This document shows positions 1-64,000 of a DNA stretch of 64,000 bases, one piece after another. The stretch covers positions 1 to 64,000 of the forward strand of contig NZ_JAHKPK010000005.1 of NCBI RefSeq assembly GCF_018860665.1, read 5' to 3'. This DNA is from Pacificibacter marinus (GTDB taxonomy: Bacteria; Pseudomonadota; Alphaproteobacteria; Rhodobacterales; Rhodobacteraceae). A program made the position numbers and the translations under genes. How positions within the stretch are numbered: the stretch's first letter is position 1; every line of letters starts with the position of its first letter. The notes beneath the pieces are model-generated. The model saw nothing but the letters and a program-made list of their open reading frames with translations. It made no database searches and was not told the DNA's origin.

Positions 1-400
1 ATCGGGCGCCATCGTGGACAACGCAATGCTAGCCCAACCCCATCCCCCTCGGCACCGCAGTAAGTGGAAATACTCCCTTTCCCAATAATCGGAAATCAAC
101 TCCAGATCGCAGAGATGAGGGATAATTCGATCGCGCCAGACACATTAACTTGCGCCAACGGAGCTGCGGTGTCTGACATTTCGGAAAAAGGGTTGTTCTA
201 AACTCACTATAGATAAAATTAGCTTTGCATGCTCAGGTGTTGTTAACTTGCAAGTCTGCATCACGCGTCAACGATCAGTGTTGATGGGTCCATTTGTAAG
301 CGGGGGCAATAGGTCTGGGAGGGCATAATGCGACATTTATATAAGGGCTTGGCCTGTGTGCTATCGGCGTCTCTCTATGGTTTGGGGAGGGCGAGACACT
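1..400. other. Leader region without a clear gene
   Basis: No convincing gene is seen before the transporter start at 401. A short frame open from the left edge (about 2-88, ending in TAA) could be the tail of a gene starting outside the window, but at 28 residues it cannot be identified. The region upstream of tctB should hold the promoter of the transporter operon; I see no unambiguous promoter or operator in it. Confidence 0.4.
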
Positions 401-937
401 ATGTCTGAGGAGTTCGAAGTCGCATCCGACGCACAAGTCGCAGAAACGTATTCCGTTAATTTCAATGTGGTCTGCGGGATAGGGGTTATCATTGCAGGTA
501 TCCTCATCTGGGTTATTGCGCCATATCAAGTCGAAAAAGCACTGGTCCTTTTTGGCGATCCCTCGACGGGTTTAGATCCGCATTTATTTCCACGCATTGT
601 CGGCATGGCCTTCTTCTGCCTTGGACTTTGGTATTTGGTCAAAGCAGGTTTCATGACCGAGAAGAACCTGTTCAGGGAACTTGACCGCGAAGCTTACATA
701 AACACCTCTGTCTCGCTGGCCGCTTTTGCCGCATTTGCTGCCCTCATGACGGTTCTTGGATTTGTCGTCTCATCGGCCCTGCTGGTTTTTGGTTTAAGCA
801 CATTTTACGGCAACCGAACCTACTGGCTTGGCCTGCTCGTTGCCTTAGCGGTGCCGCTTGCGATCTTTAATCTATTCACACGGGTCATGCAGGTCTTTTT
901 GCCGGCATTCCCGCTTGCGGACATGGGCTGGTTTTAA
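401..937 (+). CDS. tctB: Tripartite tricarboxylate transporter, small membrane subunit TctB
   Basis: This is the small integral membrane subunit of a TTT-family secondary transporter that works with TctA and the periplasmic protein TctC to import carboxylates using an ion gradient. The 178-residue product has about four hydrophobic segments (near residues 20-40, 60-80, 105-130 and 140-160) and the DPHLFPRIVG stretch typical of TctB proteins. I place the start at ATG 401 because GGGGAGG (384-390) sits at ribosome-binding distance. In-frame starts at 356 and 377 would lengthen the protein but lack such a site. It is followed after 36 bases by tctA. The substrate cannot be read from this subunit. 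Confidence 0.85.
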   Translation: MSEEFEVASDAQVAETYSVNFNVVCGIGVIIAGILIWVIAPYQVEKALVLFGDPSTGLDPHLFPRIVGMAFFCLGLWYLVKAGFMTEKNLFRELDREAYINTSVSLAAFAAFAALMTVLGFVVSSALLVFGLSTFYGNRTYWLGLLVALAVPLAIFNLFTRVMQVFLPAFPLADMGWF

Positions 938-973
938 TGCATATCGCAATGACATCTCCAAGGAGTACTTAGA

Positions 974-2518
974 ATGGGGCTATGGGACAGTTATCTGGCA
1001 AGTTTTCCATTATTATTGCAGCTCGAAACATTTGCATGGATCGCCACTGGATTGTTTCTAGGGGTTTTTGTAGGGGCTATGCCGGGTCTTACGACAACCA
1101 TGGCAATGGCTATCTTGTTGCCGATTGCCTTTTTCAGCGAACCGTTGATCGGGGTTCCGTTCCTTATGGGCGTGTATAAGGGGGGCATTTTCGGCGGAAG
1201 TATTCCTGCCATTCTGGTGTCCATTCCGGGAACGGGCGCTGCGGCTGCAACTGTGTTTGATGGTCCCGCGCTCACGCGCAAAGGTCAATCGCGCAAAGCG
1301 CTGGATATTGCGTTGGTTGCCTCCGTCATCGGGGACACATCCAGCGACATCATTACGATCATTGCTATCGGTGTCTTTGCGATGATCGCGGCACAGATTG
1401 GGCCACCGGAATTGGCTGCTGTTATATTGCTGAGCTTGATCGTCATCGCCGCGACCAGTAACGGTCTTTTTGTCAAAGCCATGGTCATGCTGGTTCTCGG
1501 ACTATTCCTCGGGATGATTGGTCAAGACCCTATCGGTGCGCTATCGCGATTCACGTTTGATGTGTTCGAGTTGCGTTCGGGTATCCCGCTGTTGCCAATG
1601 TTGATCGGCTTGTTTGCACTTCCAGAAGTCATGATTGCAGCTGAAAAACGTGCGAGTGACTATGTTAAGAGCTCCTTGAATCTGGGCAAAGAGGCGCGTC
1701 TGACTTGGGTTGAATTCCGGTCGTGTCTCCGCACGATCATCCGATCCACAGGTATTGGAACAATGATAGGGGCCATTCCGGGGACGGGGCAGGTCGCGGC
1801 GGCGTTTATCGGCTATGCTGCTGCCAAGAATGCATCAAAAGAACCTGAAAAATTTGGTACAGGCCATTTGGAAGGCGTCGCTGCACCTGAGGCCGCGAAC
1901 AACGCAGTGAACGGACCGACACTGGTGCCGCTTTTGACTTTGGGTATTCCAGGGGACAACATCACGGCAATTCTTCTTGGTGCATTCATTGCGCAGGGCA
2001 TTCGCCCAGGGCCGGACTTGATGATAGAACAAGGGCCGATGGTTTATGCCATTCTTAATGCGATGATTATCGCTAACTTGATGTTGCTGGTGATTGGGTA
2101 TTTCACAATCCCGCTGTTTGCACGGGTCGTCACGATCCGCAAATCCCTACTTTTACCGCTGACTGTGACGCTCGCGTTCGCGGGAGCCTACGTGTTCCGC
2201 TACGAGCCGACTGATCTTTATTTTCTAGTTGGGTTCGGGCTGTTTGGCTACGCATGTCGCAAACTACATTTTCCGGTCACCCCGATGATTATGGCCTTCA
2301 TCATCGGGCAAGATCTGGAACGCGCTGTTGGTCAATCCATTAGCATCGCTCACGGGGATATTTGGGGGTTCATATTGTTTGAACGTCCAGTTGCGCTGTG
2401 TCTTTTACTCGCCACTCCGCTTCTCGCGTGGTGGATGTGGCGTCGCACCGTCAGCATGCAACGACTGGCGAGCAAAATGCTTACGGAGGAGAAAACACGT
2501 TCATCCCCGAATGCATGA
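974..2518 (+). CDS. tctA: Tripartite tricarboxylate transporter, large membrane subunit TctA
   Basis: This is the large permease subunit (514 residues, about 11-12 membrane segments) of the TTT importer. Family hallmarks are visible: G.MPGLTTTMAMAILLP near residues 35-50, GVYKGGIFGGSIPAIL near 70-85, the second half-motif GAIPGTGQVAAAF near 260, and LGIPGDNITAILLGA near 325. These paired glycine/proline-rich motifs reflect the internal duplication of TctA. AGGAG just upstream of ATG 974 supports the start. It sits between tctB and tctC in one operon. Related systems carry citrate, tartrate, terephthalate, glutamate and other acids, so the substrate is open. Confidence 0.93.
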   Translation: MGLWDSYLASFPLLLQLETFAWIATGLFLGVFVGAMPGLTTTMAMAILLPIAFFSEPLIGVPFLMGVYKGGIFGGSIPAILVSIPGTGAAAATVFDGPALTRKGQSRKALDIALVASVIGDTSSDIITIIAIGVFAMIAAQIGPPELAAVILLSLIVIAATSNGLFVKAMVMLVLGLFLGMIGQDPIGALSRFTFDVFELRSGIPLLPMLIGLFALPEVMIAAEKRASDYVKSSLNLGKEARLTWVEFRSCLRTIIRSTGIGTMIGAIPGTGQVAAAFIGYAAAKNASKEPEKFGTGHLEGVAAPEAANNAVNGPTLVPLLTLGIPGDNITAILLGAFIAQGIRPGPDLMIEQGPMVYAILNAMIIANLMLLVIGYFTIPLFARVVTIRKSLLLPLTVTLAFAGAYVFRYEPTDLYFLVGFGLFGYACRKLHFPVTPMIMAFIIGQDLERAVGQSISIAHGDIWGFILFERPVALCLLLATPLLAWWMWRRTVSMQRLASKMLTEEKTRSSPNA

Positions 2519-2564
2519 TCCCAAATTCGAAATGACCGCAACCTAACTGGAGAGGAGAAAAGAC

Positions 2565-3527
2565 ATGATACGCACTATTTTCAAACACGTGGCTGTAGGT
2601 TTTCTTGCTGCAACGATGGGCGTTTCAACGGCTCAGGCGCAGGACTTCCCTGAAAAGGCGATCACACTTATCATTCCGTTTGGAGCTGGTGGATCCCATG
2701 ATGTAAATTCACGGGTGGTTACCAGCCTGATTTCAGAATATCTCGGGCAGCCCATGATTGTAAAACTAATGCCCGGAGCTAGTGGCCAGACCGCGACGGC
2801 GGAAGCGGCGAATGCGCGACCTGATGGCTATACGTTGTTGTTTACGCACAATATTTATGACCAGTTGCAAAAATATACAACAAAGTTGCCCTATGATCCG
2901 CTGGAGGATTTCGTCACGGTCGCGCAGTTGAACACCGTCGCGACATGTATCGTTGCGAACTCAGATGGGGATTTCAAAACCTTTGATGATTTGGTCGAAT
3001 TTGCGCAGGACAATCCAGGTGAGATTGAATGGGCGCACAGTGGCCAGTGGGGCTCGGGAATGATCCATGCTGCCGAAATCATGTCGCGCTATGATGTTCG
3101 ATTTAACCTGACTCCCTATCCCGGTGGCGGGCCTGCGTTGCAGGCTGTTCTGGCCGGCGATGCGGATTTTACCACGGTCTCGCCCAGCGTGATTCAGGGG
3201 CTGGGTAACCGTATCGTAACGCTGGCCTGTGGTGAAGAAAGTGATGCGATCGCGGATGACATTCCTATCTATGGGACTGATCTACCTTTGCTTGAAGGGG
3301 TAGGCGTCATGCACCGTATCGTCATGGCTCCAAGCGATATAGCCGAGGATCGTCTCGCTCTTTTGCGTCAGGCATTTGTGGACCTGCAAGAAAACGACAC
3401 TTTCAAATCCTTGATGTCAAGAATTGGTGAGACAGAAAGCTTTGTGGATGGAGCTACTTACGAGTCTCGCCGAGCCGAACAATCGCAAACTTTTAAAGAG
3501 TTAGTCATTAAGCTCACCCAAAACTAA
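2565..3527 (+). CDS. tctC: Tripartite tricarboxylate transporter substrate-binding protein TctC (Bug family)
   Basis: This is the periplasmic solute-binding subunit of the TTT transporter. The 320-residue product starts with a Sec signal peptide (hydrophobic core residues 9-22, likely cleavage after AQA near 26). The mature part begins with the Bug-family pattern FPEKAITLIIPFGAGGSHD and continues with GQPMIVKLMPGASGQTATAEAANARPDGYTLL-like motifs characteristic of the family. A strong GGAGAGGAG ribosome site precedes ATG 2565. The gene order B-A-C differs from the usual C-B-A, but the three genes still form one unit. A hairpin lies 26 bases after the stop. The ligand is most likely a small carboxylate. 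Confidence 0.9.
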   Translation: MIRTIFKHVAVGFLAATMGVSTAQAQDFPEKAITLIIPFGAGGSHDVNSRVVTSLISEYLGQPMIVKLMPGASGQTATAEAANARPDGYTLLFTHNIYDQLQKYTTKLPYDPLEDFVTVAQLNTVATCIVANSDGDFKTFDDLVEFAQDNPGEIEWAHSGQWGSGMIHAAEIMSRYDVRFNLTPYPGGGPALQAVLAGDADFTTVSPSVIQGLGNRIVTLACGEESDAIADDIPIYGTDLPLLEGVGVMHRIVMAPSDIAEDRLALLRQAFVDLQENDTFKSLMSRIGETESFVDGATYESRRAEQSQTFKELVIKLTQN

Positions 3528-3552
3528 ACGGGTAACCTTTAGTAATCGAGTT

Positions 3553-3572
3553 AGGGGCACTTTGGTGCCCCT
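3553..3572 (+). terminator. Hairpin after tctC, terminator-like
   Basis: AGGGGCAC and GTGCCCCT form a perfect 8-bp stem with a four-base loop 26 bases after the tctC stop. No T-run follows, so it may act only as an RNA 3' end stabiliser or need Rho. Confidence 0.5.
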
Positions 3573-3616
3573 ATAACGCCAAAGACCCACGTTAAACAGT
3601 AGGGGCTTTGCCCATT

Positions 3617-4813
3617 ATGAATTCAGATCGCACGTCCAAGAACCGTTGGGTTGTTTTGGCAGCAGCAATGTTTGTGCAGGCTTGCTTTTCCGTCCTGCAG
3701 CAGGGGTTTCCAGCGTTGGGACCCGTGCTTCTCATAACTTTCGACCTCTCCCTCGCTGAATTGGGTTTTCTACTTGCTTCAGTGTCATGGGGCGTTGTCC
3801 TGACGATCTATATATGGGGAACACTGGCGGACAGCTTTGGTGAGAAAGCGGTAGTCGTGGTCGGTCTTGGCGGGGCTTCTATGGCGTTGCTTCTTGCATC
3901 CTTCCAAGCGAGTCCACTTGGCCTAGGCCTAGCTTTGATCGCCTCAGGGGCATTGGGCTGCGCGGCGGTTGTATCATCGGGGCGGGCTGTTTCTGTCAGG
4001 TTTGCAGGTGCGGAACTGGGTTTTGCAATGGGGCTGCGTCAGGTCGCGATTCCGGCAGGAGCGGTGATTGCTGCATTGATGGTGCCGCTCATCGTTTGGC
4101 AATTCGATTTGAGGGGTGTTTTCATCAGCCTTTCCATATTCGCGGGCGTCGGTGCAATCGTAGGCTTCACCAATTTCTCGCCCCGTTTGCCTCTCAACTA
4201 TGAAAATAAAAGGGCTCGAACAGATCGTCCTCCCTATACAGACTCAAGCGTCTTGAAGTTGGCGTTCGCGTCAGGCCTGCTTCAGTGGGCTCAGGTTTCT
4301 TTAAACGCGTTTATAACTGTCATGCTGGTTGAAACCCAGAATGTGGGAGTCGGTGCTGCTGCTGCCATTTTTGCCATTATCCATATTCTATGTGGCGTTA
4401 TGCGAATTCTGCTGGGTTGGTGGAGTGACCGATCCGAGTCCAGTCTACCGGACTTAGTTCGGTGTGCGGTTGCAGTAACGGTTTCGATTCTTGCTGCATC
4501 GGTGTTTGTAGGCATACAAGGCCCAATATCTATTGGAGTTTTGGTTTTAACCACGGTGTTATCACTCAGCTGGAATGGATTGGCTGTAACGGCTCTAGTC
4601 GGTCTTGTTGGGCAATCCCGTGTCGGGTCCGCTATGGGACTACACGCTACGATGATGCGTTTATGCTCACTGCCAACAGCGGTTCTATTCGGGTGGGCCG
4701 TATTAAATTTGGATTGGTCACAATCGTTGCTAATCCTGTCGATCTTTCCTGCTGGAGGCGCTGCGATATTGTGGTCATTACATCGACAATCTCGAGACAC
4801 TGGCAGGGCGTAG
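3617..4813 (+). CDS. Major facilitator superfamily transporter
   Basis: The product (about 398 residues) is a 12-segment inner-membrane permease of the MFS type. After the first two membrane helices it shows a degraded MFS motif A around GTLADSFGEKAVVVVG, and the second half carries LLGWWSDR, the equivalent loop after helix 8. A TTG at 3608 is in frame, but the AGGGGC site at 3601-3606 is better spaced for ATG 3617. It is on the same strand 89 bases after tctC, with a hairpin between, so cotranscription is possible but not certain. Substrate unknown; such proteins near TTT systems often move organic acids, which is context only. Confidence 0.85.
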   Translation: MNSDRTSKNRWVVLAAAMFVQACFSVLQQGFPALGPVLLITFDLSLAELGFLLASVSWGVVLTIYIWGTLADSFGEKAVVVVGLGGASMALLLASFQASPLGLGLALIASGALGCAAVVSSGRAVSVRFAGAELGFAMGLRQVAIPAGAVIAALMVPLIVWQFDLRGVFISLSIFAGVGAIVGFTNFSPRLPLNYENKRARTDRPPYTDSSVLKLAFASGLLQWAQVSLNAFITVMLVETQNVGVGAAAAIFAIIHILCGVMRILLGWWSDRSESSLPDLVRCAVAVTVSILAASVFVGIQGPISIGVLVLTTVLSLSWNGLAVTALVGLVGQSRVGSAMGLHATMMRLCSLPTAVLFGWAVLNLDWSQSLLILSIFPAGGAAILWSLHRQSRDTGRA

Positions 4814-5327
4814 AAAATGACCTGATTGAGCTGGTTGAGGTCTCCGCCAACTAATCGCCTGAACCTGTTCAGAACATAGATGAATTTTTGATACCGATGC
4901 TTCGTTCGTCTTGTGGAATGAATGTCTGCACCATTTTTTACCTTCAACGCGGTGTTTAACACCGGATGGTGCGCGCGTGATCGTGTTGAAAAAAGCTCTC
5001 GATCGGCTAAGGGCTTCTAAGCCCAATCCTGACTATCACTCTCGTTCGTCATACAAAATTTTCATATGTTGTGATTTTTTGGCACCATTTGCGTGCAATT
5101 GGAAATTGCAAGTCACAGGGTATTTCGCATGGGCGCCCCTTTAATCTTACTGTTTTTATTGGTTTTTAAGGAGATGGTTTGCCCTCATGGCACTGAAGGC
5201 GAATGAATATGAAAAATGTTATATATTTCAATCTAATATATACCCGACAAAAATACTTGAGAATCTGTAACCTACTGCCTAATTCGTGAACATCATTCGA
5301 AGAAACGGCAATTAAAAGGAAAGTTTC
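4814..5327. other. Intergenic region upstream of the TonB-dependent receptor
   Basis: I see no gene in this 514-base gap. It holds a small hairpin CGGTGT-TTA-ACACCG at 4950-4964 and an AT-rich inverted repeat at 5220-5242. It should carry the promoter for the receptor gene starting at 5328. Confidence 0.5.
5220..5242. promoter_or_regulatory. AT-rich inverted repeat, possible iron-responsive operator
   Basis: TATATAT (5220-5226) and ATATATA (5236-5242) are 7-base inverted arms around a 9-base centre, about 86 bases before the receptor start. Siderophore receptors are normally iron-repressed, so an operator here is plausible. The arms are low complexity and I cannot match them to a defined Fur, RirA or Irr box. 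Confidence 0.22.
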
Positions 5328-7304
5328 ATGAAAGTATCGCGTTTTATGGCGTTGTGCGGCGTGTCTTATGCCGCATTTGCGGCTGCGGGCTTTGCGCAAG
5401 AAATATATGAATTGGACCCGATCAACATCTCATTGATTGAGGCGGGTCAAGAAAACATCGAAGCCACTGGCGGCGCTGTAATTTCCGAAGAAGATATCCA
5501 AGCGATCCAACCCCAAAACCTGTCTGAACTGTTCTCTCGTGAATCAGGCGTGACAGTATCGGGAGGCGCAGGCCCATCAAAACGAGTCTATGTGTTTGGC
5601 ATGGAGCAATCCAATCTTGCTGTGACTGTAGATGGCGTCCCACAGGGGGTCACCAGCTGGCACCACACAGGGTCGAACGTTGTCGACACAGCATTTTTGA
5701 AATCCGTTGAGGTCGAGGCGGGCATTTCCACCGCCGATGCCGGTTTCGGGGCCGCTGCGGGTTCGTTGCGTTACGAAACTGTATCAGCGGGCGATCTGCT
5801 TGAATATGGCGACAATTTCGGCGGTCGTGCCTCGTTGGGCTATAGCGACAATGGCAATACATTGACCAGCTCATTGGCCGCCTTTGGCGACACGGGGAAC
5901 TTTGACTATCTGGTCGTGCTGAGCAATCAAACCGGTGATGATTACACCGATGGATCAGGCACTGAGGTCACAGGGTCCGAAGCGGCAGCGCAAGGTCTCA
6001 TGACCAAGTTGGGGTATGAATGGGCAGAGCATCGGGTCGAGCTGTCTTACGAGCACAGCGAAGATTCAGCTGATCGTGTTATCAAAATGAACATGGACTT
6101 GAACCATGATGACACAGTGTACCCACTCGATATCACGAACGACATCGTGAGCCTGAGATACACAACAACTGCGCCAACTGATGTCTGGAACCCAGAAATT
6201 CTGCTTTATTATTCCGAAAATAACTACTGGCGTCCGAACTATGTTGTGGATGGGCGCAACGGCGATATGGAGTTGGACAACGGCGCGATCGGCGGCAAGA
6301 TCGAAAACACTTTTACCGTACAGAGCGGATCGATCGTCACAGGTGTGGATTTTGCCTACCAAGACTACAGCGTCGATAACTACGGCGATGTCACTGGCAC
6401 ACCAGAGATTCAGAACCTCGACACGATGCAGGTTGGCGCTTATGTGCAAGGGCGTTTCGAGTTCGACAACGGGATTGACCTGTCAACAGGCCTGCGCGCA
6501 GACCACATGATTTTCAACGACATGGATGGCCAGCGTTTCGAAGACAGCGGTATAAGTGCAAATCTCACAGCATCTTATGAATTCGCACCCGGCTTTGAAG
6601 TGTTCGCAGGCGCCTCTCAGACATGGGTTGGTTATGATATTGGTGAATATGGCTTGATGCACGCGCGGGATTACGATTTTGCGTCCGATTATGCAGGCGC
6701 CAGCTCGACCAATTACAAAATCGGTGTGAACGGTTCTCGCGGTGCTTTCACTGGGGGTCTTACCTATTTCGACATCAAGGTCGAAGACTACGCCAATTAT
6801 GATTGGACTGTGGATGAGATCAACAACGGTGGAGAGGTGCGTTCCAAGGGTATGACGCTGAATCTTGCCTATAACTATGCAAACGGGCGCATTGGCGGAT
6901 CTTACACCAAAGCAGATGTGTCAGAGAACGGTGATGCTGTGCTGCCAGCCGGCGGAAGCATCGTGCCCGTAAGTGATCTTGCAACGCTTTACGTTGATCA
7001 CAACATCTCTGATCAACTGAAGGTCGGAGGAACCGTTGCATGGGCGGGTACACTCGACAGCGACTTGATGTCTGCAAGCAATTTCTATGCACATGACAGC
7101 TATACGGTCGTTAATGCATATGCCGAGTATAAGCCGCAGCAAGTGGATGGCTTAACGTTACGCCTTGGTGTCGATAACCTGTTCGATGAATATTACTATG
7201 AGCGTTCGTCATATGTGTACACTGAGATCAGTGATACGCGCATCGTATACCCCCAATACGCTGAGGGCCGCGCAATCAGTCTGACAGCCACTGTTGACTT
7301 TTAA
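5328..7304 (+). CDS. TonB-dependent outer-membrane receptor, probably for a ferric siderophore
   Basis: This 658-residue protein is a gated beta-barrel that takes up a large iron complex through the outer membrane using TonB energy. A Sec signal peptide (residues 1-23, ending near FAQ) is followed by a TonB-box-like stretch around DPINIS, then a plug domain (about 50-150) with VYVFGMEQSNLAVTVDGVP and SVEVEAG motifs, and a 22-strand-type barrel of alternating residues ending in the barrel-terminal phenylalanine (SLTATVDF). AAAGGAAAG precedes ATG 5328. A strong terminator follows. The facing operon encodes TonB-ExbB-ExbD and a siderophore-type ABC importer, which favours a siderophore over haem or cobalamin. 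No haem-receptor motif was recognised. Confidence 0.9.
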   Translation: MKVSRFMALCGVSYAAFAAAGFAQEIYELDPINISLIEAGQENIEATGGAVISEEDIQAIQPQNLSELFSRESGVTVSGGAGPSKRVYVFGMEQSNLAVTVDGVPQGVTSWHHTGSNVVDTAFLKSVEVEAGISTADAGFGAAAGSLRYETVSAGDLLEYGDNFGGRASLGYSDNGNTLTSSLAAFGDTGNFDYLVVLSNQTGDDYTDGSGTEVTGSEAAAQGLMTKLGYEWAEHRVELSYEHSEDSADRVIKMNMDLNHDDTVYPLDITNDIVSLRYTTTAPTDVWNPEILLYYSENNYWRPNYVVDGRNGDMELDNGAIGGKIENTFTVQSGSIVTGVDFAYQDYSVDNYGDVTGTPEIQNLDTMQVGAYVQGRFEFDNGIDLSTGLRADHMIFNDMDGQRFEDSGISANLTASYEFAPGFEVFAGASQTWVGYDIGEYGLMHARDYDFASDYAGASSTNYKIGVNGSRGAFTGGLTYFDIKVEDYANYDWTVDEINNGGEVRSKGMTLNLAYNYANGRIGGSYTKADVSENGDAVLPAGGSIVPVSDLATLYVDHNISDQLKVGGTVAWAGTLDSDLMSASNFYAHDSYTVVNAYAEYKPQQVDGLTLRLGVDNLFDEYYYERSSYVYTEISDTRIVYPQYAEGRAISLTATVDF

Positions 7305-7374
7305 GGTCGCCTTATATGGTTCAAAAATCGCTTTGGGGGCCTTTGTCCCTAAAGCATATCTCGTGGAACACCTT

Positions 7375-7402
7375 GGGAGGCCTTATGGCCTCCCCTTTTT
7401 TT
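7375..7402 (+). terminator. Rho-independent terminator of the receptor gene
   Basis: GGGAGGCC and GGCCTCCC form an 8-bp stem with loop TTAT, followed by C and seven Ts (7396-7402). It ends the receptor transcript 70 bases after its stop and separates it from the converging tonB gene. Confidence 0.9.
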
Positions 7403-7454
7403 GGGTGACACAAATAATGCTGCGTTTGCAGTGCACCCAATCGGGACGCGCGTC

Positions 7455-8354
7455 TTAGCGCGAGAACCTCATGGGCAGGCTGAAACTGTATTGTGAATCC
7501 GTGAGACCTTTTGGTGCCGCTTTAAACTTTCGCGCTACATTCACCGCGTTGATGGCCGCCTGATCCAATGCAGCATTGCCTGAAGATTTCGCCAGAGATA
7601 CACCCAACAGTTGACCGGATCTGCTGACCGTCAAGCGTACTGTGACGGTGCCGGATGCCCCGCGTGCGGCGTTCGGATAGGTTTTTCGACGTTCGATGCG
7701 GGTACGGATGCCTGCACCCCAACTGGCGCGCAGATCGTTCAAAGTGGCTTTTGATAATGTCGCAGCCTCTGATGTGCCGTTTGATCCTGCCTGTGCTCCA
7801 CCACCTGCACCACTTGCACGTTGGGCGGCACGGGCCGCTGATGCCGGCGCGGCTTTTTTGGCAGGGGTTGCCACTTTGGCTGGCGGTTTCGGCTTTGTTA
7901 CGGCTTTTTCAGGGGGTGCGGGCCGTGGGATCGGCTTGATTCCCGCGAGGGCTTGTTCAATTTCCGGATCGGGTTCTTCCTCTGCCACCACGGGAGGCGG
8001 CGGGAGACTGATATCTGCCTCTGGCAGCGCATCTGCAACGGATGGCAGCGCCATGGGCGCGGCAACTTGCGGCAAACGGGGGGGAGCATCTCGTGCCGCG
8101 TGCAATTCTGGCGCTTGGATGTTTTGAACGGGCTGAGGAGGAGTGACATCTGGTGTCATTTCGATTTCGGGCGGTTTGTCCCATGCCTCAACCATCTCGG
8201 CAATGGAGGCATTTGCTGCCTGCAATGACACCAACCCTTCTCCGCCCGCGCCAGAGGATACCGCGCCCACGGTTGCCGGGCGTAAGGCAAAGGCACCAAG
8301 ATGTAGGCCTGCGGCCATTGCAATGGCCGCGGCAGCCTGTAAGCGAGCGCTCAT
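7455..8354 (-). CDS. tonB: TonB energy-transducing protein
   Basis: TonB carries the energy of the inner-membrane proton gradient, captured by ExbB-ExbD, to outer-membrane receptors. The 299-residue product has an N-terminal membrane anchor (about 7-27), a long proline-rich periplasmic spacer (about 60-190, with PPPPVV, PIPRPAPPEK and KPKPPAK) and a C-terminal TonB domain (about 210-299) with RRKTYPNAA, the G.V.V...V...G pattern and the closing SLPMRFSR. Its start ATGA overlaps the exbD stop by 4 bases, showing translational coupling. It is the last gene of the eight-gene minus-strand iron operon, and its partner is most simply the receptor on the other side of the terminator. Confidence 0.92.
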   Translation of the reverse strand: MSARLQAAAAIAMAAGLHLGAFALRPATVGAVSSGAGGEGLVSLQAANASIAEMVEAWDKPPEIEMTPDVTPPQPVQNIQAPELHAARDAPPRLPQVAAPMALPSVADALPEADISLPPPPVVAEEEPDPEIEQALAGIKPIPRPAPPEKAVTKPKPPAKVATPAKKAAPASAARAAQRASGAGGGAQAGSNGTSEAATLSKATLNDLRASWGAGIRTRIERRKTYPNAARGASGTVTVRLTVSRSGQLLGVSLAKSSGNAALDQAAINAVNVARKFKAAPKGLTDSQYSFSLPMRFSR

Positions 8355-8773
8355 GGCGTACCTCCTGATTGTGCGACCAATTCAATTTGGGCGAAACCCA
8401 ATTTGGAAATCTCCGGCAAAAGCGCTGCGAGTTGTTCCGCAGCCAGGGCGGTATCGGCGCGTAGCGTCAGATGAGGCTTGGCTTCCTCGCAGTCGTTTAG
8501 CTCACAATATGCGGTTTGCTCCGCAGCCAGCCTCTGGAACGCGTCCTCCCCGATCGCATCCCTAAACCCAACGCGGGCATCGGCGGCGATATACAATGTA
8601 AACTCACCCTCCGCTTCGGCCTCGACCTGTGCTGAAGGAGGGGTCACTTCGAACGGCTCAGGGGGCGTCATCTTGGCAGAAATCAGAAAGAAAATAAGCA
8701 ACAAGAACACGACGTTAATCATGGGTAGCAGATTTTCTTCTTTCCGCTTCGGTGTTTTGGTGCTGAAATCCAT
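8351..8773 (-). CDS. exbD: ExbD/TolR family protein (second copy, next to tonB)
   Basis: This is a stator component of the proton-driven TonB motor. The 140-residue protein has a short charged cytoplasmic tail, one membrane helix (about 15-37, LLPMINVVFLLLIFFLI) and a periplasmic domain. ExbD helices normally carry a proton-translocating Asp (LTPMIDVVF); here the matching position reads LLPMINVVF, Asn instead of Asp. The neighbouring copy keeps the Asp. A Cys pair (YCELNDCEE, about 87-93) lies in the periplasmic part. It starts two bases after the other exbD and overlaps tonB by four. The loss of the Asp suggests a structural rather than proton-carrying role. Confidence 0.88.
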   Translation of the reverse strand: MDFSTKTPKRKEENLLPMINVVFLLLIFFLISAKMTPPEPFEVTPPSAQVEAEAEGEFTLYIAADARVGFRDAIGEDAFQRLAAEQTAYCELNDCEEAKPHLTLRADTALAAEQLAALLPEISKLGFAQIELVAQSGGTP

Positions 8774-8775
8774 CT

Positions 8776-9153
8776 CTATTCCACCAATACAAGACGAGAA
8801 AAACCCGCCGCCGTTAGGCCATCCATGACATGGACGAGCGCTTGCAAATCTGCCTCATCGCGGGCGCGTAAAATGATCGCATCCTCGCCGCTCTCTGTGA
8901 GAGTTTGCAGGGTTTCGATCAGTTCATCTTGGTTCATCACGACCCCGTTGAGCCGTACCTCGTCGGCCACCAACTCCACCAATCGCGGCGGGCCGTTATA
9001 GTTTCCGCCCGATCCTGTCACCGTCAGGGGCAGCGCTCGATCTGCGCCAAAGCGTGAGGCCAGCATGAAAAAGACCAAAAGCAAAAAAACAACGTCGATC
9101 ATCGGCGTCAAATTTGGCTTTCGCCGGGGTTTATCTGCGCCGAAACTGATCAT
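8776..9153 (-). CDS. exbD: ExbD/TolR family protein (first copy, next to exbB)
   Basis: This 125-residue ExbD-type protein has the canonical LTPMIDVVFLLLVFFM transmembrane segment near residues 15-33, including the conserved Asp needed for proton use, and a periplasmic domain ending in GFSRLVLVE. It overlaps exbB by four bases (ATGA) and is followed after two bases by a second exbD. Alphaproteobacterial operons with one exbB and two different exbD genes make a mixed stator plausible. It acts in the inner membrane with ExbB to energise TonB. Confidence 0.92.
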   Translation of the reverse strand: MISFGADKPRRKPNLTPMIDVVFLLLVFFMLASRFGADRALPLTVTGSGGNYNGPPRLVELVADEVRLNGVVMNQDELIETLQTLTESGEDAIILRARDEADLQALVHVMDGLTAAGFSRLVLVE

Positions 9154-9836
9154 TCAGCGGCCTGTTGCTGTGGCGTGACCTGCTGTGTGCCGTGCAAGAT
9201 TTGTGTGGCGCTGTCTTCCATGTCGTGACGCAAACCATCCAGCACACTCTCAAACCATGTCAGCGCAATGGATGCCGGAATCGCCACGGCCATACCCGCG
9301 GCTGTGGTCAAGAGCGCCTCCCAGATCCCTCCAGCAAGAGCCGCCGGATCCGCGCGTGATCCCGCCTCTTGTAGCGCCTGAAATGCGGCAATCATCCCTG
9401 TCACCGTTCCGAGTAGACCCAACAATGGCCCAATCGTAGATGCCAATTCCAAGCCACGAAGTCCTGCCCGCGCCCGCACCAAAAGCGCGCGGGCGACACG
9501 GGTTGTTTCCGCCTCGGCTGCGGTTTGATCCAACTCAGGTTTGAGCGTCGCCTGCATCGCCGCAAGGGCCAGCATCGCGCGCAAAGAACGGCGTGATTTC
9601 AAAGAGGCAATGGCCTCCTCTTTATGGCCATTCGCCCATAGCCCAAGGGCGAGATCCGTGCGCTTACCGCCGGACCATGCCCCAAGCGAAAGCAATCGCA
9701 TGGCTTTCCACAAAATCAAAGCAACCGTGATGACAGAGAGAATGGCGATGGCCCACATTGCGGCGCCGCCCATGCTGACGAAAGCCAAAAGCCGATCAAA
9801 AGCCATCTGCATAGATCCGTTGGTCATAGTTTCCAT
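9150..9836 (-). CDS. exbB: ExbB/TolQ/MotA family proton channel protein
   Basis: ExbB forms the pentameric proton-channel scaffold of the TonB motor. The 228-residue protein has three hydrophobic segments (about 20-45, 135-160 and 170-195). The second carries GLELASTIGPLLGLLGTVTGM and the third GGIWEALLTTAAGMAVAIPA, the family signature. It starts 36 bases after the ABC ATPase gene on the same strand and overlaps the first exbD by four bases. A TolQ assignment is less likely because no tolA, tolB or pal gene is nearby and the operon is an iron importer. Confidence 0.93.
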   Translation of the reverse strand: METMTNGSMQMAFDRLLAFVSMGGAAMWAIAILSVITVALILWKAMRLLSLGAWSGGKRTDLALGLWANGHKEEAIASLKSRRSLRAMLALAAMQATLKPELDQTAAEAETTRVARALLVRARAGLRGLELASTIGPLLGLLGTVTGMIAAFQALQEAGSRADPAALAGGIWEALLTTAAGMAVAIPASIALTWFESVLDGLRHDMEDSATQILHGTQQVTPQQQAAE

Positions 9837-9872
9837 TGTGTTTCACTTTTCTATTTGGCTTAGGTTTCGAGA

Positions 9873-10628
9873 TCATAAGTGGTGCAGAACCAGCGGCTTT
9901 CCCTCAATCTGGGTGACGCGCAGCTCCATATCGAAAATGTCGCCCAACACTTGACTGGTGCAGACCGTTTCGGGGGGGCCTTCTGCGGCGATGCGCCCCT
10001 CTTTAAGCGCGATGACGTGATCGGCCCAAGCCGCCGCATGATTGATGTCATGCACCACGACAACAATGCTGCGCCCCGCTTCTCGCAATGCGACAAGCTG
10101 GGCCATGATGCGGCGGGCAAAAGCCATATCGAGAGCCGCAAGGGGTTCGTCCAAGAGCAGCCAATCCGCGCCCTGCGCCAAGGCCATTGCGATAAAGGCA
10201 CGTTGGCGTTGACCGCCGGAAAGCTCTTCTAAAAAACGATTGCCAAGCGCGGTCAGATCGAGGGCATCCAGCGCCTGCATGACCAACTGCTCATCTTCAT
10301 GTGTTGGTCGGCCTTGGTGATGAGGCCAGCGCCCAAAACCCACCAATTCGCGCACACGCAAACGGCTCCCAAGCGAATTGGTTTGCGACAAAATCGCCAT
10401 TCTGCGTGCCAGTTCGCGTGTTGGCGTTTGCGCGATGTCGGATCCATCGATAGAAATACGCCCCGTTTGCAATGGCATCAATCGGCCAATCAAAGACAAA
10501 AGCGTTGATTTCCCCGCGCCATTCGGCCCGACCAAAGCGGTCACCTTACCTTTTGGAATTTCCAGCGAGATATCCTGCAAAACCGAGGTTTTGCCGATGC
10601 TGTGGCTGAGATTTTTAACACAAATCAT
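9873..10628 (-). CDS. Iron-siderophore ABC transporter ATP-binding protein
   Basis: This is the ATPase (251 residues) of a FecCD-type importer. Walker A GPNGAGKST, Q-loop LSQT, signature LSGGQRQR, Walker B WLLLDEPLAALD and switch-region histidine (VVVHDINHA) are all present. I use the start at 10628 because ATGA overlaps the stop of the upstream permease, and MICVKNLSH begins the ABC fold; an ATG nine codons earlier lies inside the permease gene. It resembles the CeuD/VctC/FhuC group that powers catecholate or hydroxamate siderophore import. Confidence 0.92.
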   Translation of the reverse strand: MICVKNLSHSIGKTSVLQDISLEIPKGKVTALVGPNGAGKSTLLSLIGRLMPLQTGRISIDGSDIAQTPTRELARRMAILSQTNSLGSRLRVRELVGFGRWPHHQGRPTHEDEQLVMQALDALDLTALGNRFLEELSGGQRQRAFIAMALAQGADWLLLDEPLAALDMAFARRIMAQLVALREAGRSIVVVVHDINHAAAWADHVIALKEGRIAAEGPPETVCTSQVLGDIFDMELRVTQIEGKPLVLHHL

Positions 10629-11566
10629 CGCGTACGCCCTTTCAACAAAAGCCATAGGAAAAACAGGCCACCGGCAAATTCGATCACCACAGAAAGCGTC
10701 GATTGCAGGCCCAAAACGCGCTCGAATAGCGTTTGCCCAGCGACCAACATTAGAGTTGCGACCAAGATTGCCATGGGCAGCAAACGGGCGTGGCGGGAAG
10801 ACCCCGTCAATTCATGCGCCAGACCCGAGACGAGCAGGCCAAAGAATGCAATTGGCCCGACCAGTGCCGTTGAAACCGCGACCAAAACGGCCACAATCAC
10901 CAAGGCCAATAGCACCAATCGATCATGAGATAATCCCAGCGATATTGCGATCGGGCGACCAAGCGCCAACACATCCAGACGTGGGGACAACCAAAGGGAC
11001 AGCGCGATTGCACCAAGGCAGACCACGCCTGTCACGGGCAACAAATTGGGTTCAATATTTGTAAAGCTCGCAAAGCTTGCCGCTTGCACCACCGCGAATG
11101 CATTTGGGTCGATAATCCGCGCCAAAAAGGTTGAGAAAGATCGAAACAGCACGCCTAAAATCACACCCGTCAGCACCAAACGCGCCACGTCCTGTGTCCC
11201 TCGGCCCAAGAGAGTTCCAAACAACAACAAAGCGGCCACGGTCATGACCACAACTTCGGCCCCGAATTTTACAGAGATGGACAAGCCTGCATAGCCGCTG
11301 ATGCCCAGCACCGCGACCATTGCGGTTTGCATCAGGATGTAGAGCGCATCAAATCCCATGATTTGTGGGGTAAGGATTCGATTGCGGCAAACGGTTTGAA
11401 AGACCATGGTCGCCACCGCAATCGCGGCACCGACCAGCAACATTCCGATCAATTTAGGTGCGCGCAAACCCAGTATGAATTGCCAACGCGGACCAAGACC
11501 CCAAAACAAATAAAAGCCGCAGGATGCGACCAGAGCGATGCTCAACAGTGCAAAACGCCTATCCAT
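10625..11566 (-). CDS. Iron-siderophore ABC transporter permease, second subunit (FecCD family)
   Basis: This FecCD-family permease (about 312 residues, nine or ten helices) forms the inner-membrane channel with the preceding permease. Visible motifs are GAAIAVATMVFQTVCRNRILTPQIMG near residues 50-75, the GVILGVLF segment, and the ATPase-contact region TALVGPIAFFGLLVSGLAHELTG near 240. I chose ATG 11566 (MDRRFALL), which overlaps the first permease gene by 8 bases; a start 15 codons upstream would overlap more deeply. It is most like CeuC/VctG-type subunits. Confidence 0.9.
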   Translation of the reverse strand: MDRRFALLSIALVASCGFYLFWGLGPRWQFILGLRAPKLIGMLLVGAAIAVATMVFQTVCRNRILTPQIMGFDALYILMQTAMVAVLGISGYAGLSISVKFGAEVVVMTVAALLLFGTLLGRGTQDVARLVLTGVILGVLFRSFSTFLARIIDPNAFAVVQAASFASFTNIEPNLLPVTGVVCLGAIALSLWLSPRLDVLALGRPIAISLGLSHDRLVLLALVIVAVLVAVSTALVGPIAFFGLLVSGLAHELTGSSRHARLLPMAILVATLMLVAGQTLFERVLGLQSTLSVVIEFAGGLFFLWLLLKGRTR

Positions 11567-12512
11567 GTGCGGGCTCCCGATAGAGCAACCACAAGAATAG
11601 GCCAGAGCCAATCACCCCCAAAATCGTTCCAACCGGGACTTCATAAGGAAAACGCACCAGACGTCCTACAATGTCACAAGCCAAGACAAGAGTGGCGCCT
11701 CCTGCGGCCGTAACCGGCAAAGTCGCGCGCAGATTGTCACCCAAGCGCCGCGCCACAATATTGGGCACCACAAGTCCGACAAACGGGATCATTCCTACCG
11801 TAACAATCACCAGCGCGGTGACCACGGAAACAACCACCAAGCCAAGTCGCATGACCGCATCGGGATTCAGGCCAAGACTTGTTGTGGTCTCACGCCCAAG
11901 GCCAAGAATGGAAAACCGATCTGCGGCGAACCATGCCAATGCGGCGGCACCCGCAGCAAACCAAAGCAACTCATAACGTCCTGCAATGACACCCGAAAAT
12001 TCTCCGGTCATGAGCCAGATGCTGATGAGCTGTAAAAGATCGGTTTGCCAGCCGACGAATGTGACAATGGCGCCCAAGACGCCGGACAAGATCAACCCAA
12101 CTACAGGCACCAATAGGACTTCACGTGCAGGCAAACGGCGGATCAGGCGTAAGAACAGCGCTGTTCCAGCCATGGCTGCGAGGCTTGCCACCACCATTTT
12201 CACCCAGATCGGCGATGCAGGCGCAACAATCGTCACGGCGAGCAAACCAAGCGCGGCGCTTTCCGCCGTGCCTGTCGTGCCCGGTTCGACAAAGCGATTG
12301 CGCACCATTTGTTGCATCACCACTCCGGCAATGGCCAAAGCCGCTCCGGTCAGAATCACCGCCAAGGTGCGCGGCAGGCGCGACACGCTCATGATCAGCG
12401 CCATATGCGGGTCACTGCCAAAACTGGCAAAGCCAATTCCGGCAGCACCGATCAACAGGCTGGCCACTGACAATGGCACCAATAGGCCGAGAAGGGTGAG
12501 GGTGGGGCGCAT
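11559..12512 (-). CDS. Iron-siderophore ABC transporter permease, first subunit (FecCD family)
   Basis: The 317-residue product is a FecCD-type permease. It shows GAALAIAGVVMQQMVRNRFVEP near residues 58-78, the family's substrate-path motif, and GMIPFVGLVVPNIVARRLGDN near 240-260, the coupling helix that meets the ATPase. It begins 37 bases after the binding-protein gene and overlaps the second permease, so the four transporter genes form a unit. Resemblance is closest to CeuB/VctD/FatD-type permeases, as recalled from motif layout rather than from a search. Confidence 0.92.
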   Translation of the reverse strand: MRPTLTLLGLLVPLSVASLLIGAAGIGFASFGSDPHMALIMSVSRLPRTLAVILTGAALAIAGVVMQQMVRNRFVEPGTTGTAESAALGLLAVTIVAPASPIWVKMVVASLAAMAGTALFLRLIRRLPAREVLLVPVVGLILSGVLGAIVTFVGWQTDLLQLISIWLMTGEFSGVIAGRYELLWFAAGAAALAWFAADRFSILGLGRETTTSLGLNPDAVMRLGLVVVSVVTALVIVTVGMIPFVGLVVPNIVARRLGDNLRATLPVTAAGGATLVLACDIVGRLVRFPYEVPVGTILGVIGSGLFLWLLYREPAHG

Positions 12513-12549
12513 GATATTATTGGCCGAGGCACAGGCCCCGGCCCTTTGC

Positions 12550-13440
12550 TTATTTGGTAAAAGCGGTTGTCATCTCAGCCAAGGTGGTGCTGAGCGAGGT
12601 GTAGCCACCACCCGCGATATAAAGTGGGGCCGCAGAGAGATAGACGATCTGGTCGTTTTGTGCTGCGGTTGTTCCAGCCACCAATGGGTTGTCCAAGGTT
12701 GTGTGTGCCGATGACGCCTCGCCAATGGCAACGCTGCGATCAACCACGATCAACCAGTCGGGGTTCACTTCGGCTATGAATTCAAAGGACACAGCATCGC
12801 CATGCACTTCGGGGTTCAGGTTTTCAAATGCCTCGGGGACATCAAGGGCTGTGTGAACCCAGCCGAACCGCGACCCGCGACCATAAGCCGAAACTTTTGG
12901 GCCGTTGGTCATAAGGATCAACGCATTACCTTTACCGGCAGTGGCCGCTTTTGCCTCTGCAAGTTGCGCATCCATCGCGGCTAACAGCTCCGCAGCCTTA
13001 TCTTGTTTCTCAAACAGCACACCGTAGGTGGTGATGTTTGCTTTTGCATCCGCGACGGTATCTTCGCCGATGGTCATATCAATCGTGGGAGCGATTTTTG
13101 ACAAAGCCTGAACCTTTGCCGCAGACCGACCGCCCGCAATGATCAAATCCGGGCCGAGGTTTGCCAGAGCTTCCATGTTCGGCTCAAATAATGTGCCAAC
13201 CGGTTCGGCAGTCAAATCACCGAGGTAATCAACATAAAGTTTATCAGGAATGCCAACCAAAGGAACATCGAGCGCGGTCAGCGTATCAATTGCCGCAATA
13301 TCAAGGGCCACGACATGAGCAGGGCTAGGGGCCGTTGTCACCTCACCCTGAGCGGTGTGAATTTGGATATCTTGCGCCATAACGGCAGGTGTAGCGAACA
13401 GCGACATGCCAATAAACGCGGCACAGAAAGTGCGTATCAT
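12550..13440 (-). CDS. Iron-siderophore periplasmic substrate-binding protein
   Basis: This 296-residue class III binding protein delivers the siderophore to the FecCD permeases. It has a signal peptide (residues 1-22, ending AVMAQ), then VVALDIAAIDTLTALDVPLVGIP and LANLGPDLIIAGGRSA, the standard CeuE/FatB/YclQ layout with a single backbone helix joining two lobes. I prefer ATG 13440, which has GGAGAGAG directly upstream; an ATG four codons earlier (13452) is inside that site. It is the first gene of the operon running to tonB, and its promoter must lie in the 119-base gap shared with the divergent DUF2218 gene. Confidence 0.92.
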   Translation of the reverse strand: MIRTFCAAFIGMSLFATPAVMAQDIQIHTAQGEVTTAPSPAHVVALDIAAIDTLTALDVPLVGIPDKLYVDYLGDLTAEPVGTLFEPNMEALANLGPDLIIAGGRSAAKVQALSKIAPTIDMTIGEDTVADAKANITTYGVLFEKQDKAAELLAAMDAQLAEAKAATAGKGNALILMTNGPKVSAYGRGSRFGWVHTALDVPEAFENLNPEVHGDAVSFEFIAEVNPDWLIVVDRSVAIGEASSAHTTLDNPLVAGTTAAQNDQIVYLSAAPLYIAGGGYTSLSTTLAEMTTAFTK

Positions 13441-13559
13441 ATCTCTCTCCATTAATGAACGCGTGGCTGAAAGTCTGGCTTCGCTTTATTTTCGAGGAAA
13501 TAACGGCTTGCGTTCCGAAGGTAAAGATATAAACGTACTAAAAAAGTCAGGAATTTGAA

Positions 13560-13850
13560 ATGCTCAAATCAACAGCCTATTACCCGACACAACACGGGTC
13601 AAAATACCTACAACAATTGTGCAAGCATTTTGCTCATAAGGTTACTGTTACCAATGATGACAAACATGGGGCTGTGGCGCTTGAAGCTGGCCCTGCCGAG
13701 CTAAGTGCAGATGAAAATGGTCTGACAATCACTGTCACTGCTGAAGATGCAAAAGGGATTATTGGCGCGCGCTTCGTGTTTGATATTCATCTTGTGACCT
13801 TTGCGCATCGCGAAGATTTCATTGGGCTAAGCTGGGCGATGTTACCCTAA
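13560..13850 (+). CDS. DUF2218 domain protein
   Basis: This 96-residue soluble protein matches the DUF2218 pattern: an N-terminal STAYYPTQHGSKYLQQLCKHFAHK-like segment, in which Q-L-C-K-H-F-A-H-K is the hallmark, then a small alpha/beta fold with G.A.L......L.......E and a C-terminal HLVTFAHRE-F-GLSW. The conserved Cys and His residues could bind metal, but no function is established. It is transcribed divergently from the siderophore operon with 119 bases between starts, suggesting shared iron regulation. AGGA sits about 9 bases before ATG 13560. Confidence 0.8.
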   Translation: MLKSTAYYPTQHGSKYLQQLCKHFAHKVTVTNDDKHGAVALEAGPAELSADENGLTITVTAEDAKGIIGARFVFDIHLVTFAHREDFIGLSWAMLP

Positions 13851-13960
13851 CCTGCACAACGATTTGGATGGTTATGCACCTAGATATTATGCGCTGGTTG
13901 GCATCATTGGCAGGCAAGCCCCCGCGCGCTAGGGAAAAATCTATCTGCAATCTGTGCAGG

Positions 13961-14479
13961 TCACAGGCTTGGTAAGTTGTGCGCGATTAACGCGTCCAAG
14001 TTTAGAGGTTTGTAATCGGTCTGTTCAACGCTCACGCAAATATGCCGCTCTGTTGGTGCCAGTTTCGTGTGTAAGTGACCATGAATGTTCATGGCAAATC
14101 GTTCGCCAAGACCACTGCGCGCGCACAGGCTGATTGGCAAATGCGTCAACACTGTCTTTGCGGCCCCCAGAACTTTCCATATAGAAATAGACTGGAACAC
14201 TTGCGTCAATTCGCGGTCAAGAGGGTTGTCGTGATTGCCAAGGATCAAATGTTTTTGCCCTTTCAACCGCCCCAACATTTTCCAGCCGTCCCCTCCATAG
14301 ACATCTCCCAAGTGAAAAACCGTGTCATCTAAGGCAATGAGATCATTCCAGTTGTCTGCAAGACATTCATTCATTTCGCGCACAGTCCCAAATCCGCGTG
14401 ACGTTTTTCCTTGCGCCAAGCCCGTGTCAATAAAGCTGCTGTCCCCGAAATGCGTGTCGGAGATAATCCATGTCGTCAT
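13961..14479 (-). CDS. Calcineurin-like metallophosphoesterase
   Basis: The 172-residue protein has the full dinuclear metallophosphoesterase signature: SDTHFGD (residues 7-13), HLGDVYG (about 56-62), LGNHDNP (about 79-85), the lone His of LTHLP (about 113), and the closing GHLHTKL (about 134-140). Proteins of this size hydrolyse phosphomono- or diesters in the cytoplasm; the natural substrate is usually unknown. It sits alone on the minus strand between the DUF2218 and LysR genes and is not clearly cotranscribed. It may be relevant that other phosphatases are encoded nearby at 24307-26377, but no link is shown by the sequence. Confidence 0.88.
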   Translation of the reverse strand: MTTWIISDTHFGDSSFIDTGLAQGKTSRGFGTVREMNECLADNWNDLIALDDTVFHLGDVYGGDGWKMLGRLKGQKHLILGNHDNPLDRELTQVFQSISIWKVLGAAKTVLTHLPISLCARSGLGERFAMNIHGHLHTKLAPTERHICVSVEQTDYKPLNLDALIAHNLPSL

Positions 14480-14595
14480 ATTCTAGTCCTTATGCGCAGA
14501 TGTAGTGCTTGGAGAGAAAAGAGAGGCGCGGCATGCAAAGCCATCCTGCGCTATCGGCATCTAGGCAGTCCCTGCGCCGCTGTCGCGCCTCGCCC

Positions 14596-15507
14596 CTATG
14601 CATCGCCGATTTGTTTCGCGCCGCTGCGTATTTTCTTGGCCAAATACTTGGCAAGTTTCGCTGCAGCAGGGGACAATGTGCGCCCGTGCAGTTTTACCAG
14701 TCGAATATTTGCCGGTTTCATTTTTGTGATTTTAAGCAAAACCGCTTTTGCGGCGTCATCTTCGCTTTGCTCGTATAGTGAAAGGCCAAAAGTGATGAGC
14801 CCGCCGCTGCGGCAAGCGCTGGCGATAGAGGCATAAGTGTTGCTTTCGACAGCAGGGGACAGGAAAGCATTTTCGCGATTGGCCTGTTGATCCAGCATAA
14901 GTCGCAAGCCTGATCCCTGCGGGGGCAATACGATTTGATGTTTGGCTATTTCTGAAATGGACACCTCGCCTGCCGCCGCCAGCGGATGGTGGGCGGAAAC
15001 CACAGCAAAGATCTCTTGCTCTGCCATACTCAGCACTGACAAATCCGAATGATCGGGCAGATTCAAGCACAGGCCAATATCGGAATGAAATTCTTGCAAA
15101 TCCGCCAGTGCGCGTATTGAGGATGAATGGTTCAGCGCGACAGTCACCTTTGGGTTTTTCTGCTGGAACTTCGCCAAATGCACCGGCAGAAAACTTTCTA
15201 AAACGGATTGGCTGGCACAAATTCGCACATGACCGCTGGTGGCTTTTTTGATTGCCTGCAATTCGCCGCGCACCTTTTCCAGCTCTGCCAATTGCGCGCG
15301 GGCGTGGATCGCAAGGTATTGCCCCGACGGATTGAGGCGGAGCCCCTTGGAGGTGCGTTCAAACAAATCCACGCCGAAATGCGCCTCAAGCGCCAGAATT
15401 TTACGACTGAGCGCAGAGGGGGTCATAGACATGTGTTCCGCAGCTTTGCGGATCGAACGGAACTGCACGATAGCGTCGAGAATTTTCAGATCATTGAAGT
15501 TTTGCAT
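14596..15507 (-). CDS. LysR family transcriptional regulator
   Basis: This 303-residue protein has an N-terminal winged helix-turn-helix (residues 1-60, with FRSIRKAAEHMSMTPSALSR and LEAHFGVDLFERTSKGLRL) and a C-terminal periplasmic-binding-like effector domain (about 90-295). It starts 16 bases after the ATPase gene of the FbpABC-type importer and on the same strand, so it is likely the last gene of that operon and may control it. LysR regulators are usually divergent from their targets; this tail position is less common. Effector unknown. Confidence 0.9.
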   Translation of the reverse strand: MQNFNDLKILDAIVQFRSIRKAAEHMSMTPSALSRKILALEAHFGVDLFERTSKGLRLNPSGQYLAIHARAQLAELEKVRGELQAIKKATSGHVRICASQSVLESFLPVHLAKFQQKNPKVTVALNHSSSIRALADLQEFHSDIGLCLNLPDHSDLSVLSMAEQEIFAVVSAHHPLAAAGEVSISEIAKHQIVLPPQGSGLRLMLDQQANRENAFLSPAVESNTYASIASACRSGGLITFGLSLYEQSEDDAAKAVLLKITKMKPANIRLVKLHGRTLSPAAAKLAKYLAKKIRSGAKQIGDA

Positions 15508-15523
15508 AGGAAAATCGCCGTCG

Positions 15524-16528
15524 TTATGCCCGCAACGGAAAGACGTGTTCCGGCAGAATATTTAAACGCACATCCCCCATCTCCTGAGGTCTGGTTTCAG
15601 AAAAGAAAGTCAGGCTTTGCCCCTTAATTTCCACTTTGATTTCGAAGCGCCCGTCGATGAACACCATGTCTTGAACTTTCGCGGCGTGCTCAGCTTGCCC
15701 CTGTACGATTTGAACCGCGTTGCGCGGGACCAAAAGCCAGTCCGATCTGTCATCGGTGTTGGCATGATAGGAATCTGAAGTGAAGAAATCGCGCGGCACG
15801 ATATTGCCCGCATTGACAAACTTTGCCGTCTCTACTGTGGTGGGGCGCGTGAAGATGTCCAAGGGTGTGCCCACTTGTTGGATTTGCCCCCCCGACATCA
15901 CGGCAATTCGGTCTGACAGGATTTGTGCTTCACGCCGATCGTGAGTCACATTGATACAAGTCAGCCCGAACTGCTTGGCGAGCTTACGAATTTCGTGCCC
16001 CAGATCGTCACGCAAATTGGAATCAAGGCTGGCCAGAGGCTCATCAAGCAAGATCACCTTGGGAGAGAGCGCGAGTGCACGCGCTATTCCCACCCTTTGG
16101 CGTTGTCCGCCAGAAAGTTGGCGCGGATATTTACCCGCATGAGCAGACATCTGCACCTGTCCCAAAACCTCTTTAACGCGTTTTGCCATATCGTTCTTGT
16201 TCCACCCGTAGCTGCGCAACGGAAAGGCAATATTTTCGTCAATCGTAAGGTGGGGCCAAAGCGCATGATCTTGAAAGACGAAACCGAATTGACGCGCTTG
16301 CGTAGGGACAAAAGTGCCGTGCGCGGGGTTGTCCAACACGTTGCCATTATAAGACAGCTGCCCGCTTCCCGCGCGGTCCAACCCTGAAATGATCCGCAGT
16401 AAGGTTGATTTTCCGCAGCCCGATTGCCCCAAAAGCGTAACGAATTCTCCCTCTTCAATGTCGAGGTTGATCCCCTTCAAAATCTCGGTATTCTCAAAGC
16501 TTTTATGCAGGTTATGTATATTAATCAT
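15524..16528 (-). CDS. ABC transporter ATP-binding protein, FbpC/PotA-like (importer 1)
   Basis: The 334-residue ATPase drives importer 1. It has Walker A GQSGCGKST, Q-loop VFQDHALWPH, signature LSGGQRQR, Walker B VILLDEPLASLD and H-loop VTHDRREA, then a C-terminal beta-rich regulatory (TOBE-like) domain from about residue 240. It starts three bases after the permease stop and is followed by the LysR gene. The family includes ferric iron, putrescine, sulfate, phosphonate and hexose-phosphate importers, so the ATPase alone does not define the cargo. Confidence 0.92.
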   Translation of the reverse strand: MINIHNLHKSFENTEILKGINLDIEEGEFVTLLGQSGCGKSTLLRIISGLDRAGSGQLSYNGNVLDNPAHGTFVPTQARQFGFVFQDHALWPHLTIDENIAFPLRSYGWNKNDMAKRVKEVLGQVQMSAHAGKYPRQLSGGQRQRVGIARALALSPKVILLDEPLASLDSNLRDDLGHEIRKLAKQFGLTCINVTHDRREAQILSDRIAVMSGGQIQQVGTPLDIFTRPTTVETAKFVNAGNIVPRDFFTSDSYHANTDDRSDWLLVPRNAVQIVQGQAEHAAKVQDMVFIDGRFEIKVEIKGQSLTFFSETRPQEMGDVRLNILPEHVFPLRA

Positions 16529-16531
16529 GGA

Positions 16532-18226
16532 TCAGTGGCCTTTCTCGGGGCGCAGGCTGTTGAGATAATTTGCCAACGCGATGAAGCCACCAGAGATCAA
16601 AACAGACACAAGGCTCATGGCCATTGCGGTGTTGACCGAACCTTGGTCGAATTGGTGGAACACAAAGGTTGAAACGGTTTCAAAACCGGGAGGCGTGAGC
16701 AATAGCGATGTCACCAATTCGCGTGAAGCAATGGAAAATACGATAAATCCAGAGGCCACGGACACACCAAGCAAAGCTGGACCGTTGACGCGTAAAATTA
16801 CCCCCAGATCGCTGGCCCCGTAGACCACAGCCGCGTCCTGCATCGACATGGGCAATTGTCGCAATGTGCTTGTGATCATACGCACCGGATATGGCAACAT
16901 GATGCAGGTATAGGCCAATAACATCACCCACCATGTATTATATGGTGTCCATGGCCAAAACGATTGGTTCCAGACAAGAATGAGCCCCACGGCGAGCGTC
17001 ATAGCCGGAAGCGCATTGGGCAGGGTCAACAGAAAATCTAAGGGATCAGAGAGGACCGAACGCCAACGCACGATAAAAAACGCGGCCAGTATGCCGATCG
17101 TCACAGTGATCAGCGCCGTGACTGTGGCCAAATGCAGACTTGTTGCGATGGCACTGAGAGCATCTTCATGCGTGGTGAACAGGGCTATAAAGGCATTAAA
17201 ATTCAGATTGGACCAGACCAATCCGCCCGACATCCGTTGCATCATCGCACTTAACAGGATGGACAAAAGCGGCAATGCCACAGCGACAAAAGCAAGGCCG
17301 CCAAGCGCGATATGGCTTATCGTGGTGCCGACAGTGCCCAGTTGCGATTTGCGCCCTTGGCTTTGCACCTCATCCACACTTGTGGTGACTTGTTTCGTCA
17401 AGCGCAAATGTAAATTGTAAGCGCCAAGTGCTATCACGATCAGTATCAAAGACAGGACAGAAGCCCCCGGCAAATCTATCGGCCAATCGCTTAGTTTTTC
17501 ATGGATGTAGGTCACGACAAAATCGATATCGGCCCGCCGCCCCAGAATTTCAGCTGTGCCAAATTCCTCGACAGTCATGATGAACACAAGCAAATTGCTG
17601 GACACGATCGCTGTGCCTACCAGCGGCAAAACAATGCGAAACAGGCGTCGAACGGATGTCGCGCCAAACACGCGTGCGACTTCGTCATATCGCTGTCCGA
17701 CGATCTGCAAGGCGCTAGAGGTGGTAAAATAAACGACTGGAAACAAGTTCAACGCCATCACGATAACGATTCCGAAAAAGCTATAAAGTATCGAGCTCAA
17801 GTTGAAGCCCAACAGCTGTTCGATAAAACCGTTGCGTTGTCCCAATTGAATCCATGCGAAAGCGCCAGTGAAGGGCGGGACCAAAAAAGGCACGAGAAAC
17901 AGCACATCCCAGATCGCGCCACGTCGCCCAAGTTTGATCCGCACAAGCGCGGCCGAGACGGCCATGACAGTTGAGAGCGCACAAACAGACAGGGCCAGCG
18001 TTACCGAGTTGAACACAGCCTGTAATAATCTGGGATCATTAAGATGCGGCCCTAGATTACTGAAGGGGGCGATGAATGACAGTTCGTTGAGTTTGGGGAA
18101 AATTGCAAAAAGAATGACGGCCAAGATGGGCAGCGCAACCACAACAAAAGCAAAGCCCATGGTTGCGAGGAAAAGGGAGGCGCGTAGCGCGCCTCCCGAA
18201 GGTTTATGTGCCGAAATGGGCATCAT
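16532..18226 (-). CDS. ABC transporter permease, fused double-domain FbpB type (importer 1)
   Basis: The product (about 564 residues) contains two consecutive BPD-type permease domains of about six helices each, as in FbpB. EAA-like loops are visible as YDEVARVFGATSVRRLFRIVLPL (first half) and MQDAAVVYGASDLGVILRVNGPAL (second half). I place the start at ATG 18226, five bases downstream of the binding-protein stop; the frame is open further upstream but would overlap that gene by 62 bases. The ATPase gene follows after three bases. Confidence 0.9.
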   Translation of the reverse strand: MMPISAHKPSGGALRASLFLATMGFAFVVVALPILAVILFAIFPKLNELSFIAPFSNLGPHLNDPRLLQAVFNSVTLALSVCALSTVMAVSAALVRIKLGRRGAIWDVLFLVPFLVPPFTGAFAWIQLGQRNGFIEQLLGFNLSSILYSFFGIVIVMALNLFPVVYFTTSSALQIVGQRYDEVARVFGATSVRRLFRIVLPLVGTAIVSSNLLVFIMTVEEFGTAEILGRRADIDFVVTYIHEKLSDWPIDLPGASVLSLILIVIALGAYNLHLRLTKQVTTSVDEVQSQGRKSQLGTVGTTISHIALGGLAFVAVALPLLSILLSAMMQRMSGGLVWSNLNFNAFIALFTTHEDALSAIATSLHLATVTALITVTIGILAAFFIVRWRSVLSDPLDFLLTLPNALPAMTLAVGLILVWNQSFWPWTPYNTWWVMLLAYTCIMLPYPVRMITSTLRQLPMSMQDAAVVYGASDLGVILRVNGPALLGVSVASGFIVFSIASRELVTSLLLTPPGFETVSTFVFHQFDQGSVNTAMAMSLVSVLISGGFIALANYLNSLRPEKGH

Positions 18227-18230
18227 CAAC

Positions 18231-19184
18231 TTACTCAGTCGCCGCTGCGAACGCATCGATGGTGGCTTCGGCTTCTGCTGCGGCCTTAACATAGTCGAAA
18301 TCGATCAATGCCAGCTCGTCCCAACCTGGACGTTTTGCTTTGACGTCTGTGCGGGCTGGAAGGATCATGCGATCAGCAACCAGTGCCTGACCTTCTTCGG
18401 AGAGAACGAAATCCATAAATTGTTTCGCCTCATTGGCTTGGTCGGTGGAGGCTGGGATCATGATTGGACGTGGGGCCAAAACCGTGCCGCTTTCAGGGTA
18501 GACAACCTCGATCGCTTCGCCTGCGGCTTTTTGGCCAATCGCGATGTAGTCAACCGCGCCAAATACAACGCCGCGCGCACCAGACAGAACAGGATTCAAA
18601 GCGGCAGCATTCGCACCTGGCACAATCATGCCATTGGCTTTTAGGTCAGAGATCAGTTGCCACGCCGCATCGCCATCTTGGCTGGCCAGGCCTTGTACCA
18701 AAGAAAGCGCCGCGCCTGAGGCTGCTGGATCTGGCATGGTCACCATATCTTTATAAGCTTCATTGGTCAGGTCGGACCACTCAGCGGGCGCTGGCATGTC
18801 CAAAGTGGTGTTGTACACCATCGCAATGGCGGCCGCACCTTGGGCCACATAGTCTTCGGTTTTGAGCGAATCTGGCACAGTCTTGGCATTTTCCGAGGCG
18901 TAGGGCAGCAATTCACCAGCCGCGCTCAGCGTGATGGCATGGCCCCACGAAGCAGAGATAAGAACGTCCGCTTGTGGGTTGGATTTTTCCGCCTCATAGC
19001 GAGCCATGACTTTGCCAGAAGTCGATTGAAACAGGTTTACCGTGATGCCGGTCTTGGCGGTAAAGGCCTCTGCGAGGGCGGCAGACAGAGGTTTCGGGCC
19101 TGCACTGTAAACGGTCAAGTCGTCTGCTGTGACGGCGGTTGCAGCCATTATAGCGATGAAGGATGTCGCGAGCGTACGGATCAT
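18231..19184 (-). CDS. Periplasmic substrate-binding protein of importer 1 (FbpA-like fold)
   Basis: The 317-residue protein has a signal peptide (residues 1-20) followed by DDLTVYSAGPKPLSAALAEAF, the start of a class II (COG1840-type) binding protein. Ferric-ion-binding FbpA proteins normally use two adjacent tyrosines in the second lobe; the corresponding stretch here reads GVVFGAVDYIAIGQ and has no Tyr pair. That argues against free ferric iron and for an organic or phosphorylated ligand. It is the first gene of the importer 1 operon; a 485-base gap separates it from the upstream DeoR gene on the same strand. Confidence 0.9.
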   Translation of the reverse strand: MIRTLATSFIAIMAATAVTADDLTVYSAGPKPLSAALAEAFTAKTGITVNLFQSTSGKVMARYEAEKSNPQADVLISASWGHAITLSAAGELLPYASENAKTVPDSLKTEDYVAQGAAAIAMVYNTTLDMPAPAEWSDLTNEAYKDMVTMPDPAASGAALSLVQGLASQDGDAAWQLISDLKANGMIVPGANAAALNPVLSGARGVVFGAVDYIAIGQKAAGEAIEVVYPESGTVLAPRPIMIPASTDQANEAKQFMDFVLSEEGQALVADRMILPARTDVKAKRPGWDELALIDFDYVKAAAEAEATIDAFAAATE

Positions 19185-19669
19185 GGGATGTTCCTTTAAG
19201 GGGTCGAAGAGACAATAGAGGTTGTTCGTTGCGCTTTTTTTATGCGAGACGCCATCTTAGCCAGCAATACTCGGCGTTCGGAAATTCCGCCAAAACCGTC
19301 CCATTTAACGGGACAACACAATTCTCCCTATCAGTAAATTGTAACAAAACCTTAAAGGCTATGCGTGAAAAATAGGGATAATATGGTGATTTAGGTAAAT
19401 TCCACCTTGGTAGATGGGCGTTGATCTATATGGTTGACCAAAGTAATCGTGCCGATTTTCGTAACACTTTTGTAACAAGGGCGAGCCTTAAGGTTGCGAA
19501 ACAAGGCTTACTCATAGCTCAGCTGTTAGAGTGTTTGGAGGTTTGCGGTCATTGTCTTGGTGACGCTGTGGCGTTCGCCCCTGACGCGCTTACGTTATAG
19601 AACAGGAAAGAAGCTTTCCAAGGTCGTGCCATCTAGACAGTTTCCATAGCGGATTTTCTGCTGAGCATC
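19185..19669. other. Intergenic region upstream of importer 1
   Basis: No gene is seen in this 485-base gap. It should contain the promoter for importer 1 (minus strand). Visible elements are an inverted repeat GTCCC-7-GGGAC at 19298-19314, which could be a weak terminator or attenuator for minus-strand transcripts, an 11-base-spaced direct repeat at 19460-19477, and a D-arm-like tRNA fragment at 19513-19533 with no rest of a tRNA. Confidence 0.45.
19460..19477 (-). promoter_or_regulatory. Pho-box-like direct repeat upstream of importer 1
   Basis: On the minus strand TGTTACA-AAAG-TGTTACG gives two 7-base repeats with a 4-base spacer, the 11-base periodicity of PhoB sites (classic half-site CTGTCAT). 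Each half fits a looser TGTnACA pattern rather than the E. coli consensus. It lies about 280 bases before the importer 1 binding-protein start, farther than usual for PhoB activation, so this is tentative. Confidence 0.25.
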
Positions 19670-20434
19670 CTATGCCAGAATGATTTGACAGGCATTCTGC
19701 GCGCAGTGTTGCAGGGTTTCTTCTGCAAGCTTTGCCGTCGTCACCACGATGTCATAACTCCACAAGTGACCGTGTTGACAGGCTAGGTCCAAGTCGGCTT
19801 TTCCTGCGTCGGCCACCAAAATTGTTGTCTTGGCGCAACTGGAAATTGCCTTGCGTGCCGAGATTTCATCAGAATTGTAATCCATAACGGCACCAGATGG
19901 CGATAGGCCGCCGCAACTGAAAACAGCATAATCCATGCGGTATTTTGCATAGAATTCCAGCGCAGCAACGCCTATCAGGTCCAAATCCCGCATTCGGACA
20001 GCACCACCGGCCATTTCAACTGTCACCCCTGATGCGTTTTGCAGCGCACAAACAGCATGGATGTTATTGGACGCGACAAATAAATTTTGGTGGGAGGCTA
20101 AGAATCTTGCACAAAATTCAACTGTGGTGCCAGTGCCCAATGCCACGCGGGCGCCGTTAGGGATCAGGTTTTTGACGGCCAATGCGATCCGTTGTTTTTC
20201 CTGCCGCGAGAGCCGAGCGCGAGGTAGGTAACCAATATTTTCGCTTTGCTGGCGTAACCGCACCGTGCCATTGCGCCGCTGCACCAATGCAGCATCATCC
20301 AAGCTGCGCAAATCCGCACGTATGGTTTGAACCGATACTGCAAGGCGTTTGGACAAATCCATGGCGGAAAGCGGTCCATCTTTGGATAAAAGCGCAAGAA
20401 TGCGATCACTTCGCTCACTTAGGTCCATCCGCAT
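19670..20434 (-). CDS. DeoR family transcriptional regulator
   Basis: This 254-residue repressor has an N-terminal DeoR winged helix (residues 5-60, with LSAMDLSKRLAVSVQTIRADLR) and a C-terminal DeoR sensor domain (75-230) carrying VALGTGTTVEFCARFL, SNNIHAVCAL and the NSDEISARKA-like phosphate-sugar pocket region. Members of the family with this domain usually respond to phosphorylated sugars. It is divergent from the binding-protein/hydrolase operon, and two TTTCG/CGAAA palindromes lie in the shared region at 20443-20452 and 20568-20583. It is also upstream of importer 1 on the same strand, so it may affect both importers. Confidence 0.92.
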   Translation of the reverse strand: MRMDLSERSDRILALLSKDGPLSAMDLSKRLAVSVQTIRADLRSLDDAALVQRRNGTVRLRQQSENIGYLPRARLSRQEKQRIALAVKNLIPNGARVALGTGTTVEFCARFLASHQNLFVASNNIHAVCALQNASGVTVEMAGGAVRMRDLDLIGVAALEFYAKYRMDYAVFSCGGLSPSGAVMDYNSDEISARKAISSCAKTTILVADAGKADLDLACQHGHLWSYDIVVTTAKLAEETLQHCAQNACQIILA

Positions 20435-20442
20435 GGTGATTT

Positions 20443-20452
20443 CTTTCGAAAG
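20443..20452. promoter_or_regulatory. Candidate DeoR operator 1
   Basis: CTTTCGAAAG is a perfect 10-base palindrome 8 bases upstream of the deoR-family gene start. TTTCG/CGAAA half-sites are typical of DeoR-family operators, and a second related palindrome lies before the divergent operon. Its position would allow autoregulation. Confidence 0.5.
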
Positions 20453-20567
20453 TAATAAGGGTCAAAGTCGACGTTAAGCCCTGTTCAGAATTTTCGCAAT
20501 AGGCTGAAAAAACACTGTCTTTGTCATAAAATGGTTGCAGAAAATGGGAATAAGCTCAAGTCAGGCA

Positions 20568-20583
20568 GCTTTCGAACGAAAGC
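20568..20583. promoter_or_regulatory. Candidate DeoR operator 2
   Basis: GCTTTCG-AA-CGAAAGC is a perfect inverted repeat with 7-base arms, ending about 20 bases before the ATG of the binding-protein gene and just 5' of its ribosome site. It shares the CTTTCG/CGAAAG core with the site at 20443. A repressor bound here would block transcription of the importer-hydrolase operon. Confidence 0.55.
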
Positions 20584-20603
20584 ATCAATTTCAGGAGAGC
20601 CCA

Positions 20604-21572
20604 ATGAAAACCTTCCTCACCTCGACCGCATTCGCGCTCATCGCAAGCACGTCTTTTGCAGACACAATCACACTTTACACCTCGCAGCCCAACGCTGATG
20701 CGCAGCAAACCGTGGATGCCTTTATGGCAGCCAATCCAGGTACAGACGTTGAATGGGTCCGCGATGGCACGACCCAACTGATGGCTCGTTTGCGTGCAGA
20801 AATCGAGGCAGGCAATCCCCAGCCCGATGTTCTGTTGATTGCCGACACGGTGACATTGGAAGGCATGGCGCAAGAAAATCTTTTGACGGCTTATAAATCG
20901 CCTGAGGCAACCAACTATGACAGCGCGCTTTATTCTGGCGAGGGGTTCTATCACTCAACGAAACTGATCACGACAGGTATCGTTTACAATACGGGTGTTG
21001 AGGGCATTCCAACCTCTTGGACAGATTTGAGTGATGCGGCTCTTAAGGGTCAAATCGCCATGCCATCCCCACTTTACTCTGGCGCAGCTTTGATCCATTT
21101 GGCCACGCTGACGGGGGACGAGACCCTCGGCTGGGATTACTACGAAGCATTGGCCGCGAATGAAACCCGCGCGCAAGGCGGCAATGGCGGTACATTCAAA
21201 GCTGTTGCGTCCGGTGAAAAGCCTTACGGCATGGTTGTCGATTTCCTCGCCATTCGTAACAAAGCGGATGGATCACCGATTGAATTCGTCTTCCCGACCG
21301 AGGGCGTGTCTTATGTGACCGAACCTGTGGCGATCATGTCATCTGCAAAAAACATCGATGGTGCACAGAAATTCGTGGATTTCTTGCTCAGTGAAGAAGG
21401 ACAGGAATTGGTGCTGGATATGGGATATATCCCTGCACGTGATGGCATGGGTGTGCCTGCAGGTTTCCCCGCACGTGCAGACATCAAGCTGATGGATTTT
21501 GACCCTGCTGTTGCGCTTGAAAACGCTGAGGCAAACAAAGCTAAATTTGCTGAGCTTTTCGGCGCTGAATGA
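20604..21572 (+). CDS. Periplasmic substrate-binding protein of importer 2 (FbpA/AfuA-like)
   Basis: The 322-residue protein is the ligand-binding subunit of importer 2. A signal peptide (residues 1-19, ending TSFAD) precedes ITLYTSQPNADAQQTVDAF and the GNPQPDVLLIADTVTLEGM motif. The region that would carry the FbpA tyrosine pair reads YGMVVDFLAIRNKADGSP, without a Tyr dyad, so ferric ion is unlikely. Within the same superfamily, AfuA binds hexose phosphates, which would suit the phosphatases encoded downstream. AGGAG before ATG 20604 decides the start over an ATG-led extension from 20535. The gene overlaps the permease by four bases. Confidence 0.9.
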   Translation: MKTFLTSTAFALIASTSFADTITLYTSQPNADAQQTVDAFMAANPGTDVEWVRDGTTQLMARLRAEIEAGNPQPDVLLIADTVTLEGMAQENLLTAYKSPEATNYDSALYSGEGFYHSTKLITTGIVYNTGVEGIPTSWTDLSDAALKGQIAMPSPLYSGAALIHLATLTGDETLGWDYYEALAANETRAQGGNGGTFKAVASGEKPYGMVVDFLAIRNKADGSPIEFVFPTEGVSYVTEPVAIMSSAKNIDGAQKFVDFLLSEEGQELVLDMGYIPARDGMGVPAGFPARADIKLMDFDPAVALENAEANKAKFAELFGAE

Positions 21573-23275
21573 TGAATCCTACCATGCAAAAAGAAGGCAG
21601 CCGGTCTGAGGGTCGGCTGCTCTGTGCGATTTTAATCGTCTCGATCTGTCTGACGCTTGCCCCCGTTGCACGTTTGTTTGTCGAAGGGGTGACCGACCAA
21701 GGCACCTTCGGGTTTACATTGGCGGGCAAAGTGCTGGCGCAACCGTCAACGATGAGCGCGCTCAAACATTCACTGATCACCGCAAGTCTGGGTACGATCG
21801 TGTCTTTGGTATTGGGGGCCGCTTTTGCATTCCTTGTCGCACTGACCAACTTGCGGGCAAAGGCCGCCTTGGTGTTTTGCCTGATGATCCCGATGATGAT
21901 CCCTCCGCAGATTACAGCGCTGTCATGGACACAGATTATGGGACCATCGTCGGTATTGCTCAAAACTCTTGGACTCGCCCCACCCCTTGGATCACCGCAA
22001 CCGCTTTACTCTGTTGAAGGAATTATCCTGCTGTTGGGTATTCAGCATATGTCGATCATTTTCCTCACTTTGCGCGCAGGACTACGCGCCATCCCGCAAG
22101 AAACTGTTGAAGCGGCACGGATCAGTGGGGCGCGCGGTTTGCGGACTTGGTGGCAGGTGATTTTGCCTCTGACTCTGCCAAGCCTTGCGGCAGGCACAGC
22201 GATCACTTTTGTCACGGCTCTTGGCAACTTTGGCATCCCCGCGATGCTTGGTATTCCCGCAGGATATGTGACACTGCCGACGCTGGTTTATCAAAAGCTG
22301 GCAGGACTTGGCACCAGCGTTCTGGCTGAGGTATCTGTTCTGGCGATGCTGATCGGTGCTGTCGCCGTTATTGGTATTCTCGCGCAGCGTTTTTTTCAAA
22401 CACGGCAAAGGATCTATCTTGTCGGTTCCACGTCGCGCCCGCTGGCCATCCCGTTGGGGGCTGCACGCTTGCCTGTGGAAATCTTGCTATGGGCTATCGT
22501 GGGAATCATACTTGTACTGCCAATGTTTGGGTTGCTGGCGACATCTTTGGTGCCCGCTTATGGTGTGCCTTTGCGGTTTGACACGGTCACATTGGCCTCT
22601 TGGGTCGAGGTTCTGTTGCGCCAGCCCGTCACAGCGCGGGCTTTTGTAAACTCATTCGGTTTGGCCTTTGGTGCGGCACTTGTGCTGATGATTTTATGTC
22701 TGCCGCTGGCATGGCTGATGGAACGTTCGCCCACGCGGCTGTCTCGCATCTTCGATAGCCTGCTTGACCTACCCTATGCGCTGCCCGGTGTTGTTTTGTC
22801 GATTGCGATGATCCTTTTACTGATCAATTTACCCTTCACCGAAGCCACGCTTTATGGAACGATCTGGATCATTTTCTTCGCTTATCTTGCCCGCTTCTTT
22901 GCCGTCATGTTCCGCCCCCTACAAGCCAGCTTGAAACAGCTTGATCCCGCGATGGGGGAAGCCGCGCAATCGGTTGGGGCCACGCTGTTTCAACGCCTAC
23001 GCGATGTGATCATACCGCTTTCGGCCCCAGCGGCAGCCGCAGGGGCGATCCTTGTTTTTCTGACAGCGTTCAATGAATTAACCGTATCTGCGTTGCTCTG
23101 GTCGTCAGGCACCGAAACATTAGGCGTGGTGATTTTCAATCTCGATGACAGCGGCGAAACCGCAATGGCCAGCGCTTTGGCTATGACCATTGTGATGGTC
23201 GTCATGCTTTTGATGGTTTTGGTTCAACTTTTATCGCGCCGTTTTCCAAAAGGAGTCGTTCCATGGCAGACATAA
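21569..23275 (+). CDS. ABC transporter permease, fused double-domain FbpB type (importer 2)
   Basis: The 568-residue protein has two permease domains of about six helices each. The EAA loops read ETVEAARISGARGLRTWWQVILP near residue 180 and DPAMGEAAQSVGATLFQRLRDVIIP near 470, where the ATPase docks. ATGATG at the start overlaps the binding-protein stop, so translation is coupled. The end overlaps the ATPase gene by 13 bases. It is organised like the importer 1 permease, which suggests the two systems are related but carry different cargo. Confidence 0.92.
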   Translation: MMNPTMQKEGSRSEGRLLCAILIVSICLTLAPVARLFVEGVTDQGTFGFTLAGKVLAQPSTMSALKHSLITASLGTIVSLVLGAAFAFLVALTNLRAKAALVFCLMIPMMIPPQITALSWTQIMGPSSVLLKTLGLAPPLGSPQPLYSVEGIILLLGIQHMSIIFLTLRAGLRAIPQETVEAARISGARGLRTWWQVILPLTLPSLAAGTAITFVTALGNFGIPAMLGIPAGYVTLPTLVYQKLAGLGTSVLAEVSVLAMLIGAVAVIGILAQRFFQTRQRIYLVGSTSRPLAIPLGAARLPVEILLWAIVGIILVLPMFGLLATSLVPAYGVPLRFDTVTLASWVEVLLRQPVTARAFVNSFGLAFGAALVLMILCLPLAWLMERSPTRLSRIFDSLLDLPYALPGVVLSIAMILLLINLPFTEATLYGTIWIIFFAYLARFFAVMFRPLQASLKQLDPAMGEAAQSVGATLFQRLRDVIIPLSAPAAAAGAILVFLTAFNELTVSALLWSSGTETLGVVIFNLDDSGETAMASALAMTIVMVVMLLMVLVQLLSRRFPKGVVPWQT

Positions 23276-24306
23276 CCCTGACCTCAGTCGGTAAAACATT
23301 TTCGGGAACACCCGCCGTGCAAGACATTAGCACCCGTTTTGAGGACGGTGAATTTATTGCGCTTCTAGGTCCATCGGGCTGCGGTAAGACCACACTTTTG
23401 CGGCTGCTGGCGGGGTTTGAGGTGCCCAGCCAAGGCACAATTCGCATCGGTGATCGTGACATTGCAAACGGCGATACCGGTAAGATGATACCGCCTGAAA
23501 ACCGCAATATGGGCTTTGTATTTCAGTCTTATGCGCTTTGGCCTCATATGACCGTGCGCCGCAATGTGTCCTATCCTTTGGAAATCCGCGGATTTTCCAA
23601 AGCCGAAATCGCAAGCCAAACAGATGCCGCCCTCACCGCAACCGGTCTTGGCACATATGCCGAGCGGATGCCATCGGAGCTGTCAGGCGGGCAAAGACAA
23701 CGGGTCGCACTGGCGCGTTGTCTCGTGTCCGATCCTGATGCTGTGCTACTAGATGAGCCTTTGGCAAACCTAGACGTTGCCCTGCGCGCCTCTATGCAGA
23801 CTGTGTTTACTGATTTTCATAAACGTACGTGCGCGACGATGGTCTATGTCACTCATGATCAAGCCGAAGCCATGGCCATGGCCGACCGCATCGCCGTCAT
23901 GGACAATGGTCGTATTCAACAATTTGACACGCCGCAAAATCTGTATGAACGCCCTAAGAACCGTTTTGTTGCCGAATTTGTCGGGTTGGGCACCGTTGTG
24001 CCTATGCGTGGGGTCGAGAAAAACGAGACAAGCGCCCACGGTCATGTTTTGGGGCGACGCATTGCAATAAACAGCACGCATGAGTGCCCCAGTCATGTCT
24101 GCCTACGCCCCGAGAACCTGACAATTTCGGAAACGGGTGATCTGCGGGCCAAGGTGGCGCGTGTGACCTATCTGGGCGGGAAATATCTGCTGGAAACCGT
24201 GTCTGAGTGTGGCACGCGGCTATTGGCCGAAACGCGGGCCAAATTTGAGGTGGGCGTACAACTGGGCCTGACCATCACCACCCCTTGGGCATTTTACGAG
24301 GATTAA
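23263..24306 (+). CDS. ABC transporter ATP-binding protein, FbpC-like (importer 2)
   Basis: This 347-residue ATPase has Walker A GPSGCGKTT, Q-loop VFQSYALWPH, signature LSGGQRQR, Walker B AVLLDEPLANLD and H-loop VTHDQAEA, followed by a TOBE-like C-terminal domain (about 270-347). AAAGGAG precedes ATG 23263 inside the end of the permease gene. It abuts the metallo-beta-lactamase-fold gene with no spacer (stop TAA directly followed by ATG), which ties the hydrolases to the transporter in one transcript. Confidence 0.93.
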   Translation: MADITLTSVGKTFSGTPAVQDISTRFEDGEFIALLGPSGCGKTTLLRLLAGFEVPSQGTIRIGDRDIANGDTGKMIPPENRNMGFVFQSYALWPHMTVRRNVSYPLEIRGFSKAEIASQTDAALTATGLGTYAERMPSELSGGQRQRVALARCLVSDPDAVLLDEPLANLDVALRASMQTVFTDFHKRTCATMVYVTHDQAEAMAMADRIAVMDNGRIQQFDTPQNLYERPKNRFVAEFVGLGTVVPMRGVEKNETSAHGHVLGRRIAINSTHECPSHVCLRPENLTISETGDLRAKVARVTYLGGKYLLETVSECGTRLLAETRAKFEVGVQLGLTITTPWAFYED

Positions 24307-25374
24307 ATGCAAAGTGTAAGAATTCTCTCAGGTATCGGCGACAAAGGCCCTGCTTGTATGCAACTCAATACAGGCAATCAGCGTTGGTTGCTTGATTGCG
24401 GGTTTGGTCCCGAGGCCCATGCCCAATTTAACCCTGCGTGGCTTGATGGAGTGGATGCAGTATTCATTACACATGATCACATCGACCACATCGGTGGGGC
24501 GTCTCACGTGGTTGAGGCAGGCCTGCCAATCTATGCCACAGCTCAAACGGCCAAGGCTTTGCCGCCTGCCGCTGTTGTGCGTTTATTGCCAGAGCAAGGC
24601 AAAACCGTGATTGATGGCATATCTTTAACCACAGGGCGCAACGGCCATGCGATGGGCGGTGTATGGATGCATTTTGCGATGGGCGACGGGCTGTTTTATT
24701 CAGGCGATTGGTCAGAGGAATCTGATTGGTTTCCTTTTGATCTGCCCCCGCTGGCCGCAACCGCTATTTTGGATTGTTCCTATCACCTTGATGATGTGCC
24801 CCAAGCCGACCGCTTTGCAGCACTTGATACATTGCTGGATGGGCTAGACGGACAAGTGCTTCTGCCGGTGCCCCCTTCGGGTCGAGCAGGTGAAATGGCG
24901 CTTCATCTGATCCGCCGTTACGGAGTGCAAAGCGTGATGTTAGACCCTGAATGTATGACAACCCTGCGCGCAGCTTTATCGAGTGGAACACTTAACCAGC
25001 ATGTTCAAGAAATCGCCCCCTTGTTGGACCGCAGTCCAATGGAGCAAGCGCGTTTTTTGATCTGTGATACCCCCAATGCCGACGGTGGTGCCGCTTGGGG
25101 TTATGTACGGGCTTGGCATGAAAGCGGGCGCTTGGGGCAAGATGCGCATGTTGTATTTACCGGTCATATGACAGCCCATGCCCGTGGCATTTGCAGCGTC
25201 CCTGGCGGGTATTTTCAACGCTGGAACGTGCATCCCCCCTTGCGTGATCAAATCAAAATGCTGGAACGATTACGCGCAAAACGCTTTGCCCCCGCCTTTT
25301 GCACGCAACCAGAAGATTACCTCATTGAAGATTTAGGAGTAGAGGTTTTCATGCATGATCTCATCCGCTTATGA
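24307..25374 (+). CDS. Metallo-beta-lactamase-fold hydrolase, possibly a beta-CASP-like phosphodiesterase
   Basis: The 355-residue protein has the metal motif THDHIDHIGG (residues 55-64; HxHxDH), a later His in GHAMGG (about 113) and Asp in YSGDWSEESD (about 137). After these the chain continues for 200 residues with VVFTGHMTAHARG, then WNVHPPLRDQIKMLERL and FAPAFCTQPEDY, an order reminiscent of the inserted and closing motifs of beta-CASP nucleases or of PhnP-like phosphodiesterases. That comparison is by eye. It is cytoplasmic (no signal peptide), translationally linked to the ATPase before it and the phosphatase after it. The simplest role is to cleave the imported compound, probably a phosphodiester. 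Confidence 0.8.
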   Translation: MQSVRILSGIGDKGPACMQLNTGNQRWLLDCGFGPEAHAQFNPAWLDGVDAVFITHDHIDHIGGASHVVEAGLPIYATAQTAKALPPAAVVRLLPEQGKTVIDGISLTTGRNGHAMGGVWMHFAMGDGLFYSGDWSEESDWFPFDLPPLAATAILDCSYHLDDVPQADRFAALDTLLDGLDGQVLLPVPPSGRAGEMALHLIRRYGVQSVMLDPECMTTLRAALSSGTLNQHVQEIAPLLDRSPMEQARFLICDTPNADGGAAWGYVRAWHESGRLGQDAHVVFTGHMTAHARGICSVPGGYFQRWNVHPPLRDQIKMLERLRAKRFAPAFCTQPEDYLIEDLGVEVFMHDLIRL

Positions 25375-25916
25375 CCTTGTGGCCTCTCCCCACGAAAAGC
25401 TTTTGCCTGATCCGGCATGGCGAAACGACAGCCAATGCGGATAATATCATCGCAGGCATTACCGATGTGCATTTAAGCCCCCTTGGCCGCAATCAAGCAC
25501 GGGCCTTGGCCTGCCGAAGATGGCCCGATCCAATCGCATTGTTTTCTAGTCCGCTGTCGCGCGCACAAGACACTTGCAAACTGGCATTTCAGGGGCAGGA
25601 TTTCGTTCTGCACGACGACCTGCGGGAACGCGATTGGGGTAAATTTGAAGGCCGCCCCTTAGCTGAGCTTCCCAATCGTGATGACACCCCTGATGGGGGC
25701 GAAAGCTGGCCTGCAATGTTGGCGCGTGTGCATCAGGCCATATCCGAGATATGCGCAACATCTGGTACAGCCCTGCCGGTGGTTGTTTGTCATTCTGGCA
25801 TCATCCGCGCCGCACGTGTGCTTTGGACCACTGGCAACGTAGGTCAGCGCCCACCAAATGCCGTGCCACTTTTGTTTGATAAATTGCCCCATACAATTCA
25901 GGAGAAGACAATATGA
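25371..25916 (+). CDS. Histidine phosphatase family protein
   Basis: The 181-residue protein has the phosphatase RHG signature LIRHGETTAN near residues 14-23, the second Arg in SSPLSRAQDT, the acid in LRERDWGKFEG and the second catalytic His in VVVCHSGIIRAAR near 143. The proton-donor Glu region (DGGESW) is present. It overlaps the previous and next genes by four bases each (ATGA), so it is made together with them. Members remove phosphate from small phosphorylated metabolites; the exact substrate is unknown. No signal peptide, so it acts in the cytoplasm after import. Confidence 0.9.
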   Translation: MTLWPLPTKSFCLIRHGETTANADNIIAGITDVHLSPLGRNQARALACRRWPDPIALFSSPLSRAQDTCKLAFQGQDFVLHDDLRERDWGKFEGRPLAELPNRDDTPDGGESWPAMLARVHQAISEICATSGTALPVVVCHSGIIRAARVLWTTGNVGQRPPNAVPLLFDKLPHTIQEKTI

Positions 25917-26377
25917 TTCAAACGGACTTAAAACCCTGCGTTGTCTTTGATGTCGATGGAACCCTCGCAGAATTTGATGCCAAAACACTGGGTCATCTTG
26001 TGCATGGGGTGGAAAAGCACTGGGATGAGTTTCACACCGCCATGGCCGATGCGCCCTTGATTGCCCCAGTCGCCAAATTGATGCAGCGCCTCAAAGACAG
26101 TGGCGAAACCATCGTCATTTGCTCTGGGCGTCCACAAGGCTGGGCCGATCATACGATTGCATGGTTGCGTAAACACAACCTTCCTTTTGACGGGATTTAC
26201 CTCAGAGACGCGGACCAGGACGATGCCAGCGACCCCGAAGTGAAACGCCATGCCTTGGCTCAGATGAAGGCAGATGGACTGAGACCTTGGATCGTCATTG
26301 ATGATCGCAGCTCAGTCGTTGCGGCTTGGCGCGCCGAAGGGATCATCTGTCTGCAATGTGCTCCAGGCGACTTTTGA
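25913..26377 (+). CDS. HAD-superfamily phosphatase, PNKP-like
   Basis: The 154-residue protein has HAD motif I FDVDGTLAEFD (residues 13-23), motif II ICSGRPQGW (about 63-71) and motif IV VIDDRSSVV (about 128-136). The segment LPFDGIYLRDADQDDASDPEVK resembles the 3'-phosphatase domain of T4-type polynucleotide kinases, where the chain turns from the SGR motif to a D..VK element. This hints at a nucleotide- or sugar-3'-phosphate substrate, but similarity is judged by eye. It is the last gene of the operon and overlaps the histidine phosphatase by four bases. Confidence 0.85.
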   Translation: MIQTDLKPCVVFDVDGTLAEFDAKTLGHLVHGVEKHWDEFHTAMADAPLIAPVAKLMQRLKDSGETIVICSGRPQGWADHTIAWLRKHNLPFDGIYLRDADQDDASDPEVKRHALAQMKADGLRPWIVIDDRSSVVAAWRAEGIICLQCAPGDF

Positions 26378-27503
26378 GTGGAATTGTAGAACCTCACTGA
26401 ACACCTTCTGTGATCGTCAAGCCGCGTTTCGAACGCGACCCGGTAAGCCTCTTTCACATCTCACCCTGTTTTGTTGCGTGCCGCATACTGATCTTTGTGC
26501 GATTTGATATTCGATCCCGCCATAATCCTTCAGCATTCGTCTAAGTAGCGGGCGAGCGTTCCTTCAACGTCGCGAAGAGTTCGGGCGCAGAGTGGCGCGA
26601 TCGTTTCTGGGAGAAGGTGTATGACCTGACCTAGGTAGAAGCGCCAGACTAATAGGCTTCGTTTCGGAGTTCTTGCATGGAATTCTTTGCTGGTACCATG
26701 TGCCAGAGCGTCGTTCTGGGCCTTCAATCAAGGCCCAAACTGGAGCCTCTGAATTTGCCATATTCGCCTTAAGCGGGAGTAAGCCCGCGATGCGCCATAC
26801 AAAAGCGATCTGTTGGCGCCATTGAGATGGTCCATGAGCCTGCGCATGAACGGGCAAGAAATGTGATGCATACCACTGTCGCGGGTACCTAGATTGCAAA
26901 CATAAAAGCGATAAGGCATCTCAGAAAGGCAGAGCTGTTCAAAACCGATCTATCGGATTTATTGTCAGTTCGAATTGGTCCTGGGGATGGTGCCATAGCC
27001 GCGTTTTAAGCGAGGTGTAGCTAAGTCACAATTGGAATCGCGTAGGATTCGAGCGCCGGTAAAGTTCATAAAATGACTTAATTTCAATCACTTTAGCCTG
27101 ATTCTTTTCCTTTTATAGATGTGTGCACGTACTTAGGTGTGGATTTTCAACTTTTGGATTAGCGAAAAATCACCTGTAGATGTCGGAAAAGGGAAGCGCC
27201 TATCTCTGGTCGGCAAGTATCAACGCGATAGCGCTTTTCGGGGCGGATTTCTGCACGACAAACGGAATCGTTTCAGTCAACTTTATATCAATAGAAAATT
27301 AAAATTGCCTTTAGGAACCCAAAATAGGGGCCGCTTCGAAGGTTGTGTTTTTACTGAGTTGAGACTGGAAAGGACAAATACGTGGTAGATCATATTTTTC
27401 CATCAAACTTTTCCACAACCACAGGCTGTGCCTCTGTGAGTGATGTCAGTGTGCTAAAAAGCGGGCTGCCATCGGCCCTCAACCATACAAAAGGATCGCA
27501 GTT
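26378..27503. other. Long gap without a supported gene
   Basis: This 1.1-kb stretch has only short frames on both strands, none with a convincing ribosome site or recognisable motif. Overlapping minus-strand frames at 26530-26919 might be remains of a degraded gene, but nothing in them can be named. A palindrome CGCGTT-TCG-AACGCG lies at 26423-26437. The last part holds the promoter of the RTX-Hint gene. Confidence 0.4.
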
Positions 27504-29627
27504 ATGAGTGTTACACTAACCGCAAACGACAGCCTGTATGCATACAATGGCGAACTCGCTGACCTTTATACTGGCCTGCTGAATGCGACTGTTTTACCTG
27601 CTATTGAGACTCCGGTTTCCGGTGTCTTTACGGATGACGATGGCACGCTTGACACAAGCGGCACCAGCACAGTGTCGATCGACGGCGGCACTGACCAAAC
27701 CATGACATATCTTGGGTCAGGAACTGCTGGATTGCTCGGCGGAGGACTGGGCGGCGTCATCGGTGGTATTCTTGTTGGTACAACCCCCGTTATGGCTTTC
27801 TCAGTAGAAACCGGCACGGGCACTCAAATCTATCTGTATGCCCCCGAAGGCTTTCCCGCTTTAACCGCGATTAGCATGTCTTTGGATATCGATGCATCCG
27901 AAACGTTTGATCTCGCGCCAAGCACCCCTGGTGTTGTGGACGGGACATCTGGCGATGACGTTATGAATGTCGGGTATGAAGATGCCGATGGCGATGAGAT
28001 TACTGACTATGACCCCGGTTGGTTAGGGATCGGTTATCAGTCTGGCGATGACGTCGTCTATGGCTACTCAGGCAATGACACAATCAATGCTGGCAGCGGT
28101 GATGATGAAATCCACGGCGGTACTGGGGACGATATCCTCAATGGTGGCGATGGAGACGATACGATCTATGGGGATGAGGGGAACGACACCATTTCCGGCG
28201 GGGCTGGTGCCGACACCATCTATGGTGGCGAAGGCAATGACACGATCGAAGGTGGTGAAGGCAACGATACGGTCTACGGCGGTGACGGCAACGACACTTG
28301 GCTCGCAGGGACTACAGACAGCGGCAATGACAAGGTCTACCTTGAAGGAGGCGACGACACTGCGGAGGTTGGCTTTCTTTACGAAGCCTCGCCCGTAACT
28401 GAAGTCTTAGATGGCGGCGACGGCGAAGATACTGTCGCGTTTGATTCTGCATTGGTTGATGAATACGATATCGGAATTACCCTGAATGACACGGGCGTGG
28501 CCACAAATATTGGTTTTAATACTGAAGTTTCCAACTTCGAAAACGTGCGCGGCAACTCTGGTGAAAATGCCATCACGGGTAACAATGTTGACAACAAGCT
28601 CTGGGGCTTGGGTGGTGAAGATACTCTCAGTGGCGGCGGCGGCAACGATCTAATCGATGGTGGTGATGACGACGATACGCTGACAGGTGGCTCTGGTGAC
28701 GATACATTTGTTTGGTCAGGCGCGGATCGCGGCAATGACATTATCACCGATTTCGGTACCGATAGCGGTGGCCCTTATGACGATGATGACACAACAAATA
28801 ATGACTTTGTTGATCTAAGCGCCATTTTTAATGATAGCACCCTAGCAGATTACAACGCCGCAAACGGCACCGATTTTGCGCATGCGATTACCGCACTCAA
28901 CCATGATCTGGCTGATGGGGTTGTCAACTTTGACGGCACCGATATGTCTGGTCCGACGTTGACGATGACAGGGATCACCGGGGGGGTAACCGAAGATCAA
29001 ACGGCTGTGGTCTGTTTCGCTTCGGGGACTTTGATCAAGACATGCGAAGGCGAAATTGCCGTCGAAGACCTAAAAGTGGGTGATAAGGTTTTGACGCTTG
29101 ATGATGGGTATCAGCCAATCCGTTGGATCGGCATACGCAAATTGTCTGCTCAAGATCTTACCAAGAACCCAAAACTTCGCCCAATCCGTATCCGCGCTGG
29201 GGCTTTGGGCAATGATATGCCGACGCAAGATTTAACTGTTTCCCCACAACACCGCATTCTTGCCAATTCCAAGATTGCTGAGCGTATGTTCGGTGTGAAC
29301 GAGGTGTTGGTCGGTGCTAAACATTTGACGGAACTTGAGGGCGTCGAGGTCGCGGAAGACATGACTGAGGTGACTTATGTGCACTTCTTGTTTGAAGAAC
29401 ACCAAATCGTGTTTTCAAACGGGGCGCGGACCGAAAGCTTGTACACGGGTGCCGAAGCTCTCAAATCGATTTCCCCGAAAGCGCGTGAAGAAATTTATGC
29501 GATTTTCCCTGGCCTTCAGGCTGACCCAGACGCTGGCACCGACGCCGTGCGCCTTTTGGTGCCCGGACGACAGGCCCGTAAATTGGCAGAGCGTTCGGCA
29601 CGCAACGATAAGCGTATTTTCTCTTAA
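27504..29627 (+). CDS. RTX calcium-binding protein with C-terminal Hint domain
   Basis: This 707-residue acidic protein joins two modules. The middle carries RTX nonapeptides of the GGxGxDx type (about residues 186-262 and 358-404, with GGEGNDTIEGGEGNDTVYGG), which fold into a calcium-binding beta roll in secreted type I substrates. The C-terminal part (about 500-660) is a Hint (hedgehog/intein) domain beginning with the nucleophile Cys in VVCFASGTLIKT and ending with HQIVFSNGARTESLY. There is no Sec signal; secretion by type I export is the expectation, but no such exporter is encoded here. Hint domains can self-cleave, so processing is plausible. AAAGGA lies upstream of ATG 27504. Confidence 0.9.
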   Translation: MSVTLTANDSLYAYNGELADLYTGLLNATVLPAIETPVSGVFTDDDGTLDTSGTSTVSIDGGTDQTMTYLGSGTAGLLGGGLGGVIGGILVGTTPVMAFSVETGTGTQIYLYAPEGFPALTAISMSLDIDASETFDLAPSTPGVVDGTSGDDVMNVGYEDADGDEITDYDPGWLGIGYQSGDDVVYGYSGNDTINAGSGDDEIHGGTGDDILNGGDGDDTIYGDEGNDTISGGAGADTIYGGEGNDTIEGGEGNDTVYGGDGNDTWLAGTTDSGNDKVYLEGGDDTAEVGFLYEASPVTEVLDGGDGEDTVAFDSALVDEYDIGITLNDTGVATNIGFNTEVSNFENVRGNSGENAITGNNVDNKLWGLGGEDTLSGGGGNDLIDGGDDDDTLTGGSGDDTFVWSGADRGNDIITDFGTDSGGPYDDDDTTNNDFVDLSAIFNDSTLADYNAANGTDFAHAITALNHDLADGVVNFDGTDMSGPTLTMTGITGGVTEDQTAVVCFASGTLIKTCEGEIAVEDLKVGDKVLTLDDGYQPIRWIGIRKLSAQDLTKNPKLRPIRIRAGALGNDMPTQDLTVSPQHRILANSKIAERMFGVNEVLVGAKHLTELEGVEVAEDMTEVTYVHFLFEEHQIVFSNGARTESLYTGAEALKSISPKAREEIYAIFPGLQADPDAGTDAVRLLVPGRQARKLAERSARNDKRIFS
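28061..28290 (+). repeat. RTX nonapeptide-encoding repeat block
   Basis: About eight consecutive 27-base units encode GG-G-D-type nonapeptides inside the Hint protein. A shorter second block follows at about 28578-28715. They are imperfect at DNA level. Confidence 0.85.
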
Positions 29628-29651
29628 CGCTCCTGTTTAAAGAAATCTAAT

Positions 29652-29683
29652 CCTGCTGAGCAATGCCCCACTTGCTCAGCAGG
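29652..29683 (+). terminator. Perfect 12-bp hairpin after the RTX-Hint gene
   Basis: CCTGCTGAGCAA and TTGCTCAGCAGG form a perfect 12-bp stem with an 8-base loop 25 bases after the stop codon. No T-run follows, so it may stabilise the 3' end or terminate weakly. Confidence 0.5.
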
Positions 29684-29790
29684 CAGCACCGGACATGCAG
29701 CCGAAGCAAGACGTGTGTCTTGAACAAGTGAAACGTCGACGGAGATCGGCGATAACCTAAACAAAAATCAAGAATTGGGCCGAGTTGGAT

Positions 29791-30705
29791 ATGATGAACA
29801 ATAGCAAAACGATAACTGTATCTTATGGAGCGTTTTCCTGTACTTTACAGGGCTTTGAAGATCCTCAATCGACAATGCGCGCTATAGCTGATTATTTTAA
29901 GGGCGTCGTTGCGGATGATCGATATTTTGGTGCGCCCCCTTTGACCCCAGACGCTTCTTCTGGTGATGTTGAGGACGGCGTGCTTCGATCGCGGGGGCCT
30001 CAAGACGCAGCATCTAATCTTGTTCGTGATGCGTCTGTCACAAAAAAAACGTCGCCCAAAGCTGTTAGTAGCGCGATATCTGAAAAGGGCGATAAGGAGC
30101 AAAAGTCGGCATCTGCTACAGGGGTGTTCAAAGGAAAAAATAAGTCTGAGCAAGATGATAAGTCGGACGTAAGGGCACGCGCCAGGCAAAAAAAACGTGC
30201 CGCAGTCAGAGCGGCTCGGCAAAAACGTTTACAAGTTGAACAAGAGGCCAAGAGAAACGGCAATCCGTCTGAAGATATCGTCAAACAGCATTTTAGAAAT
30301 CCAGCCGAGGAGAAGAAGTCTCCCGTTGAGCTTACTGAGACCTCTCCTTCGGATGATGGACCAGCCGAAGTTTCCCAGTTGAACAAGGTTAGATTGGTTC
30401 GTGAGTTGAGCGAAGGTCTTGGCAGTTCCTCGTTGGGAATTGAGGCGGAAAAAGAGTTGATTCATGAATTGGCTGAGGTCGCGACAGCAGATCGCGACGC
30501 CCCAGCCGTAAATTCGACACGCTACGATTGCAGTAAAAGCAATATGCGCAGTATTTATACCGCCTTGAATTCTGCGATACAAAAGCACAGGAATGACGAA
30601 AGCATTGTTTTGGCGCAGTTGTTGCGCTCAGATGTAAAGCCAAGTCCAAGCGATGCGTCCGTGCTTATGTTGCCACCGAGCCTGCGTATTGATTCAAATT
30701 ATTAA
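29791..30705 (+). CDS. Hypothetical charged protein with conserved N-terminal motif
   Basis: The product is about 304 residues. The first 45 ([16 protein letters not shown] ... IADYFKG ... DDRYFGAPP) resemble the N-terminus of much longer conserved Rhodobacterales proteins of unknown role, sometimes annotated as lipoproteins or CheA-like; this is recalled, not searched. The middle (about 85-170) is rich in Lys, Arg and Glu ([19 protein letters not shown]) and probably helical or disordered. There is no signal peptide or membrane segment. The start may be ATG 29791 or 29794; a TTG at 29785 is in frame and no strong ribosome site decides. If the homology holds, this copy is strongly shortened. 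Function unknown. Confidence 0.6.
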
Positions 30706-30879
30706 GGCTTGTCACAAACGCAATGCTTTGCTGAGAACCGGTCCGAGTCTTTGAGCGGCCTAACCATGTCGAGGCTTGCGGCCGTTCAAAATATACAGGC
30801 ATCGCGTCGCGTTTTCCGGTCTTTGTGATTCATGTCACCGATCATTACTTTTTATATAATTACGCGCTAGAAATTTGGA

Positions 30880-31929
30880 TCAGATCGACTGCCGTCGATC
30901 CGTTATATGTTTGTCGTATGCGGTGTGTTTTAGAGTGTCTGATGGGAGCTCCCCAAAGCGTTCTCGGTAGGTTTTCGCGAACTCGCCCATGTGAGTGTAA
31001 CTCAACCTATGCGCGATCTGTTGGACCGTTTGACCATGGTCTGCTGCAAGCAAAAGCTTGCGCGCAGTCTGCAGGCGTTGCTCTCGTAAAAACTGCCCCG
31101 GAGTAGAGCCGCGAAATTTTTTGAAATTTAAGGAAAGACTTCTGACGCTGACATTCGCTGCTTGCGCGATTTGTGCCAATGTCGGAGCTTCGCCAGCGTG
31201 CTCGACGATATACTCTTCTGCCACGCGCACAACTTGTGGAACAATGCTATATCCACCGGCGTATAAATTCACTCCAGATCGTGCCGCCCAGTGTTCAAGT
31301 AGGTTCACGCATAGAGTTTCTTCTATATGCTTTATTTGACGCGCGTTGATTTGATTTTTCGGTTCCGAAAGCAGTTGAGCAACATAGCGCAAGGCTGCAT
31401 ACCAGCTTGTTTCAACCCCTCCAAAATCAGTCTTAATCTGCCAGTCTGATTGGCCTTGGATATCTCCGAACCAACTGAGACTGACTTCGTTAAGTAGTTT
31501 TGGTGGAAGTATAAATTGGAATTGAATGTTATCTTTATCCAATCGCGAGGCATGTTCGCGCTTGGAGAGGTCGAATACAAAACTTTTACCAATACCATTT
31601 GCAACGGTTTCGCCGCTTTCTGTCATTGGGTTAGAATTGCCTCGAATGTTGGTCGAGACAATTATTGGCGCTCCCTTAGTTTCATTGATGGCAATGTCTA
31701 CTGCTGCGCCGTAATTGGTTTGCGAAACTCCGATGCGACCTATTTGGGTCGAATGAATCGTGCTGAACGAAGAATCTTCAAGCGGTATGAGTTTCAAAGG
31801 GCAACTCAATGCGCTCAGCTTTTCAGATAACTCTTCCCAATCACCCGAATTAGACAACTCATCCCAGTTGTCTAAATTGAATGTGCATAAATGCGAAAAA
31901 TTCTTATGTTTGGAGATGGACAAAATCAT
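30880..31929 (-). CDS. AraC family transcriptional regulator (paralogue A)
   Basis: The 349-residue protein has an N-terminal ligand-binding-like domain (about 1-210) and a C-terminal AraC domain with two helix-turn-helix units: PTLAQIAQAANVSVRSLSLNFKKFRG near 245-270 and TVQQIAHRLSYTHMGEFAKTYRERFGELPSD near 295-325. It shares phrases with the AraC gene at 32650 (QIGRIG, SWFG, HIEETL, TPGQFLREQRL), so the two are paralogues. They are divergently arranged around a 720-base gap. DNA here is AT-rich compared with the rest (one 60-base line counted at about 38% GC). Effector and targets unknown. Confidence 0.9.
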   Translation of the reverse strand: MILSISKHKNFSHLCTFNLDNWDELSNSGDWEELSEKLSALSCPLKLIPLEDSSFSTIHSTQIGRIGVSQTNYGAAVDIAINETKGAPIIVSTNIRGNSNPMTESGETVANGIGKSFVFDLSKREHASRLDKDNIQFQFILPPKLLNEVSLSWFGDIQGQSDWQIKTDFGGVETSWYAALRYVAQLLSEPKNQINARQIKHIEETLCVNLLEHWAARSGVNLYAGGYSIVPQVVRVAEEYIVEHAGEAPTLAQIAQAANVSVRSLSLNFKKFRGSTPGQFLREQRLQTARKLLLAADHGQTVQQIAHRLSYTHMGEFAKTYRERFGELPSDTLKHTAYDKHITDRRQSI

Positions 31930-32649
31930 ATCCTAGCTATTAAGGATTTCAAGCGATGCTTAATAGTTAACGTAAGCCTATACCCTATCCCTACTCTGCT
32001 TATGGTTGATAGACCAGCGCAATTTTTGAATGAGAGCTGTGTTTGTGGTGGCTCGCCAAGGCGGCCCGTTTTTTGAGCATTTTTATGCGACCCATGCCGC
32101 TTTTATAACCGTCACAGGCGCGAGAAAATAGAGCGGCAGGCCACCTTGCGGCTGTGCAAAGTGAAGTGCCAATCCGGCCGCCTTTCCTTTTAGTCATGCA
32201 TCGCGTTCATGGTTAAAAAATGGACGATTTCGTGCGATGCAATCGTGTCACTGTGGGCGGGAGAGGGCCGAAGGCTTTCTTGAATGTCGGAAAAAGGCAA
32301 TCCTATCGCAAAACGGCAATCTTATGCGCGCCCAGCCTCGTTCAGCCCAAAGAAGGTGTCGATGGACGTGGATGCAACCTTAAGGATGTGCTACTTATAT
32401 AAAGACAGTGCTGTGCTCTAATTGGGTTCTGATAAGAAGCCGCAGATCGCACCGTCGTCTTAGATGACATGCTGCAGCATGTACCGAACATTCTGGTGAT
32501 GCCAGATATGACATAAGTAATGTGCCAAGCATGGTACCTAACGGCGTTAAAGGTTTGATAAATAAAATTATTTTGTCGCGAGCCCATGAAATACGAATTT
32601 CTACGTTGATCCACAAACGAAACAGCCCGCTGGGCGTGGGAGAGTAGTT
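31930..32649. other. Long divergent intergenic region between two AraC genes
   Basis: No gene is supported in these 720 bases, though both flanking genes read outward. A perfect 16-base palindrome lies at 32467-32482. The length is more than two promoters need, so an unrecognised small RNA or a decayed gene may be present. Confidence 0.45.
32467..32482. promoter_or_regulatory. 16-base perfect palindrome upstream of AraC paralogue B
   Basis: ACATGCTGCAGCATGT is a perfect palindrome about 170 bases before the start at 32650. It could be a dimeric operator. AraC proteins usually bind direct repeats, so another regulator is as likely. Confidence 0.3.
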
Positions 32650-33675
32650 ATGAATATGAATAATGATTTGCGCTTAACGGCCCCCAATTCCCCGTTGCGT
32701 GCTTTTGCCAAGCCACTTTCCGATGAACAGTCCTTCACGGCCTCTGACTGGGACGAATTATCAGCATGGGGCAGTGAGCGTGTTGGCTCCGTGACGTTTT
32801 CGCCGGGTGAAAAACCGATAAAGCTACAAAGTAAAATTCAAGTCGCACAGATCGGGCGTATCGGAATATCGCGCACACGGTACGACATGGGCATTCGCAT
32901 CAACGCTGAACAGGTGAGCGGTTCACCAATTGTTGTGACGACAAACCTACAAGGACACGCCATCACCTCGGCGAATGGAGGGGATGCAGCTGCAGAAGGC
33001 GCCGGTGAAAGCGCAGTTGTGGATCTATCTCAAGCATCGACCGAAACGCACATGAGTGCAGATAATGTTCAGCTTGGGTTGATATTTCCCAACCAGATGC
33101 TTGACGAAATTGGCTTGAGTTGGTTTGGAAACATTCCTGACCGCAAGACATGGCAGCCCCGCGTCGGATTGGGGGGTGTTGACACGTGCTGGCATGCTAG
33201 CTTGCTCTATGCTTTTCACCATTTAAATGACGAAAACAGAACATTAACACCCCGCAATATTCGGCATATTGAGGAAACGCTTGCGAGTAACCTGCTTAAG
33301 CATTGGGCAGCAGGGGTCGGTGTGGATCTTAACGCAACACAACATACCATCACTCCGCACAGCATTAGAAATGCAGAAAGCTTTATGGTCGAACATGCCG
33401 CTGACGCACCAACTTTGTCAGAAATTGCAAAGGTTGCAGGGGTGAGCGTAAGAACGCTGAATATGAACTTTCGAAAATTCCATGGTTGCACGCCGGGCCA
33501 GTTTCTTCGCGAGCAACGATTGTTACGCGCCCATCAGGAGTTGCTCGACGCGGACCGGGAAGAAAAAGTAAGCGATATCGCCGCGCGCCTTGGTTATGTT
33601 CACATGGGTGAATTTGCTAAAGCATATCGTTTGCGTTTTGGTGAAAAGCCATCGGATACGTTAGTGTCGAAGTGA
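32650..33675 (+). CDS. AraC family transcriptional regulator (paralogue B)
   Basis: The 341-residue protein has a sensor-type N-terminal domain and a C-terminal AraC domain with helix-turn-helix units PTLSEIAKVAGVSVRTLNMNF (about 247-267) and KVSDIAARLGYVHMGEFAKAYRLRFGEKPSD (about 300-330). It matches paralogue A through most of its length and starts with GGGAGAG upstream of ATG 32650. With no structural genes nearby on the same strand, it probably controls distant targets or its own promoter. Ligand unknown. Confidence 0.92.
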   Translation: MNMNNDLRLTAPNSPLRAFAKPLSDEQSFTASDWDELSAWGSERVGSVTFSPGEKPIKLQSKIQVAQIGRIGISRTRYDMGIRINAEQVSGSPIVVTTNLQGHAITSANGGDAAAEGAGESAVVDLSQASTETHMSADNVQLGLIFPNQMLDEIGLSWFGNIPDRKTWQPRVGLGGVDTCWHASLLYAFHHLNDENRTLTPRNIRHIEETLASNLLKHWAAGVGVDLNATQHTITPHSIRNAESFMVEHAADAPTLSEIAKVAGVSVRTLNMNFRKFHGCTPGQFLREQRLLRAHQELLDADREEKVSDIAARLGYVHMGEFAKAYRLRFGEKPSDTLVSK

Positions 33676-34080
33676 GCTGCGCTCCTATTAATTGACGTGG
33701 CTTGGCATTATTTTAAGTTACTTTTCCCCGATATACGGATCGCGGGTCGCAAAACTGCTTGCACAATGGTCGATGCATCTTGCGCCAGAGGGAGCTCTTC
33801 CACCACAACTCAGCGCTGGGTTGGAAAACCTTTGCCGTTTTGATGGATGATAGGTGACTTAAGCGCCCCTGTGAGCCGCATTATATCGCAACACACCCAG
33901 CTTTCGATTCGAAGGCTTAAGACGCGGTTTATCGAGCCATGCAATCTGCGCATGTCGGGGTTGGGATTCTAGCGCTACTCAAAAGTTTTCATTTCGCCTA
34001 AATATCGGTCAACACCTCAGTAGAGGTTACTGAAAAATAGACACGATGAAAACTCATCTCGCTTAAAAAGGTTTTGCTCC
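33676..34080. other. Gap upstream of the DUF1127 gene
   Basis: I see no gene in these 405 bases. The end of the region should carry the promoter of the DUF1127 gene at 34081. Confidence 0.4.
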
Positions 34081-34299
34081 ATGGCACATGTTTCCAACTA
34101 CGCACAGGCGTCTAACGGCTCCGTATTTTCTTTCATCTTCACTTCTGTTTCAAATACTTACGCATCATTCATGCGTGCGCGCGCTGCAGAAAAAACATAC
34201 AATATGTTGAGCGCCTTGTCAGACCGCGAATTGTCAGACATCGGCTTGGATCGCAGCGGCATTGCTGAAGCTTCAATGGTGAGCCCGCGCACATTCTAA
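34081..34299 (+). CDS. DUF1127 small protein
   Basis: This 72-residue protein ends with the DUF1127 (YjiS-like) hallmark: LSALSDRELSDIGLDRSGI (about residues 43-61), a short arginine-containing helical motif common in alphaproteobacteria. Related small proteins have been tied to RNA turnover and to phosphate or stress responses; no function can be read here. It has its own terminator 41 bases after the stop, so it is a single-gene unit. Its place directly before rplO is unusual. Confidence 0.85.
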   Translation: MAHVSNYAQASNGSVFSFIFTSVSNTYASFMRARAAEKTYNMLSALSDRELSDIGLDRSGIAEASMVSPRTF

Positions 34300-34340
34300 T
34301 CGTCCAGAACAATGTGAGACGATTATCGCCTTTAAAAAGT

Positions 34341-34367
34341 GGCTCGCACCCTGTGCGGGCCCTTTTT
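34341..34367 (+). terminator. Rho-independent terminator after the DUF1127 gene
   Basis: GGCTCGCAC and GTGCGGGCC pair as a 9-bp stem (one G-T pair) with a three-base loop, followed by C and five Ts at 34363-34367. Confidence 0.85.
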
Positions 34368-34472
34368 GCTTTTGCGGGCGGATGAGTGAGCGCAATACTC
34401 CTGCCTATCAGGGCGCGATTCTCGTGCATTGGGATACTTGCCAAAGCGCGGCTCTGCGTCTATACGCGGCCA

Positions 34473-34490
34473 GTGGTCTAACGTGACCAC
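34473..34490 (+). other. Inverted repeat in the rplO leader
   Basis: GTGGTC-TAACGT-GACCAC is a perfect 6-base inverted repeat about 70 bases before the rplO start. It may be an operator or an RNA hairpin in the leader; nothing more can be said. Confidence 0.3.
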
Positions 34491-34559
34491 AAAGAATCAA
34501 CATTTAAGCCGTGTTTGGTCTTCCGTCGCTGGGGGCCAGTTCCGGCAAGGAGAAGCGAC

Positions 34560-35030
34560 ATGAAACTGCACGAACTTCACGATAACGAAGGCGCAACAAA
34601 AGCCAAAAAACGCCGTGGCCGTGGCCCGGGTTCTGGTCTTGGTAAAATGGGTGGCCGTGGTATTAAAGGTCAAAAATCCCGTTCAGGTGTTGCGATCGGT
34701 GGATACGAAGGTGGCCAAATGCCACTCTACATGCGTCTGCCAAAGCGTGGATTTAGCAAACCAAACCGTAAAAAATTCGCAGTTGTGAACCTTGGCCTGA
34801 TCGAAAAATTCGTCGCCGAAGGTAAAATCGATGCGACGGCAGCGATCACCGAAGATACACTTGTTGCATCTGGTTTGATCCGCCGCAAATTGGACGGTAT
34901 CCGCGTTCTCGCTAAAGGCGAAGCGACATCTAAATTGAACATCACTGTGACTGGCGCATCTAAAGCGGCCGTTGAAGCTGTTGCAAAAGCTGGCGGCACT
35001 CTCACAGTTACGGCACAAGCCGCAGAATAA
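34560..35030 (+). CDS. rplO: 50S ribosomal protein L15
   Basis: L15 (156 residues) is a late-assembly protein of the large subunit. It has the family opening [20 protein letters not shown], a glycine-rich segment [20 protein letters not shown] and [18 protein letters not shown], then a C-terminal globular part. AAGGAG before ATG 34560 sets the start. In bacteria it is usually preceded by rpsE and rpmD in the spc operon; here the next gene upstream is a DUF1127 gene with a terminator, so rplO starts a new transcription unit. secY follows after 102 bases. Confidence 0.97.
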
Positions 35031-35132
35031 GGGTTGTGATAGGGGGCTTAGCCCCTTACATCAATCCCATGTTTTCCAAGCGCCGCCGATCGGGAGACCC
35101 GTTCGGCGGCGTTATCGTGAAAGAGAGACCAA

Positions 35133-36491
35133 ATGGCATCTGCAGCAGAACAAATGGCGGCGAACTTAAGCTGGGGCACCTTCGGGAAAGCCACAGAACT
35201 TCGTCAGCGTATTATTTTCACCCTCGGTCTGTTGATCGTCTATCGTTTGGGCACATTTATTCCCGTCCCCGGTATCGACGCCAACGCACTCCGTGACTTT
35301 ATGGAACAAGCCTCATCTGGAATCGGCGGTATTCTGTCGATGTTTACAGGTGGTGCTTTGGGCCGGATGGGCATTTTTGCTCTCGGCATCATGCCCTATA
35401 TTTCGGCATCGATTATCGTTCAGTTACTGACGGCTATGGTGCCCAAACTTGAGCAACTCAAGAAAGAGGGCGAACAGGGGCGTAAAAAGATCAACCAATA
35501 TACCCGTTTCGGTACGGTCGCCTTGGCGCTGTTCCAAGCTTACGGATTGGCAGCCTCGCTGGAAGCAGGCGATTTGGCCCATGAGGCTGGTTGGTATTTC
35601 CGTGCAGGTGTGGTTATCACACTCGTCGGTGGCACAATGTTCTTGATGTGGTTGGGTGAGCAAATCACCAACCGCGGCATCGGCAATGGTATCTCTTTGA
35701 TCATCTTTGTTGGCATCGTTGCCGAGATCCCAAGTGCATTGGCGCAGTTCCTTGCCTCTGGACGCTCTGGTGCGATTTCGCCTTTCGTGATCATCGTCGT
35801 TTTGGCAATGATCGTTGGGGTGATTGCCTTCGTGGTCTTTATGGAACGTGCCCTGCGCAAAGTGCACATTCAATATCCGCGTCGTCAGCAAGGCATGAAA
35901 GTCTTTGACGCGCAAAGCAGCCACTTGCCGATCAAAGTGAACCCTGCCGGCGTTATCCCTGCGATTTTCGCTTCGTCCTTGTTGCTCTTGCCAACGACAA
36001 TCGCGACCTTCTCTGGCCAGTCTGATCTTGGCCCTGTGATGTCGACAATCTTGGCTTACTTCGGTCCAGGCCAGCCGCTTTACTTGCTGTTCTTTACGGC
36101 GATGATCGTGTTCTTTGCCTACTTCTACACAGCTAACGTTGCCTTTAAGACCGAAGATGTAGCGGATAACCTTAAAAACCAAAACGGTTTCATTCCAGGT
36201 ATTCGTCCAGGCAAGAAAACTGAAGAGCATTTGGATTACATTGTGGCCCGTCTCTTGGTGATTGGTTCGGCCTACCTTGCGGCAGTTTGTCTCTTGCCAG
36301 AGATTTTGCGTAGCCAATTTACCATTCCATTCTATTTTGGCGGCACTTCTGTTTTGATTGTTGTTTCAGTGACAATGGATACAATTCAGCAAATTCAGTC
36401 ACATCTGCTGGCACACCAGTACGAAGGCTTGATTGAAAAATCTCAACTGCGTGGCAAGAAGCGTGGCAAAAGAGGGACCGCTAGACGATGA
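35133..36491 (+). CDS. secY: Protein translocase subunit SecY
   Basis: SecY is the channel of the Sec translocon in the inner membrane. The 452-residue protein has ten membrane helices. Signature stretches include [11 protein letters not shown] (about 39-49), [23 protein letters not shown] (about 76-98), and [15 protein letters not shown] (about 175-190). The C-terminal cytoplasmic tail ends with basic residues ([13 protein letters not shown]). Its stop overlaps the start of adk by four bases. A ribosome site (AAGAGAG) precedes ATG 35133. Confidence 0.97.
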
Positions 36492-37063
36492 ACATTATTC
36501 TGCTTGGACCACCCGGAGCGGGCAAAGGAACGCAAGCGCAGCGCCTTGTAAAAGAACGCGGCATGATGCAACTTTCAACGGGTGATATGCTACGTGAAGC
36601 GCGGACATCTGGAACTGAAATGGGCCAGAAAGTCGCTGCGGTGATGGATGCTGGTCAGTTGGTGACTGATGAAATCGTGATTGGCCTGATTGAAGAAAAG
36701 ATTCGCGAAGGTAATGCGGCTGGATACATCTTTGATGGCTTTCCACGCACCCTTGGCCAAGCGGATGCATTGAACGAGCTGTTGTCACGTAACGGTGCGC
36801 AACTCGAAGCGGTGATCCAGCTTGAGGTTGACGACGAGACTTTGGTTGCACGAATTGTCAATCGCGCGAAAGAGGCAGAGGCTGCCGGTCAGCCTGTGCG
36901 TGCGGATGACAATGAAGACAGTGTCAAAATCCGTTTAATGGAATACTACAAAAAGACATCTCCGCTGCTCGGTTATTACTATGCCCGAGGTGATCTGCAG
37001 TCCGTAAATGGTCTGCAAGATGTTGAAAAAGTTGCCTCTGACATTGCGCAGATACTGGACTAA
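36488..37063 (+). CDS. adk: Adenylate kinase (short type)
   Basis: Adk converts AMP and ATP to two ADP. The 191-residue enzyme has the P-loop [13 protein letters not shown], the AMP-binding LSTGDMLR, and [15 protein letters not shown]. Between [11 protein letters not shown] and EDSVKIRL the LID region is very short, with no zinc-finger cysteines, the short-variant type also found in other alphaproteobacteria. It overlaps secY by four bases. A 12-bp inverted repeat follows 62 bases after the stop. Confidence 0.97.
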
Positions 37064-37495
37064 GATGATTGGTGCTTTGGCCAGTCGCAAATAGCGTTTT
37101 TGCCTAAGCAACTGAACAGCCTTACAAAGGGCGCGTTGAATCCAAGAGATTGACGCGCCCTTTGCTTTGGTCGTGCAATGTGCCTGACGGGGGTGACTTG
37201 CCGATTCCTAATGCTTCCAATGCGTCCATGCGCAAGGTTTTAGGCCTTTTAAAGGGCTACGCATGTGTCCAGAGTGACCGTTTTGGATATAATTGATGAG
37301 ATCAGGTTGTTGGCGGTTGACCTTGGCCCGATTCGCATCTATGGCAACCCATCCTTAACAGGAAAATTTTGCGTGTAGCGAGTCTGCGCGCAAAGATCAT
37401 CGCATTCAGCTGACGCCCGTAGGTCTAAACTTGCGGGCTTCCGTTGTGAAAAAAGGTTCCGGCACTACGGAATCGCAACGAAAAAGGAATATACA
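37064..37495. other. Gap between adk and rpsM
   Basis: There is no gene in these 432 bases. It contains a strong hairpin at 37125-37164 and probably the promoter and leader of rpsM, so adk and rpsM are likely in separate transcripts. A second shorter feature was not found. Confidence 0.5.
37125..37164 (+). terminator. 12-bp stem-loop after adk, terminator-like
   Basis: CAAAGGGCGCGT (37125-37136) pairs perfectly with ACGCGCCCTTTG (37153-37164) around a 16-base loop. Only CTTT follows, so termination would be weak or factor-assisted. Confidence 0.6.
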
Positions 37496-37864
37496 TTGGC
37501 TCGTATCGCCGGCGTAAACATCCCTACAGGCAAGCGTCTTCCTATCGCTTTGACCTATGTAACGGGTATTGGATCTAAATCCGCAAAAGACATCTGTGCA
37601 GCAGTTGGCATCGAGGAAACTCGTCGTGTTAATGAACTGTCTGACACCGAAGTTCTGACACTTCGTGAGTACATCGACGCGAACTACACTGTTGAGGGTG
37701 ACCTTCGCCGTGAAACGCAGATGAACATCAAACGCGCTATGGACCTTGGTTCATACGTAGGCTTGCGTCACCGTCGCAACCTCCCAGTACGCGGTCAGCG
37801 TACACACACCAACGCACGCACTCGCAAGGGTCCTGCGAAAGCCATCGCTGGCAAGAAGAAGTAA
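37496..37864 (+). CDS. rpsM: 30S ribosomal protein S13
   Basis: S13 (122 residues) sits at the head of the 30S subunit near tRNAs and the bridge to the 50S. The sequence [20 protein letters not shown] and the closing [22 protein letters not shown] are diagnostic. The codon at the expected start is TTG, preceded by AAAAAGGA at ribosome distance; no in-frame ATG or GTG fits, so this housekeeping gene appears to start with TTG. rpsK follows after 15 bases. Confidence 0.97.
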
Positions 37865-37879
37865 GGGAGGCTATTCGAT

Positions 37880-38269
37880 ATGGCACGTGATACCCGTCGT
37901 ACTAAGAAAAAAGTTTCCAAGAACATCGCCACAGGCGTTGCTCACGTAAACTCGACTTTCAACAACACCAAGATTTTGATCTCTGACGTTCAGGGCAACG
38001 CAATTGCTTGGTCTTCTGCTGGCACAATGGGCTTTAAAGGATCGCGTAAATCGACTCCTTACGCTGCTCAGATGGCTGCTGAAGATGCTGGTAAAAAAGC
38101 ACAAGAGCATGGCGTTAAAACTCTGGAAGTTGAAGTTCAAGGCCCAGGTTCTGGTCGTGAGTCCGCATTGCGCGCACTTGCTGCACTTGGTCTGAACGTC
38201 ACATCTATCCGTGACGTGACGCCTATGGCGCACAACGGCTGCCGCCCACCAAAGCGTCGCCGCGTATAA
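37880..38269 (+). CDS. rpsK: 30S ribosomal protein S11
   Basis: S11 (129 residues) binds 16S rRNA in the platform. It shows [38 protein letters not shown] and the conserved end [12 protein letters not shown]. It is preceded by GGGAGG and sits 15 bases after rpsM. A terminator-like hairpin follows before rpoA. Confidence 0.97.
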
Positions 38270-38285
38270 TTTCGTTACTATTTAT

Positions 38286-38319
38286 GGGTCGCGGGCGATT
38301 TTGCTCGCGATCCGTTTTT
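38286..38319 (+). terminator. Terminator-like hairpin between rpsK and rpoA
   Basis: GGGTCGCGGGC and GCTCGCGATCC pair as an 11-bp stem with two G-T pairs and loop GATTTT, followed by G and five Ts. It lies 16 bases after the rpsK stop. As rpoA normally shares this transcript, it may act as a partial terminator or attenuator. Confidence 0.7.
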
Positions 38320-38389
38320 GCGTTTTTAAGACCCCTCGGGCGTCCCCTACTTCAGGACATGGGTTCGGGACAAGAATGGAGGCTACAGC

Positions 38390-39406
38390 ATGATCCACAA
38401 GAATTGGGCCGAGCTCATCAAACCACAGCAACTTGAGGTGAAACCTGGCAACGAGCCAGCACGTCAAGCGACTATTATTGCTGAACCACTTGAGCGTGGC
38501 TTCGGTCTGACGCTGGGCAACGCCCTGCGCCGCATTTTGATGTCATCCCTTCAAGGTGCTGCCATCACATCTGTACAGATCGACAACGTTCTGCACGAAT
38601 TTTCTTCGGTCGCTGGTGTTCGCGAAGATGTCACAGACATTATCTTGAACCTCAAAGGTGTGGCTTTGCGCATGGAAGTCGAAGGCCCAAAGCGCCTTTC
38701 CATCTCTGCAAAAGGTCCGATGGTTGTTACAGCTGGTGACATTTCAGAATCTGCTGGCATTGAAGTTTTGAACAAAGACCACGTGATCTGTCACCTCGAC
38801 GACGGCGCTGATTTGTTCATGGAACTCACAGTAAACACGGGCAAAGGCTACGTGTCTGCTGAGAAAAACAAACCAGAAGATGCGCCAATCGGTCTCATCC
38901 CGATCGATGCGATCTACTCCCCTGTGAAAAAAGTGTCCTACGACGTGCAGCCGACCCGCGAAGGTCAGGTTCTCGACTATGACAAACTCACATTGAAAAT
39001 CGACACTGATGGTTCTGTCACCCCAGAAGACGCCGTGGCTTACGCCGCGCGCATTCTGCAAGATCAGCTCGGTATCTTCGTCAACTTCGACGAGCCTGAG
39101 TCTGCCAACCGTCAAGAAGAAGACGATGGTCTCGAGTTCAACCCACTTCTGCTTAAGAAAGTGGACGAGCTTGAATTGTCAGTACGTTCCGCGAACTGCC
39201 TCAAGAACGACAACATCGTCTACATCGGTGACCTCATTCAGAAAACCGAAGCTGAGATGCTCCGCACACCAAACTTTGGCCGCAAATCTTTGAACGAGAT
39301 CAAAGAAGTGTTGTCAGGTATGGGGCTGCACCTCGGAATGGACGTTGAAGAATGGCCACCAGAGAACATCGAAGATCTGGCTAAGAAATTCGAAGACCAG
39401 TTCTAA
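38390..39406 (+). CDS. rpoA: DNA-directed RNA polymerase subunit alpha
   Basis: RpoA (338 residues) nucleates core polymerase assembly. The N-terminal domain (about 1-235) shows [23 protein letters not shown] and the dimer surface. The C-terminal DNA-binding domain (about 255-330) has [22 protein letters not shown] and [16 protein letters not shown], the helices that contact UP elements and activators. GGAGG lies upstream of ATG 38390. A GAAA-tetraloop hairpin follows the stop. Confidence 0.98.
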
Positions 39407-39413
39407 GAGATTT

Positions 39414-39437
39414 GGGAGGACGCGAAAGTGTCCTCCC
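39414..39437 (+). other. 10-bp hairpin with GAAA tetraloop between rpoA and rplQ
   Basis: GGGAGGACGC-GAAA-GTGTCCTCCC forms a 10-bp stem (one G-T pair) closed by a GNRA tetraloop, seven bases after the rpoA stop. No T-run follows, so an RNA processing, stability or protein-binding role fits better than termination. Confidence 0.6.
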
Positions 39438-39558
39438 GCAAATGCCCGTTTGGTACGGGGACTATCGGGGTTCGATTGTAAAGAGAATCCTCAAGGAGAG
39501 TAGCTGACACGCATCGGCTGCCAGACAAAGTATAAAAGCACGTTATAGGAGATATACA

Positions 39559-39984
39559 ATGCGCCACGCTAGAGGTTACCGCCGCCTGAACCGTACACAT
39601 GAGCACCGCAAAGCGATGTTCGCGAACATGGCCGGCTCGCTCATCGAACATGAGCAAATCAAAACAACTTTGCCAAAAGCAAAAGAATTGCGCCCGATCA
39701 TTGAGAAATTGATCACTTTGGGCAAGCGCGGCGATCTGCACGCGCGCCGTCAAGCCGCAAGCCAGCTCAAGCAAGAACAGTTTGCTGCGAAACTCTTCGA
39801 CATTCTCGGCCCACGTTACGCTGAGCGTCAAGGTGGCTACGTGCGTATCGTACGCGCTGGCTTCCGCTACGGTGACAATGCACCGATGGCGATCATCGAA
39901 TTCGTTGACCGTGATGCCTCTGCCAAAGGTGCAGCTGACAAGGCGCGCCTTGCAGAAGAAGATGGCACCGTCGCTGACGCATAA
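39559..39984 (+). CDS. rplQ: 50S ribosomal protein L17
   Basis: L17 (141 residues) binds 23S rRNA near the peptide exit. It begins with [19 protein letters not shown] and has [24 protein letters not shown], both diagnostic. The alanine-rich tail after about residue 120 is typical of alphaproteobacteria. It is the last gene of the alpha operon and is followed by a clear terminator. Confidence 0.97.
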
Positions 39985-40008
39985 TTGTGCACAGCATGCT
40001 AAAATTTG

Positions 40009-40039
40009 GGCTCCACTCTTTTTGAGTGGGGCCTTTTTT
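40009..40039 (+). terminator. Rho-independent terminator after rplQ
   Basis: GGCTCCACTC and GAGTGGGGCC form a 10-bp stem (one G-T pair) with a TTTTT loop, followed by six Ts. It closes the ribosomal block. Confidence 0.92.
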
Positions 40040-40301
40040 GTGCCGATTCCTGTGGTTTCGCGGTAACGTGACGTAGCAAAGGCGTGAAATCTGTCTTTCA
40101 ATCTATAATTGTATGGAGACTTAGGGTTTATTGGTTGCGTTGATTGTATCGGCTTATGAGAAAGCTGTCATTTCGTTAGGTAAGTTAACTTCGTCGTCTG
40201 AATTTTGGTAATCGAGCCTTTTCAAATGATAACTGTTAGTTTAGCGTCGAGGGTGGCAGTCGCCTTTAGGTTGCCATCCTTTTGATAGTGAATGAGCTTT
40301 C

Positions 40302-40913
40302 ATGTCCAGTACCACAGAACTCAATCGTCTATTTGCACAACTGCGCACCGCTGCGCCTGTTGGCTATACCGCTGGCCTGCACATTCGTTTTGCGGCGCCT
40401 TTGGTGTATCAGTCGACGTATGATCCCAAGTGGTTGGAGCATTACACAACGAATGCTTATGCCTTGCGCGACCCTATGATCGCTTGGGGGTTGAGCACTG
40501 AAGGACAAACAAGGTGGAGCGAAATAGAACTCCCCGATCCATTTAATATTTGGAGGCAGGCCGCTGAATTCGGCCTGAATTACGGAATGGCCGTGTCTTG
40601 TGGACCGGTTCAGTCGCGCTCTATTGTCGGGTGTTCCCGCACAGACCGCGAGTTTACTGATGCTGAGATCGCAAAAATTGCGACCGTCGTGCGCACTTTG
40701 CATGAGGTGTCTGAACCCCAAACACAACTGACACAGGCCCAAATTCAGGCCCTCCGGTGCATCGCGGGCGGTGATCGTCACGCAGCTGCCGCGGCCAAAC
40801 TCGGGATTTCTGAAAGTGCGCTAAAAGCACGATTGGTATCGGCCCGAGAGCGTCTAATGGCGCGGACCACTTCAGAGGCAATTCAAAAAGCCAAGGAGAT
40901 TAAGCTGTTGTGA
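40302..40913 (+). CDS. LuxR family quorum-sensing regulator
   Basis: This 203-residue protein combines an N-terminal autoinducer-binding domain (about 1-130, with YDPKWLEHYTTNAYALRDP and WSE, residues that line the acyl-homoserine-lactone pocket in the family) and a C-terminal LuxR-type helix-turn-helix (about 143-203, LTQAQIQALRCIAGGDRHAAAAAKLGISESALKARL). It is shorter than the usual 230-250 residues. It precedes the luxI-type gene by 53 bases on the same strand, so they are likely cotranscribed. It would bind the signal made by its neighbour and regulate target genes, perhaps its own operon. Confidence 0.88.
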   Translation: MSSTTELNRLFAQLRTAAPVGYTAGLHIRFAAPLVYQSTYDPKWLEHYTTNAYALRDPMIAWGLSTEGQTRWSEIELPDPFNIWRQAAEFGLNYGMAVSCGPVQSRSIVGCSRTDREFTDAEIAKIATVVRTLHEVSEPQTQLTQAQIQALRCIAGGDRHAAAAAKLGISESALKARLVSARERLMARTTSEAIQKAKEIKLL

Positions 40914-40966
40914 TGGTGCAAGCTCTCGCGTTGCGTTGAAGAACTCAACCAGCACTGGAGAATACC

Positions 40967-41554
40967 ATGCAAACGACTACCCTTTCTTTCACAAATTTAC
41001 ACAACCATGGCGATCTTTTTGCGAACATGCTTCGCGCCAGACATGAAACATTTATTCAGCAAGCCAAATGGGATTTACCCCAAGCTGACGGAATGGAATA
41101 TGATCAATATGATACACCTGCATCCCGTTGGATCGCAGTGCACGAGTTTGGCGAAGTTTTGGCCGGTATCCGATTGACCCCTACGACAACGAAATGTGGC
41201 ATTTATTCTTACATGATCCGCGATGCTCAGCGTGGGTTGTTAGACAGTATCCCGTCAGATCTGCTGTTTGATGAGGCACCAGTTGCACAGCATGTTTGGG
41301 AATCAAGTCGTATTTTCGTGTCACATCGTGTGCCAGCGAAAAGCCGTATGCGTGTTCAGATGAATCTGATCAACGAGATGACCCTGTCTGCTCGGGCATT
41401 GGGGGCCACATCTGTGATCGGCTTGATTCCAGAAAACGGTCCTCGTTGGGGGCGTCGTGTTGGTCTTGATATCGACGTGATCGGACGCGTAATGGATATG
41501 GATGGCACCAAAAACGCTTGTATCCGTATTAATCTGTCTAATAAACTGCACTAG
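40967..41554 (+). CDS. Acyl-homoserine-lactone synthase (LuxI family)
   Basis: The enzyme makes an N-acyl-homoserine-lactone signal from S-adenosylmethionine and an acyl carrier. The 195-residue protein keeps the invariant LuxI residues: Arg25, Phe29, Trp35, Asp46 and Asp49 (in RHETF ... KWDLP ... YDQYDTP), Arg in GIRLTPT, and ESSRIFV with its Glu and Arg. CTGGAGAA precedes ATG 40967. A terminator follows 14 bases after the stop. The acyl-chain length cannot be read from the sequence. Confidence 0.92.
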   Translation: MQTTTLSFTNLHNHGDLFANMLRARHETFIQQAKWDLPQADGMEYDQYDTPASRWIAVHEFGEVLAGIRLTPTTTKCGIYSYMIRDAQRGLLDSIPSDLLFDEAPVAQHVWESSRIFVSHRVPAKSRMRVQMNLINEMTLSARALGATSVIGLIPENGPRWGRRVGLDIDVIGRVMDMDGTKNACIRINLSNKLH

Positions 41555-41568
41555 TATGTATTCAAGAT

Positions 41569-41601
41569 CGGGGCCGAGACGCGCCATATCGGCCCCGTTT
41601 T
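41569..41601 (+). terminator. Rho-independent terminator after the luxI-type gene
   Basis: CGGGGCCGA and TCGGCCCCG form a 9-bp stem with an 11-base loop, followed by four Ts and a T-rich tail. Confidence 0.85.
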
Positions 41602-41639
41602 CTCTTTTATGACACTGCTTTGCGGCGTAATGTGCGGGC

Positions 41640-42962
41640 ATGTCAGATCTTTTCACCACAGATGAAGTTCCCAAGTCACACAAAAGCCCGTTGACGCCAA
41701 GCCCGTTGGCGGATCGGCTGCGGCCCAAAGCGCTTGGGGATGTGATCGGCCAAGCGCAGGTGCTGGGGGCGGAGGCTCCGCTTGGCGTGATGCTGGCCTC
41801 TGGGTCTTTGTCGTCGATCATTTTCTGGGGTCCTCCTGGTGTGGGCAAGACCACCATCGCGCGGCTGTTGGCCGACGAAACCGATCTGCATTTTGTACAA
41901 ATTTCTGCGATTTTCACCGGTGTTCCGGACTTGCGCAAAGTGTTCGAGGCGGCAAAGCTGCGCCGTCAGAACGGCAAGGGCACTCTGTTATTCGTGGACG
42001 AGATACACAGGTTCAACAAAGCCCAGCAGGATAGCTTTTTACCGCATATGGAAGATGGCACCATCTTGCTTGTGGGGGCCACCACCGAGAACCCAAGCTT
42101 CGAACTGAACGCAGCGGTGATGTCGCGCAGTCAGGTGATGGTATTGGAACGTCTGTCATTGGCTGATTTGGCGCTGATGGCCACACGAGCTGAAGAAGAA
42201 CTTGACCGGACCATGCCGCTGGACGCGCGAGCGCGCGCGACCCTGTTTGAGATGGCAGATGGCGACGGGCGCACATTGCTGAATCTGATCGAACAGATCA
42301 TGGCATGGAAAGTCACAGAACCGCTGACATCGGACCAACTTGGCAAACGCTTGATGCGGCGCGCTGCGAAATACGACAAATCCGGCGAAGAGCATTACAA
42401 TCTGATTTCCGCGTTGCACAAATCCGTGCGTGGTTCTGACCCAGACGCGGCACTGTATTGGTTTGCGCGCATGTTGGAAGGTGGCGAAGATCCCCGCTAT
42501 TTGGCACGGCGCTTTGTGCGCATGGCTGTGGAAGACATCGGCTTGGCCGACCCGCAGGCGCAAACAATTTGCATGCACGCATGGGAAACTTATGAGCGAT
42601 TGGGGTCGCCTGAGGGCGAATTGGCGCTGTCGCAGGCGGTGATCTATCTGGCGCTGGCGCCGAAATCCAACGCGGGCTATGTGGCCTATAAAGCCGCGCG
42701 TGAGGCGGCGCGCAAAACAGGCTCGGAACCGCCCCCCAAACACATTTTGAACGCCCCAACCAAAATGATGCAAGAACAAGGTTACGGCGCAGGCTATGCC
42801 TATGACCACGATTCTGAGGACGGGTTTTCGGGACAAAACTTTTTCCCTGACACTTTGCCGCGCACCCAGTTCTATGCACCAATTGAACGGGGGTTCGAGC
42901 GTGATTTGGCCAAAAGGGTCGCCTATTTCGAAAAGCTACGGGCCAAGCGGTCATCAGAGTGA
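41640..42962 (+). CDS. rarA: Replication-associated recombination protein A (AAA ATPase)
   Basis: RarA (MgsA) is a DNA-dependent ATPase acting at stalled forks. The 440-residue protein has an N-terminal clamp-loader-like ATPase (Walker A GPPGVGKTT near residue 70, Walker B LLFVDEIHRFNKAQQD near 120, sensor GATTENPSFELN near 145) and the RarA C-terminal domain (from about 265, HYNLISALHKSVRGSDPDAALYWFARML), which forms tetramers. The preceding terminator shows it has its own promoter. Confidence 0.96.
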   Translation: MSDLFTTDEVPKSHKSPLTPSPLADRLRPKALGDVIGQAQVLGAEAPLGVMLASGSLSSIIFWGPPGVGKTTIARLLADETDLHFVQISAIFTGVPDLRKVFEAAKLRRQNGKGTLLFVDEIHRFNKAQQDSFLPHMEDGTILLVGATTENPSFELNAAVMSRSQVMVLERLSLADLALMATRAEEELDRTMPLDARARATLFEMADGDGRTLLNLIEQIMAWKVTEPLTSDQLGKRLMRRAAKYDKSGEEHYNLISALHKSVRGSDPDAALYWFARMLEGGEDPRYLARRFVRMAVEDIGLADPQAQTICMHAWETYERLGSPEGELALSQAVIYLALAPKSNAGYVAYKAAREAARKTGSEPPPKHILNAPTKMMQEQGYGAGYAYDHDSEDGFSGQNFFPDTLPRTQFYAPIERGFERDLAKRVAYFEKLRAKRSSE

Positions 42963-43030
42963 CATGTGCGCCTATATCTGTTGACATTTTACCCTCTGCC
43001 ACCCAAGGAACAGGCAAAAGGACAGTGAAC

Positions 43031-43405
43031 ATGACACCTCTACTGCAAGTGGCCCTTGGGGGCGCCATCGGGGCTTCGGCCCGTTACCTGACTGGCATTG
43101 GCATGACGCGTTTGTTGGGCAAGGGATTCCCTTGGGGAACGATGAGTGTCAATTTTTTAGGGTCGTTCTTGATGGGTGTTTTGGTCGTGGTCTTGGCAGA
43201 AAAATCGGGCAATCGATTTGCGCCATTGCTTATGACAGGTGTCTTGGGTGGGTTTACCACTTATTCTGCGTTTTCGCTTGATGCGATTACGATCTATGAG
43301 CGCGGCCAATTCGGGCTTGCGGCTTTTTACGTATTCGGGACTTTGGCTTTGGCGCTTGGCGGCATTGCTTTTGGTCTCACAGTGGCACGAGGTTTCTTCG
43401 CATGA
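43031..43405 (+). CDS. crcB: Fluoride exporter CrcB/Fluc
   Basis: This 124-residue four-helix membrane protein is a Fluc-type fluoride channel: GGAIGASARYL near residue 10, the conserved Asn in SVNFLGSFLMG near 41-50, and GGFTTYSAFSLD near 75-86, which contains the pore phenylalanines and the sodium-binding turn. I use ATG 43031, preceded by AAAGGA; a longer frame from 42959 would begin inside the rarA end. No fluoride riboswitch was seen upstream. It overlaps the next gene by four bases. Confidence 0.93.
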   Translation: MTPLLQVALGGAIGASARYLTGIGMTRLLGKGFPWGTMSVNFLGSFLMGVLVVVLAEKSGNRFAPLLMTGVLGGFTTYSAFSLDAITIYERGQFGLAAFYVFGTLALALGGIAFGLTVARGFFA

Positions 43406-44442
43406 GCAAGGTTCAAATGATAACGATCGGAGACGATCAACCTGAGCAGCGTCTTGACCGTTGGTTCCGCAAATCGTTTCCTTTGGTGACGCAAGGCAAT
43501 ATCGAAAAGATGTGCCGCAAGGGCGATATTCGCGTTGATGGGGGGCGGGTGAAATCCAACACCCGCGTTGGTCCTGGTAATGTAGTGCGTGTCCCGCCGC
43601 TGCCCGATTCAGAGGCTCCAGCACATAACACCATTCGCATCACCAACGCGGACATCAAAATGATGCGTGATGCAGTGTTGTACAAAGACGACCATATTAT
43701 CGTGATCAACAAACCTGCCGGTCTGCCGACACAGGGGGGGTCTAAGCAGACGCGCCACGTGGATGTCCTGTCTGAAGCCTTGCGCTTTGGTTATGACGAA
43801 AAGCCACGTCTGGTGCACCGTTTGGACAAAGACACTTCGGGTGCTTTGGTTCTGGCGCGCACCCCTGCGATGGCGACGAAACTGACCGAAGCCTTCCGTC
43901 ACCGCAACACCCGTAAAATTTACTGGGCCTTGGTGGCGGGCGTGCCTGTGCCCTATTTGGGCGAGATCAAATATGGTCTGGTCAAAGCCATGGGGCGCGG
44001 CAAAGGCGGCGAGGGCGAAAAGATGCACGCCGTTCATCCGCGCGATGTCGACAGCACGCCGGGCGCGAAACGGGCGAGTTCGCTTTACGCCACGCTCTAC
44101 CGTGTGGGCAGCCGCGCGTCTTGGGTGGCGATGGAGCCTTTGACGGGGCGCACCCACCAGTTGCGTGTGCATATGGCCGAGATTGGCCACCCTATCGTTG
44201 GTGACGGCAAATACGGCGGCTCTGGCCAAGAAAACATGGGCGACGGATGGGGCGCGCAGCTTGGTGGCGTGATTAGCAAAAAATTGCACCTGCACGCACG
44301 CCGTATTGCGTTTGAACACCCTGTAACCAAAAAAGAACTCAGCGTGACAGCGCCATTGCCCGAGCATATGAAAAACAGCTGGGAGACTTTCGATTGGCAC
44401 GAAAGTTTGGCGGCCGAAGATCCTTTCGAGACATTGCGATGA
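43402..44442 (+). CDS. rluC: RluA-family pseudouridine synthase (RluC type)
   Basis: The enzyme converts specific uridines in 23S rRNA to pseudouridine. The 346-residue protein has an N-terminal S4 RNA-binding domain (about 15-75) and the catalytic domain with the nucleophile Asp in HRLDKDTSGALVLAR near 140, plus GRTHQLRVHMAEIGHPIVGD near 250. The choice of RluC over RluD rests on length and the S4 domain and is not certain. It starts inside the crcB stop and overlaps the HAD gene. Confidence 0.88.
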   Translation: MSKVQMITIGDDQPEQRLDRWFRKSFPLVTQGNIEKMCRKGDIRVDGGRVKSNTRVGPGNVVRVPPLPDSEAPAHNTIRITNADIKMMRDAVLYKDDHIIVINKPAGLPTQGGSKQTRHVDVLSEALRFGYDEKPRLVHRLDKDTSGALVLARTPAMATKLTEAFRHRNTRKIYWALVAGVPVPYLGEIKYGLVKAMGRGKGGEGEKMHAVHPRDVDSTPGAKRASSLYATLYRVGSRASWVAMEPLTGRTHQLRVHMAEIGHPIVGDGKYGGSGQENMGDGWGAQLGGVISKKLHLHARRIAFEHPVTKKELSVTAPLPEHMKNSWETFDWHESLAAEDPFETLR

Positions 44443-45107
44443 CCAAACTTGTTATCTTTGATGTCGACGGCACTTTGGTCGACAGTCAGGCGCATATCAT
44501 CGCGTCGATGACGGCGGCTTTCGAAGCGGCACAGATCGCGGTGCCCTCGCGTAATGCGATCTTGTCCATCGTAGGCCTGTCTTTGCCCTATGCGATCCGC
44601 GAGCTGGCACCCGATGTGAGCGACGCTACGATTGTGCAACTCGTCGAAGATTACAAAGCCGATTTCAATGAAAATCGTCTCAAGCAAGATGCTGTCATTC
44701 CATTGTTTGCAGGAGCTGAAGCCGCGATTGCACGACTGGCTAAACGTGAAGACATGCTATTGGCTATAGCCACAGGCAAAAGTCGTCGTGGCTTGGATGC
44801 TTTGCTTGAGATGTGGCCTTTCGCGGATCATTTCGTCAGCACGCAATGCGCGGATGATCATCCGTCCAAACCGCATCCCTCGATGGTGCAAAGCTGTTTG
44901 GCGGATTGCGATGTGACAGCGCAAAACGCTGTCGTTATTGGTGACACGACTTATGACATGGAAATGGCCCGCGCGGCCCGCGTTGCGGCTATTGGCGTGT
45001 CTTGGGGCTATCACGGTGCGGGCGCATTGAAAGACACAGGTGCCAGTATTGTAATTGATGATTTTGCAGCGCTGGATAACGCGCTTGATGAGATTTGGAA
45101 GGATTAA
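44439..45107 (+). CDS. HAD-IA phosphatase, phosphoglycolate-phosphatase-like
   Basis: The 222-residue protein has HAD motif I FDVDGTLVDS (residues 6-15), motif II ATGKSRRG (about 109), the Lys in KPHPSM and motif IV VIGDTTYDMEMARAA (about 168-182). It is 30-45% hydrophobic and soluble. ATG 44439 overlaps the rluC stop (ATGA). The family hydrolyses small phosphate esters such as 2-phosphoglycolate or sugar phosphates; the exact substrate is not resolved. It is followed after three bases by the ATP12 gene. Confidence 0.88.
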   Translation: MTKLVIFDVDGTLVDSQAHIIASMTAAFEAAQIAVPSRNAILSIVGLSLPYAIRELAPDVSDATIVQLVEDYKADFNENRLKQDAVIPLFAGAEAAIARLAKREDMLLAIATGKSRRGLDALLEMWPFADHFVSTQCADDHPSKPHPSMVQSCLADCDVTAQNAVVIGDTTYDMEMARAARVAAIGVSWGYHGAGALKDTGASIVIDDFAALDNALDEIWKD

Positions 45108-45110
45108 ACT

Positions 45111-45821
45111 GTGGCGGACTTTGCGGCCAAACGTTTTTGGAAGAACACAACTGTAGCAGCGGTTGAGGACGGGTTCACCGTGCTCTTGGATGGTCGCAAT
45201 GTGCGCACCCCGGCCAAAGCGCTTTTGGTTGTGCCGACTGAAACGATGGCTGAGCAGGTGCGTCTGGAATGGGATGCGCAAGAGGGCGAGATCGACCCGA
45301 ATGTTATGCCCTTCACCCGTGGTGCTAATGCGGCCATTGATAAAGTCAGTGTCCAGCACGCCGAGGTCGCAGATATGCTGGCGGAATACGGCGATAGTGA
45401 TCTTTTGTGTTATCGCGCGACATTTCCACAAGAACTGGTGGCCCAACAGGCGCAGGCTTGGGACCCTATTCTTGACTGGCTGCTCGACACTTACGGTGTA
45501 CGTTTGGAGACCCGCCAAGGTGTGATGCCGGTTGCTCAAAATGAAACCGCTTTGGCCAAGCTGCGCGCAAGGGTCCATGCGTTTGATAAATTTCAATTGT
45601 CAGCATTTCATGACCTCGTGTCGCTGAGTGGGTCATTGGCTTTGGGATTTGCCGCTACCGAATCATTGCACCCGCCACAAGCGCTTTGGGAACTCTCGCG
45701 GGTTGATGAGAGCTTTCAAATCGCGCAATGGGGTGAAGATGATGAGGCGACCCTTGTGGCAGACATAAAGCGCAAAAGTTTTGTGCATGCCTATGATTTT
45801 TACCATATGGCGCAAAAATAG
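45111..45821 (+). CDS. ATP12 family F1-ATPase assembly chaperone
   Basis: ATP12 proteins bind the F1 alpha subunit during ATP synthase assembly; they occur in mitochondria and alphaproteobacteria. The 236-residue protein has KRFWKNTTVAAVEDGFTVLLDGRNVRTPAK at the start, LVVPTETMAEQVRLEWDAQ, and CYRATFPQELVAQQAQAWDPILDW in the helical C-terminal part, all typical. The start is GTG 45111, three bases after the HAD stop, with GGAAGG upstream. Confidence 0.92.
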   Translation: MADFAAKRFWKNTTVAAVEDGFTVLLDGRNVRTPAKALLVVPTETMAEQVRLEWDAQEGEIDPNVMPFTRGANAAIDKVSVQHAEVADMLAEYGDSDLLCYRATFPQELVAQQAQAWDPILDWLLDTYGVRLETRQGVMPVAQNETALAKLRARVHAFDKFQLSAFHDLVSLSGSLALGFAATESLHPPQALWELSRVDESFQIAQWGEDDEATLVADIKRKSFVHAYDFYHMAQK

Positions 45822-46134
45822 CGGCAGAGCGTTATTCTGCAGGTTTGATATCTGGCTGAGCAGGCATGGAAAATGCCTTAGATATTTTTGATTTACCAAT
45901 GATTGACGCTATCTGATGCTATATTGGCGTCAGATGCAAGGCTGGCCTGTTTCGCCTCAGATTTATACTTACGCACAGTAAATATGCAAATCCGTGATCG
46001 CACACTTGACGATATGCGATGATTCCTTTCAACTTGTCCGTAGTGAAGGTGCTCACGCGCTTTTTTCGAATATTATCGGCAAAATAATGGCCGAACTAAC
46101 GTTGTAAAAAACGTACAATCAGGAAGAGGTAAAA
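45822..46134. other. Promoter region of aapJ
   Basis: No gene is seen in these 313 bases. The only clear element is the ribosome site GGAAGAGG before aapJ; an inverted repeat TGACGC...GCGTCA near 45903-45931 could form a weak hairpin at the end of the preceding operon. Confidence 0.4.
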
Positions 46135-47166
46135 ATGAAAAAATCTGTATTTATGGGTACTTTGGCTGCGGCTGGTCTCGTTGCGACAGGGGCGATGGCT
46201 CAAGACGCAGGATCATCTACGCTGGCAGCTGTGAAAGACCACGGCGCACTTAAGTGTGGTGTGAACCCAGGTACACCCGGTTTTGCTGCTCCAGATGCAA
46301 GCGGCGTTTGGAAAGGTTTTGACGTAGATCTTTGCCGCGCTGTTGCTGCTGCGATTTTCGGCGACCCTGAAAAAGTTGAATACACACCCCTGACATCTGC
46401 TGTGCGTTTCACTGCTTTGTCATCCGGCGAAGTTGACATGTTGGCACGTAACACAACATGGACATTCTCTCGCGATGTTGACCTTAAGGCAGAATTCACT
46501 GGCGTAAACTACTACGACGGCCAGGGCTTTATGATTCCAAAAGATCTTGGTGTGTCTTCTGCGAAAGAACTTGAAGGTGCGACTGTTTGTATTGAAACAG
46601 GTACAACCACCGAGTTGAACTTGGCTGACTACTTCCGCACCAATGGTATGGACTATGAGCCTGTGCCTGTAGAAAGCTTCACAGAAGCGCAAAACCAATT
46701 CCTTGCTGGTGCGTGTGACGTTTACACAACTGACGCCTCTGCTTTGGCTGCGTCTCGTGCGTCATTCGAGAACCCAAGCGATTACGTGGTTCTGCCAGAA
46801 ATCATCTCGAAAGAGCCGCTCGGCCCACTTGTACGCCACGGCGATTCCGAATGGGGTGACGTTGTACGTTGGACACTCAACGCAATGGTTTCTGCTGAAG
46901 AGCTTGGTGTGACATCTGCGAATGCCGCAGAAATGGCTGCTGGCACTGACAACCCTGAAATCAACCGTTTGCTCGGCGTTGAAGGCGAACTCGGTGCGAT
47001 GCTTGGCTTGCCAAACGACTGGGCTTTCAACGTTATCACGATGGTTGGCAACTACGGCGAAACCTTTGAGGCGAACATTGGTGAAAGCACACCAGTTGGT
47101 CTGGCTCGTGGCTTGAACGCGCTTTGGACAGAAGGTGGCCTGATCTACTCTCCACCTTTCCGCTAG
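46135..47166 (+). CDS. aapJ: General L-amino acid ABC transporter, periplasmic binding protein
   Basis: AapJ is the broad-specificity amino-acid binding protein of the Aap system. The 343-residue protein has a signal peptide (residues 1-22, ending AMAQD), then AVKDHGALKCGVNPGTPGFA, GVWKGFDVDLCRAVAAAIFGD and the C-terminal part of the AapJ/BztA group (LGLPNDWAFNVITMVGNYGE). It is longer than typical single amino-acid binding proteins, as expected for this group. A terminator after it reduces read-through to aapQ, so binding protein is made in excess. Confidence 0.95.
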   Translation: MKKSVFMGTLAAAGLVATGAMAQDAGSSTLAAVKDHGALKCGVNPGTPGFAAPDASGVWKGFDVDLCRAVAAAIFGDPEKVEYTPLTSAVRFTALSSGEVDMLARNTTWTFSRDVDLKAEFTGVNYYDGQGFMIPKDLGVSSAKELEGATVCIETGTTTELNLADYFRTNGMDYEPVPVESFTEAQNQFLAGACDVYTTDASALAASRASFENPSDYVVLPEIISKEPLGPLVRHGDSEWGDVVRWTLNAMVSAEELGVTSANAAEMAAGTDNPEINRLLGVEGELGAMLGLPNDWAFNVITMVGNYGETFEANIGESTPVGLARGLNALWTEGGLIYSPPFR

Positions 47167-47181
47167 GATTTAGTGACTATG

Positions 47182-47207
47182 GGGCGCGGATAATTCCGCG
47201 CCCTTTT
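47182..47207 (+). terminator. Partial terminator between aapJ and aapQ
   Basis: GGGCGCGGA-TAAT-TCCGCGCCC forms a perfect 9-bp stem followed by four Ts. It probably allows some read-through, as is common after binding-protein genes. Confidence 0.85.
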
Positions 47208-47305
47208 CATATCTAAACACCACTAAAATAATAAATGACCGAAACGACGAAGCGCGCCTTCATCGAATTTTGCGTCAAAAACGGGGACATGGGGGACAGT
47301 CTACA

Positions 47306-48526
47306 ATGACGACAATGATAGACCCACCAAAGGCCGATGGTTTTCGCATCAGCCAACTGCTTTACGACACACGGTACAGAGCCATAACAATCCAAGTCAT
47401 CGCTGTGATCGCCTTTGTGATGATTGCTGTTTTCTTGCTTGTGAACGTCAATCGCAACCTTGCCAGCTTGGGCAAAGAGATTGATTTCGGCTTTCTTTCA
47501 AATCCTTCCAACTACGACATTCAACAGGTTCTCGTTGACTATAGTTCGCAATCGAGCAACCTGCGCGCCGCTTATGTTGGATTGCTCAACACGCTGTTTG
47601 TTGCCTTCTTGGGCTGCATCTTGGCGACGCTTATCGGTGTGACAGCTGGTGTTTTACGTCTGTCGAAAAACTGGCTGGTTGCAAAAATCATGACTGTTTA
47701 TGTGGAAACTTTCCGCAATATTCCCGTCGTGATCTGGATCATTGCCACTATGGCTGTTTTGTCTGAAGCCTTGCCGCAACCTAGAGCCTTCCGCGGTGAA
47801 AACCCCGATGCGTCTATGTGGCTTTGGGACAGTGTTGCGGTCACAGGGCGCGGGACCTACATCCCAAGACCTGAATGGGGCGCAGGTTCTGTTTTCGTCG
47901 TTATCACCTTTTTGCTGTCGCTTGTGGCAATCTGGGCCTTTGGCCGCTGGTCTAAACGCCGCTTTGAAGCCACGGGGCAAATCTTGCCAAATGTTTGGAT
48001 TAAACTGGCGATTTTTGCTGTGCCAACCCTGTTGGTATTTTTCATCTTGGGTCGCCCGATCGCTTTGGTTTCTCCCGCGCTGAAAGGCTTTAACTTTCAA
48101 GGCGGCATTCAGCTGTCCAACTCCTTCTTGGCGTTGTGGCTGGCTCTGTCTGTTTACACGGGGTCGTTCATTGCCGAGATTGTGCGCTCTGGCATCTTGG
48201 CGATTTCCAAAGGACAATCCGAGGCCGCTTTCGCCCTGGGCATGCGTCCTTCACGCACCATGAACCTTGTGATCTTACCGCAGGCGTTGCGGGTGATCAT
48301 TCCACCGCTGATTTCACAGTTCCTGAACCTGACCAAAAACTCGTCTCTCGCTTTGGCCGTTGGTTACCAAGACTTGCGCGCCACTTTGGGCGGGACGACG
48401 ATGAACAACACCGGCCGCGAGTTGGAATGTATGCTGTTGATGATGATGATTTATCTCGTTGTTTCACTGCTGATTTCATCCGGCATGAACGTCTACAACA
48501 AATCCATGAAATTGAAGGAGCGCTAA
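47306..48526 (+). CDS. aapQ: General L-amino acid ABC transporter permease AapQ
   Basis: AapQ (about 406 residues) is one of the two permeases of the importer. It has an extended N-terminal hydrophobic region (about 30-60), further membrane segments, and the C-terminal permease domain with the EAA-type loop QSEAAFALGMRPSRTMNLVILPQALRVIIPP near residue 320. I choose ATG 47306 with the GGGGG site upstream over the frame extension from 47270. It ends one base before the aapM start. Confidence 0.94.
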   Translation: MTTMIDPPKADGFRISQLLYDTRYRAITIQVIAVIAFVMIAVFLLVNVNRNLASLGKEIDFGFLSNPSNYDIQQVLVDYSSQSSNLRAAYVGLLNTLFVAFLGCILATLIGVTAGVLRLSKNWLVAKIMTVYVETFRNIPVVIWIIATMAVLSEALPQPRAFRGENPDASMWLWDSVAVTGRGTYIPRPEWGAGSVFVVITFLLSLVAIWAFGRWSKRRFEATGQILPNVWIKLAIFAVPTLLVFFILGRPIALVSPALKGFNFQGGIQLSNSFLALWLALSVYTGSFIAEIVRSGILAISKGQSEAAFALGMRPSRTMNLVILPQALRVIIPPLISQFLNLTKNSSLALAVGYQDLRATLGGTTMNNTGRELECMLLMMMIYLVVSLLISSGMNVYNKSMKLKER

Positions 48527-48527
48527 G

Positions 48528-49832
48528 ATGACGGATCAAAAATCGACCATCGCCTTTGTGCGCACTCACATGTTGGAACAACTGCCGCCCCCACGCGGTG
48601 AAGTTGGCCCTGCTAAATGGATCAAAGAAAACTTATTTTCTGGCTGGTTCAATACCATTCTGACGCTTCTTTCGGTCTTCGTGATCTATTCGGCTTTGTC
48701 TTCAATCATCCCGTGGATGTTTGGCGGCGTGTGGAATGCAAGTTCCTTGGCGGAATGTCGTGAAATTCTAGACGGCGCTCATGCGGCTTGTTGGGCTGTT
48801 ATCAATGAACGTTGGCAGCAGATTTTCTATGGCACGTTCTTTCCGTCCTCTGAATACTGGCGCACCCATGTTGCCTTTGTCTTGTTGCTTGTTGCTATTG
48901 CACCTGTGCTGTTTGAAACCGTGCCACGCAAGCTGTTGTTCGTCACAGTGGTCTATCCGTTTTTGATGGTCTGGCTGATCTGGGGCGGGTCTTTGTGGGG
49001 GCCGATTGGCGTCGCTGCAGGGTTTATCGTGGCTTATTACGCGGGCAAGATTGCAAGCGGCTACACAGGTTCTGGCCTTTCCGCGTTGATCGCGGTTGTT
49101 GCCGCACTGGTCTGGTGGTTCTTGATTGGCCCACTTGTTGTCGGCGGGCTGAATAGTGTTGCCCCACTGTTTCCGTTGCGCGAAATCCAAAGCCGTGAAC
49201 TTGGTGGCTTCGTGATCTCTATGATTATCGGTGTCTCAGGTATCGCACTGTCTTTGCCGATTGGCATCGTCTTGGCGCTGGGGCGTAAGTCTGATTTACC
49301 GCTCGTCAAAATGATGTGTGTGGGCTTTATCGAGTTCTTCCGCGGCGTGCCTTTGATCACTTTGTTGTTCACAGCGTCTTTGTTGTTGAACTACTTCTTG
49401 CCGCCCTCTGTGACCTTTGATCTGACAGTGCGTGTGATCGTTATGGTTACGATTTTCTCAAGCGCTTACATGGCCGAAGTGATCCGTGGTGGCTTGGCGG
49501 CTTTGCCGAAAGGTCAATACGAGGCTGCTGACGCTTTGGGCTTGGATTACTGGCAAGCTCAAAGATTAATCATTATGCCGCAGGCTTTGAAGATTTCGAT
49601 CCCTGGTATCGTGAACACTTTCATTGGCCTGTTCAAAGACACCACTTTGGTCTTCTTTATTGGTATCTTTGACATGTTGGCGGCGGCTCAATCTATTCGC
49701 GCCAACTCGGAATGGAACGGCATCACATGGGAATTGTACATCTTCATCGGACTAATCTTTTGGGTCTGCTGTTTTTCAATGTCCCGTTATTCGCAGTGGC
49801 TGGAGCAAAAGCTTCGCACCGATCATCGTTAA
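48528..49832 (+). CDS. aapM: General L-amino acid ABC transporter permease AapM
   Basis: AapM (434 residues) pairs with AapQ. It has a membrane-rich N-terminal half and a C-terminal permease domain with YEAADALGLDYWQAQRLIIMPQALKISIPG, the ATPase-docking loop. AAGGAG precedes ATG 48528, one base after the aapQ stop. The N-terminal extension compared with simple amino-acid permeases is usual for the AapQM/BztBC pair. Confidence 0.95.
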   Translation: MTDQKSTIAFVRTHMLEQLPPPRGEVGPAKWIKENLFSGWFNTILTLLSVFVIYSALSSIIPWMFGGVWNASSLAECREILDGAHAACWAVINERWQQIFYGTFFPSSEYWRTHVAFVLLLVAIAPVLFETVPRKLLFVTVVYPFLMVWLIWGGSLWGPIGVAAGFIVAYYAGKIASGYTGSGLSALIAVVAALVWWFLIGPLVVGGLNSVAPLFPLREIQSRELGGFVISMIIGVSGIALSLPIGIVLALGRKSDLPLVKMMCVGFIEFFRGVPLITLLFTASLLLNYFLPPSVTFDLTVRVIVMVTIFSSAYMAEVIRGGLAALPKGQYEAADALGLDYWQAQRLIIMPQALKISIPGIVNTFIGLFKDTTLVFFIGIFDMLAAAQSIRANSEWNGITWELYIFIGLIFWVCCFSMSRYSQWLEQKLRTDHR

Positions 49833-49847
49833 GAAAGGAGACTATCT

Positions 49848-50639
49848 ATGTCTACTGAAACTCTAGACCGCGTCGTCGACCGTAGCAAAATGAACGTCTC
49901 TGATGAGGTGGCGATTCAGATCACCAATATGAACAAATGGTATGGTGATTTCCACGTTCTGCGTGACATCAACCTGACCGTTCAACGTGGTGAGCGTATC
50001 GTTATCGCAGGCCCATCAGGGTCAGGCAAATCCACGATGATCCGCTGTATCAACCGTTTGGAAGAGCACCAGAAGGGGCAGATCATTGTCGACGGCACTG
50101 AACTGTCCTCAGACCTCAAGAACATCGACAAGATCCGCTCAGAAGTTGGCATGTGCTTTCAGCACTTCAACCTCTTCCCGCATCTGACGATTCTTGAGAA
50201 TTGTACTTTGGCGCCAATGTGGGTGCGTAAAACCCCGAAAAAGGAAGCCGAAGAATTGGCGATGCATTTCCTTGAAAAGGTGAAAATCCCTGATCAAGCG
50301 AACAAATACCCCGGTATGTTGTCAGGTGGTCAGCAGCAGCGTGTGGCGATTGCGCGCTCTTTGTGCATGCAGCCACGTATCATGCTGTTTGACGAGCCGA
50401 CATCGGCGCTTGACCCTGAGATGATCAAAGAGGTGCTCGACACCATGATCGAGCTCGCGGAAGAGGGCATGACTATGCTTTGCGTGACGCACGAGATGGG
50501 CTTTGCCCGTCAGGTGGCCAACCGCGTGATCTTTATGGACCAAGGTCAGATCGTTGAACAAAACGAACCAGAAGAGTTCTTTAACAATCCAAAATCAGAG
50601 CGGACCAAATTGTTCCTCAGTCAGATTTTGGGTCACTAA
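49848..50639 (+). CDS. aapP: General L-amino acid ABC transporter ATP-binding protein
   Basis: AapP (263 residues) is the ATPase: Walker [11 protein letters not shown]-loop [10 protein letters not shown], signature LSGGQQQR, Walker [16 protein letters not shown] and H-loop VTHEMGFA. It is closely related to the polar amino-acid ATPases such as GlnQ. AAAGGAG is upstream of ATG 49848. A strong bidirectional terminator follows. Confidence 0.96.
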
Positions 50640-50661
50640 GGCTTTCAACCAAACAAAGGAA

Positions 50662-50686
50662 AAGGCGCCGCTGGGCGCCTTTTTTT
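50662..50686. terminator. Bidirectional terminator between aapP and sixA
   Basis: AAGGCGCC-GCTG-GGCGCCTT is an 8-bp stem with Ts downstream on the plus strand (50680-50686) and a T-run on the minus strand, so it serves both converging genes. Confidence 0.9.
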
Positions 50687-50708
50687 ATGGGGCTATCAAG
50701 TGAATAGT

Positions 50709-51218
50709 TCAGTCACTGAGCTCACGGGGTACGCAGAAATCCAAAATAGTATTTTCCCCGAATCGAACCTGTGACCAATTGTCAGCCGCGACATCAAACA
50801 CAGTTGTCGCACAGGTAGGGTAGCGTGCGAAATCTGCATGTGCGGGCGATGTCTTGGCAAAACGCGCTGCAAAGTCACCGATCCCTGGGTTATGTGCAAT
50901 CATGATAACAGTCTGGCCTCCCGCGCTTCGCAGTTGTTGCAAAATGCGATCACTTGATGCGAGGTAAAGCCCTTGATGAAACAAACACTCCGTGTCGCCC
51001 GTCGAGGCGGTCTCTTGGATGCGTGACCATGTCTCTTGAGTTCTACGCGCGACCGAGATCATGGCTTGGTCAGGGTGGTAGCCCTTTGCTGACAGCCATC
51101 GCCCCACGCGGTCTGCATCGCGTTGTCCGCGTGTGTTTAGAGGGCGGTCAATGTCGTCAAGCAAAGGGTCGTCCCAGCTTGATTTCGCATGCCGCGTCAG
51201 GATCAGCCGCAACCTCAT
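50709..51218 (-). CDS. sixA: SixA-type phosphohistidine phosphatase family protein
   Basis: The 169-residue protein belongs to the histidine phosphatase superfamily with the short SixA layout: LTRHAKSSWDDP (RHA signature, residues 8-19), LNTRGQRDADRVG and the second His in IAHNPGIGDFA near 108. SixA removes phosphate from phosphohistidine of signalling proteins; in other cases the target is unknown. The argB stop is directly adjacent (argB lies upstream on this strand) so they may be cotranscribed. Confidence 0.85.
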   Translation of the reverse strand: MRLRLILTRHAKSSWDDPLLDDIDRPLNTRGQRDADRVGRWLSAKGYHPDQAMISVARRTQETWSRIQETASTGDTECLFHQGLYLASSDRILQQLRSAGGQTVIMIAHNPGIGDFAARFAKTSPAHADFARYPTCATTVFDVAADNWSQVRFGENTILDFCVPRELSD

Positions 51219-52100
51219 CTAGGCGTTAGATAATGGATCGGCGTTGCGGATCAAAGATCCCGCACCGTGTTCAGTGAACAGCTCAAGCAAGCAAGCATTC
51301 GGCGCACGGCCATCCAAGATAACCACCGCACGCACGCCATCGGCCAAAGCCGCCAGTGCCGTTTCGGTTTTGGGGATCATGCCGCCAGCGATTACGCCAT
51401 CTTCTGTGAACTTGCGGATCATATCTGAATCAAGTGAAGTCATTACCGCGCCATCCGCGCCTTTGACGCCTGACACATCTGTCAAAAGCAACAAACGATC
51501 CGCGTTGAGCGCACCAGCGATAGCACCCGCAGCGGTGTCGCCGTTGACGTTAAAGGTCTCTCCATTGCGGCCAAAGCCCAAGGGCGCGATCACGGGGATT
51601 AGACCCGCTTGACCCAGTTCGTCGATGATGGATGGGTCCATGTCCGTGGGGGTGCCGACAAAGCCAAGATCGGGGTTCGTTTGTTCGCAGATCATCAGAT
51701 TGGCGTCTTTGCCAGAAATGCCCACCGCGCGGCCACCTTGGCTGTTGATCGCTTGCACGATGCGCTTGTTCACAAGGCCTGACAGCACCATCTCGACAAC
51801 TTCTACCGTGGCTTTATCTGTCACGCGTTTGCCGTTGACGAACTCGGATTTGATGTTCAGATCGGCCAGCATTTTGTTGATCATCGGACCGCCACCATGC
51901 ACGACCACAGGCTTGACGCCGACTTGCTGCATCAAAACGACATCGCGCGCAAAGCTTTCCATGGCCTCGTCAGACCCCATTGCGTTGCCGCCCAATTTGA
52001 TGACCACAGTGGCGCCTTCATAGCGCTGCAAATAGGGCAGGGCTTGGGACAATGTGCGGGCGGTGGCGATCCAGTCTCGGTTCATGTCTTGTGTCTTCAT
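51219..52100 (-). CDS. argB: Acetylglutamate kinase
   Basis: ArgB phosphorylates N-acetylglutamate in arginine synthesis. The 293-residue enzyme has [12 protein letters not shown] near residue 35, [14 protein letters not shown] near 65, the [20 protein letters not shown] stretch and the nucleotide-binding [15 protein letters not shown] near 205. The N-terminal extension before the kinase core and the C-terminal arginine-site pattern (GGMIPK) suggest a hexameric, arginine-inhibited form. It is followed without spacer by sixA. Confidence 0.95.
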
Positions 52101-52171
52101 GGCTTAGAGGTCCAAAGGGTTATGTCCGATTGAGTGTATGCCATCGATGCGGCACCTCACAAGATAAACGG

Positions 52172-52819
52172 TTATTCCAGCGTTGAAATGACGGCACGAA
52201 GTATATCGATGCCCCAGCCTTTTTCCGAGGATGTCACGATCAACTCTGGGTAGGCCGCGGGATGTTTGGACACAGCCTCGCGGGTTTGCGCCAAATTTTT
52301 CTCGCGTTCGGCGTCTTTCACTTTGTCGGCCTTGGTCATAACAACCTGAAAGGTCACGGCAGAGCGATCAAGCAAAGACATGATTTCTTCGTCCACGGCT
52401 TTCACGCCGTGACGACTGTCGATCAGCACAAAAGCGCGGCGCAAAGTCGCGCGGCCAGACAGGTAGGCTTTCAATAAACGTTGCCATTTTGCGACCGTGT
52501 CTTTGGGCGCTTTGGCAAAGCCATATCCTGGAAGATCGACCACATAATGGCTGTCAGCACAGGTGAAAAAGTTAATTTCTTGCGTGCGGCCAGGGGTGTT
52601 AGACGCACGCGCCAAGGCTTTGCGGCCTGTCAGCGCATTGATCAAAGTTGATTTGCCAACGTTCGAGCGACCTGCAAAGCAAATTTCTATGCGGTCATCA
52701 GGCGGCATGCCGTCCATGGCAACCACGCCTTTAACAAAGTCAGTTTCGCCAGAAAAGAGGAGGCGACCCTTCTCGAGGGCCGCCGCATCTGGTTCCGCAA
52801 TGGGAAATGTTAGTTTCAT
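52172..52819 (-). CDS. engB: Ribosome biogenesis GTPase EngB/YsxC
   Basis: EngB (215 residues) is a small GTPase needed for 50S assembly. G1 GRSNVGKST, switch residues TPGRTQEINFF, G3 DLPGYGFAKA, G4 TKADK and G5 SSEKG are in order. I use ATG 52819, 16 bases after the yidC stop; the frame is open to 52888 but would run into yidC. It is coupled to yidC in one operon. Confidence 0.95.
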   Translation of the reverse strand: MKLTFPIAEPDAAALEKGRLLFSGETDFVKGVVAMDGMPPDDRIEICFAGRSNVGKSTLINALTGRKALARASNTPGRTQEINFFTCADSHYVVDLPGYGFAKAPKDTVAKWQRLLKAYLSGRATLRRAFVLIDSRHGVKAVDEEIMSLLDRSAVTFQVVMTKADKVKDAEREKNLAQTREAVSKHPAAYPELIVTSSEKGWGIDILRAVISTLE

Positions 52820-52835
52820 AGGGGTGATACGGCCC

Positions 52836-54650
52836 TTAGGCCGAACCTTCCTTTTTCTTGAGGCGCAGGGACTTTTTAATATTGGCAAAAAGTTCTGGTT
52901 TGTGACCGTGGCTACGCATGATGAGATATTGCTGAGTAAAGGTAATCATGTTGTTAGATATCCAGTACAGCACGAGGCCAGAGGCAAAGCTACCGAGCAT
53001 GAACATGAACACCCACGGCATCCACGCAAAGATCATGGCTTGTGCAGGATCGGTGGGTGCAGGGTTAAGTTTTTGCTGTAACCACATGGAAATACCCAGC
53101 AGGATTGGCAGAATGCCAAGACTGATAAAGGCGAAAATTGATGTTGGGTCTGGCGGCGCAAAGGACAACAGACCGAATAAGTTCAAGATCGAACTTGGAT
53201 CTGGGGCCGACAAATCGCGAATCCAACCGACCCAAGGGGCGTGCCGAAGTTCAATCGTTACGAAAATCACCTTGTAGAGAGAGAAAAACACAGGAATTTG
53301 CAAGATCAATGGCAAACACCCAGAGGCAGGGTTCACTTTGTTTTTCTTGTAGAGCTCCATCATGCCCTTTTGAAGCTTCTCGCGGTCATCTCCAGCTTCT
53401 TCTTTCATCTTTTCCATCTCTGGCTGCAGTTCTTTCATGCGTGCCATAGAGACGTAAGATTTATAGGCGAGCGGGAACATGATGCCTTTGATCAACACCG
53501 TCAGAGCAATAATGGACCAGCCCATATTGCCAATGAGGCCGTTGATGGCGTGCAGCAAGCGGAAGATCGGTTGGGTAAAGAAGAAGAAAATGCCCCAGTC
53601 AATGGAGTAGATGAAGCGGTAAACCCCCAAATCATCTTGATAGCCTTTGATGGCTTCCCATTCTTTGGCGCCTGCAAAAAGATATGTGGTGTTTTGCACC
53701 GAAGCACCAGGTTCAACAACTTGGGCCGGCAAACGAGATTCAACTTGGTAGATTTCTGATCCGGGAACAAATTTTACAACGGATGTGAAGCTTTGGCCCG
53801 GTTGTGGAACCAAAGAGGTCATCCAGTTTTTATCTGTAAAGCCAAGCCAGCCGTTTTCTTCGACTTGTTCGATGGACACATTTCCACCTTCGCGTGCATC
53901 AAAGTCGTAATCGGCGATATCTTTGTAATCGGCTTCCTCAAGGTCTTTGTCGGCTTGACGGACAAGGCCTTCGTGCAGCACGAAATATTTGGATACATCA
54001 GGCGTGCCGTGGCGCGCGACAATGCCGTAAGCGGCCAAGCGGGCCGCATCAGTGCCGTCGTTTTCAACGGATTGCGTGATCGAGAACATGTAATCTGTAT
54101 CGATCGCGATTGTGCGACGGAAGGTCAGGCCTTTGGTGTTTGTCCAAGCGAGTGTAATCGGCGTGTCAACTGTGAGTGTCTCGCCAGCTTCAACAGACCA
54201 GACTGTATTGGCGCCAGGCACATCATCTTGGTCAAGATCACCACCGGGTGCCCAGCCGTAAACGGCATAATAGGGCGCATCGGTGCCAACCGGTGTCAGC
54301 AGGGTCACGATTTCATCGCTGTCGATGTCGACAGTGTAATCTTTCAACGACAGGTCGTCGATGCGACCGCCTGCCAATGAGATCGACCCTTGTACGCGAT
54401 CTGTTTCAATCGTCACGCGAGGGGCTTGTTCGGCTGTACTTGGGACTGCGGTCGTTGCATCGATCACGATGTCGCCGCTGTCCGTACTCGGAGGTGCGAG
54501 GGCAATTGAGCCATCACTTGTCTCAAGCACGTTTGTTGAAGTCACAGATGCTGTTGGCTCTTGGGCAGGAAAAAACACCTGCCAGCCCAGTAACACGATC
54601 CCGCTGAGTACTACTGCGAGGATCAGGTTCTTATTTTGATCGTCCATCAC
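52836..54650 (-). CDS. yidC: Membrane protein insertase YidC
   Basis: YidC inserts proteins into the inner membrane, alone or with Sec. The 604-residue protein has an N-terminal helix (about 8-26), a large periplasmic domain (about 60-350) and the C-terminal insertase core (about 370-590) with FPLAYKSYVSMARMKELQPEM, the cytoplasmic coiled region, SGCLPLILQIPVFFSLYKVI and FASGLVLYWISNNMITFTQQYLIMR. The start is ATG 54650 or the next ATG at 54647; both fit. A 16-base palindrome lies about 75 bases upstream. Confidence 0.97.
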   Translation of the reverse strand: MMDDQNKNLILAVVLSGIVLLGWQVFFPAQEPTASVTSTNVLETSDGSIALAPPSTDSGDIVIDATTAVPSTAEQAPRVTIETDRVQGSISLAGGRIDDLSLKDYTVDIDSDEIVTLLTPVGTDAPYYAVYGWAPGGDLDQDDVPGANTVWSVEAGETLTVDTPITLAWTNTKGLTFRRTIAIDTDYMFSITQSVENDGTDAARLAAYGIVARHGTPDVSKYFVLHEGLVRQADKDLEEADYKDIADYDFDAREGGNVSIEQVEENGWLGFTDKNWMTSLVPQPGQSFTSVVKFVPGSEIYQVESRLPAQVVEPGASVQNTTYLFAGAKEWEAIKGYQDDLGVYRFIYSIDWGIFFFFTQPIFRLLHAINGLIGNMGWSIIALTVLIKGIMFPLAYKSYVSMARMKELQPEMEKMKEEAGDDREKLQKGMMELYKKNKVNPASGCLPLILQIPVFFSLYKVIFVTIELRHAPWVGWIRDLSAPDPSSILNLFGLLSFAPPDPTSIFAFISLGILPILLGISMWLQQKLNPAPTDPAQAMIFAWMPWVFMFMLGSFASGLVLYWISNNMITFTQQYLIMRSHGHKPELFANIKKSLRLKKKEGSA

Positions 54651-54722
54651 GGTCGCCTGATTTTTGGAATTGGTCTGGGAGGTTCAACCCCTCCACGCGC
54701 CGAAGGTCAAGCAGATTCGAGG

Positions 54723-54738
54723 ATTTTCCTAGGAAAAT
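54723..54738. promoter_or_regulatory. 16-base perfect palindrome upstream of yidC
   Basis: ATTTTCCTAGGAAAAT is a perfect palindrome between the yidC start and the end of the EAL gene. It could be an operator for yidC or part of a 3' structure of the EAL transcript. No known consensus was recognised. Confidence 0.35.
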
Positions 54739-54750
54739 GCAAAAAAGTGA

Positions 54751-56283
54751 CTAGCTTGCTTTGCGTCCGATCTGTGGTGTTTGGGCTAATTTTTGACGGT
54801 GGGCGTCCATCCAATCAAGGGTTTTATCAAAGCTCAGTGGCCTAGAAATCGAAAACCCTTGCACATGGTCGCATCCAAGCTGGGCAAGCATGGCGTGTTC
54901 GCCGACGGTTTCGACTCCTTCTGTAAGCGTTTGTAGATTGATACGCTCTGCCATGGTCAAAATAGCTGCAAGCATGTCTTGTTGGTTGCGATCAACATCG
55001 CAGCGAGACACATAGGATTTATCGATTTTGATGCGTTTGATAGCAAAACGACGGATATTGGCGATAGAGGCATGTCCGGTTCCAAAGTCATCAAGATCAA
55101 TACCGCAGCCAAGCTGGCCGAGCGCCGCGATGTTGCGGGTGATGATGTCATTGTCAGATGATGCGATGACTGTTTCTAAGATTTCAACGGTCAGACGGGA
55201 GGGATCAAATTCGAACCGATCCAATTCCCATCTAATTTTATCGACAAGTTTGGGGTTGGATAGCTCTGTGGCTGAGAAGTTCACCGAAATCGTTGGGACG
55301 TTAAACCCCGCTTTGTCCCATGTCTGTAGCGCCGAAAAAGAATGGTACAACATGATTTCGCCCAAGCGTTCAATAAGGCCGCTTTCTTCGATGGCGGGCA
55401 GAAACTCAGCTGGCGGAACCACGCCTTTCTCAGGGTGGGTCCAACGCGCAAGGGCTTCCATGCCAGAAATTTCCCCTGTATTTGTAGAGATCTGTGGTTG
55501 AAACCATGGAAGAATTTCGCCGTTTTCCAGCGCATCTCCGACGTCTGTTAAAACTGTACTGCGGTCCAAAGTGGTCTGAATGGCGCCCGGCGTGAAGGCG
55601 CGGATGGAGCCCGCCCCATTTGATTTGGCCTCTACCAGTGCCGCCTCAGCCGCATCAAGAAATGCCGCGCCTGATTGTCCCGGTGCCCGTGCGGGTAGGC
55701 AAAAGCCGATGCTTGCTGTGATATAGATTTTGGTGGCATCAACAGATAAGGGTTCCGACAAAACGGCCTGTATGCGTGACGACAATTGGATGAGCGTTTC
55801 CAAATCTGCGCGGCGCACAGGGGCAAGGGCGATGGCAAATCGGGGTCCATCAAGGCGTGCCACAATGTCATGGTCGCGCAAGGTATCAGTCAGACGGCGC
55901 GCCGAGGTTTTTAAGATGTCTTGTGCTGTATCTGTGCCAAAGCTCGTTTCCAGCCCACGGAAATCATCGATGGCCACAGTCATGCAGGCAGTGGTGCGCC
56001 CTGTCGTGTGTTGAGCGTCTAGAGTTTGGTCAATCATATCAATCACAACCGGACGCAGCGGCAATCCTGTCACGCCGTCGATGCCTGTTTCGTGTGGCGT
56101 TTGCAAAAAAATCGTATTGGACAGAGCCAGAAGCGCGGGGAGGCCGAGCGCGGTGGTGATCAAAGCTGTCTCGCCGCCAAGCCAGAATGCGCCCAAACAG
56201 ACCGCAGGCAAAAATGCGAGCGTGTGCTGCCCAGACAGCAGAGTTTGCAATCGGCGTAGAGTGGCGGCGGTGTCGTTGCGCAT
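54751..56283 (-). CDS. Membrane-associated EAL-domain c-di-GMP phosphodiesterase with degenerate GGDEF
   Basis: The 510-residue protein has one or two N-terminal hydrophobic segments (about 18-60), a GGDEF-like domain (about 75-245) in which the motif position reads RLDGPRF instead of GGDEF, so it is unlikely to make c-di-GMP, and a full EAL domain (about 255-495). In the EAL part I see GMEALARW, NFSATEL, VEILET, DLDDFGTGHAS, KIDKSYV and EGVET, the metal and substrate residues of active phosphodiesterases. It would lower c-di-GMP and affect motility or attachment. It stands alone between yidC and ttcA. Confidence 0.92.
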   Translation of the reverse strand: MRNDTAATLRRLQTLLSGQHTLAFLPAVCLGAFWLGGETALITTALGLPALLALSNTIFLQTPHETGIDGVTGLPLRPVVIDMIDQTLDAQHTTGRTTACMTVAIDDFRGLETSFGTDTAQDILKTSARRLTDTLRDHDIVARLDGPRFAIALAPVRRADLETLIQLSSRIQAVLSEPLSVDATKIYITASIGFCLPARAPGQSGAAFLDAAEAALVEAKSNGAGSIRAFTPGAIQTTLDRSTVLTDVGDALENGEILPWFQPQISTNTGEISGMEALARWTHPEKGVVPPAEFLPAIEESGLIERLGEIMLYHSFSALQTWDKAGFNVPTISVNFSATELSNPKLVDKIRWELDRFEFDPSRLTVEILETVIASSDNDIITRNIAALGQLGCGIDLDDFGTGHASIANIRRFAIKRIKIDKSYVSRCDVDRNQQDMLAAILTMAERINLQTLTEGVETVGEHAMLAQLGCDHVQGFSISRPLSFDKTLDWMDAHRQKLAQTPQIGRKAS

Positions 56284-56364
56284 TGGGCAATCCTTGTCAA
56301 TGATGGCAGGCTTGGGCTTGCCTTAATTCATTGCCACACTATCGCCTATTTAGTGGCTGCAACG

Positions 56365-57258
56365 TTAACGCAGCTTGGGGATTTCAATAGAATTATCACT
56401 ATTTTTCGCAGCATCTGCATTATCGCCCGCTTGTGGGGTGGCCAACAGGCCAAGGAAATCATGCAGCTTGGGATCAAGCATGTGAGAGGGGCGGATATTG
56501 GTCAACGCCTTGAACATCACTTGACGTCTGCCGGGGCTATTTTGTTCCCAGCTGTCTAGGATTTGCTTGACCTGTTGGCGTTGCAACCCGTCTTGCGATC
56601 CGCATAGATCGCATGGAATAATAGGGTAATTCATAGCCTTAGCGAACTTTTCGCAATCCGTTTCGGCCACATGTGCCAAGGGACGGTAGAGAAACAGATC
56701 GCCCTCATCGTTGAGCAGTTTTGGCGGCATGGTCGCCAAACGCCCGCCGTGAAAGAGATTCATGAAAAAGGTTTCAAGAATATCATCGCGGTGGTGACCC
56801 AGAACCACGGCAGAGCAGCCTTCTTCGCGGGCGACGCGGTACAGATTCGCACGCCGCAGGCGCGAACACAGGGCGCAATAAGTACGCCCCGCGGGTACTT
56901 TATCGGTGACGATGGAATAAGTATCTTGGTACTCGATCCGGTGCGGCACCGTCATTTTTTCCAAGAACTCAGGCAAAACCGTGGCAGGAAACCCTGGTTG
57001 GCCCTGATCAAGGTTGCAGGCCAAAAGCTCGACAGGCAAAAGCCCGCGCCATTTGAGTTCATACAGAATGGCCAAAAGCGTATAGCTGTCTTTGCCGCCA
57101 GACATGCAGACCAGCCATTTGGCGCCCCGTTCGATCATGCCGTATTGCTCAACAGCTTCGCGGACATTGCGCACAATGCGTTTGCGCAACTTCTTGAATT
57201 CAGTCGTTGAGGGCGCGCCGTGAAACAGCGGATGGATGTCGTCGAGGTCGTCCAGCAT
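56365..57258 (-). CDS. ttcA: tRNA 2-thiocytidine(32) synthetase TtcA
   Basis: TtcA thiolates cytidine 32 of certain tRNAs using a 4Fe-4S cluster. The 297-residue protein has the PP-loop [16 protein letters not shown] near residue 52, the two cluster cysteines of CALCSRLRR near 128-131, and a third Cys in [12 protein letters not shown] near 216-219. It follows yidD by three bases. The last ~25 residues (after LATP) are variable. Confidence 0.96.
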
Positions 57259-57261
57259 GTC

Positions 57262-57519
57262 TTAGTCCTCAGAGGTCGTGTGCTTTGGCGGCGTTTTCGT
57301 GTCAGGCACGGGGTCGTAGCCTGATGCGCCCAAAGGATGGCAGCGGCCAATGCGACGCGCGGCTAAATAGGCACCTTTGATGGCGCCATGTTTTTCGAGT
57401 GCTTCTAGGGCGTAGGCGCTGCAGGTCGGCTGGTAGCGACAGTTGAAGCCGATCCATGGGCTGAACACCATACGGTAGGCGCGTACTGGCAAAGACAAGA
57501 TCGTCGCGAAGGGTGTCAT
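57262..57519 (-). CDS. yidD: Membrane protein insertion efficiency factor YidD
   Basis: YidD (85 residues) is a small inner-membrane-associated protein that aids YidC-dependent insertion. It shows [32 protein letters not shown] and [16 protein letters not shown], the family pattern with conserved Cys pairs. ATG 57519 overlaps the rnpA stop (ATGA); a longer frame extends upstream inside rnpA. It belongs to the rpmH-rnpA-yidD operon. Confidence 0.95.
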
Positions 57520-57962
57520 TGCATTTGCGCTTTGTTTGTAATGCCGTGGACTTTGCGCAGGGCGTAGCGCAGGTCTTTGAGCAAAAGCTGAAAATCGCGC
57601 GCACTGGTGTCGCCGGATTTGCCGATCAAAACATAATCCCAACCATCGAGGCCGTCATCAGGAATCACCAAACGTGCTGCTTCGCGCAGCCGCCGTTTAG
57701 CGTGATTGCGTTTGACTGCATTGCCGACTTTTTTAGAGCAGGTATAGCCGACACGAATGCCTGTGGCCGTTTCATCAGCACGGCGCTGGCGACCTTGTAA
57801 CAAAAAGCTTGAGGTGCCTTGACGCCGCGCACGTGCAGCCAATAAAAAATCGGCGCGTTTTTGTAACGTTGTGATCCCGACAGTTGAACATGACAAAACC
57901 GCCGACTGAGATCCCGTAGCTTCGGCAGGAGCCATAACCATGGGGGCATTCGACGGTGTCAT
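57516..57962 (-). CDS. rnpA: Ribonuclease P protein component
   Basis: RnpA (about 148 residues) binds the catalytic RNA and helps cut tRNA 5' leaders. It shows [41 protein letters not shown], the RNR-type RNA-binding helix, and [11 protein letters not shown] choose ATG 57962, with AAAGG eight bases upstream; ATG 57968 and TTG 57983 are also in frame. The N-terminal ~35 residues before the fold are poorly conserved. Confidence 0.94.
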
Positions 57963-57985
57963 TCTCATAGCCTTTCGGCTCAACT

Positions 57986-58120
57986 TTACGCTGACAAGTT
58001 CTTCCGACCTTGTGCACGACGTGCGTTGATTATTTTGCGGCCCGCTTTAGTTGCCATACGCGCACGGAAACCGTGGCGGCGTTTGCGGACGAGGTTGCTC
58101 GGTTGAAAGGTGCGTTTCAT
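57986..58120 (-). CDS. rpmH: 50S ribosomal protein L34
   Basis: L34 is a 44-residue basic ribosomal protein. Reading the minus strand from ATG 58120 gives [20 protein letters not shown], then [19 protein letters not shown] and TAA, a complete match to the family. It is the first gene of the operon running on to rnpA and yidD. It is too short to be picked up by length alone. Confidence 0.98.
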
Positions 58121-58300
58121 CGCAACGTCTCCATCGGTTTATTTGAAGCCCAAATCCTTTAAGGGGATTCGAAGGCGTGTATACGTTCGAAGCGCAGTCT
58201 TTAGGCAGGACGGGGGGGCTTGTCAATTGATTGCGCGGCGAATTCGAAAAGAATTCTCAGGCATATTACAGTTTTCTCGCGCTGGCTCACCAATCGTTCA

Positions 58301-58312
58301 CTCACGCGTGAG
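58301..58312. promoter_or_regulatory. 12-base palindrome between rpmH and the TVP38 gene
   Basis: CTCACGCGTGAG is a perfect 12-base palindrome in the divergent promoter gap, about 100 bases before the plus-strand gene. A regulator site is possible; no consensus is recognised. The surrounding 58121-58404 region contains no gene. Confidence 0.3.
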
Positions 58313-58404
58313 ACACAGGAATTTCTCTGGCTAAGTTGATGTCCTGTGACCATTTTCACCATCAAACACCATATTTACGATCCAAACGCCATAAAGGAAA
58401 GCCT

Positions 58405-59151
58405 TTGTCCAATCATCTTACGCCTCTCGCGCCAGAGAAGTCCGAGCCCTCTAAGGGGCAGGTGCAGCGCTTTTTGCCACTGGCACTCTTTGCAATCATT
58501 GCTGTTGCTCTGGCTGTTACATTCCGCGACCAGCTGAGCTTTGACAGTTTTAAAGAGCACCGCGAAGCGCTGTTGGCTTACCGTGATTCTCATTATGTGG
58601 CGGCTGTTGCTCTATTCGTGATTGCATATGTTGTCATTGTGACCTTCTCGTTGCCGGGAGCATCTGTGGCCACTTTGACGGGCGGATTCTTGTTCGGGGT
58701 TTTCCCCGGCGTATTGTTCAACGTGGCAGGAGCCACCATCGGCGCAAGTTGCCTGTTTCTGGCGGCGCGTTGGGGGCTTGGCGATTGGTTGGCTTCTAAG
58801 ATGAACACGGGGTCTGGCCGTATCAAGCAACTGAAGGACGGAATCGATGAAAACCAATGGTCGATGTTGTTTCTGATCCGCTTGTTGCCGATTGTCCCGT
58901 TCTTTGTGGCCAATCTGTTGCCAGCCTTTGTGGGCGTGCCGTTGCACCGCTTTGTCATTTCCACTGGGCTAGGGATCATTCCCGGTACGTTTGTCTTTAC
59001 CTCTGTGGGGGCGGGCCTCGGATCTGTGCTGGAAGCGGGCGGTACGCCTGACTTGGGCATAATTTTTGAACCTCAAATCTTATTCCCACTTCTGGGCTTG
59101 GCCGCTTTGTCAGCACTACCGATGGTCTACAAACGTTTCAAACGTACTTAA
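58405..59151 (+). CDS. TVP38/TMEM64 (DedA-like) membrane protein
   Basis: The protein (about 248 residues) has five or six membrane segments. The TVP38 core shows FSLPGASVATLTGGFLFG near residues 75-92 and FLIRLLPIVPFFVANLLPAFVGV near 160-182, the re-entrant loop motif (F-x-x-R-x-x-P-x-x-P). AAAGGAAA precedes a TTG at 58405, which I take as start. An ATG at 58339 would add 22 residues but has no ribosome site. It is 22 bases before the flavoprotein gene, a pairing (sometimes fusion) seen in other bacteria. Substrate unknown. Confidence 0.85.
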   Translation: MSNHLTPLAPEKSEPSKGQVQRFLPLALFAIIAVALAVTFRDQLSFDSFKEHREALLAYRDSHYVAAVALFVIAYVVIVTFSLPGASVATLTGGFLFGVFPGVLFNVAGATIGASCLFLAARWGLGDWLASKMNTGSGRIKQLKDGIDENQWSMLFLIRLLPIVPFFVANLLPAFVGVPLHRFVISTGLGIIPGTFVFTSVGAGLGSVLEAGGTPDLGIIFEPQILFPLLGLAALSALPMVYKRFKRT

Positions 59152-59173
59152 GTCGCCCTTAGGAGGTCGCAAC

Positions 59174-60595
59174 ATGAATAAGATTAAAACAGATATCTGT
59201 GTGATTGGTGGTGGCTCTGGTGGGCTGTCTGTGGCCTCTGGTGCGGTGCAAATGGGCGCCAAGGTTGTGCTGATAGAAGCTGGCGAGATGGGTGGCGATT
59301 GTTTGAACTATGGCTGCGTGCCCTCAAAGGCGCTTTTGTCGGTGGCCAAGCAGGCACATCTGATGCGCAAAGGCGGGGCAGGGATTGCAGGTGTGACGCC
59401 TCAGGTCGATTACGCTGCCACCATGGAACATGTGCAAGCGGCCATAGCTACTATCGCACCGCATGACAGCCAAGAGCGGTTCGAAGAATTGGGGTGCACT
59501 GTTATCCGTGCCTTTGCCAAATTCACATCGCCCACCACAGTGCAAGCGGGCGATACCGAAATCACAGCGCGCCGTTTTGTGATCTCAACCGGTTCGCGTG
59601 CCTTTATTCCGCCCATCGATGGCTTGGACTCAGTGCCTTACCTGACCAATGAAAGCCTGTGGGCACAACGCCAAGCGCCGAAACACCTATTGGTGCTCGG
59701 TGGTGGTCCTATCGGTATGGAGATGGCGCAGGCGCACCGTCGCTTGGGCTGTGAGGTGACTGTAATCGACGCGATGGAGGCGCTGGGCCGTGATGATTCT
59801 GAGGCAGCGATGGTGGTCAAAACTGCGCTTCGCGGTGAAGGTGTTACGATTTTAGAGAACGCACCTGTGGTTTTGGTGTCAGGCGTTGCTGGCGATATTA
59901 CGGTGCAACTTAAAGATGGCACAGAGGTTAAAGGCACAGATTTACTGGTCGCTGTCGGACGTATCGCTAACACTGACAATTTAGACTTGGAAAAAGGTGA
60001 GGTGGATCGCACCCGCGCGGGCGTCAAAGTAGATGCCTCTTTGCGTTCAAGCAACAAACGGGTTTACGCCATCGGTGATGCTGCAGGTGGGATGCAGTTC
60101 ACCCATGTTGCTGGCTATCACGCAGGCGTTTTGATCCGGTCTATGTTGTTTGGCCTGCCTGCCAAAGCGGCCACACATCACATCCCGCGTGCCACCTATA
60201 CCGACCCTGAACTGGGCCAAGTTGGCCTGACAGAAGCTGAAGCGCGTGAACAGCACGGCGATGCGCTCACCGTGTCGCGGGCCGAGATTTCCGGTAATGA
60301 CCGCGCCATCACGACTGGGCGCGCCGGTGGAGGTGGATTTATCAAAGTGATGATCGTGAAGAATCGCCCCGTTGGGGTCACAATTGCAGGGCCTGATGCG
60401 GGTGAATTGATCTCATTTTGGGCCCTCGCTGTAGCCGCAAAACTTAAGATCGGACAAATCGCTGGCATGGTCGCGCCATATCCGACATTGATGGAACTTA
60501 ACAAACGCGCTGCGGGTGCCTATTTTACCCCTAAGCTGTTTGACAACCCGCGTGTGAAAATCGTGGTCAAACTGGTACAACGGTTCCTGCCCTAA
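59174..60595 (+). CDS. Pyridine nucleotide-disulfide oxidoreductase (MerA/Lpd-like)
   Basis: This 473-residue flavoprotein has an N-terminal FAD-binding fold (CVIGGGSGGLSVASGAVQMG), the redox disulfide GGDCLNYGCVPSKALLS, an NAD(P)-binding fold (LVLGGGPIGMEMAQAHRRLG near 175), the second FAD motif (VYAIGDAAGG near 300) and a dimerisation domain. Near the end the usual His-x-x-x-x-Glu (HPTLSE) reads YPTLME, and the C-terminal Cys pair of MerA is absent, so it is not a typical mercuric reductase or dihydrolipoamide dehydrogenase. AGGAGG precedes ATG 59174. The TVP38 gene is directly upstream. Confidence 0.92.
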   Translation: MNKIKTDICVIGGGSGGLSVASGAVQMGAKVVLIEAGEMGGDCLNYGCVPSKALLSVAKQAHLMRKGGAGIAGVTPQVDYAATMEHVQAAIATIAPHDSQERFEELGCTVIRAFAKFTSPTTVQAGDTEITARRFVISTGSRAFIPPIDGLDSVPYLTNESLWAQRQAPKHLLVLGGGPIGMEMAQAHRRLGCEVTVIDAMEALGRDDSEAAMVVKTALRGEGVTILENAPVVLVSGVAGDITVQLKDGTEVKGTDLLVAVGRIANTDNLDLEKGEVDRTRAGVKVDASLRSSNKRVYAIGDAAGGMQFTHVAGYHAGVLIRSMLFGLPAKAATHHIPRATYTDPELGQVGLTEAEAREQHGDALTVSRAEISGNDRAITTGRAGGGGFIKVMIVKNRPVGVTIAGPDAGELISFWALAVAAKLKIGQIAGMVAPYPTLMELNKRAAGAYFTPKLFDNPRVKIVVKLVQRFLP

Positions 60596-60613
60596 AGGGG
60601 CAAATGAGGGTCT

Positions 60614-62044
60614 ATGACGCTTCGGCGCTTTTTTAACACGCTTAATGGGCGGTTTTTGATGTTGACGGTCATCTTTGTGATGGCCGCCGAAATCATGATC
60701 TTTGTGCCGTCTATTTCGCGATTCCGCGAAGATTTCCTGCTCTCTCACTTAGAACGCGCCCAGATCGCGTCTTTGGCGCTTCTGGCCAATGATTCGATTG
60801 ATATGCAGCTTGAAGACGAGCTTTTGGCCAATGCAGGCGTTTATAACGTGGTGCTGCGGCGCAATGAAATTCGCCAACTGGTGTTATCCTCGCCGATTCC
60901 GACGCAGATTTCAGGCTCTTATGATTTGCGGTCTCCCTCTGCGTGGGAGTTGATCAAAGACGCAACCGCTGTGTTGTTGGATCCAAACGATCAAGTGATC
61001 CGTGTCATTGGGGATCCCGTGAAAGAAGCGGGCCTTTTGATCGAGGTCACCCTGTCCACCACACCTCTGCGCGTGGCAATGATAGATTATGGCATTCGAA
61101 TTTTGGTTCTATCGGCTGTCATTTCGTTCTTTACTGCGGCCTTGTTGTTTGTTGCTGTGCGCCAACTTATCGTGAAGCCGATCAAACATGTTGTGGGTGC
61201 CATGACGTCCTATGCCTTGGCGCCAGAAGACGCGCGCCGCATTATAGAACCCTCAGCGCGGGTTACTGAGCTGCGCGAGGCGGAAATGGCTTTATGTGAA
61301 ATGCAGATGGAGCTGACAGGGGCGTTGCGGCAAAAAGAACGTCTGGCGCAACTTGGTGGCGCAGTCGCCAAGGTCTCTCACGACCTACGCAATATTTTGA
61401 CCACCGCGCAGTTGTTCACGGATCGTTTGGAATATTCCGACGACCCTGCGGTGATCCGATCAGCGCCCAAACTGGTGAACTCAATCCACCGCGCTGTGAA
61501 CCTTTGCGAATCGACGCTGGCCTTTGGCAAAGCTGAAGAGCCTGCGCCCGCCCTCAAAGGCGTCCGTATTGCTGAGCTCGTGGCGGAAGTGATTGAAAGT
61601 GAACGCCTTGCCATTGGCGATTTCGATTTGTCGTTTTCCGAAGATGTGCCGACCACCTTGGTTTTGCGCGCGGACGATGAACAGTTGCACCGTGTCATAT
61701 CCAATCTGGTGCGTAACGCCCGACAAGCGATCATGGCCACTGGCAAGTCTGGCGAAATTTCTGTCGCGAGTTTTGAAGATACAGACGAATGGCTCATTCA
61801 TATCGCAGACACCGGGCCTGGTTTGCCCCCAAAGGCCCGTGAGCACCTGTTCCAGCCGTTCCAAGGGGGCACGCGTAAAGGCGGCTTTGGTCTGGGCCTC
61901 GCGATTGCGTCTGAACTTGTCAAAGGCCATGGCGGGCGTCTTATCTTGGAATCCAGCGATGAGGCCGGAACGCGCTTTGCCATTCACCTTCCCAAAGGGT
62001 TTTCTCAATCTGAGGGCGCCGCGGAAAAGCCGATCCCCGCATAA
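60614..62044 (+). CDS. Sensor histidine kinase (orphan)
   Basis: The 476-residue protein has a membrane helix (about 12-32), a periplasmic sensor (about 35-155), a second helix (about 158-185), a HAMP-like linker (VRQLIVKPIKHVV), the dimerisation/phosphoacceptor motif AKVSHDLRNILTTAQLF near 255 (H-box) and a catalytic domain with NLVRNARQAIM (N-box), DTGPGLP (G1) and FGLGLAIA (G2). No response regulator gene lies next to it; the next feature is a tRNA. Signal and partner are unknown. It starts 18 bases after the flavoprotein gene, so it may be cotranscribed. Confidence 0.92.
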   Translation: MTLRRFFNTLNGRFLMLTVIFVMAAEIMIFVPSISRFREDFLLSHLERAQIASLALLANDSIDMQLEDELLANAGVYNVVLRRNEIRQLVLSSPIPTQISGSYDLRSPSAWELIKDATAVLLDPNDQVIRVIGDPVKEAGLLIEVTLSTTPLRVAMIDYGIRILVLSAVISFFTAALLFVAVRQLIVKPIKHVVGAMTSYALAPEDARRIIEPSARVTELREAEMALCEMQMELTGALRQKERLAQLGGAVAKVSHDLRNILTTAQLFTDRLEYSDDPAVIRSAPKLVNSIHRAVNLCESTLAFGKAEEPAPALKGVRIAELVAEVIESERLAIGDFDLSFSEDVPTTLVLRADDEQLHRVISNLVRNARQAIMATGKSGEISVASFEDTDEWLIHIADTGPGLPPKAREHLFQPFQGGTRKGGFGLGLAIASELVKGHGGRLILESSDEAGTRFAIHLPKGFSQSEGAAEKPIPA

Positions 62045-62133
62045 AATCTGCGCGCAAACTAAACTTTTTTACAAAAAGCGCGATTGTCCCCTTGCGCCCC
62101 CCCGCCACACTCGGTAAATCGCCCCCTATGAGC

Positions 62134-62210
62134 GCACCCGTAGCTCAGCTGGATAGAGTACCTGACTACGAATCAGGGGGTCAGAGGTTCGAATCCTCTC
62201 GGGTGCACCA
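62134..62210 (+). tRNA. tRNA-Arg, anticodon ACG
   Basis: The 77-base sequence folds as a full cloverleaf: acceptor GCACCCG/CGGGTGC, D-arm with AGCTCAGCTGGATAGAGTA, anticodon stem CCTGA/TCAGG with loop CTACGAA (anticodon ACG, read as inosine at position 34 after editing), and T-arm AGAGG TTCGAAT CCTCT. The 3' CCA is encoded. The island-type gene beyond it suggests this tRNA marks an integration site. Confidence 0.97.
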
Positions 62211-62219
62211 TTTTATTCT

Positions 62220-62293
62220 TGTCAAATGCCAAGCAAAACCGACTTTTGTGACAGATAACTGACCCAGTTGTCGGATTTTCCATGAAATCATGG
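62220..62293. mobile_element. Candidate mobile-element end between tRNA-Arg and the tniQ gene
   Basis: Starting ten bases after the tRNA, the sequence TGTCAAATGCC is followed by TGTGACAGATAACTGACC at 62247-62264, the inverted repeat AACTG-ACC-CAGTT at 62257-62269, TTGTCGG, and CCATGA-AA-TCATGG at 62280-62293. Short TGT-led, TGACA-rich repeats of this style occur at the ends of TnsB/TniA-type transposons. I cannot see the opposite end, so this is a suggestion only. Confidence 0.28.
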
Positions 62294-62366
62294 TATCGTT
62301 GCTCAGTTGAGCGGGTGATCGTAAGATCAAGCAAATCTTGCCTTTGTCTGATCTCGGAAGCATCGC

Positions 62367-63926
62367 TTGGTCAAAAGCCTACCTGCCACTCCCGGAACGA
62401 ACTTCCCGCAGTTGCCGCTGACGGTGGCACATGCCGCGTGCGAGCCTGCTACTTCCTTGCTGTCACGACTTGCAGCCAGGAATGGCGCCATTTCGATGCA
62501 GAGGTTTTGCGGCGACATTGCCTTTCCGATCGACCCGCTCTTTCGTGGTGAGAAGGTGGCCATAGAGCAATTGGCGCAGCTTGCAGGGTGTGACGTGGGC
62601 GCATTGGTGCGGGTATCTATCCGCCACCTCGGTAAGGGCCACTTCCGTCTGAGAGAAGAATTTGCCTCTCTCCAGAGCTTTCAGCGCACGCGTATCCGCG
62701 TCTGCCCGGAGTGTATACGGTCCGAGATGCCGTCAGCCGCGGAGCCGTGGCGTGTGCCGCGCCGCCTTCAGTGGAAATTTTCGTCAATCAGGAGCTGCCC
62801 GGAACACGGTAGCATGCTCGAATGCCTTCCATCTGAGAGATTCAACAAGGACGCCAGAGACTTCGCAGCGCAGCTGCAAAAACACTACGATTGGATCATG
62901 GATCAGCCGGTGGTCCAGGCGCCGCCTAGCCCTTTCGAGGCGTACCTCACGAACCGTATCATGAACGGGCGGGGCGACCGATGGATCGACCGTCTCGAAC
63001 TCAACGTGGCGTCACGGGCATGTGAAGTGCTGGGGCTGCGTATCGCAAAGGGACCAGATGCCGCGCTGGCGGGGCACAGTGAGCCAGACTGGATGAACTG
63101 TGGCGCCTTGGGTTACGACATACTGAAAGACGGTCCTGACGCTCTCTCCGACTGCTTATCTACGATGGCTCGTGTGGACGGAGTGGACGGCAGGTTCTTC
63201 GGTCGCCTCTTTGGCCCCTGGATGGCGTGGTTGAAGAGCCGAAGTCTCGGCGATGAGTTCGAGCCCCTGCGTGACGTCGTGCGGCGACACGTTTTCGATA
63301 ATTTTTCCGTCAGGAAAGGAGTCCTGGTTCTTGGCGTGCCTTCGGAGGGAATGGCTTCGTCGAACCCACAGAAATCACTCTCGCTGAAGGGGTTCGCTAA
63401 GCGCAATGCGGAGGATCTGCTTTATCGAGGTCTCGCAACGCGTGATGCTGGTGGCGGTATCGTACCGCTGAACTTTGTAACCCAGGAAATGCTTGACGCC
63501 TACGAGCGCGAGAAGAAATTTTTTCGGGCCGGGAAGAATTCGCATGAGAAAGCTAAACCTAGCGCGTATGGTGCCGATAACGTCAGGGCGTCGGGACAGA
63601 GTGGCCTCTCCATCGGTGACGCCGCCCGGCAGTTAAAAGTGACGGTCAAAACAGTAGGGTATTTGATCAAGCATGGGATGCTGTGCGGGGTGGATACCTC
63701 AGAACTCTACCGCCGAGGGGCGACAGTTGTTACCGCTGATAGTCTGACGCAGTTTCAGAAGAACTTCATTTCCTTAGGTGAGCTCGCCGAGATCACGCAG
63801 CGCCCACAAGGCGCATTTTCGATGAAACTTAGAAATGCTAACGTGGCTCTGTTGGCGATGCCCCATGATCTAAGCCGGCTCTACTGGCGCGAGGATGTAA
63901 ATGCCGACCAAATAACCGAAAAATGA
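62367..63926 (+). CDS. TniQ family protein
   Basis: TniQ proteins choose targets for Tn7- and Tn5053-like transposons. This 519-residue protein has the TniQ opening (LPLTVAHAACEPATSLLSRLA, residues 17-37), the family zinc-finger pairs CPECIRSE near 113 and SCPEHGSML near 144, and a C-terminal DNA-binding helix-turn-helix (GLSIGDAARQLKVTVKTVGYL, about 410-430). The start is TTG 62367; later ATGs fall inside the conserved domain. It lies 156 bases after tRNA-Arg with no tniA/tniB partner in view on its left. Two lines counted inside it are about 62% GC against about 52% in the neighbouring kinase gene, a sign of transfer. Confidence 0.88.
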   Translation: MVKSLPATPGTNFPQLPLTVAHAACEPATSLLSRLAARNGAISMQRFCGDIAFPIDPLFRGEKVAIEQLAQLAGCDVGALVRVSIRHLGKGHFRLREEFASLQSFQRTRIRVCPECIRSEMPSAAEPWRVPRRLQWKFSSIRSCPEHGSMLECLPSERFNKDARDFAAQLQKHYDWIMDQPVVQAPPSPFEAYLTNRIMNGRGDRWIDRLELNVASRACEVLGLRIAKGPDAALAGHSEPDWMNCGALGYDILKDGPDALSDCLSTMARVDGVDGRFFGRLFGPWMAWLKSRSLGDEFEPLRDVVRRHVFDNFSVRKGVLVLGVPSEGMASSNPQKSLSLKGFAKRNAEDLLYRGLATRDAGGGIVPLNFVTQEMLDAYEREKKFFRAGKNSHEKAKPSAYGADNVRASGQSGLSIGDAARQLKVTVKTVGYLIKHGMLCGVDTSELYRRGATVVTADSLTQFQKNFISLGELAEITQRPQGAFSMKLRNANVALLAMPHDLSRLYWREDVNADQITEK

Positions 63927-64000
63927 CCCTTTCGGCCCACAGCCGACTTTCGTCGATTGCTCAAGATGCTGCGACCGCATTCCGTTTTGCGGACATTGGC
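63927..64000. other. Window end after the tniQ gene
   Basis: Nothing is recognised in the last 74 bases; the supposed element continues beyond the window. Confidence 0.4.

Follow-up and report, generated by a model that had tools for sequence, protein, structure and literature searches.

What does a bacterium import through a transporter whose genes are packed together with genes for three hydrolases? We asked this of a 64,000-nucleotide stretch of Pacificibacter marinus DNA (the window), in which positions 19670–26377 hold seven open reading frames. These are a divergent DeoR regulator gene and six packed plus-strand genes, encoding in order a binding protein, a double permease, an ATPase, a metallo-beta-lactamase (MBL) enzyme, a histidine phosphatase (HisP) and a HAD phosphatase. 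An initial annotation had described this tight chain with its divergent regulator; both were borne out, and Pfam confirmed each family.

Gene organization and conservation

The regulator (19670..20434, minus strand, 254 aa) has both a DeoRC sensor domain (PF00455, E 1e-32) and an HTH_DeoR domain (PF08220, E 9.7e-9), as in the DeoR/GlpR family. The plus strand encodes a periplasmic binding protein with a signal peptide by eye (20604..21572, 322 aa; SBP_bac_6/8/1, PF13343 E 6.7e-24), a double-length permease with two BPD_transp_1 domains within one protein (21569..23275, 568 aa), an ATPase with ABC_tran and TOBE_2 domains (23263..24306, 347 aa), the MBL enzyme (24307..25374, 355 aa; Lactamase_B_2), a branch 1 histidine phosphatase (25371..25916, 181 aa; His_Phos_1, PF00300 E 3.6e-32) and the HAD phosphatase (25913..26377, 154 aa; HAD_PNKP). 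The binding-protein and permease genes overlap by 4 bases, the permease and ATPase genes by 13, and the MBL/HisP and HisP/HAD pairs by 4 each, while the ATPase and MBL genes abut. The most likely start of the binding protein is the ATG at 20604, behind AGGAG; the ORF tool gave a longer alternative from the TTG at 20535.

The complete seven-gene set is found in 41 of 47 distinct close relatives, and the regulator gene is kept in 46 of them. The initial annotation had proposed the linkage of hydrolases and transporter in other genomes as a test, and among 292 genomes 41 of 42 MBL homologues (E ≤ 1e-15) adjoin transporter genes. The arrangement is far beyond chance, as tens of genomes repeat the gene order and, for the most part, even the lengths of the overlaps. 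The set is carried by marine bacteria and their relatives, in genera such as Phaeobacter, and on plasmids too; in Phaeobacter inhibens 2.10 the homologue of the binding protein is WP_014889304.1. A sister clade of binding proteins (55–61% identical; 11 of the 292 genomes) comes without an MBL gene, and this transporter type can therefore work without the MBL enzyme; the binding-protein tree, which has no outgroup, is compatible with both loss and primary absence of that gene.

Neighbouring genes were listed for 51 of 54 close loci, the other three ending at a contig edge. Since their size, strand and spacing vary except among close relatives, we place the end of the unit at HAD or HisP. Genes near the far variants, each seen in one or two loci, encode aldehyde and alcohol dehydrogenase, topoisomerase, MFS, DUF4432 and GATase proteins. 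A long frame in locus L101, which by its length suggested a fusion of MBL enzyme and binding protein, was rejected as a chance overlap; in L102 the MBL gene lies in a different frame from its binding-protein gene. Sequence and conservation together show the operon, the protein families, the fold, the operator, the linkage and the exchange of phosphatases. We found no paper describing this gene set among titles and abstract openings in the open-licence literature, which is weak evidence of absence.

The transporter and its ligand

We then investigated the binding protein. The nearest solved structures in phmmer searches are AfuA (4r72, E 6.7e-25) and P5PA (6wce, E 3.8e-18). The closest solved binding proteins carry phosphorylated rings as ligands, in agreement with the kinship to proteins for phosphorylated compounds assumed in the initial annotation. 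The 29 binding proteins of the system that were compared (the one in the window and 28 others at 42–97% identity to it) all have R53, T56, K120, Y158, S159, G160 and N194. As this invariance extends across all phosphatase types, the ligand is probably common to variants carrying different phosphatases. The predicted structure of the binding protein (mean pLDDT 51.5) was too poor for use.

According to the available part of PMC4546632, AfuA binds its sugar through H205, D206 and E229, and S37 contacts the phosphate. By our own mapping of the numbering, the three sugar-binding residues are not conserved in the alignment, falling on F214, L215 and V238 here, whereas S37 corresponds to T56. The position of AfuA T150 is A161, and the locus further differs from AfuABC in its double permease and three hydrolases. 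An AfuA-like ligand is thus not supported by the alignment, and the sequence argues against hexose phosphates of the AfuA type. P5PA, which binds pyridoxal-5-phosphate, shares the fold family and, by our mapping, has Thr where T56 lies and Gly where G160 lies, but its ligand-ring residues differ, and the available part of its report mentions no hydrolases (PMC8427247).

Databases label such a transporter 'iron ABC transporter permease', and the binding protein has sequence kinship to iron-binding proteins. Uptake of ferric iron or polyamines, with unrelated hydrolases attached, is nevertheless hardly credible. A Tyr/Phe position that differs between the otherwise near-identical iron-binding entries 7f6q and 7f6t aligns with F214 in our own reading; of the iron-ligand tyrosines of FbpABC, this one position was mapped. 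An anion would fit the invariant R53 and K120, and phosphoesterases are linked to the transporter. Against ferric iron, the sequence argues more weakly than against hexose phosphates.

The best or near-best NCBIfam relatives of the transporter proteins are PhnS2, PhnU2 and PhnT2, which raises the reading that the system transports 2-aminoethylphosphonate or another phosphonate. We consider this very unlikely, since all scores are far below the curated equivalog cut-offs (134.6 vs 392.75; 187.7 vs 593.25; 304.8 vs 457.7), the second pair being the permease against TIGR03262 (bits; E 3.4e-55). The locus has its transporter superfamily in common with AepXVW, but aepXVW usually lies together with phnWX or phnWAY according to the available part of PMC8316502, whereas Pfam finds no gene for C-P bond cleavage or other phosphonate degradation among the seven genes here.

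The beta-CASP-fold enzyme and the phosphatases

The predicted structure of the MBL enzyme aligns over its full length (355 residues) with beta-CASP proteins, and all 50 matches listed by each structure-comparison program belong to the beta-CASP group. As modelled, the enzyme has the full beta-CASP nuclease fold, an MBL fold with an inserted beta-CASP domain. This phosphodiesterase-type fold is consistent with the diester cleavage that the initial annotation had assigned to it. D30, H56-H58-D60-H61, H114, D134 and D156 are invariant in 17 homologues; metal motifs 1–4 (D; HxHxDH; H; D) and the acidic residue of motif A are all present, D156 falling on the motif A Glu in a profile alignment to six beta-CASP proteins. 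In beta-CASP proteins, motif B is His and motif C is His (RNA type) or Val (DNA type), as given in the available parts of PMC7458816 and PMC3095777. Here the invariant H309 sits at motif B by eye against a beta-CASP sequence, and motif C seems to fall on F331/C332, the profile alignment being unreliable at the C-terminus; the motif C histidine seems to be missing from most members. The whole fold, motifs 1–4, A and (by eye) B are thus shared with CPSF73, archaeal CPSF1, TTHA0252 and SNM1/Artemis, but our enzyme has Asp in motif A, is 76 residues shorter than TTHA0252 (355 vs 431) and is tied to a nutrient importer. With no signal peptide by eye, it is predicted to be a probable cytoplasmic phosphodiesterase.

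Alternatively, a phosphomonoester such as a sugar phosphate might be taken up, with the MBL enzyme catalysing some other hydrolysis; UlaG-type MBL enzymes, for instance, hydrolyse a lactone. The closest solved binding proteins do bind monoesters, and the regulators found beside system variants belong to types that sense sugars (DeoR, SorC-type Sugar-bind and LacI, with one GntR-FCD). The full-length beta-CASP alignment and the invariant motif residues make this reading unlikely.

As for the phosphatases, HisP has an RHGE motif in 48 of 54 orthologues. The HAD protein matches PF25109 over nearly the whole profile (positions 2–143 of 143; 82.4 bits, cut-off 27.6, E 4.5e-23), has PDB relatives in Pnkp1 (4xrp) and T4 polynucleotide kinase (1ltq), and shows the motifs DxDGT, SGR and DDR in 48/48 orthologues. 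By sequence it belongs to the PNKP 3'-phosphatase family, and such an activity is predicted. The 3'-phosphatase domain of T4 Pnkp is likewise a HAD with these motifs, but the protein described here is stand-alone and lies inside a transport operon.

The initial annotation had both HisP and HAD removing phosphates, but removal of two phosphates in series is not supported by the relatives. HAD is absent from six of the 47 close relatives (three of the six, searched again at E ≤ 1e-15, gave no match), and in four far loci where HAD is retained (L105 and L116–L118) BLAST (E ≤ 1e-4) found no HisP. Distant versions keep the transporter and MBL enzyme, and their phosphatase, established in 12 of the 18 stretches L101–L118, is HisP alone, HAD alone, SurE or a probable dual-specificity phosphatase (DSP), the last assignment scoring below Pfam cut-offs. 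SurE, a 5'/3'-nucleotidase family according to the available part of PMC8475336, occupies the phosphatase place in one clade. Because HAD or HisP is missing in some relatives and SurE or a DSP-like protein is found in others, these enzymes look like exchangeable alternatives. A constant MBL enzyme with a variable phosphatase would fit a specific first cut followed by a generic second one.

Regulation and the proposed pathway

We then investigated the promoter region. A palindromic site, CTTTCGAACGAAAG (20569..20582), lies before the binding-protein gene, is conserved across promoters and has no second exact copy in the 3.89 Mb genome. The core TTTCGNNCGAAA is present in 53/53 promoters and CTTTCGNNCGAAAG in 45/53. 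Closer to the DeoR gene is an operator-like site, TTTCTTTCGAAA (20440..20451), whose pattern TTTC.TT.GAAA is found in 49/53. Two or three CGAAAG half-sites occur in all seven far DeoR-type promoters, against none or one in the 18 far promoters of other types. The operator evidently tracks the presence of DeoR and is by conservation a putative DeoR operator, which strengthens the DeoR control claimed in the initial annotation.

Pho control was sought with a PHO box of two TGTCA half-sites at a distance of 11 bases. Across 42 aligned, non-redundant promoters, the best place for this consensus is matched by 0.5% of permuted consensuses. In the window it corresponds to a degenerate repeat (20521..20538, plus strand) of which the first half-site only is good, and the window's own best match falls elsewhere and is unremarkable. 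Strong boxes are found in L055, L056 and L114. When 25 far promoters were compared with sequence windows elsewhere in the same loci, three were clear (two of these from related genomes), five marginal (p 0.025–0.06) and 17 unremarkable, including all four SurE-type promoters. Pho control is thus supported in some relatives only, and unproven as a general feature.

On balance, we lean slightly towards an operon that scavenges a small organophosphate under DeoR control; a phosphodiester, either cyclic or linear, is the likeliest compound. We infer the substrate class, the order of steps, the inducer and, as the enzymes show no signal peptide by eye, their location in the cytoplasm. The binding protein would pick the compound up intact in the periplasm and pass it to the ABC transporter for import into the cytoplasm, where the beta-CASP metallo-hydrolase would cleave the diester, yielding a phosphomonoester. 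HisP and/or HAD (in relatives, SurE or a DSP-like enzyme) would then act as the phosphomonoesterase that frees phosphate. What is left would be a sugar, a polyol or something nucleoside-like, and the DeoR inducer would probably be the monoester or a related sugar phosphate. The initial outline is partly supported: the linkage, the kinship of the binding protein, the phosphodiesterase-type fold and the DeoR operator speak for it, while serial dephosphorylation and an AfuA-like ligand find no support.

The glycerophosphodiester system ugpBAECQ likewise has, in one operon, an ABC importer that takes up its phosphorus compound intact and a phosphodiesterase, UgpQ, that works in the cytoplasm. The locus differs in its binding-protein family, beta-CASP MBL phosphodiesterase fold, DeoR control and added phosphatases. 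As a special case of the phosphodiester reading, it might replace Ugp, with the beta-CASP enzyme in place of UgpQ and the phosphatases acting on glycerol 3-phosphate. The operon logic is the same, the best NCBIfam relative of the regulator is the GlpR-type model NF008154 (138.6 bits), and E. coli GlpR senses glycerol 3-phosphate. This special case is improbable, however, as the score is far under the model cut-off of 331, the SurE and PNKP-type phosphatases are nucleotidase-like, and no glp-type gene is among the seven.

A possible, though tentative, specification of the phosphodiester reading is that nucleotide diesters (2',3'-cyclic, 3',5'-cyclic or short oligonucleotides) are imported intact and opened by the beta-CASP enzyme, and that enzymes of 3'-phosphatase or nucleotidase type (PNKP-type HAD, SurE and others) free the phosphate. 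If so, the operon would give bacteria an ABC importer dedicated to obtaining phosphorus from nucleotides, and its beta-CASP enzyme would have moved from the processing of nucleic acids to the breakdown of nutrients.

The chemical nature of much of the organic phosphorus dissolved in seawater is uncharacterised, and 'iron transporter' is among the labels given to importers of this family. As the unit is compact and also present in genera such as Phaeobacter, its ligand can be sought directly. Should the beta-CASP enzyme prove to act on a small molecule taken up by the cell, its group, known for the processing of nucleic acids, would include a metabolic branch. The exchange of phosphatases would then clearly exemplify non-homologous replacement around a first step that stays the same.

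A conserved seven-gene operon

The operon consists of a DeoR regulator gene (19670-20434, minus strand) and, opposite it, six plus-strand genes, the last ending at 26377. By Pfam, these encode a class II binding protein, a double permease, an ABC ATPase with a TOBE domain, a metallo-beta-lactamase (MBL) enzyme, a histidine phosphatase (HisP) and a HAD phosphatase of the PNKP type; the DeoR family is likewise assigned by Pfam. The MBL enzyme has the beta-CASP fold. The chain is packed as the initial annotation described, with overlaps of 4, 13, 0, 4 and 4 bases. Back to back with the operon lies a second ABC system, from the same superfamily of transporters (13961-19184, minus strand throughout). 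Its genes encode a binding protein (18231-19184), a double permease (16532-18292) and an ATPase (15524-16528); alongside them are genes for a LysR regulator (14596-15507) and for a small phosphoesterase of calcineurin-like type (13961-14479). Iron/siderophore ABC genes of the FecCD type, with TonB and ExbB-like proteins, occupy 7455-13452 on the minus strand.

The MBL protein served as query against 292 genomes of the order. At E <= 1e-15 it found 42 matches, of which 25, counting the window's, share at least 59% identity; weaker matches were short and mostly lay in other, longer frames. Wider stretches were taken for all 41 matches other than the window's. Transporter genes adjoin the MBL gene in 41 of the 42, including G248 (locus L053), where the MBL gene adjoins those for permease and ATPase and the binding-protein gene is on a separate contig. 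The sole match away from the transporter, in G247 (L069, 6544-7560), has lost the metal motif HxHxDH; this copy is either decaying or repurposed.

The window's source is a Rhodobacterales-type bacterium near Pacificibacter marinus, whose MBL protein shows 96% identity. Scanning named genomes yielded 30 loci, in Celeribacter, Sulfitobacter, Marinovum, Shimia, Roseovarius, Thalassovita, Cohaesibacter and Kiloniella among others. The close set (L031-L054 and L071-L100) contains 54 loci with 47 distinct MBL proteins, and in 41 of these 47 members all seven genes are present, with identities of at least 45%. Four of the others lack HAD, L053 lacks the binding protein and HAD, and L079 lacks DeoR and HAD; the permease match runs over two frames in L078 and L083. 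The hydrolase genes are conserved with the transporter in other genomes, which was a test that the initial annotation had set for its proposal. Intergenic spacings in this set are mostly identical to the base or differ by a few bases, and the genes 3' of the operon vary, save among close relatives. In the window, 27504-29627 encodes a large protein that has acidic, glycine-rich repeats and a segment looking Hint-like by eye. Phaeobacter inhibens 2.10 carries the same seven genes on a plasmid, and a Hint-domain protein gene directly follows them (L140, 11435-11746). The transporter, MBL enzyme and histidine phosphatase also occur, in another version, directly behind the gene for an IS5-like transposase on a clinical Enterobacter hormaechei plasmid whose name includes VIM (L141, 4204-9607; NZ_CP059418.1); four Enterobacter plasmid records match this version.

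Conversely, binding-protein homologues at E <= 1e-50 are present in 56 of the 292 genomes. At 69% identity or above, 25 of 27 genomes have the MBL gene; the other two have a fragment only (G205) or the degenerate copy (G247). At 42-53% identity it is found in 16 of 17; in G185, the exception, about 200 bases separate the binding-protein gene from the end of its contig. A sister group at 55-61% identity has no MBL gene at E <= 1e-15 in any of 11 genomes. The one genome left, G265, has a truncated binding-protein match. By these counts the MBL gene accompanies this transporter, although a sister transporter is found without it. All 11 neighbourhoods of the sister group (L143-L153) have a binding protein and permease, an ATPase oriented the opposite way, and none of the operon's hydrolases. 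Six sister binding proteins form one supported clade in a tree built without an outgroup, which fits loss and original absence of the MBL gene alike. In L108 the first system, and in L149 the sister transporter, lies next to homologues of the second system's binding protein and permease. HAD homologues at E <= 1e-15 occur in 24 of the 292 genomes, in 22 of them inside the operon; three close relatives without the operon HAD (G225, G189 and G248) have none elsewhere in the genome at this threshold.

Exchangeable phosphatases and the ligand

In wider samples, MBL matches at E <= 1e-15 were found in 20 of 385 genomes sampled from the class (eight at E <= 1e-80, including the window's; the other 12 partial and mostly in longer frames), and at E <= 1e-25 in 17 of 398 from the phylum. 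Five enzyme sets surround the same transporter and MBL enzyme, with a set assigned for 12 of the 18 stretches L101-L118 (all except L101, L102, L106, L108, where the MBL gene is a fragment, L111 and L114). The window type, HisP and HAD with DeoR, recurs in L103, L110 and L113. HisP alone, in the order ATPase-MBL-HisP-binding protein-permease, is found in 12 of the 13 far loci L055-L067; in L063 HisP was not detected and the gene order differs. HAD alone with DeoR is found in L105 and L116-L118. SurE with a SorC-type sugar-binding regulator is found in L068 and L070 by Pfam and in L107 and L115 by BLAST; in L070 the operon adjoins a related ABC system that has a histidine phosphatase of its own. 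The fifth set (L104, L109 and L112) includes a small protein that matches dual-specificity phosphatases weakly, below the cut-offs of Pfam. Binding proteins cluster largely by enzyme set, L105 falling with the HisP and HAD type.

All 29 binding proteins compared, from all enzyme sets, share R53, G55, T56, D81, K120, S155-P156-L157-Y158-S159-G160, N194 and other residues. The simplest reading of this invariance is one ligand throughout, with changing phosphatases. HisP and HAD are then more likely alternative enzymes than successive ones, and removal of two phosphates by them in series is not supported. The six sister proteins keep the named residues apart from Y158, in place of which all six have Thr or Asn, and most of them likewise differ at the near-invariant positions 139 and 262.

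The nearest solved sequences are the hexose-phosphate binding protein AfuA (4r72, E 6.7e-25), 8x1a and the pyridoxal-5-phosphate binding protein P5PA (6wce, E 3.8e-18). According to an extract of the AfuA report (PMC4546632), S37 and T150 contact the phosphate and H205, D206 and E229 the sugar. Mapped manually from a phmmer alignment, with a numbering offset of two deduced from it, these five residues correspond to T56, A161, F214, L215 and V238. By this alignment the AfuA phosphate end is partly kept in the window's binding protein and the sugar end is not. Families for 2-aminoethylphosphonate scored far below cut-off.

Promoter signals

The operator is defined by its conservation: all 53 close promoters, the window's included, contain TTTCGNNCGAAA, and 45 of them contain the longer CTTTCGNNCGAAAG. 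Within the 3.89 Mb genome, the exact 14-mer pattern is present a single time, at this operon; sites with one mismatch number 18 elsewhere, about as many as for a reversed control pattern (17). Among 25 far promoters, the seven with a divergent DeoR neighbour each have two or three CGAAAG half-sites and the remaining 18 have none or one. Since the half-sites track DeoR, the operator-like site most likely belongs to the operon's DeoR.

Another signal, a direct repeat of 11 bases, resembles a PHO box. On 42 non-redundant aligned promoters, the PHO consensus scores best at one place, a score equalled by 0.5% of permuted consensuses. Taken singly, the promoters vary, and that of the window's operon is unremarkable. 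L055 and L056, from related genomes, and L114 match at 12-13 of 14 positions, a fit unequalled in 189-203 sequence windows elsewhere in the same loci. Five further far promoters reach p 0.025-0.06; the remaining 17 of the 25, all four SurE-type ones among them, are unremarkable for the PHO box. This variation suggests that Pho control is likely in only part of the family.

Proposed function of the operon

The hydrolases look cytoplasmic, so the compound would be imported intact. The beta-CASP enzyme, constant across variants, would make the first cut, and a phosphatase, being replaceable, would act second. Regulators beside the variants are mostly sugar-sensing types (DeoR, SorC and LacI, with one GntR-FCD), which would fit a sugar or sugar-phosphate product; nucleosides would also be compatible. 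Enzymes of the SurE family act as 5'- and 3'-nucleotidases (PMC8475336). Together with the PNKP-like HAD and a nuclease-type first enzyme, this makes nucleotide diesters our boldest candidate for the imported compound.

No earlier description of this operon was found among the papers surveyed, mostly at the level of titles and abstracts. Ugp with UgpQ is a system of like kind; unlike it, the window operon has an unexpected beta-CASP enzyme and exchangeable phosphatases. We regard it as a genuine, conserved operon, probably for the import and cleavage of an organophosphate.
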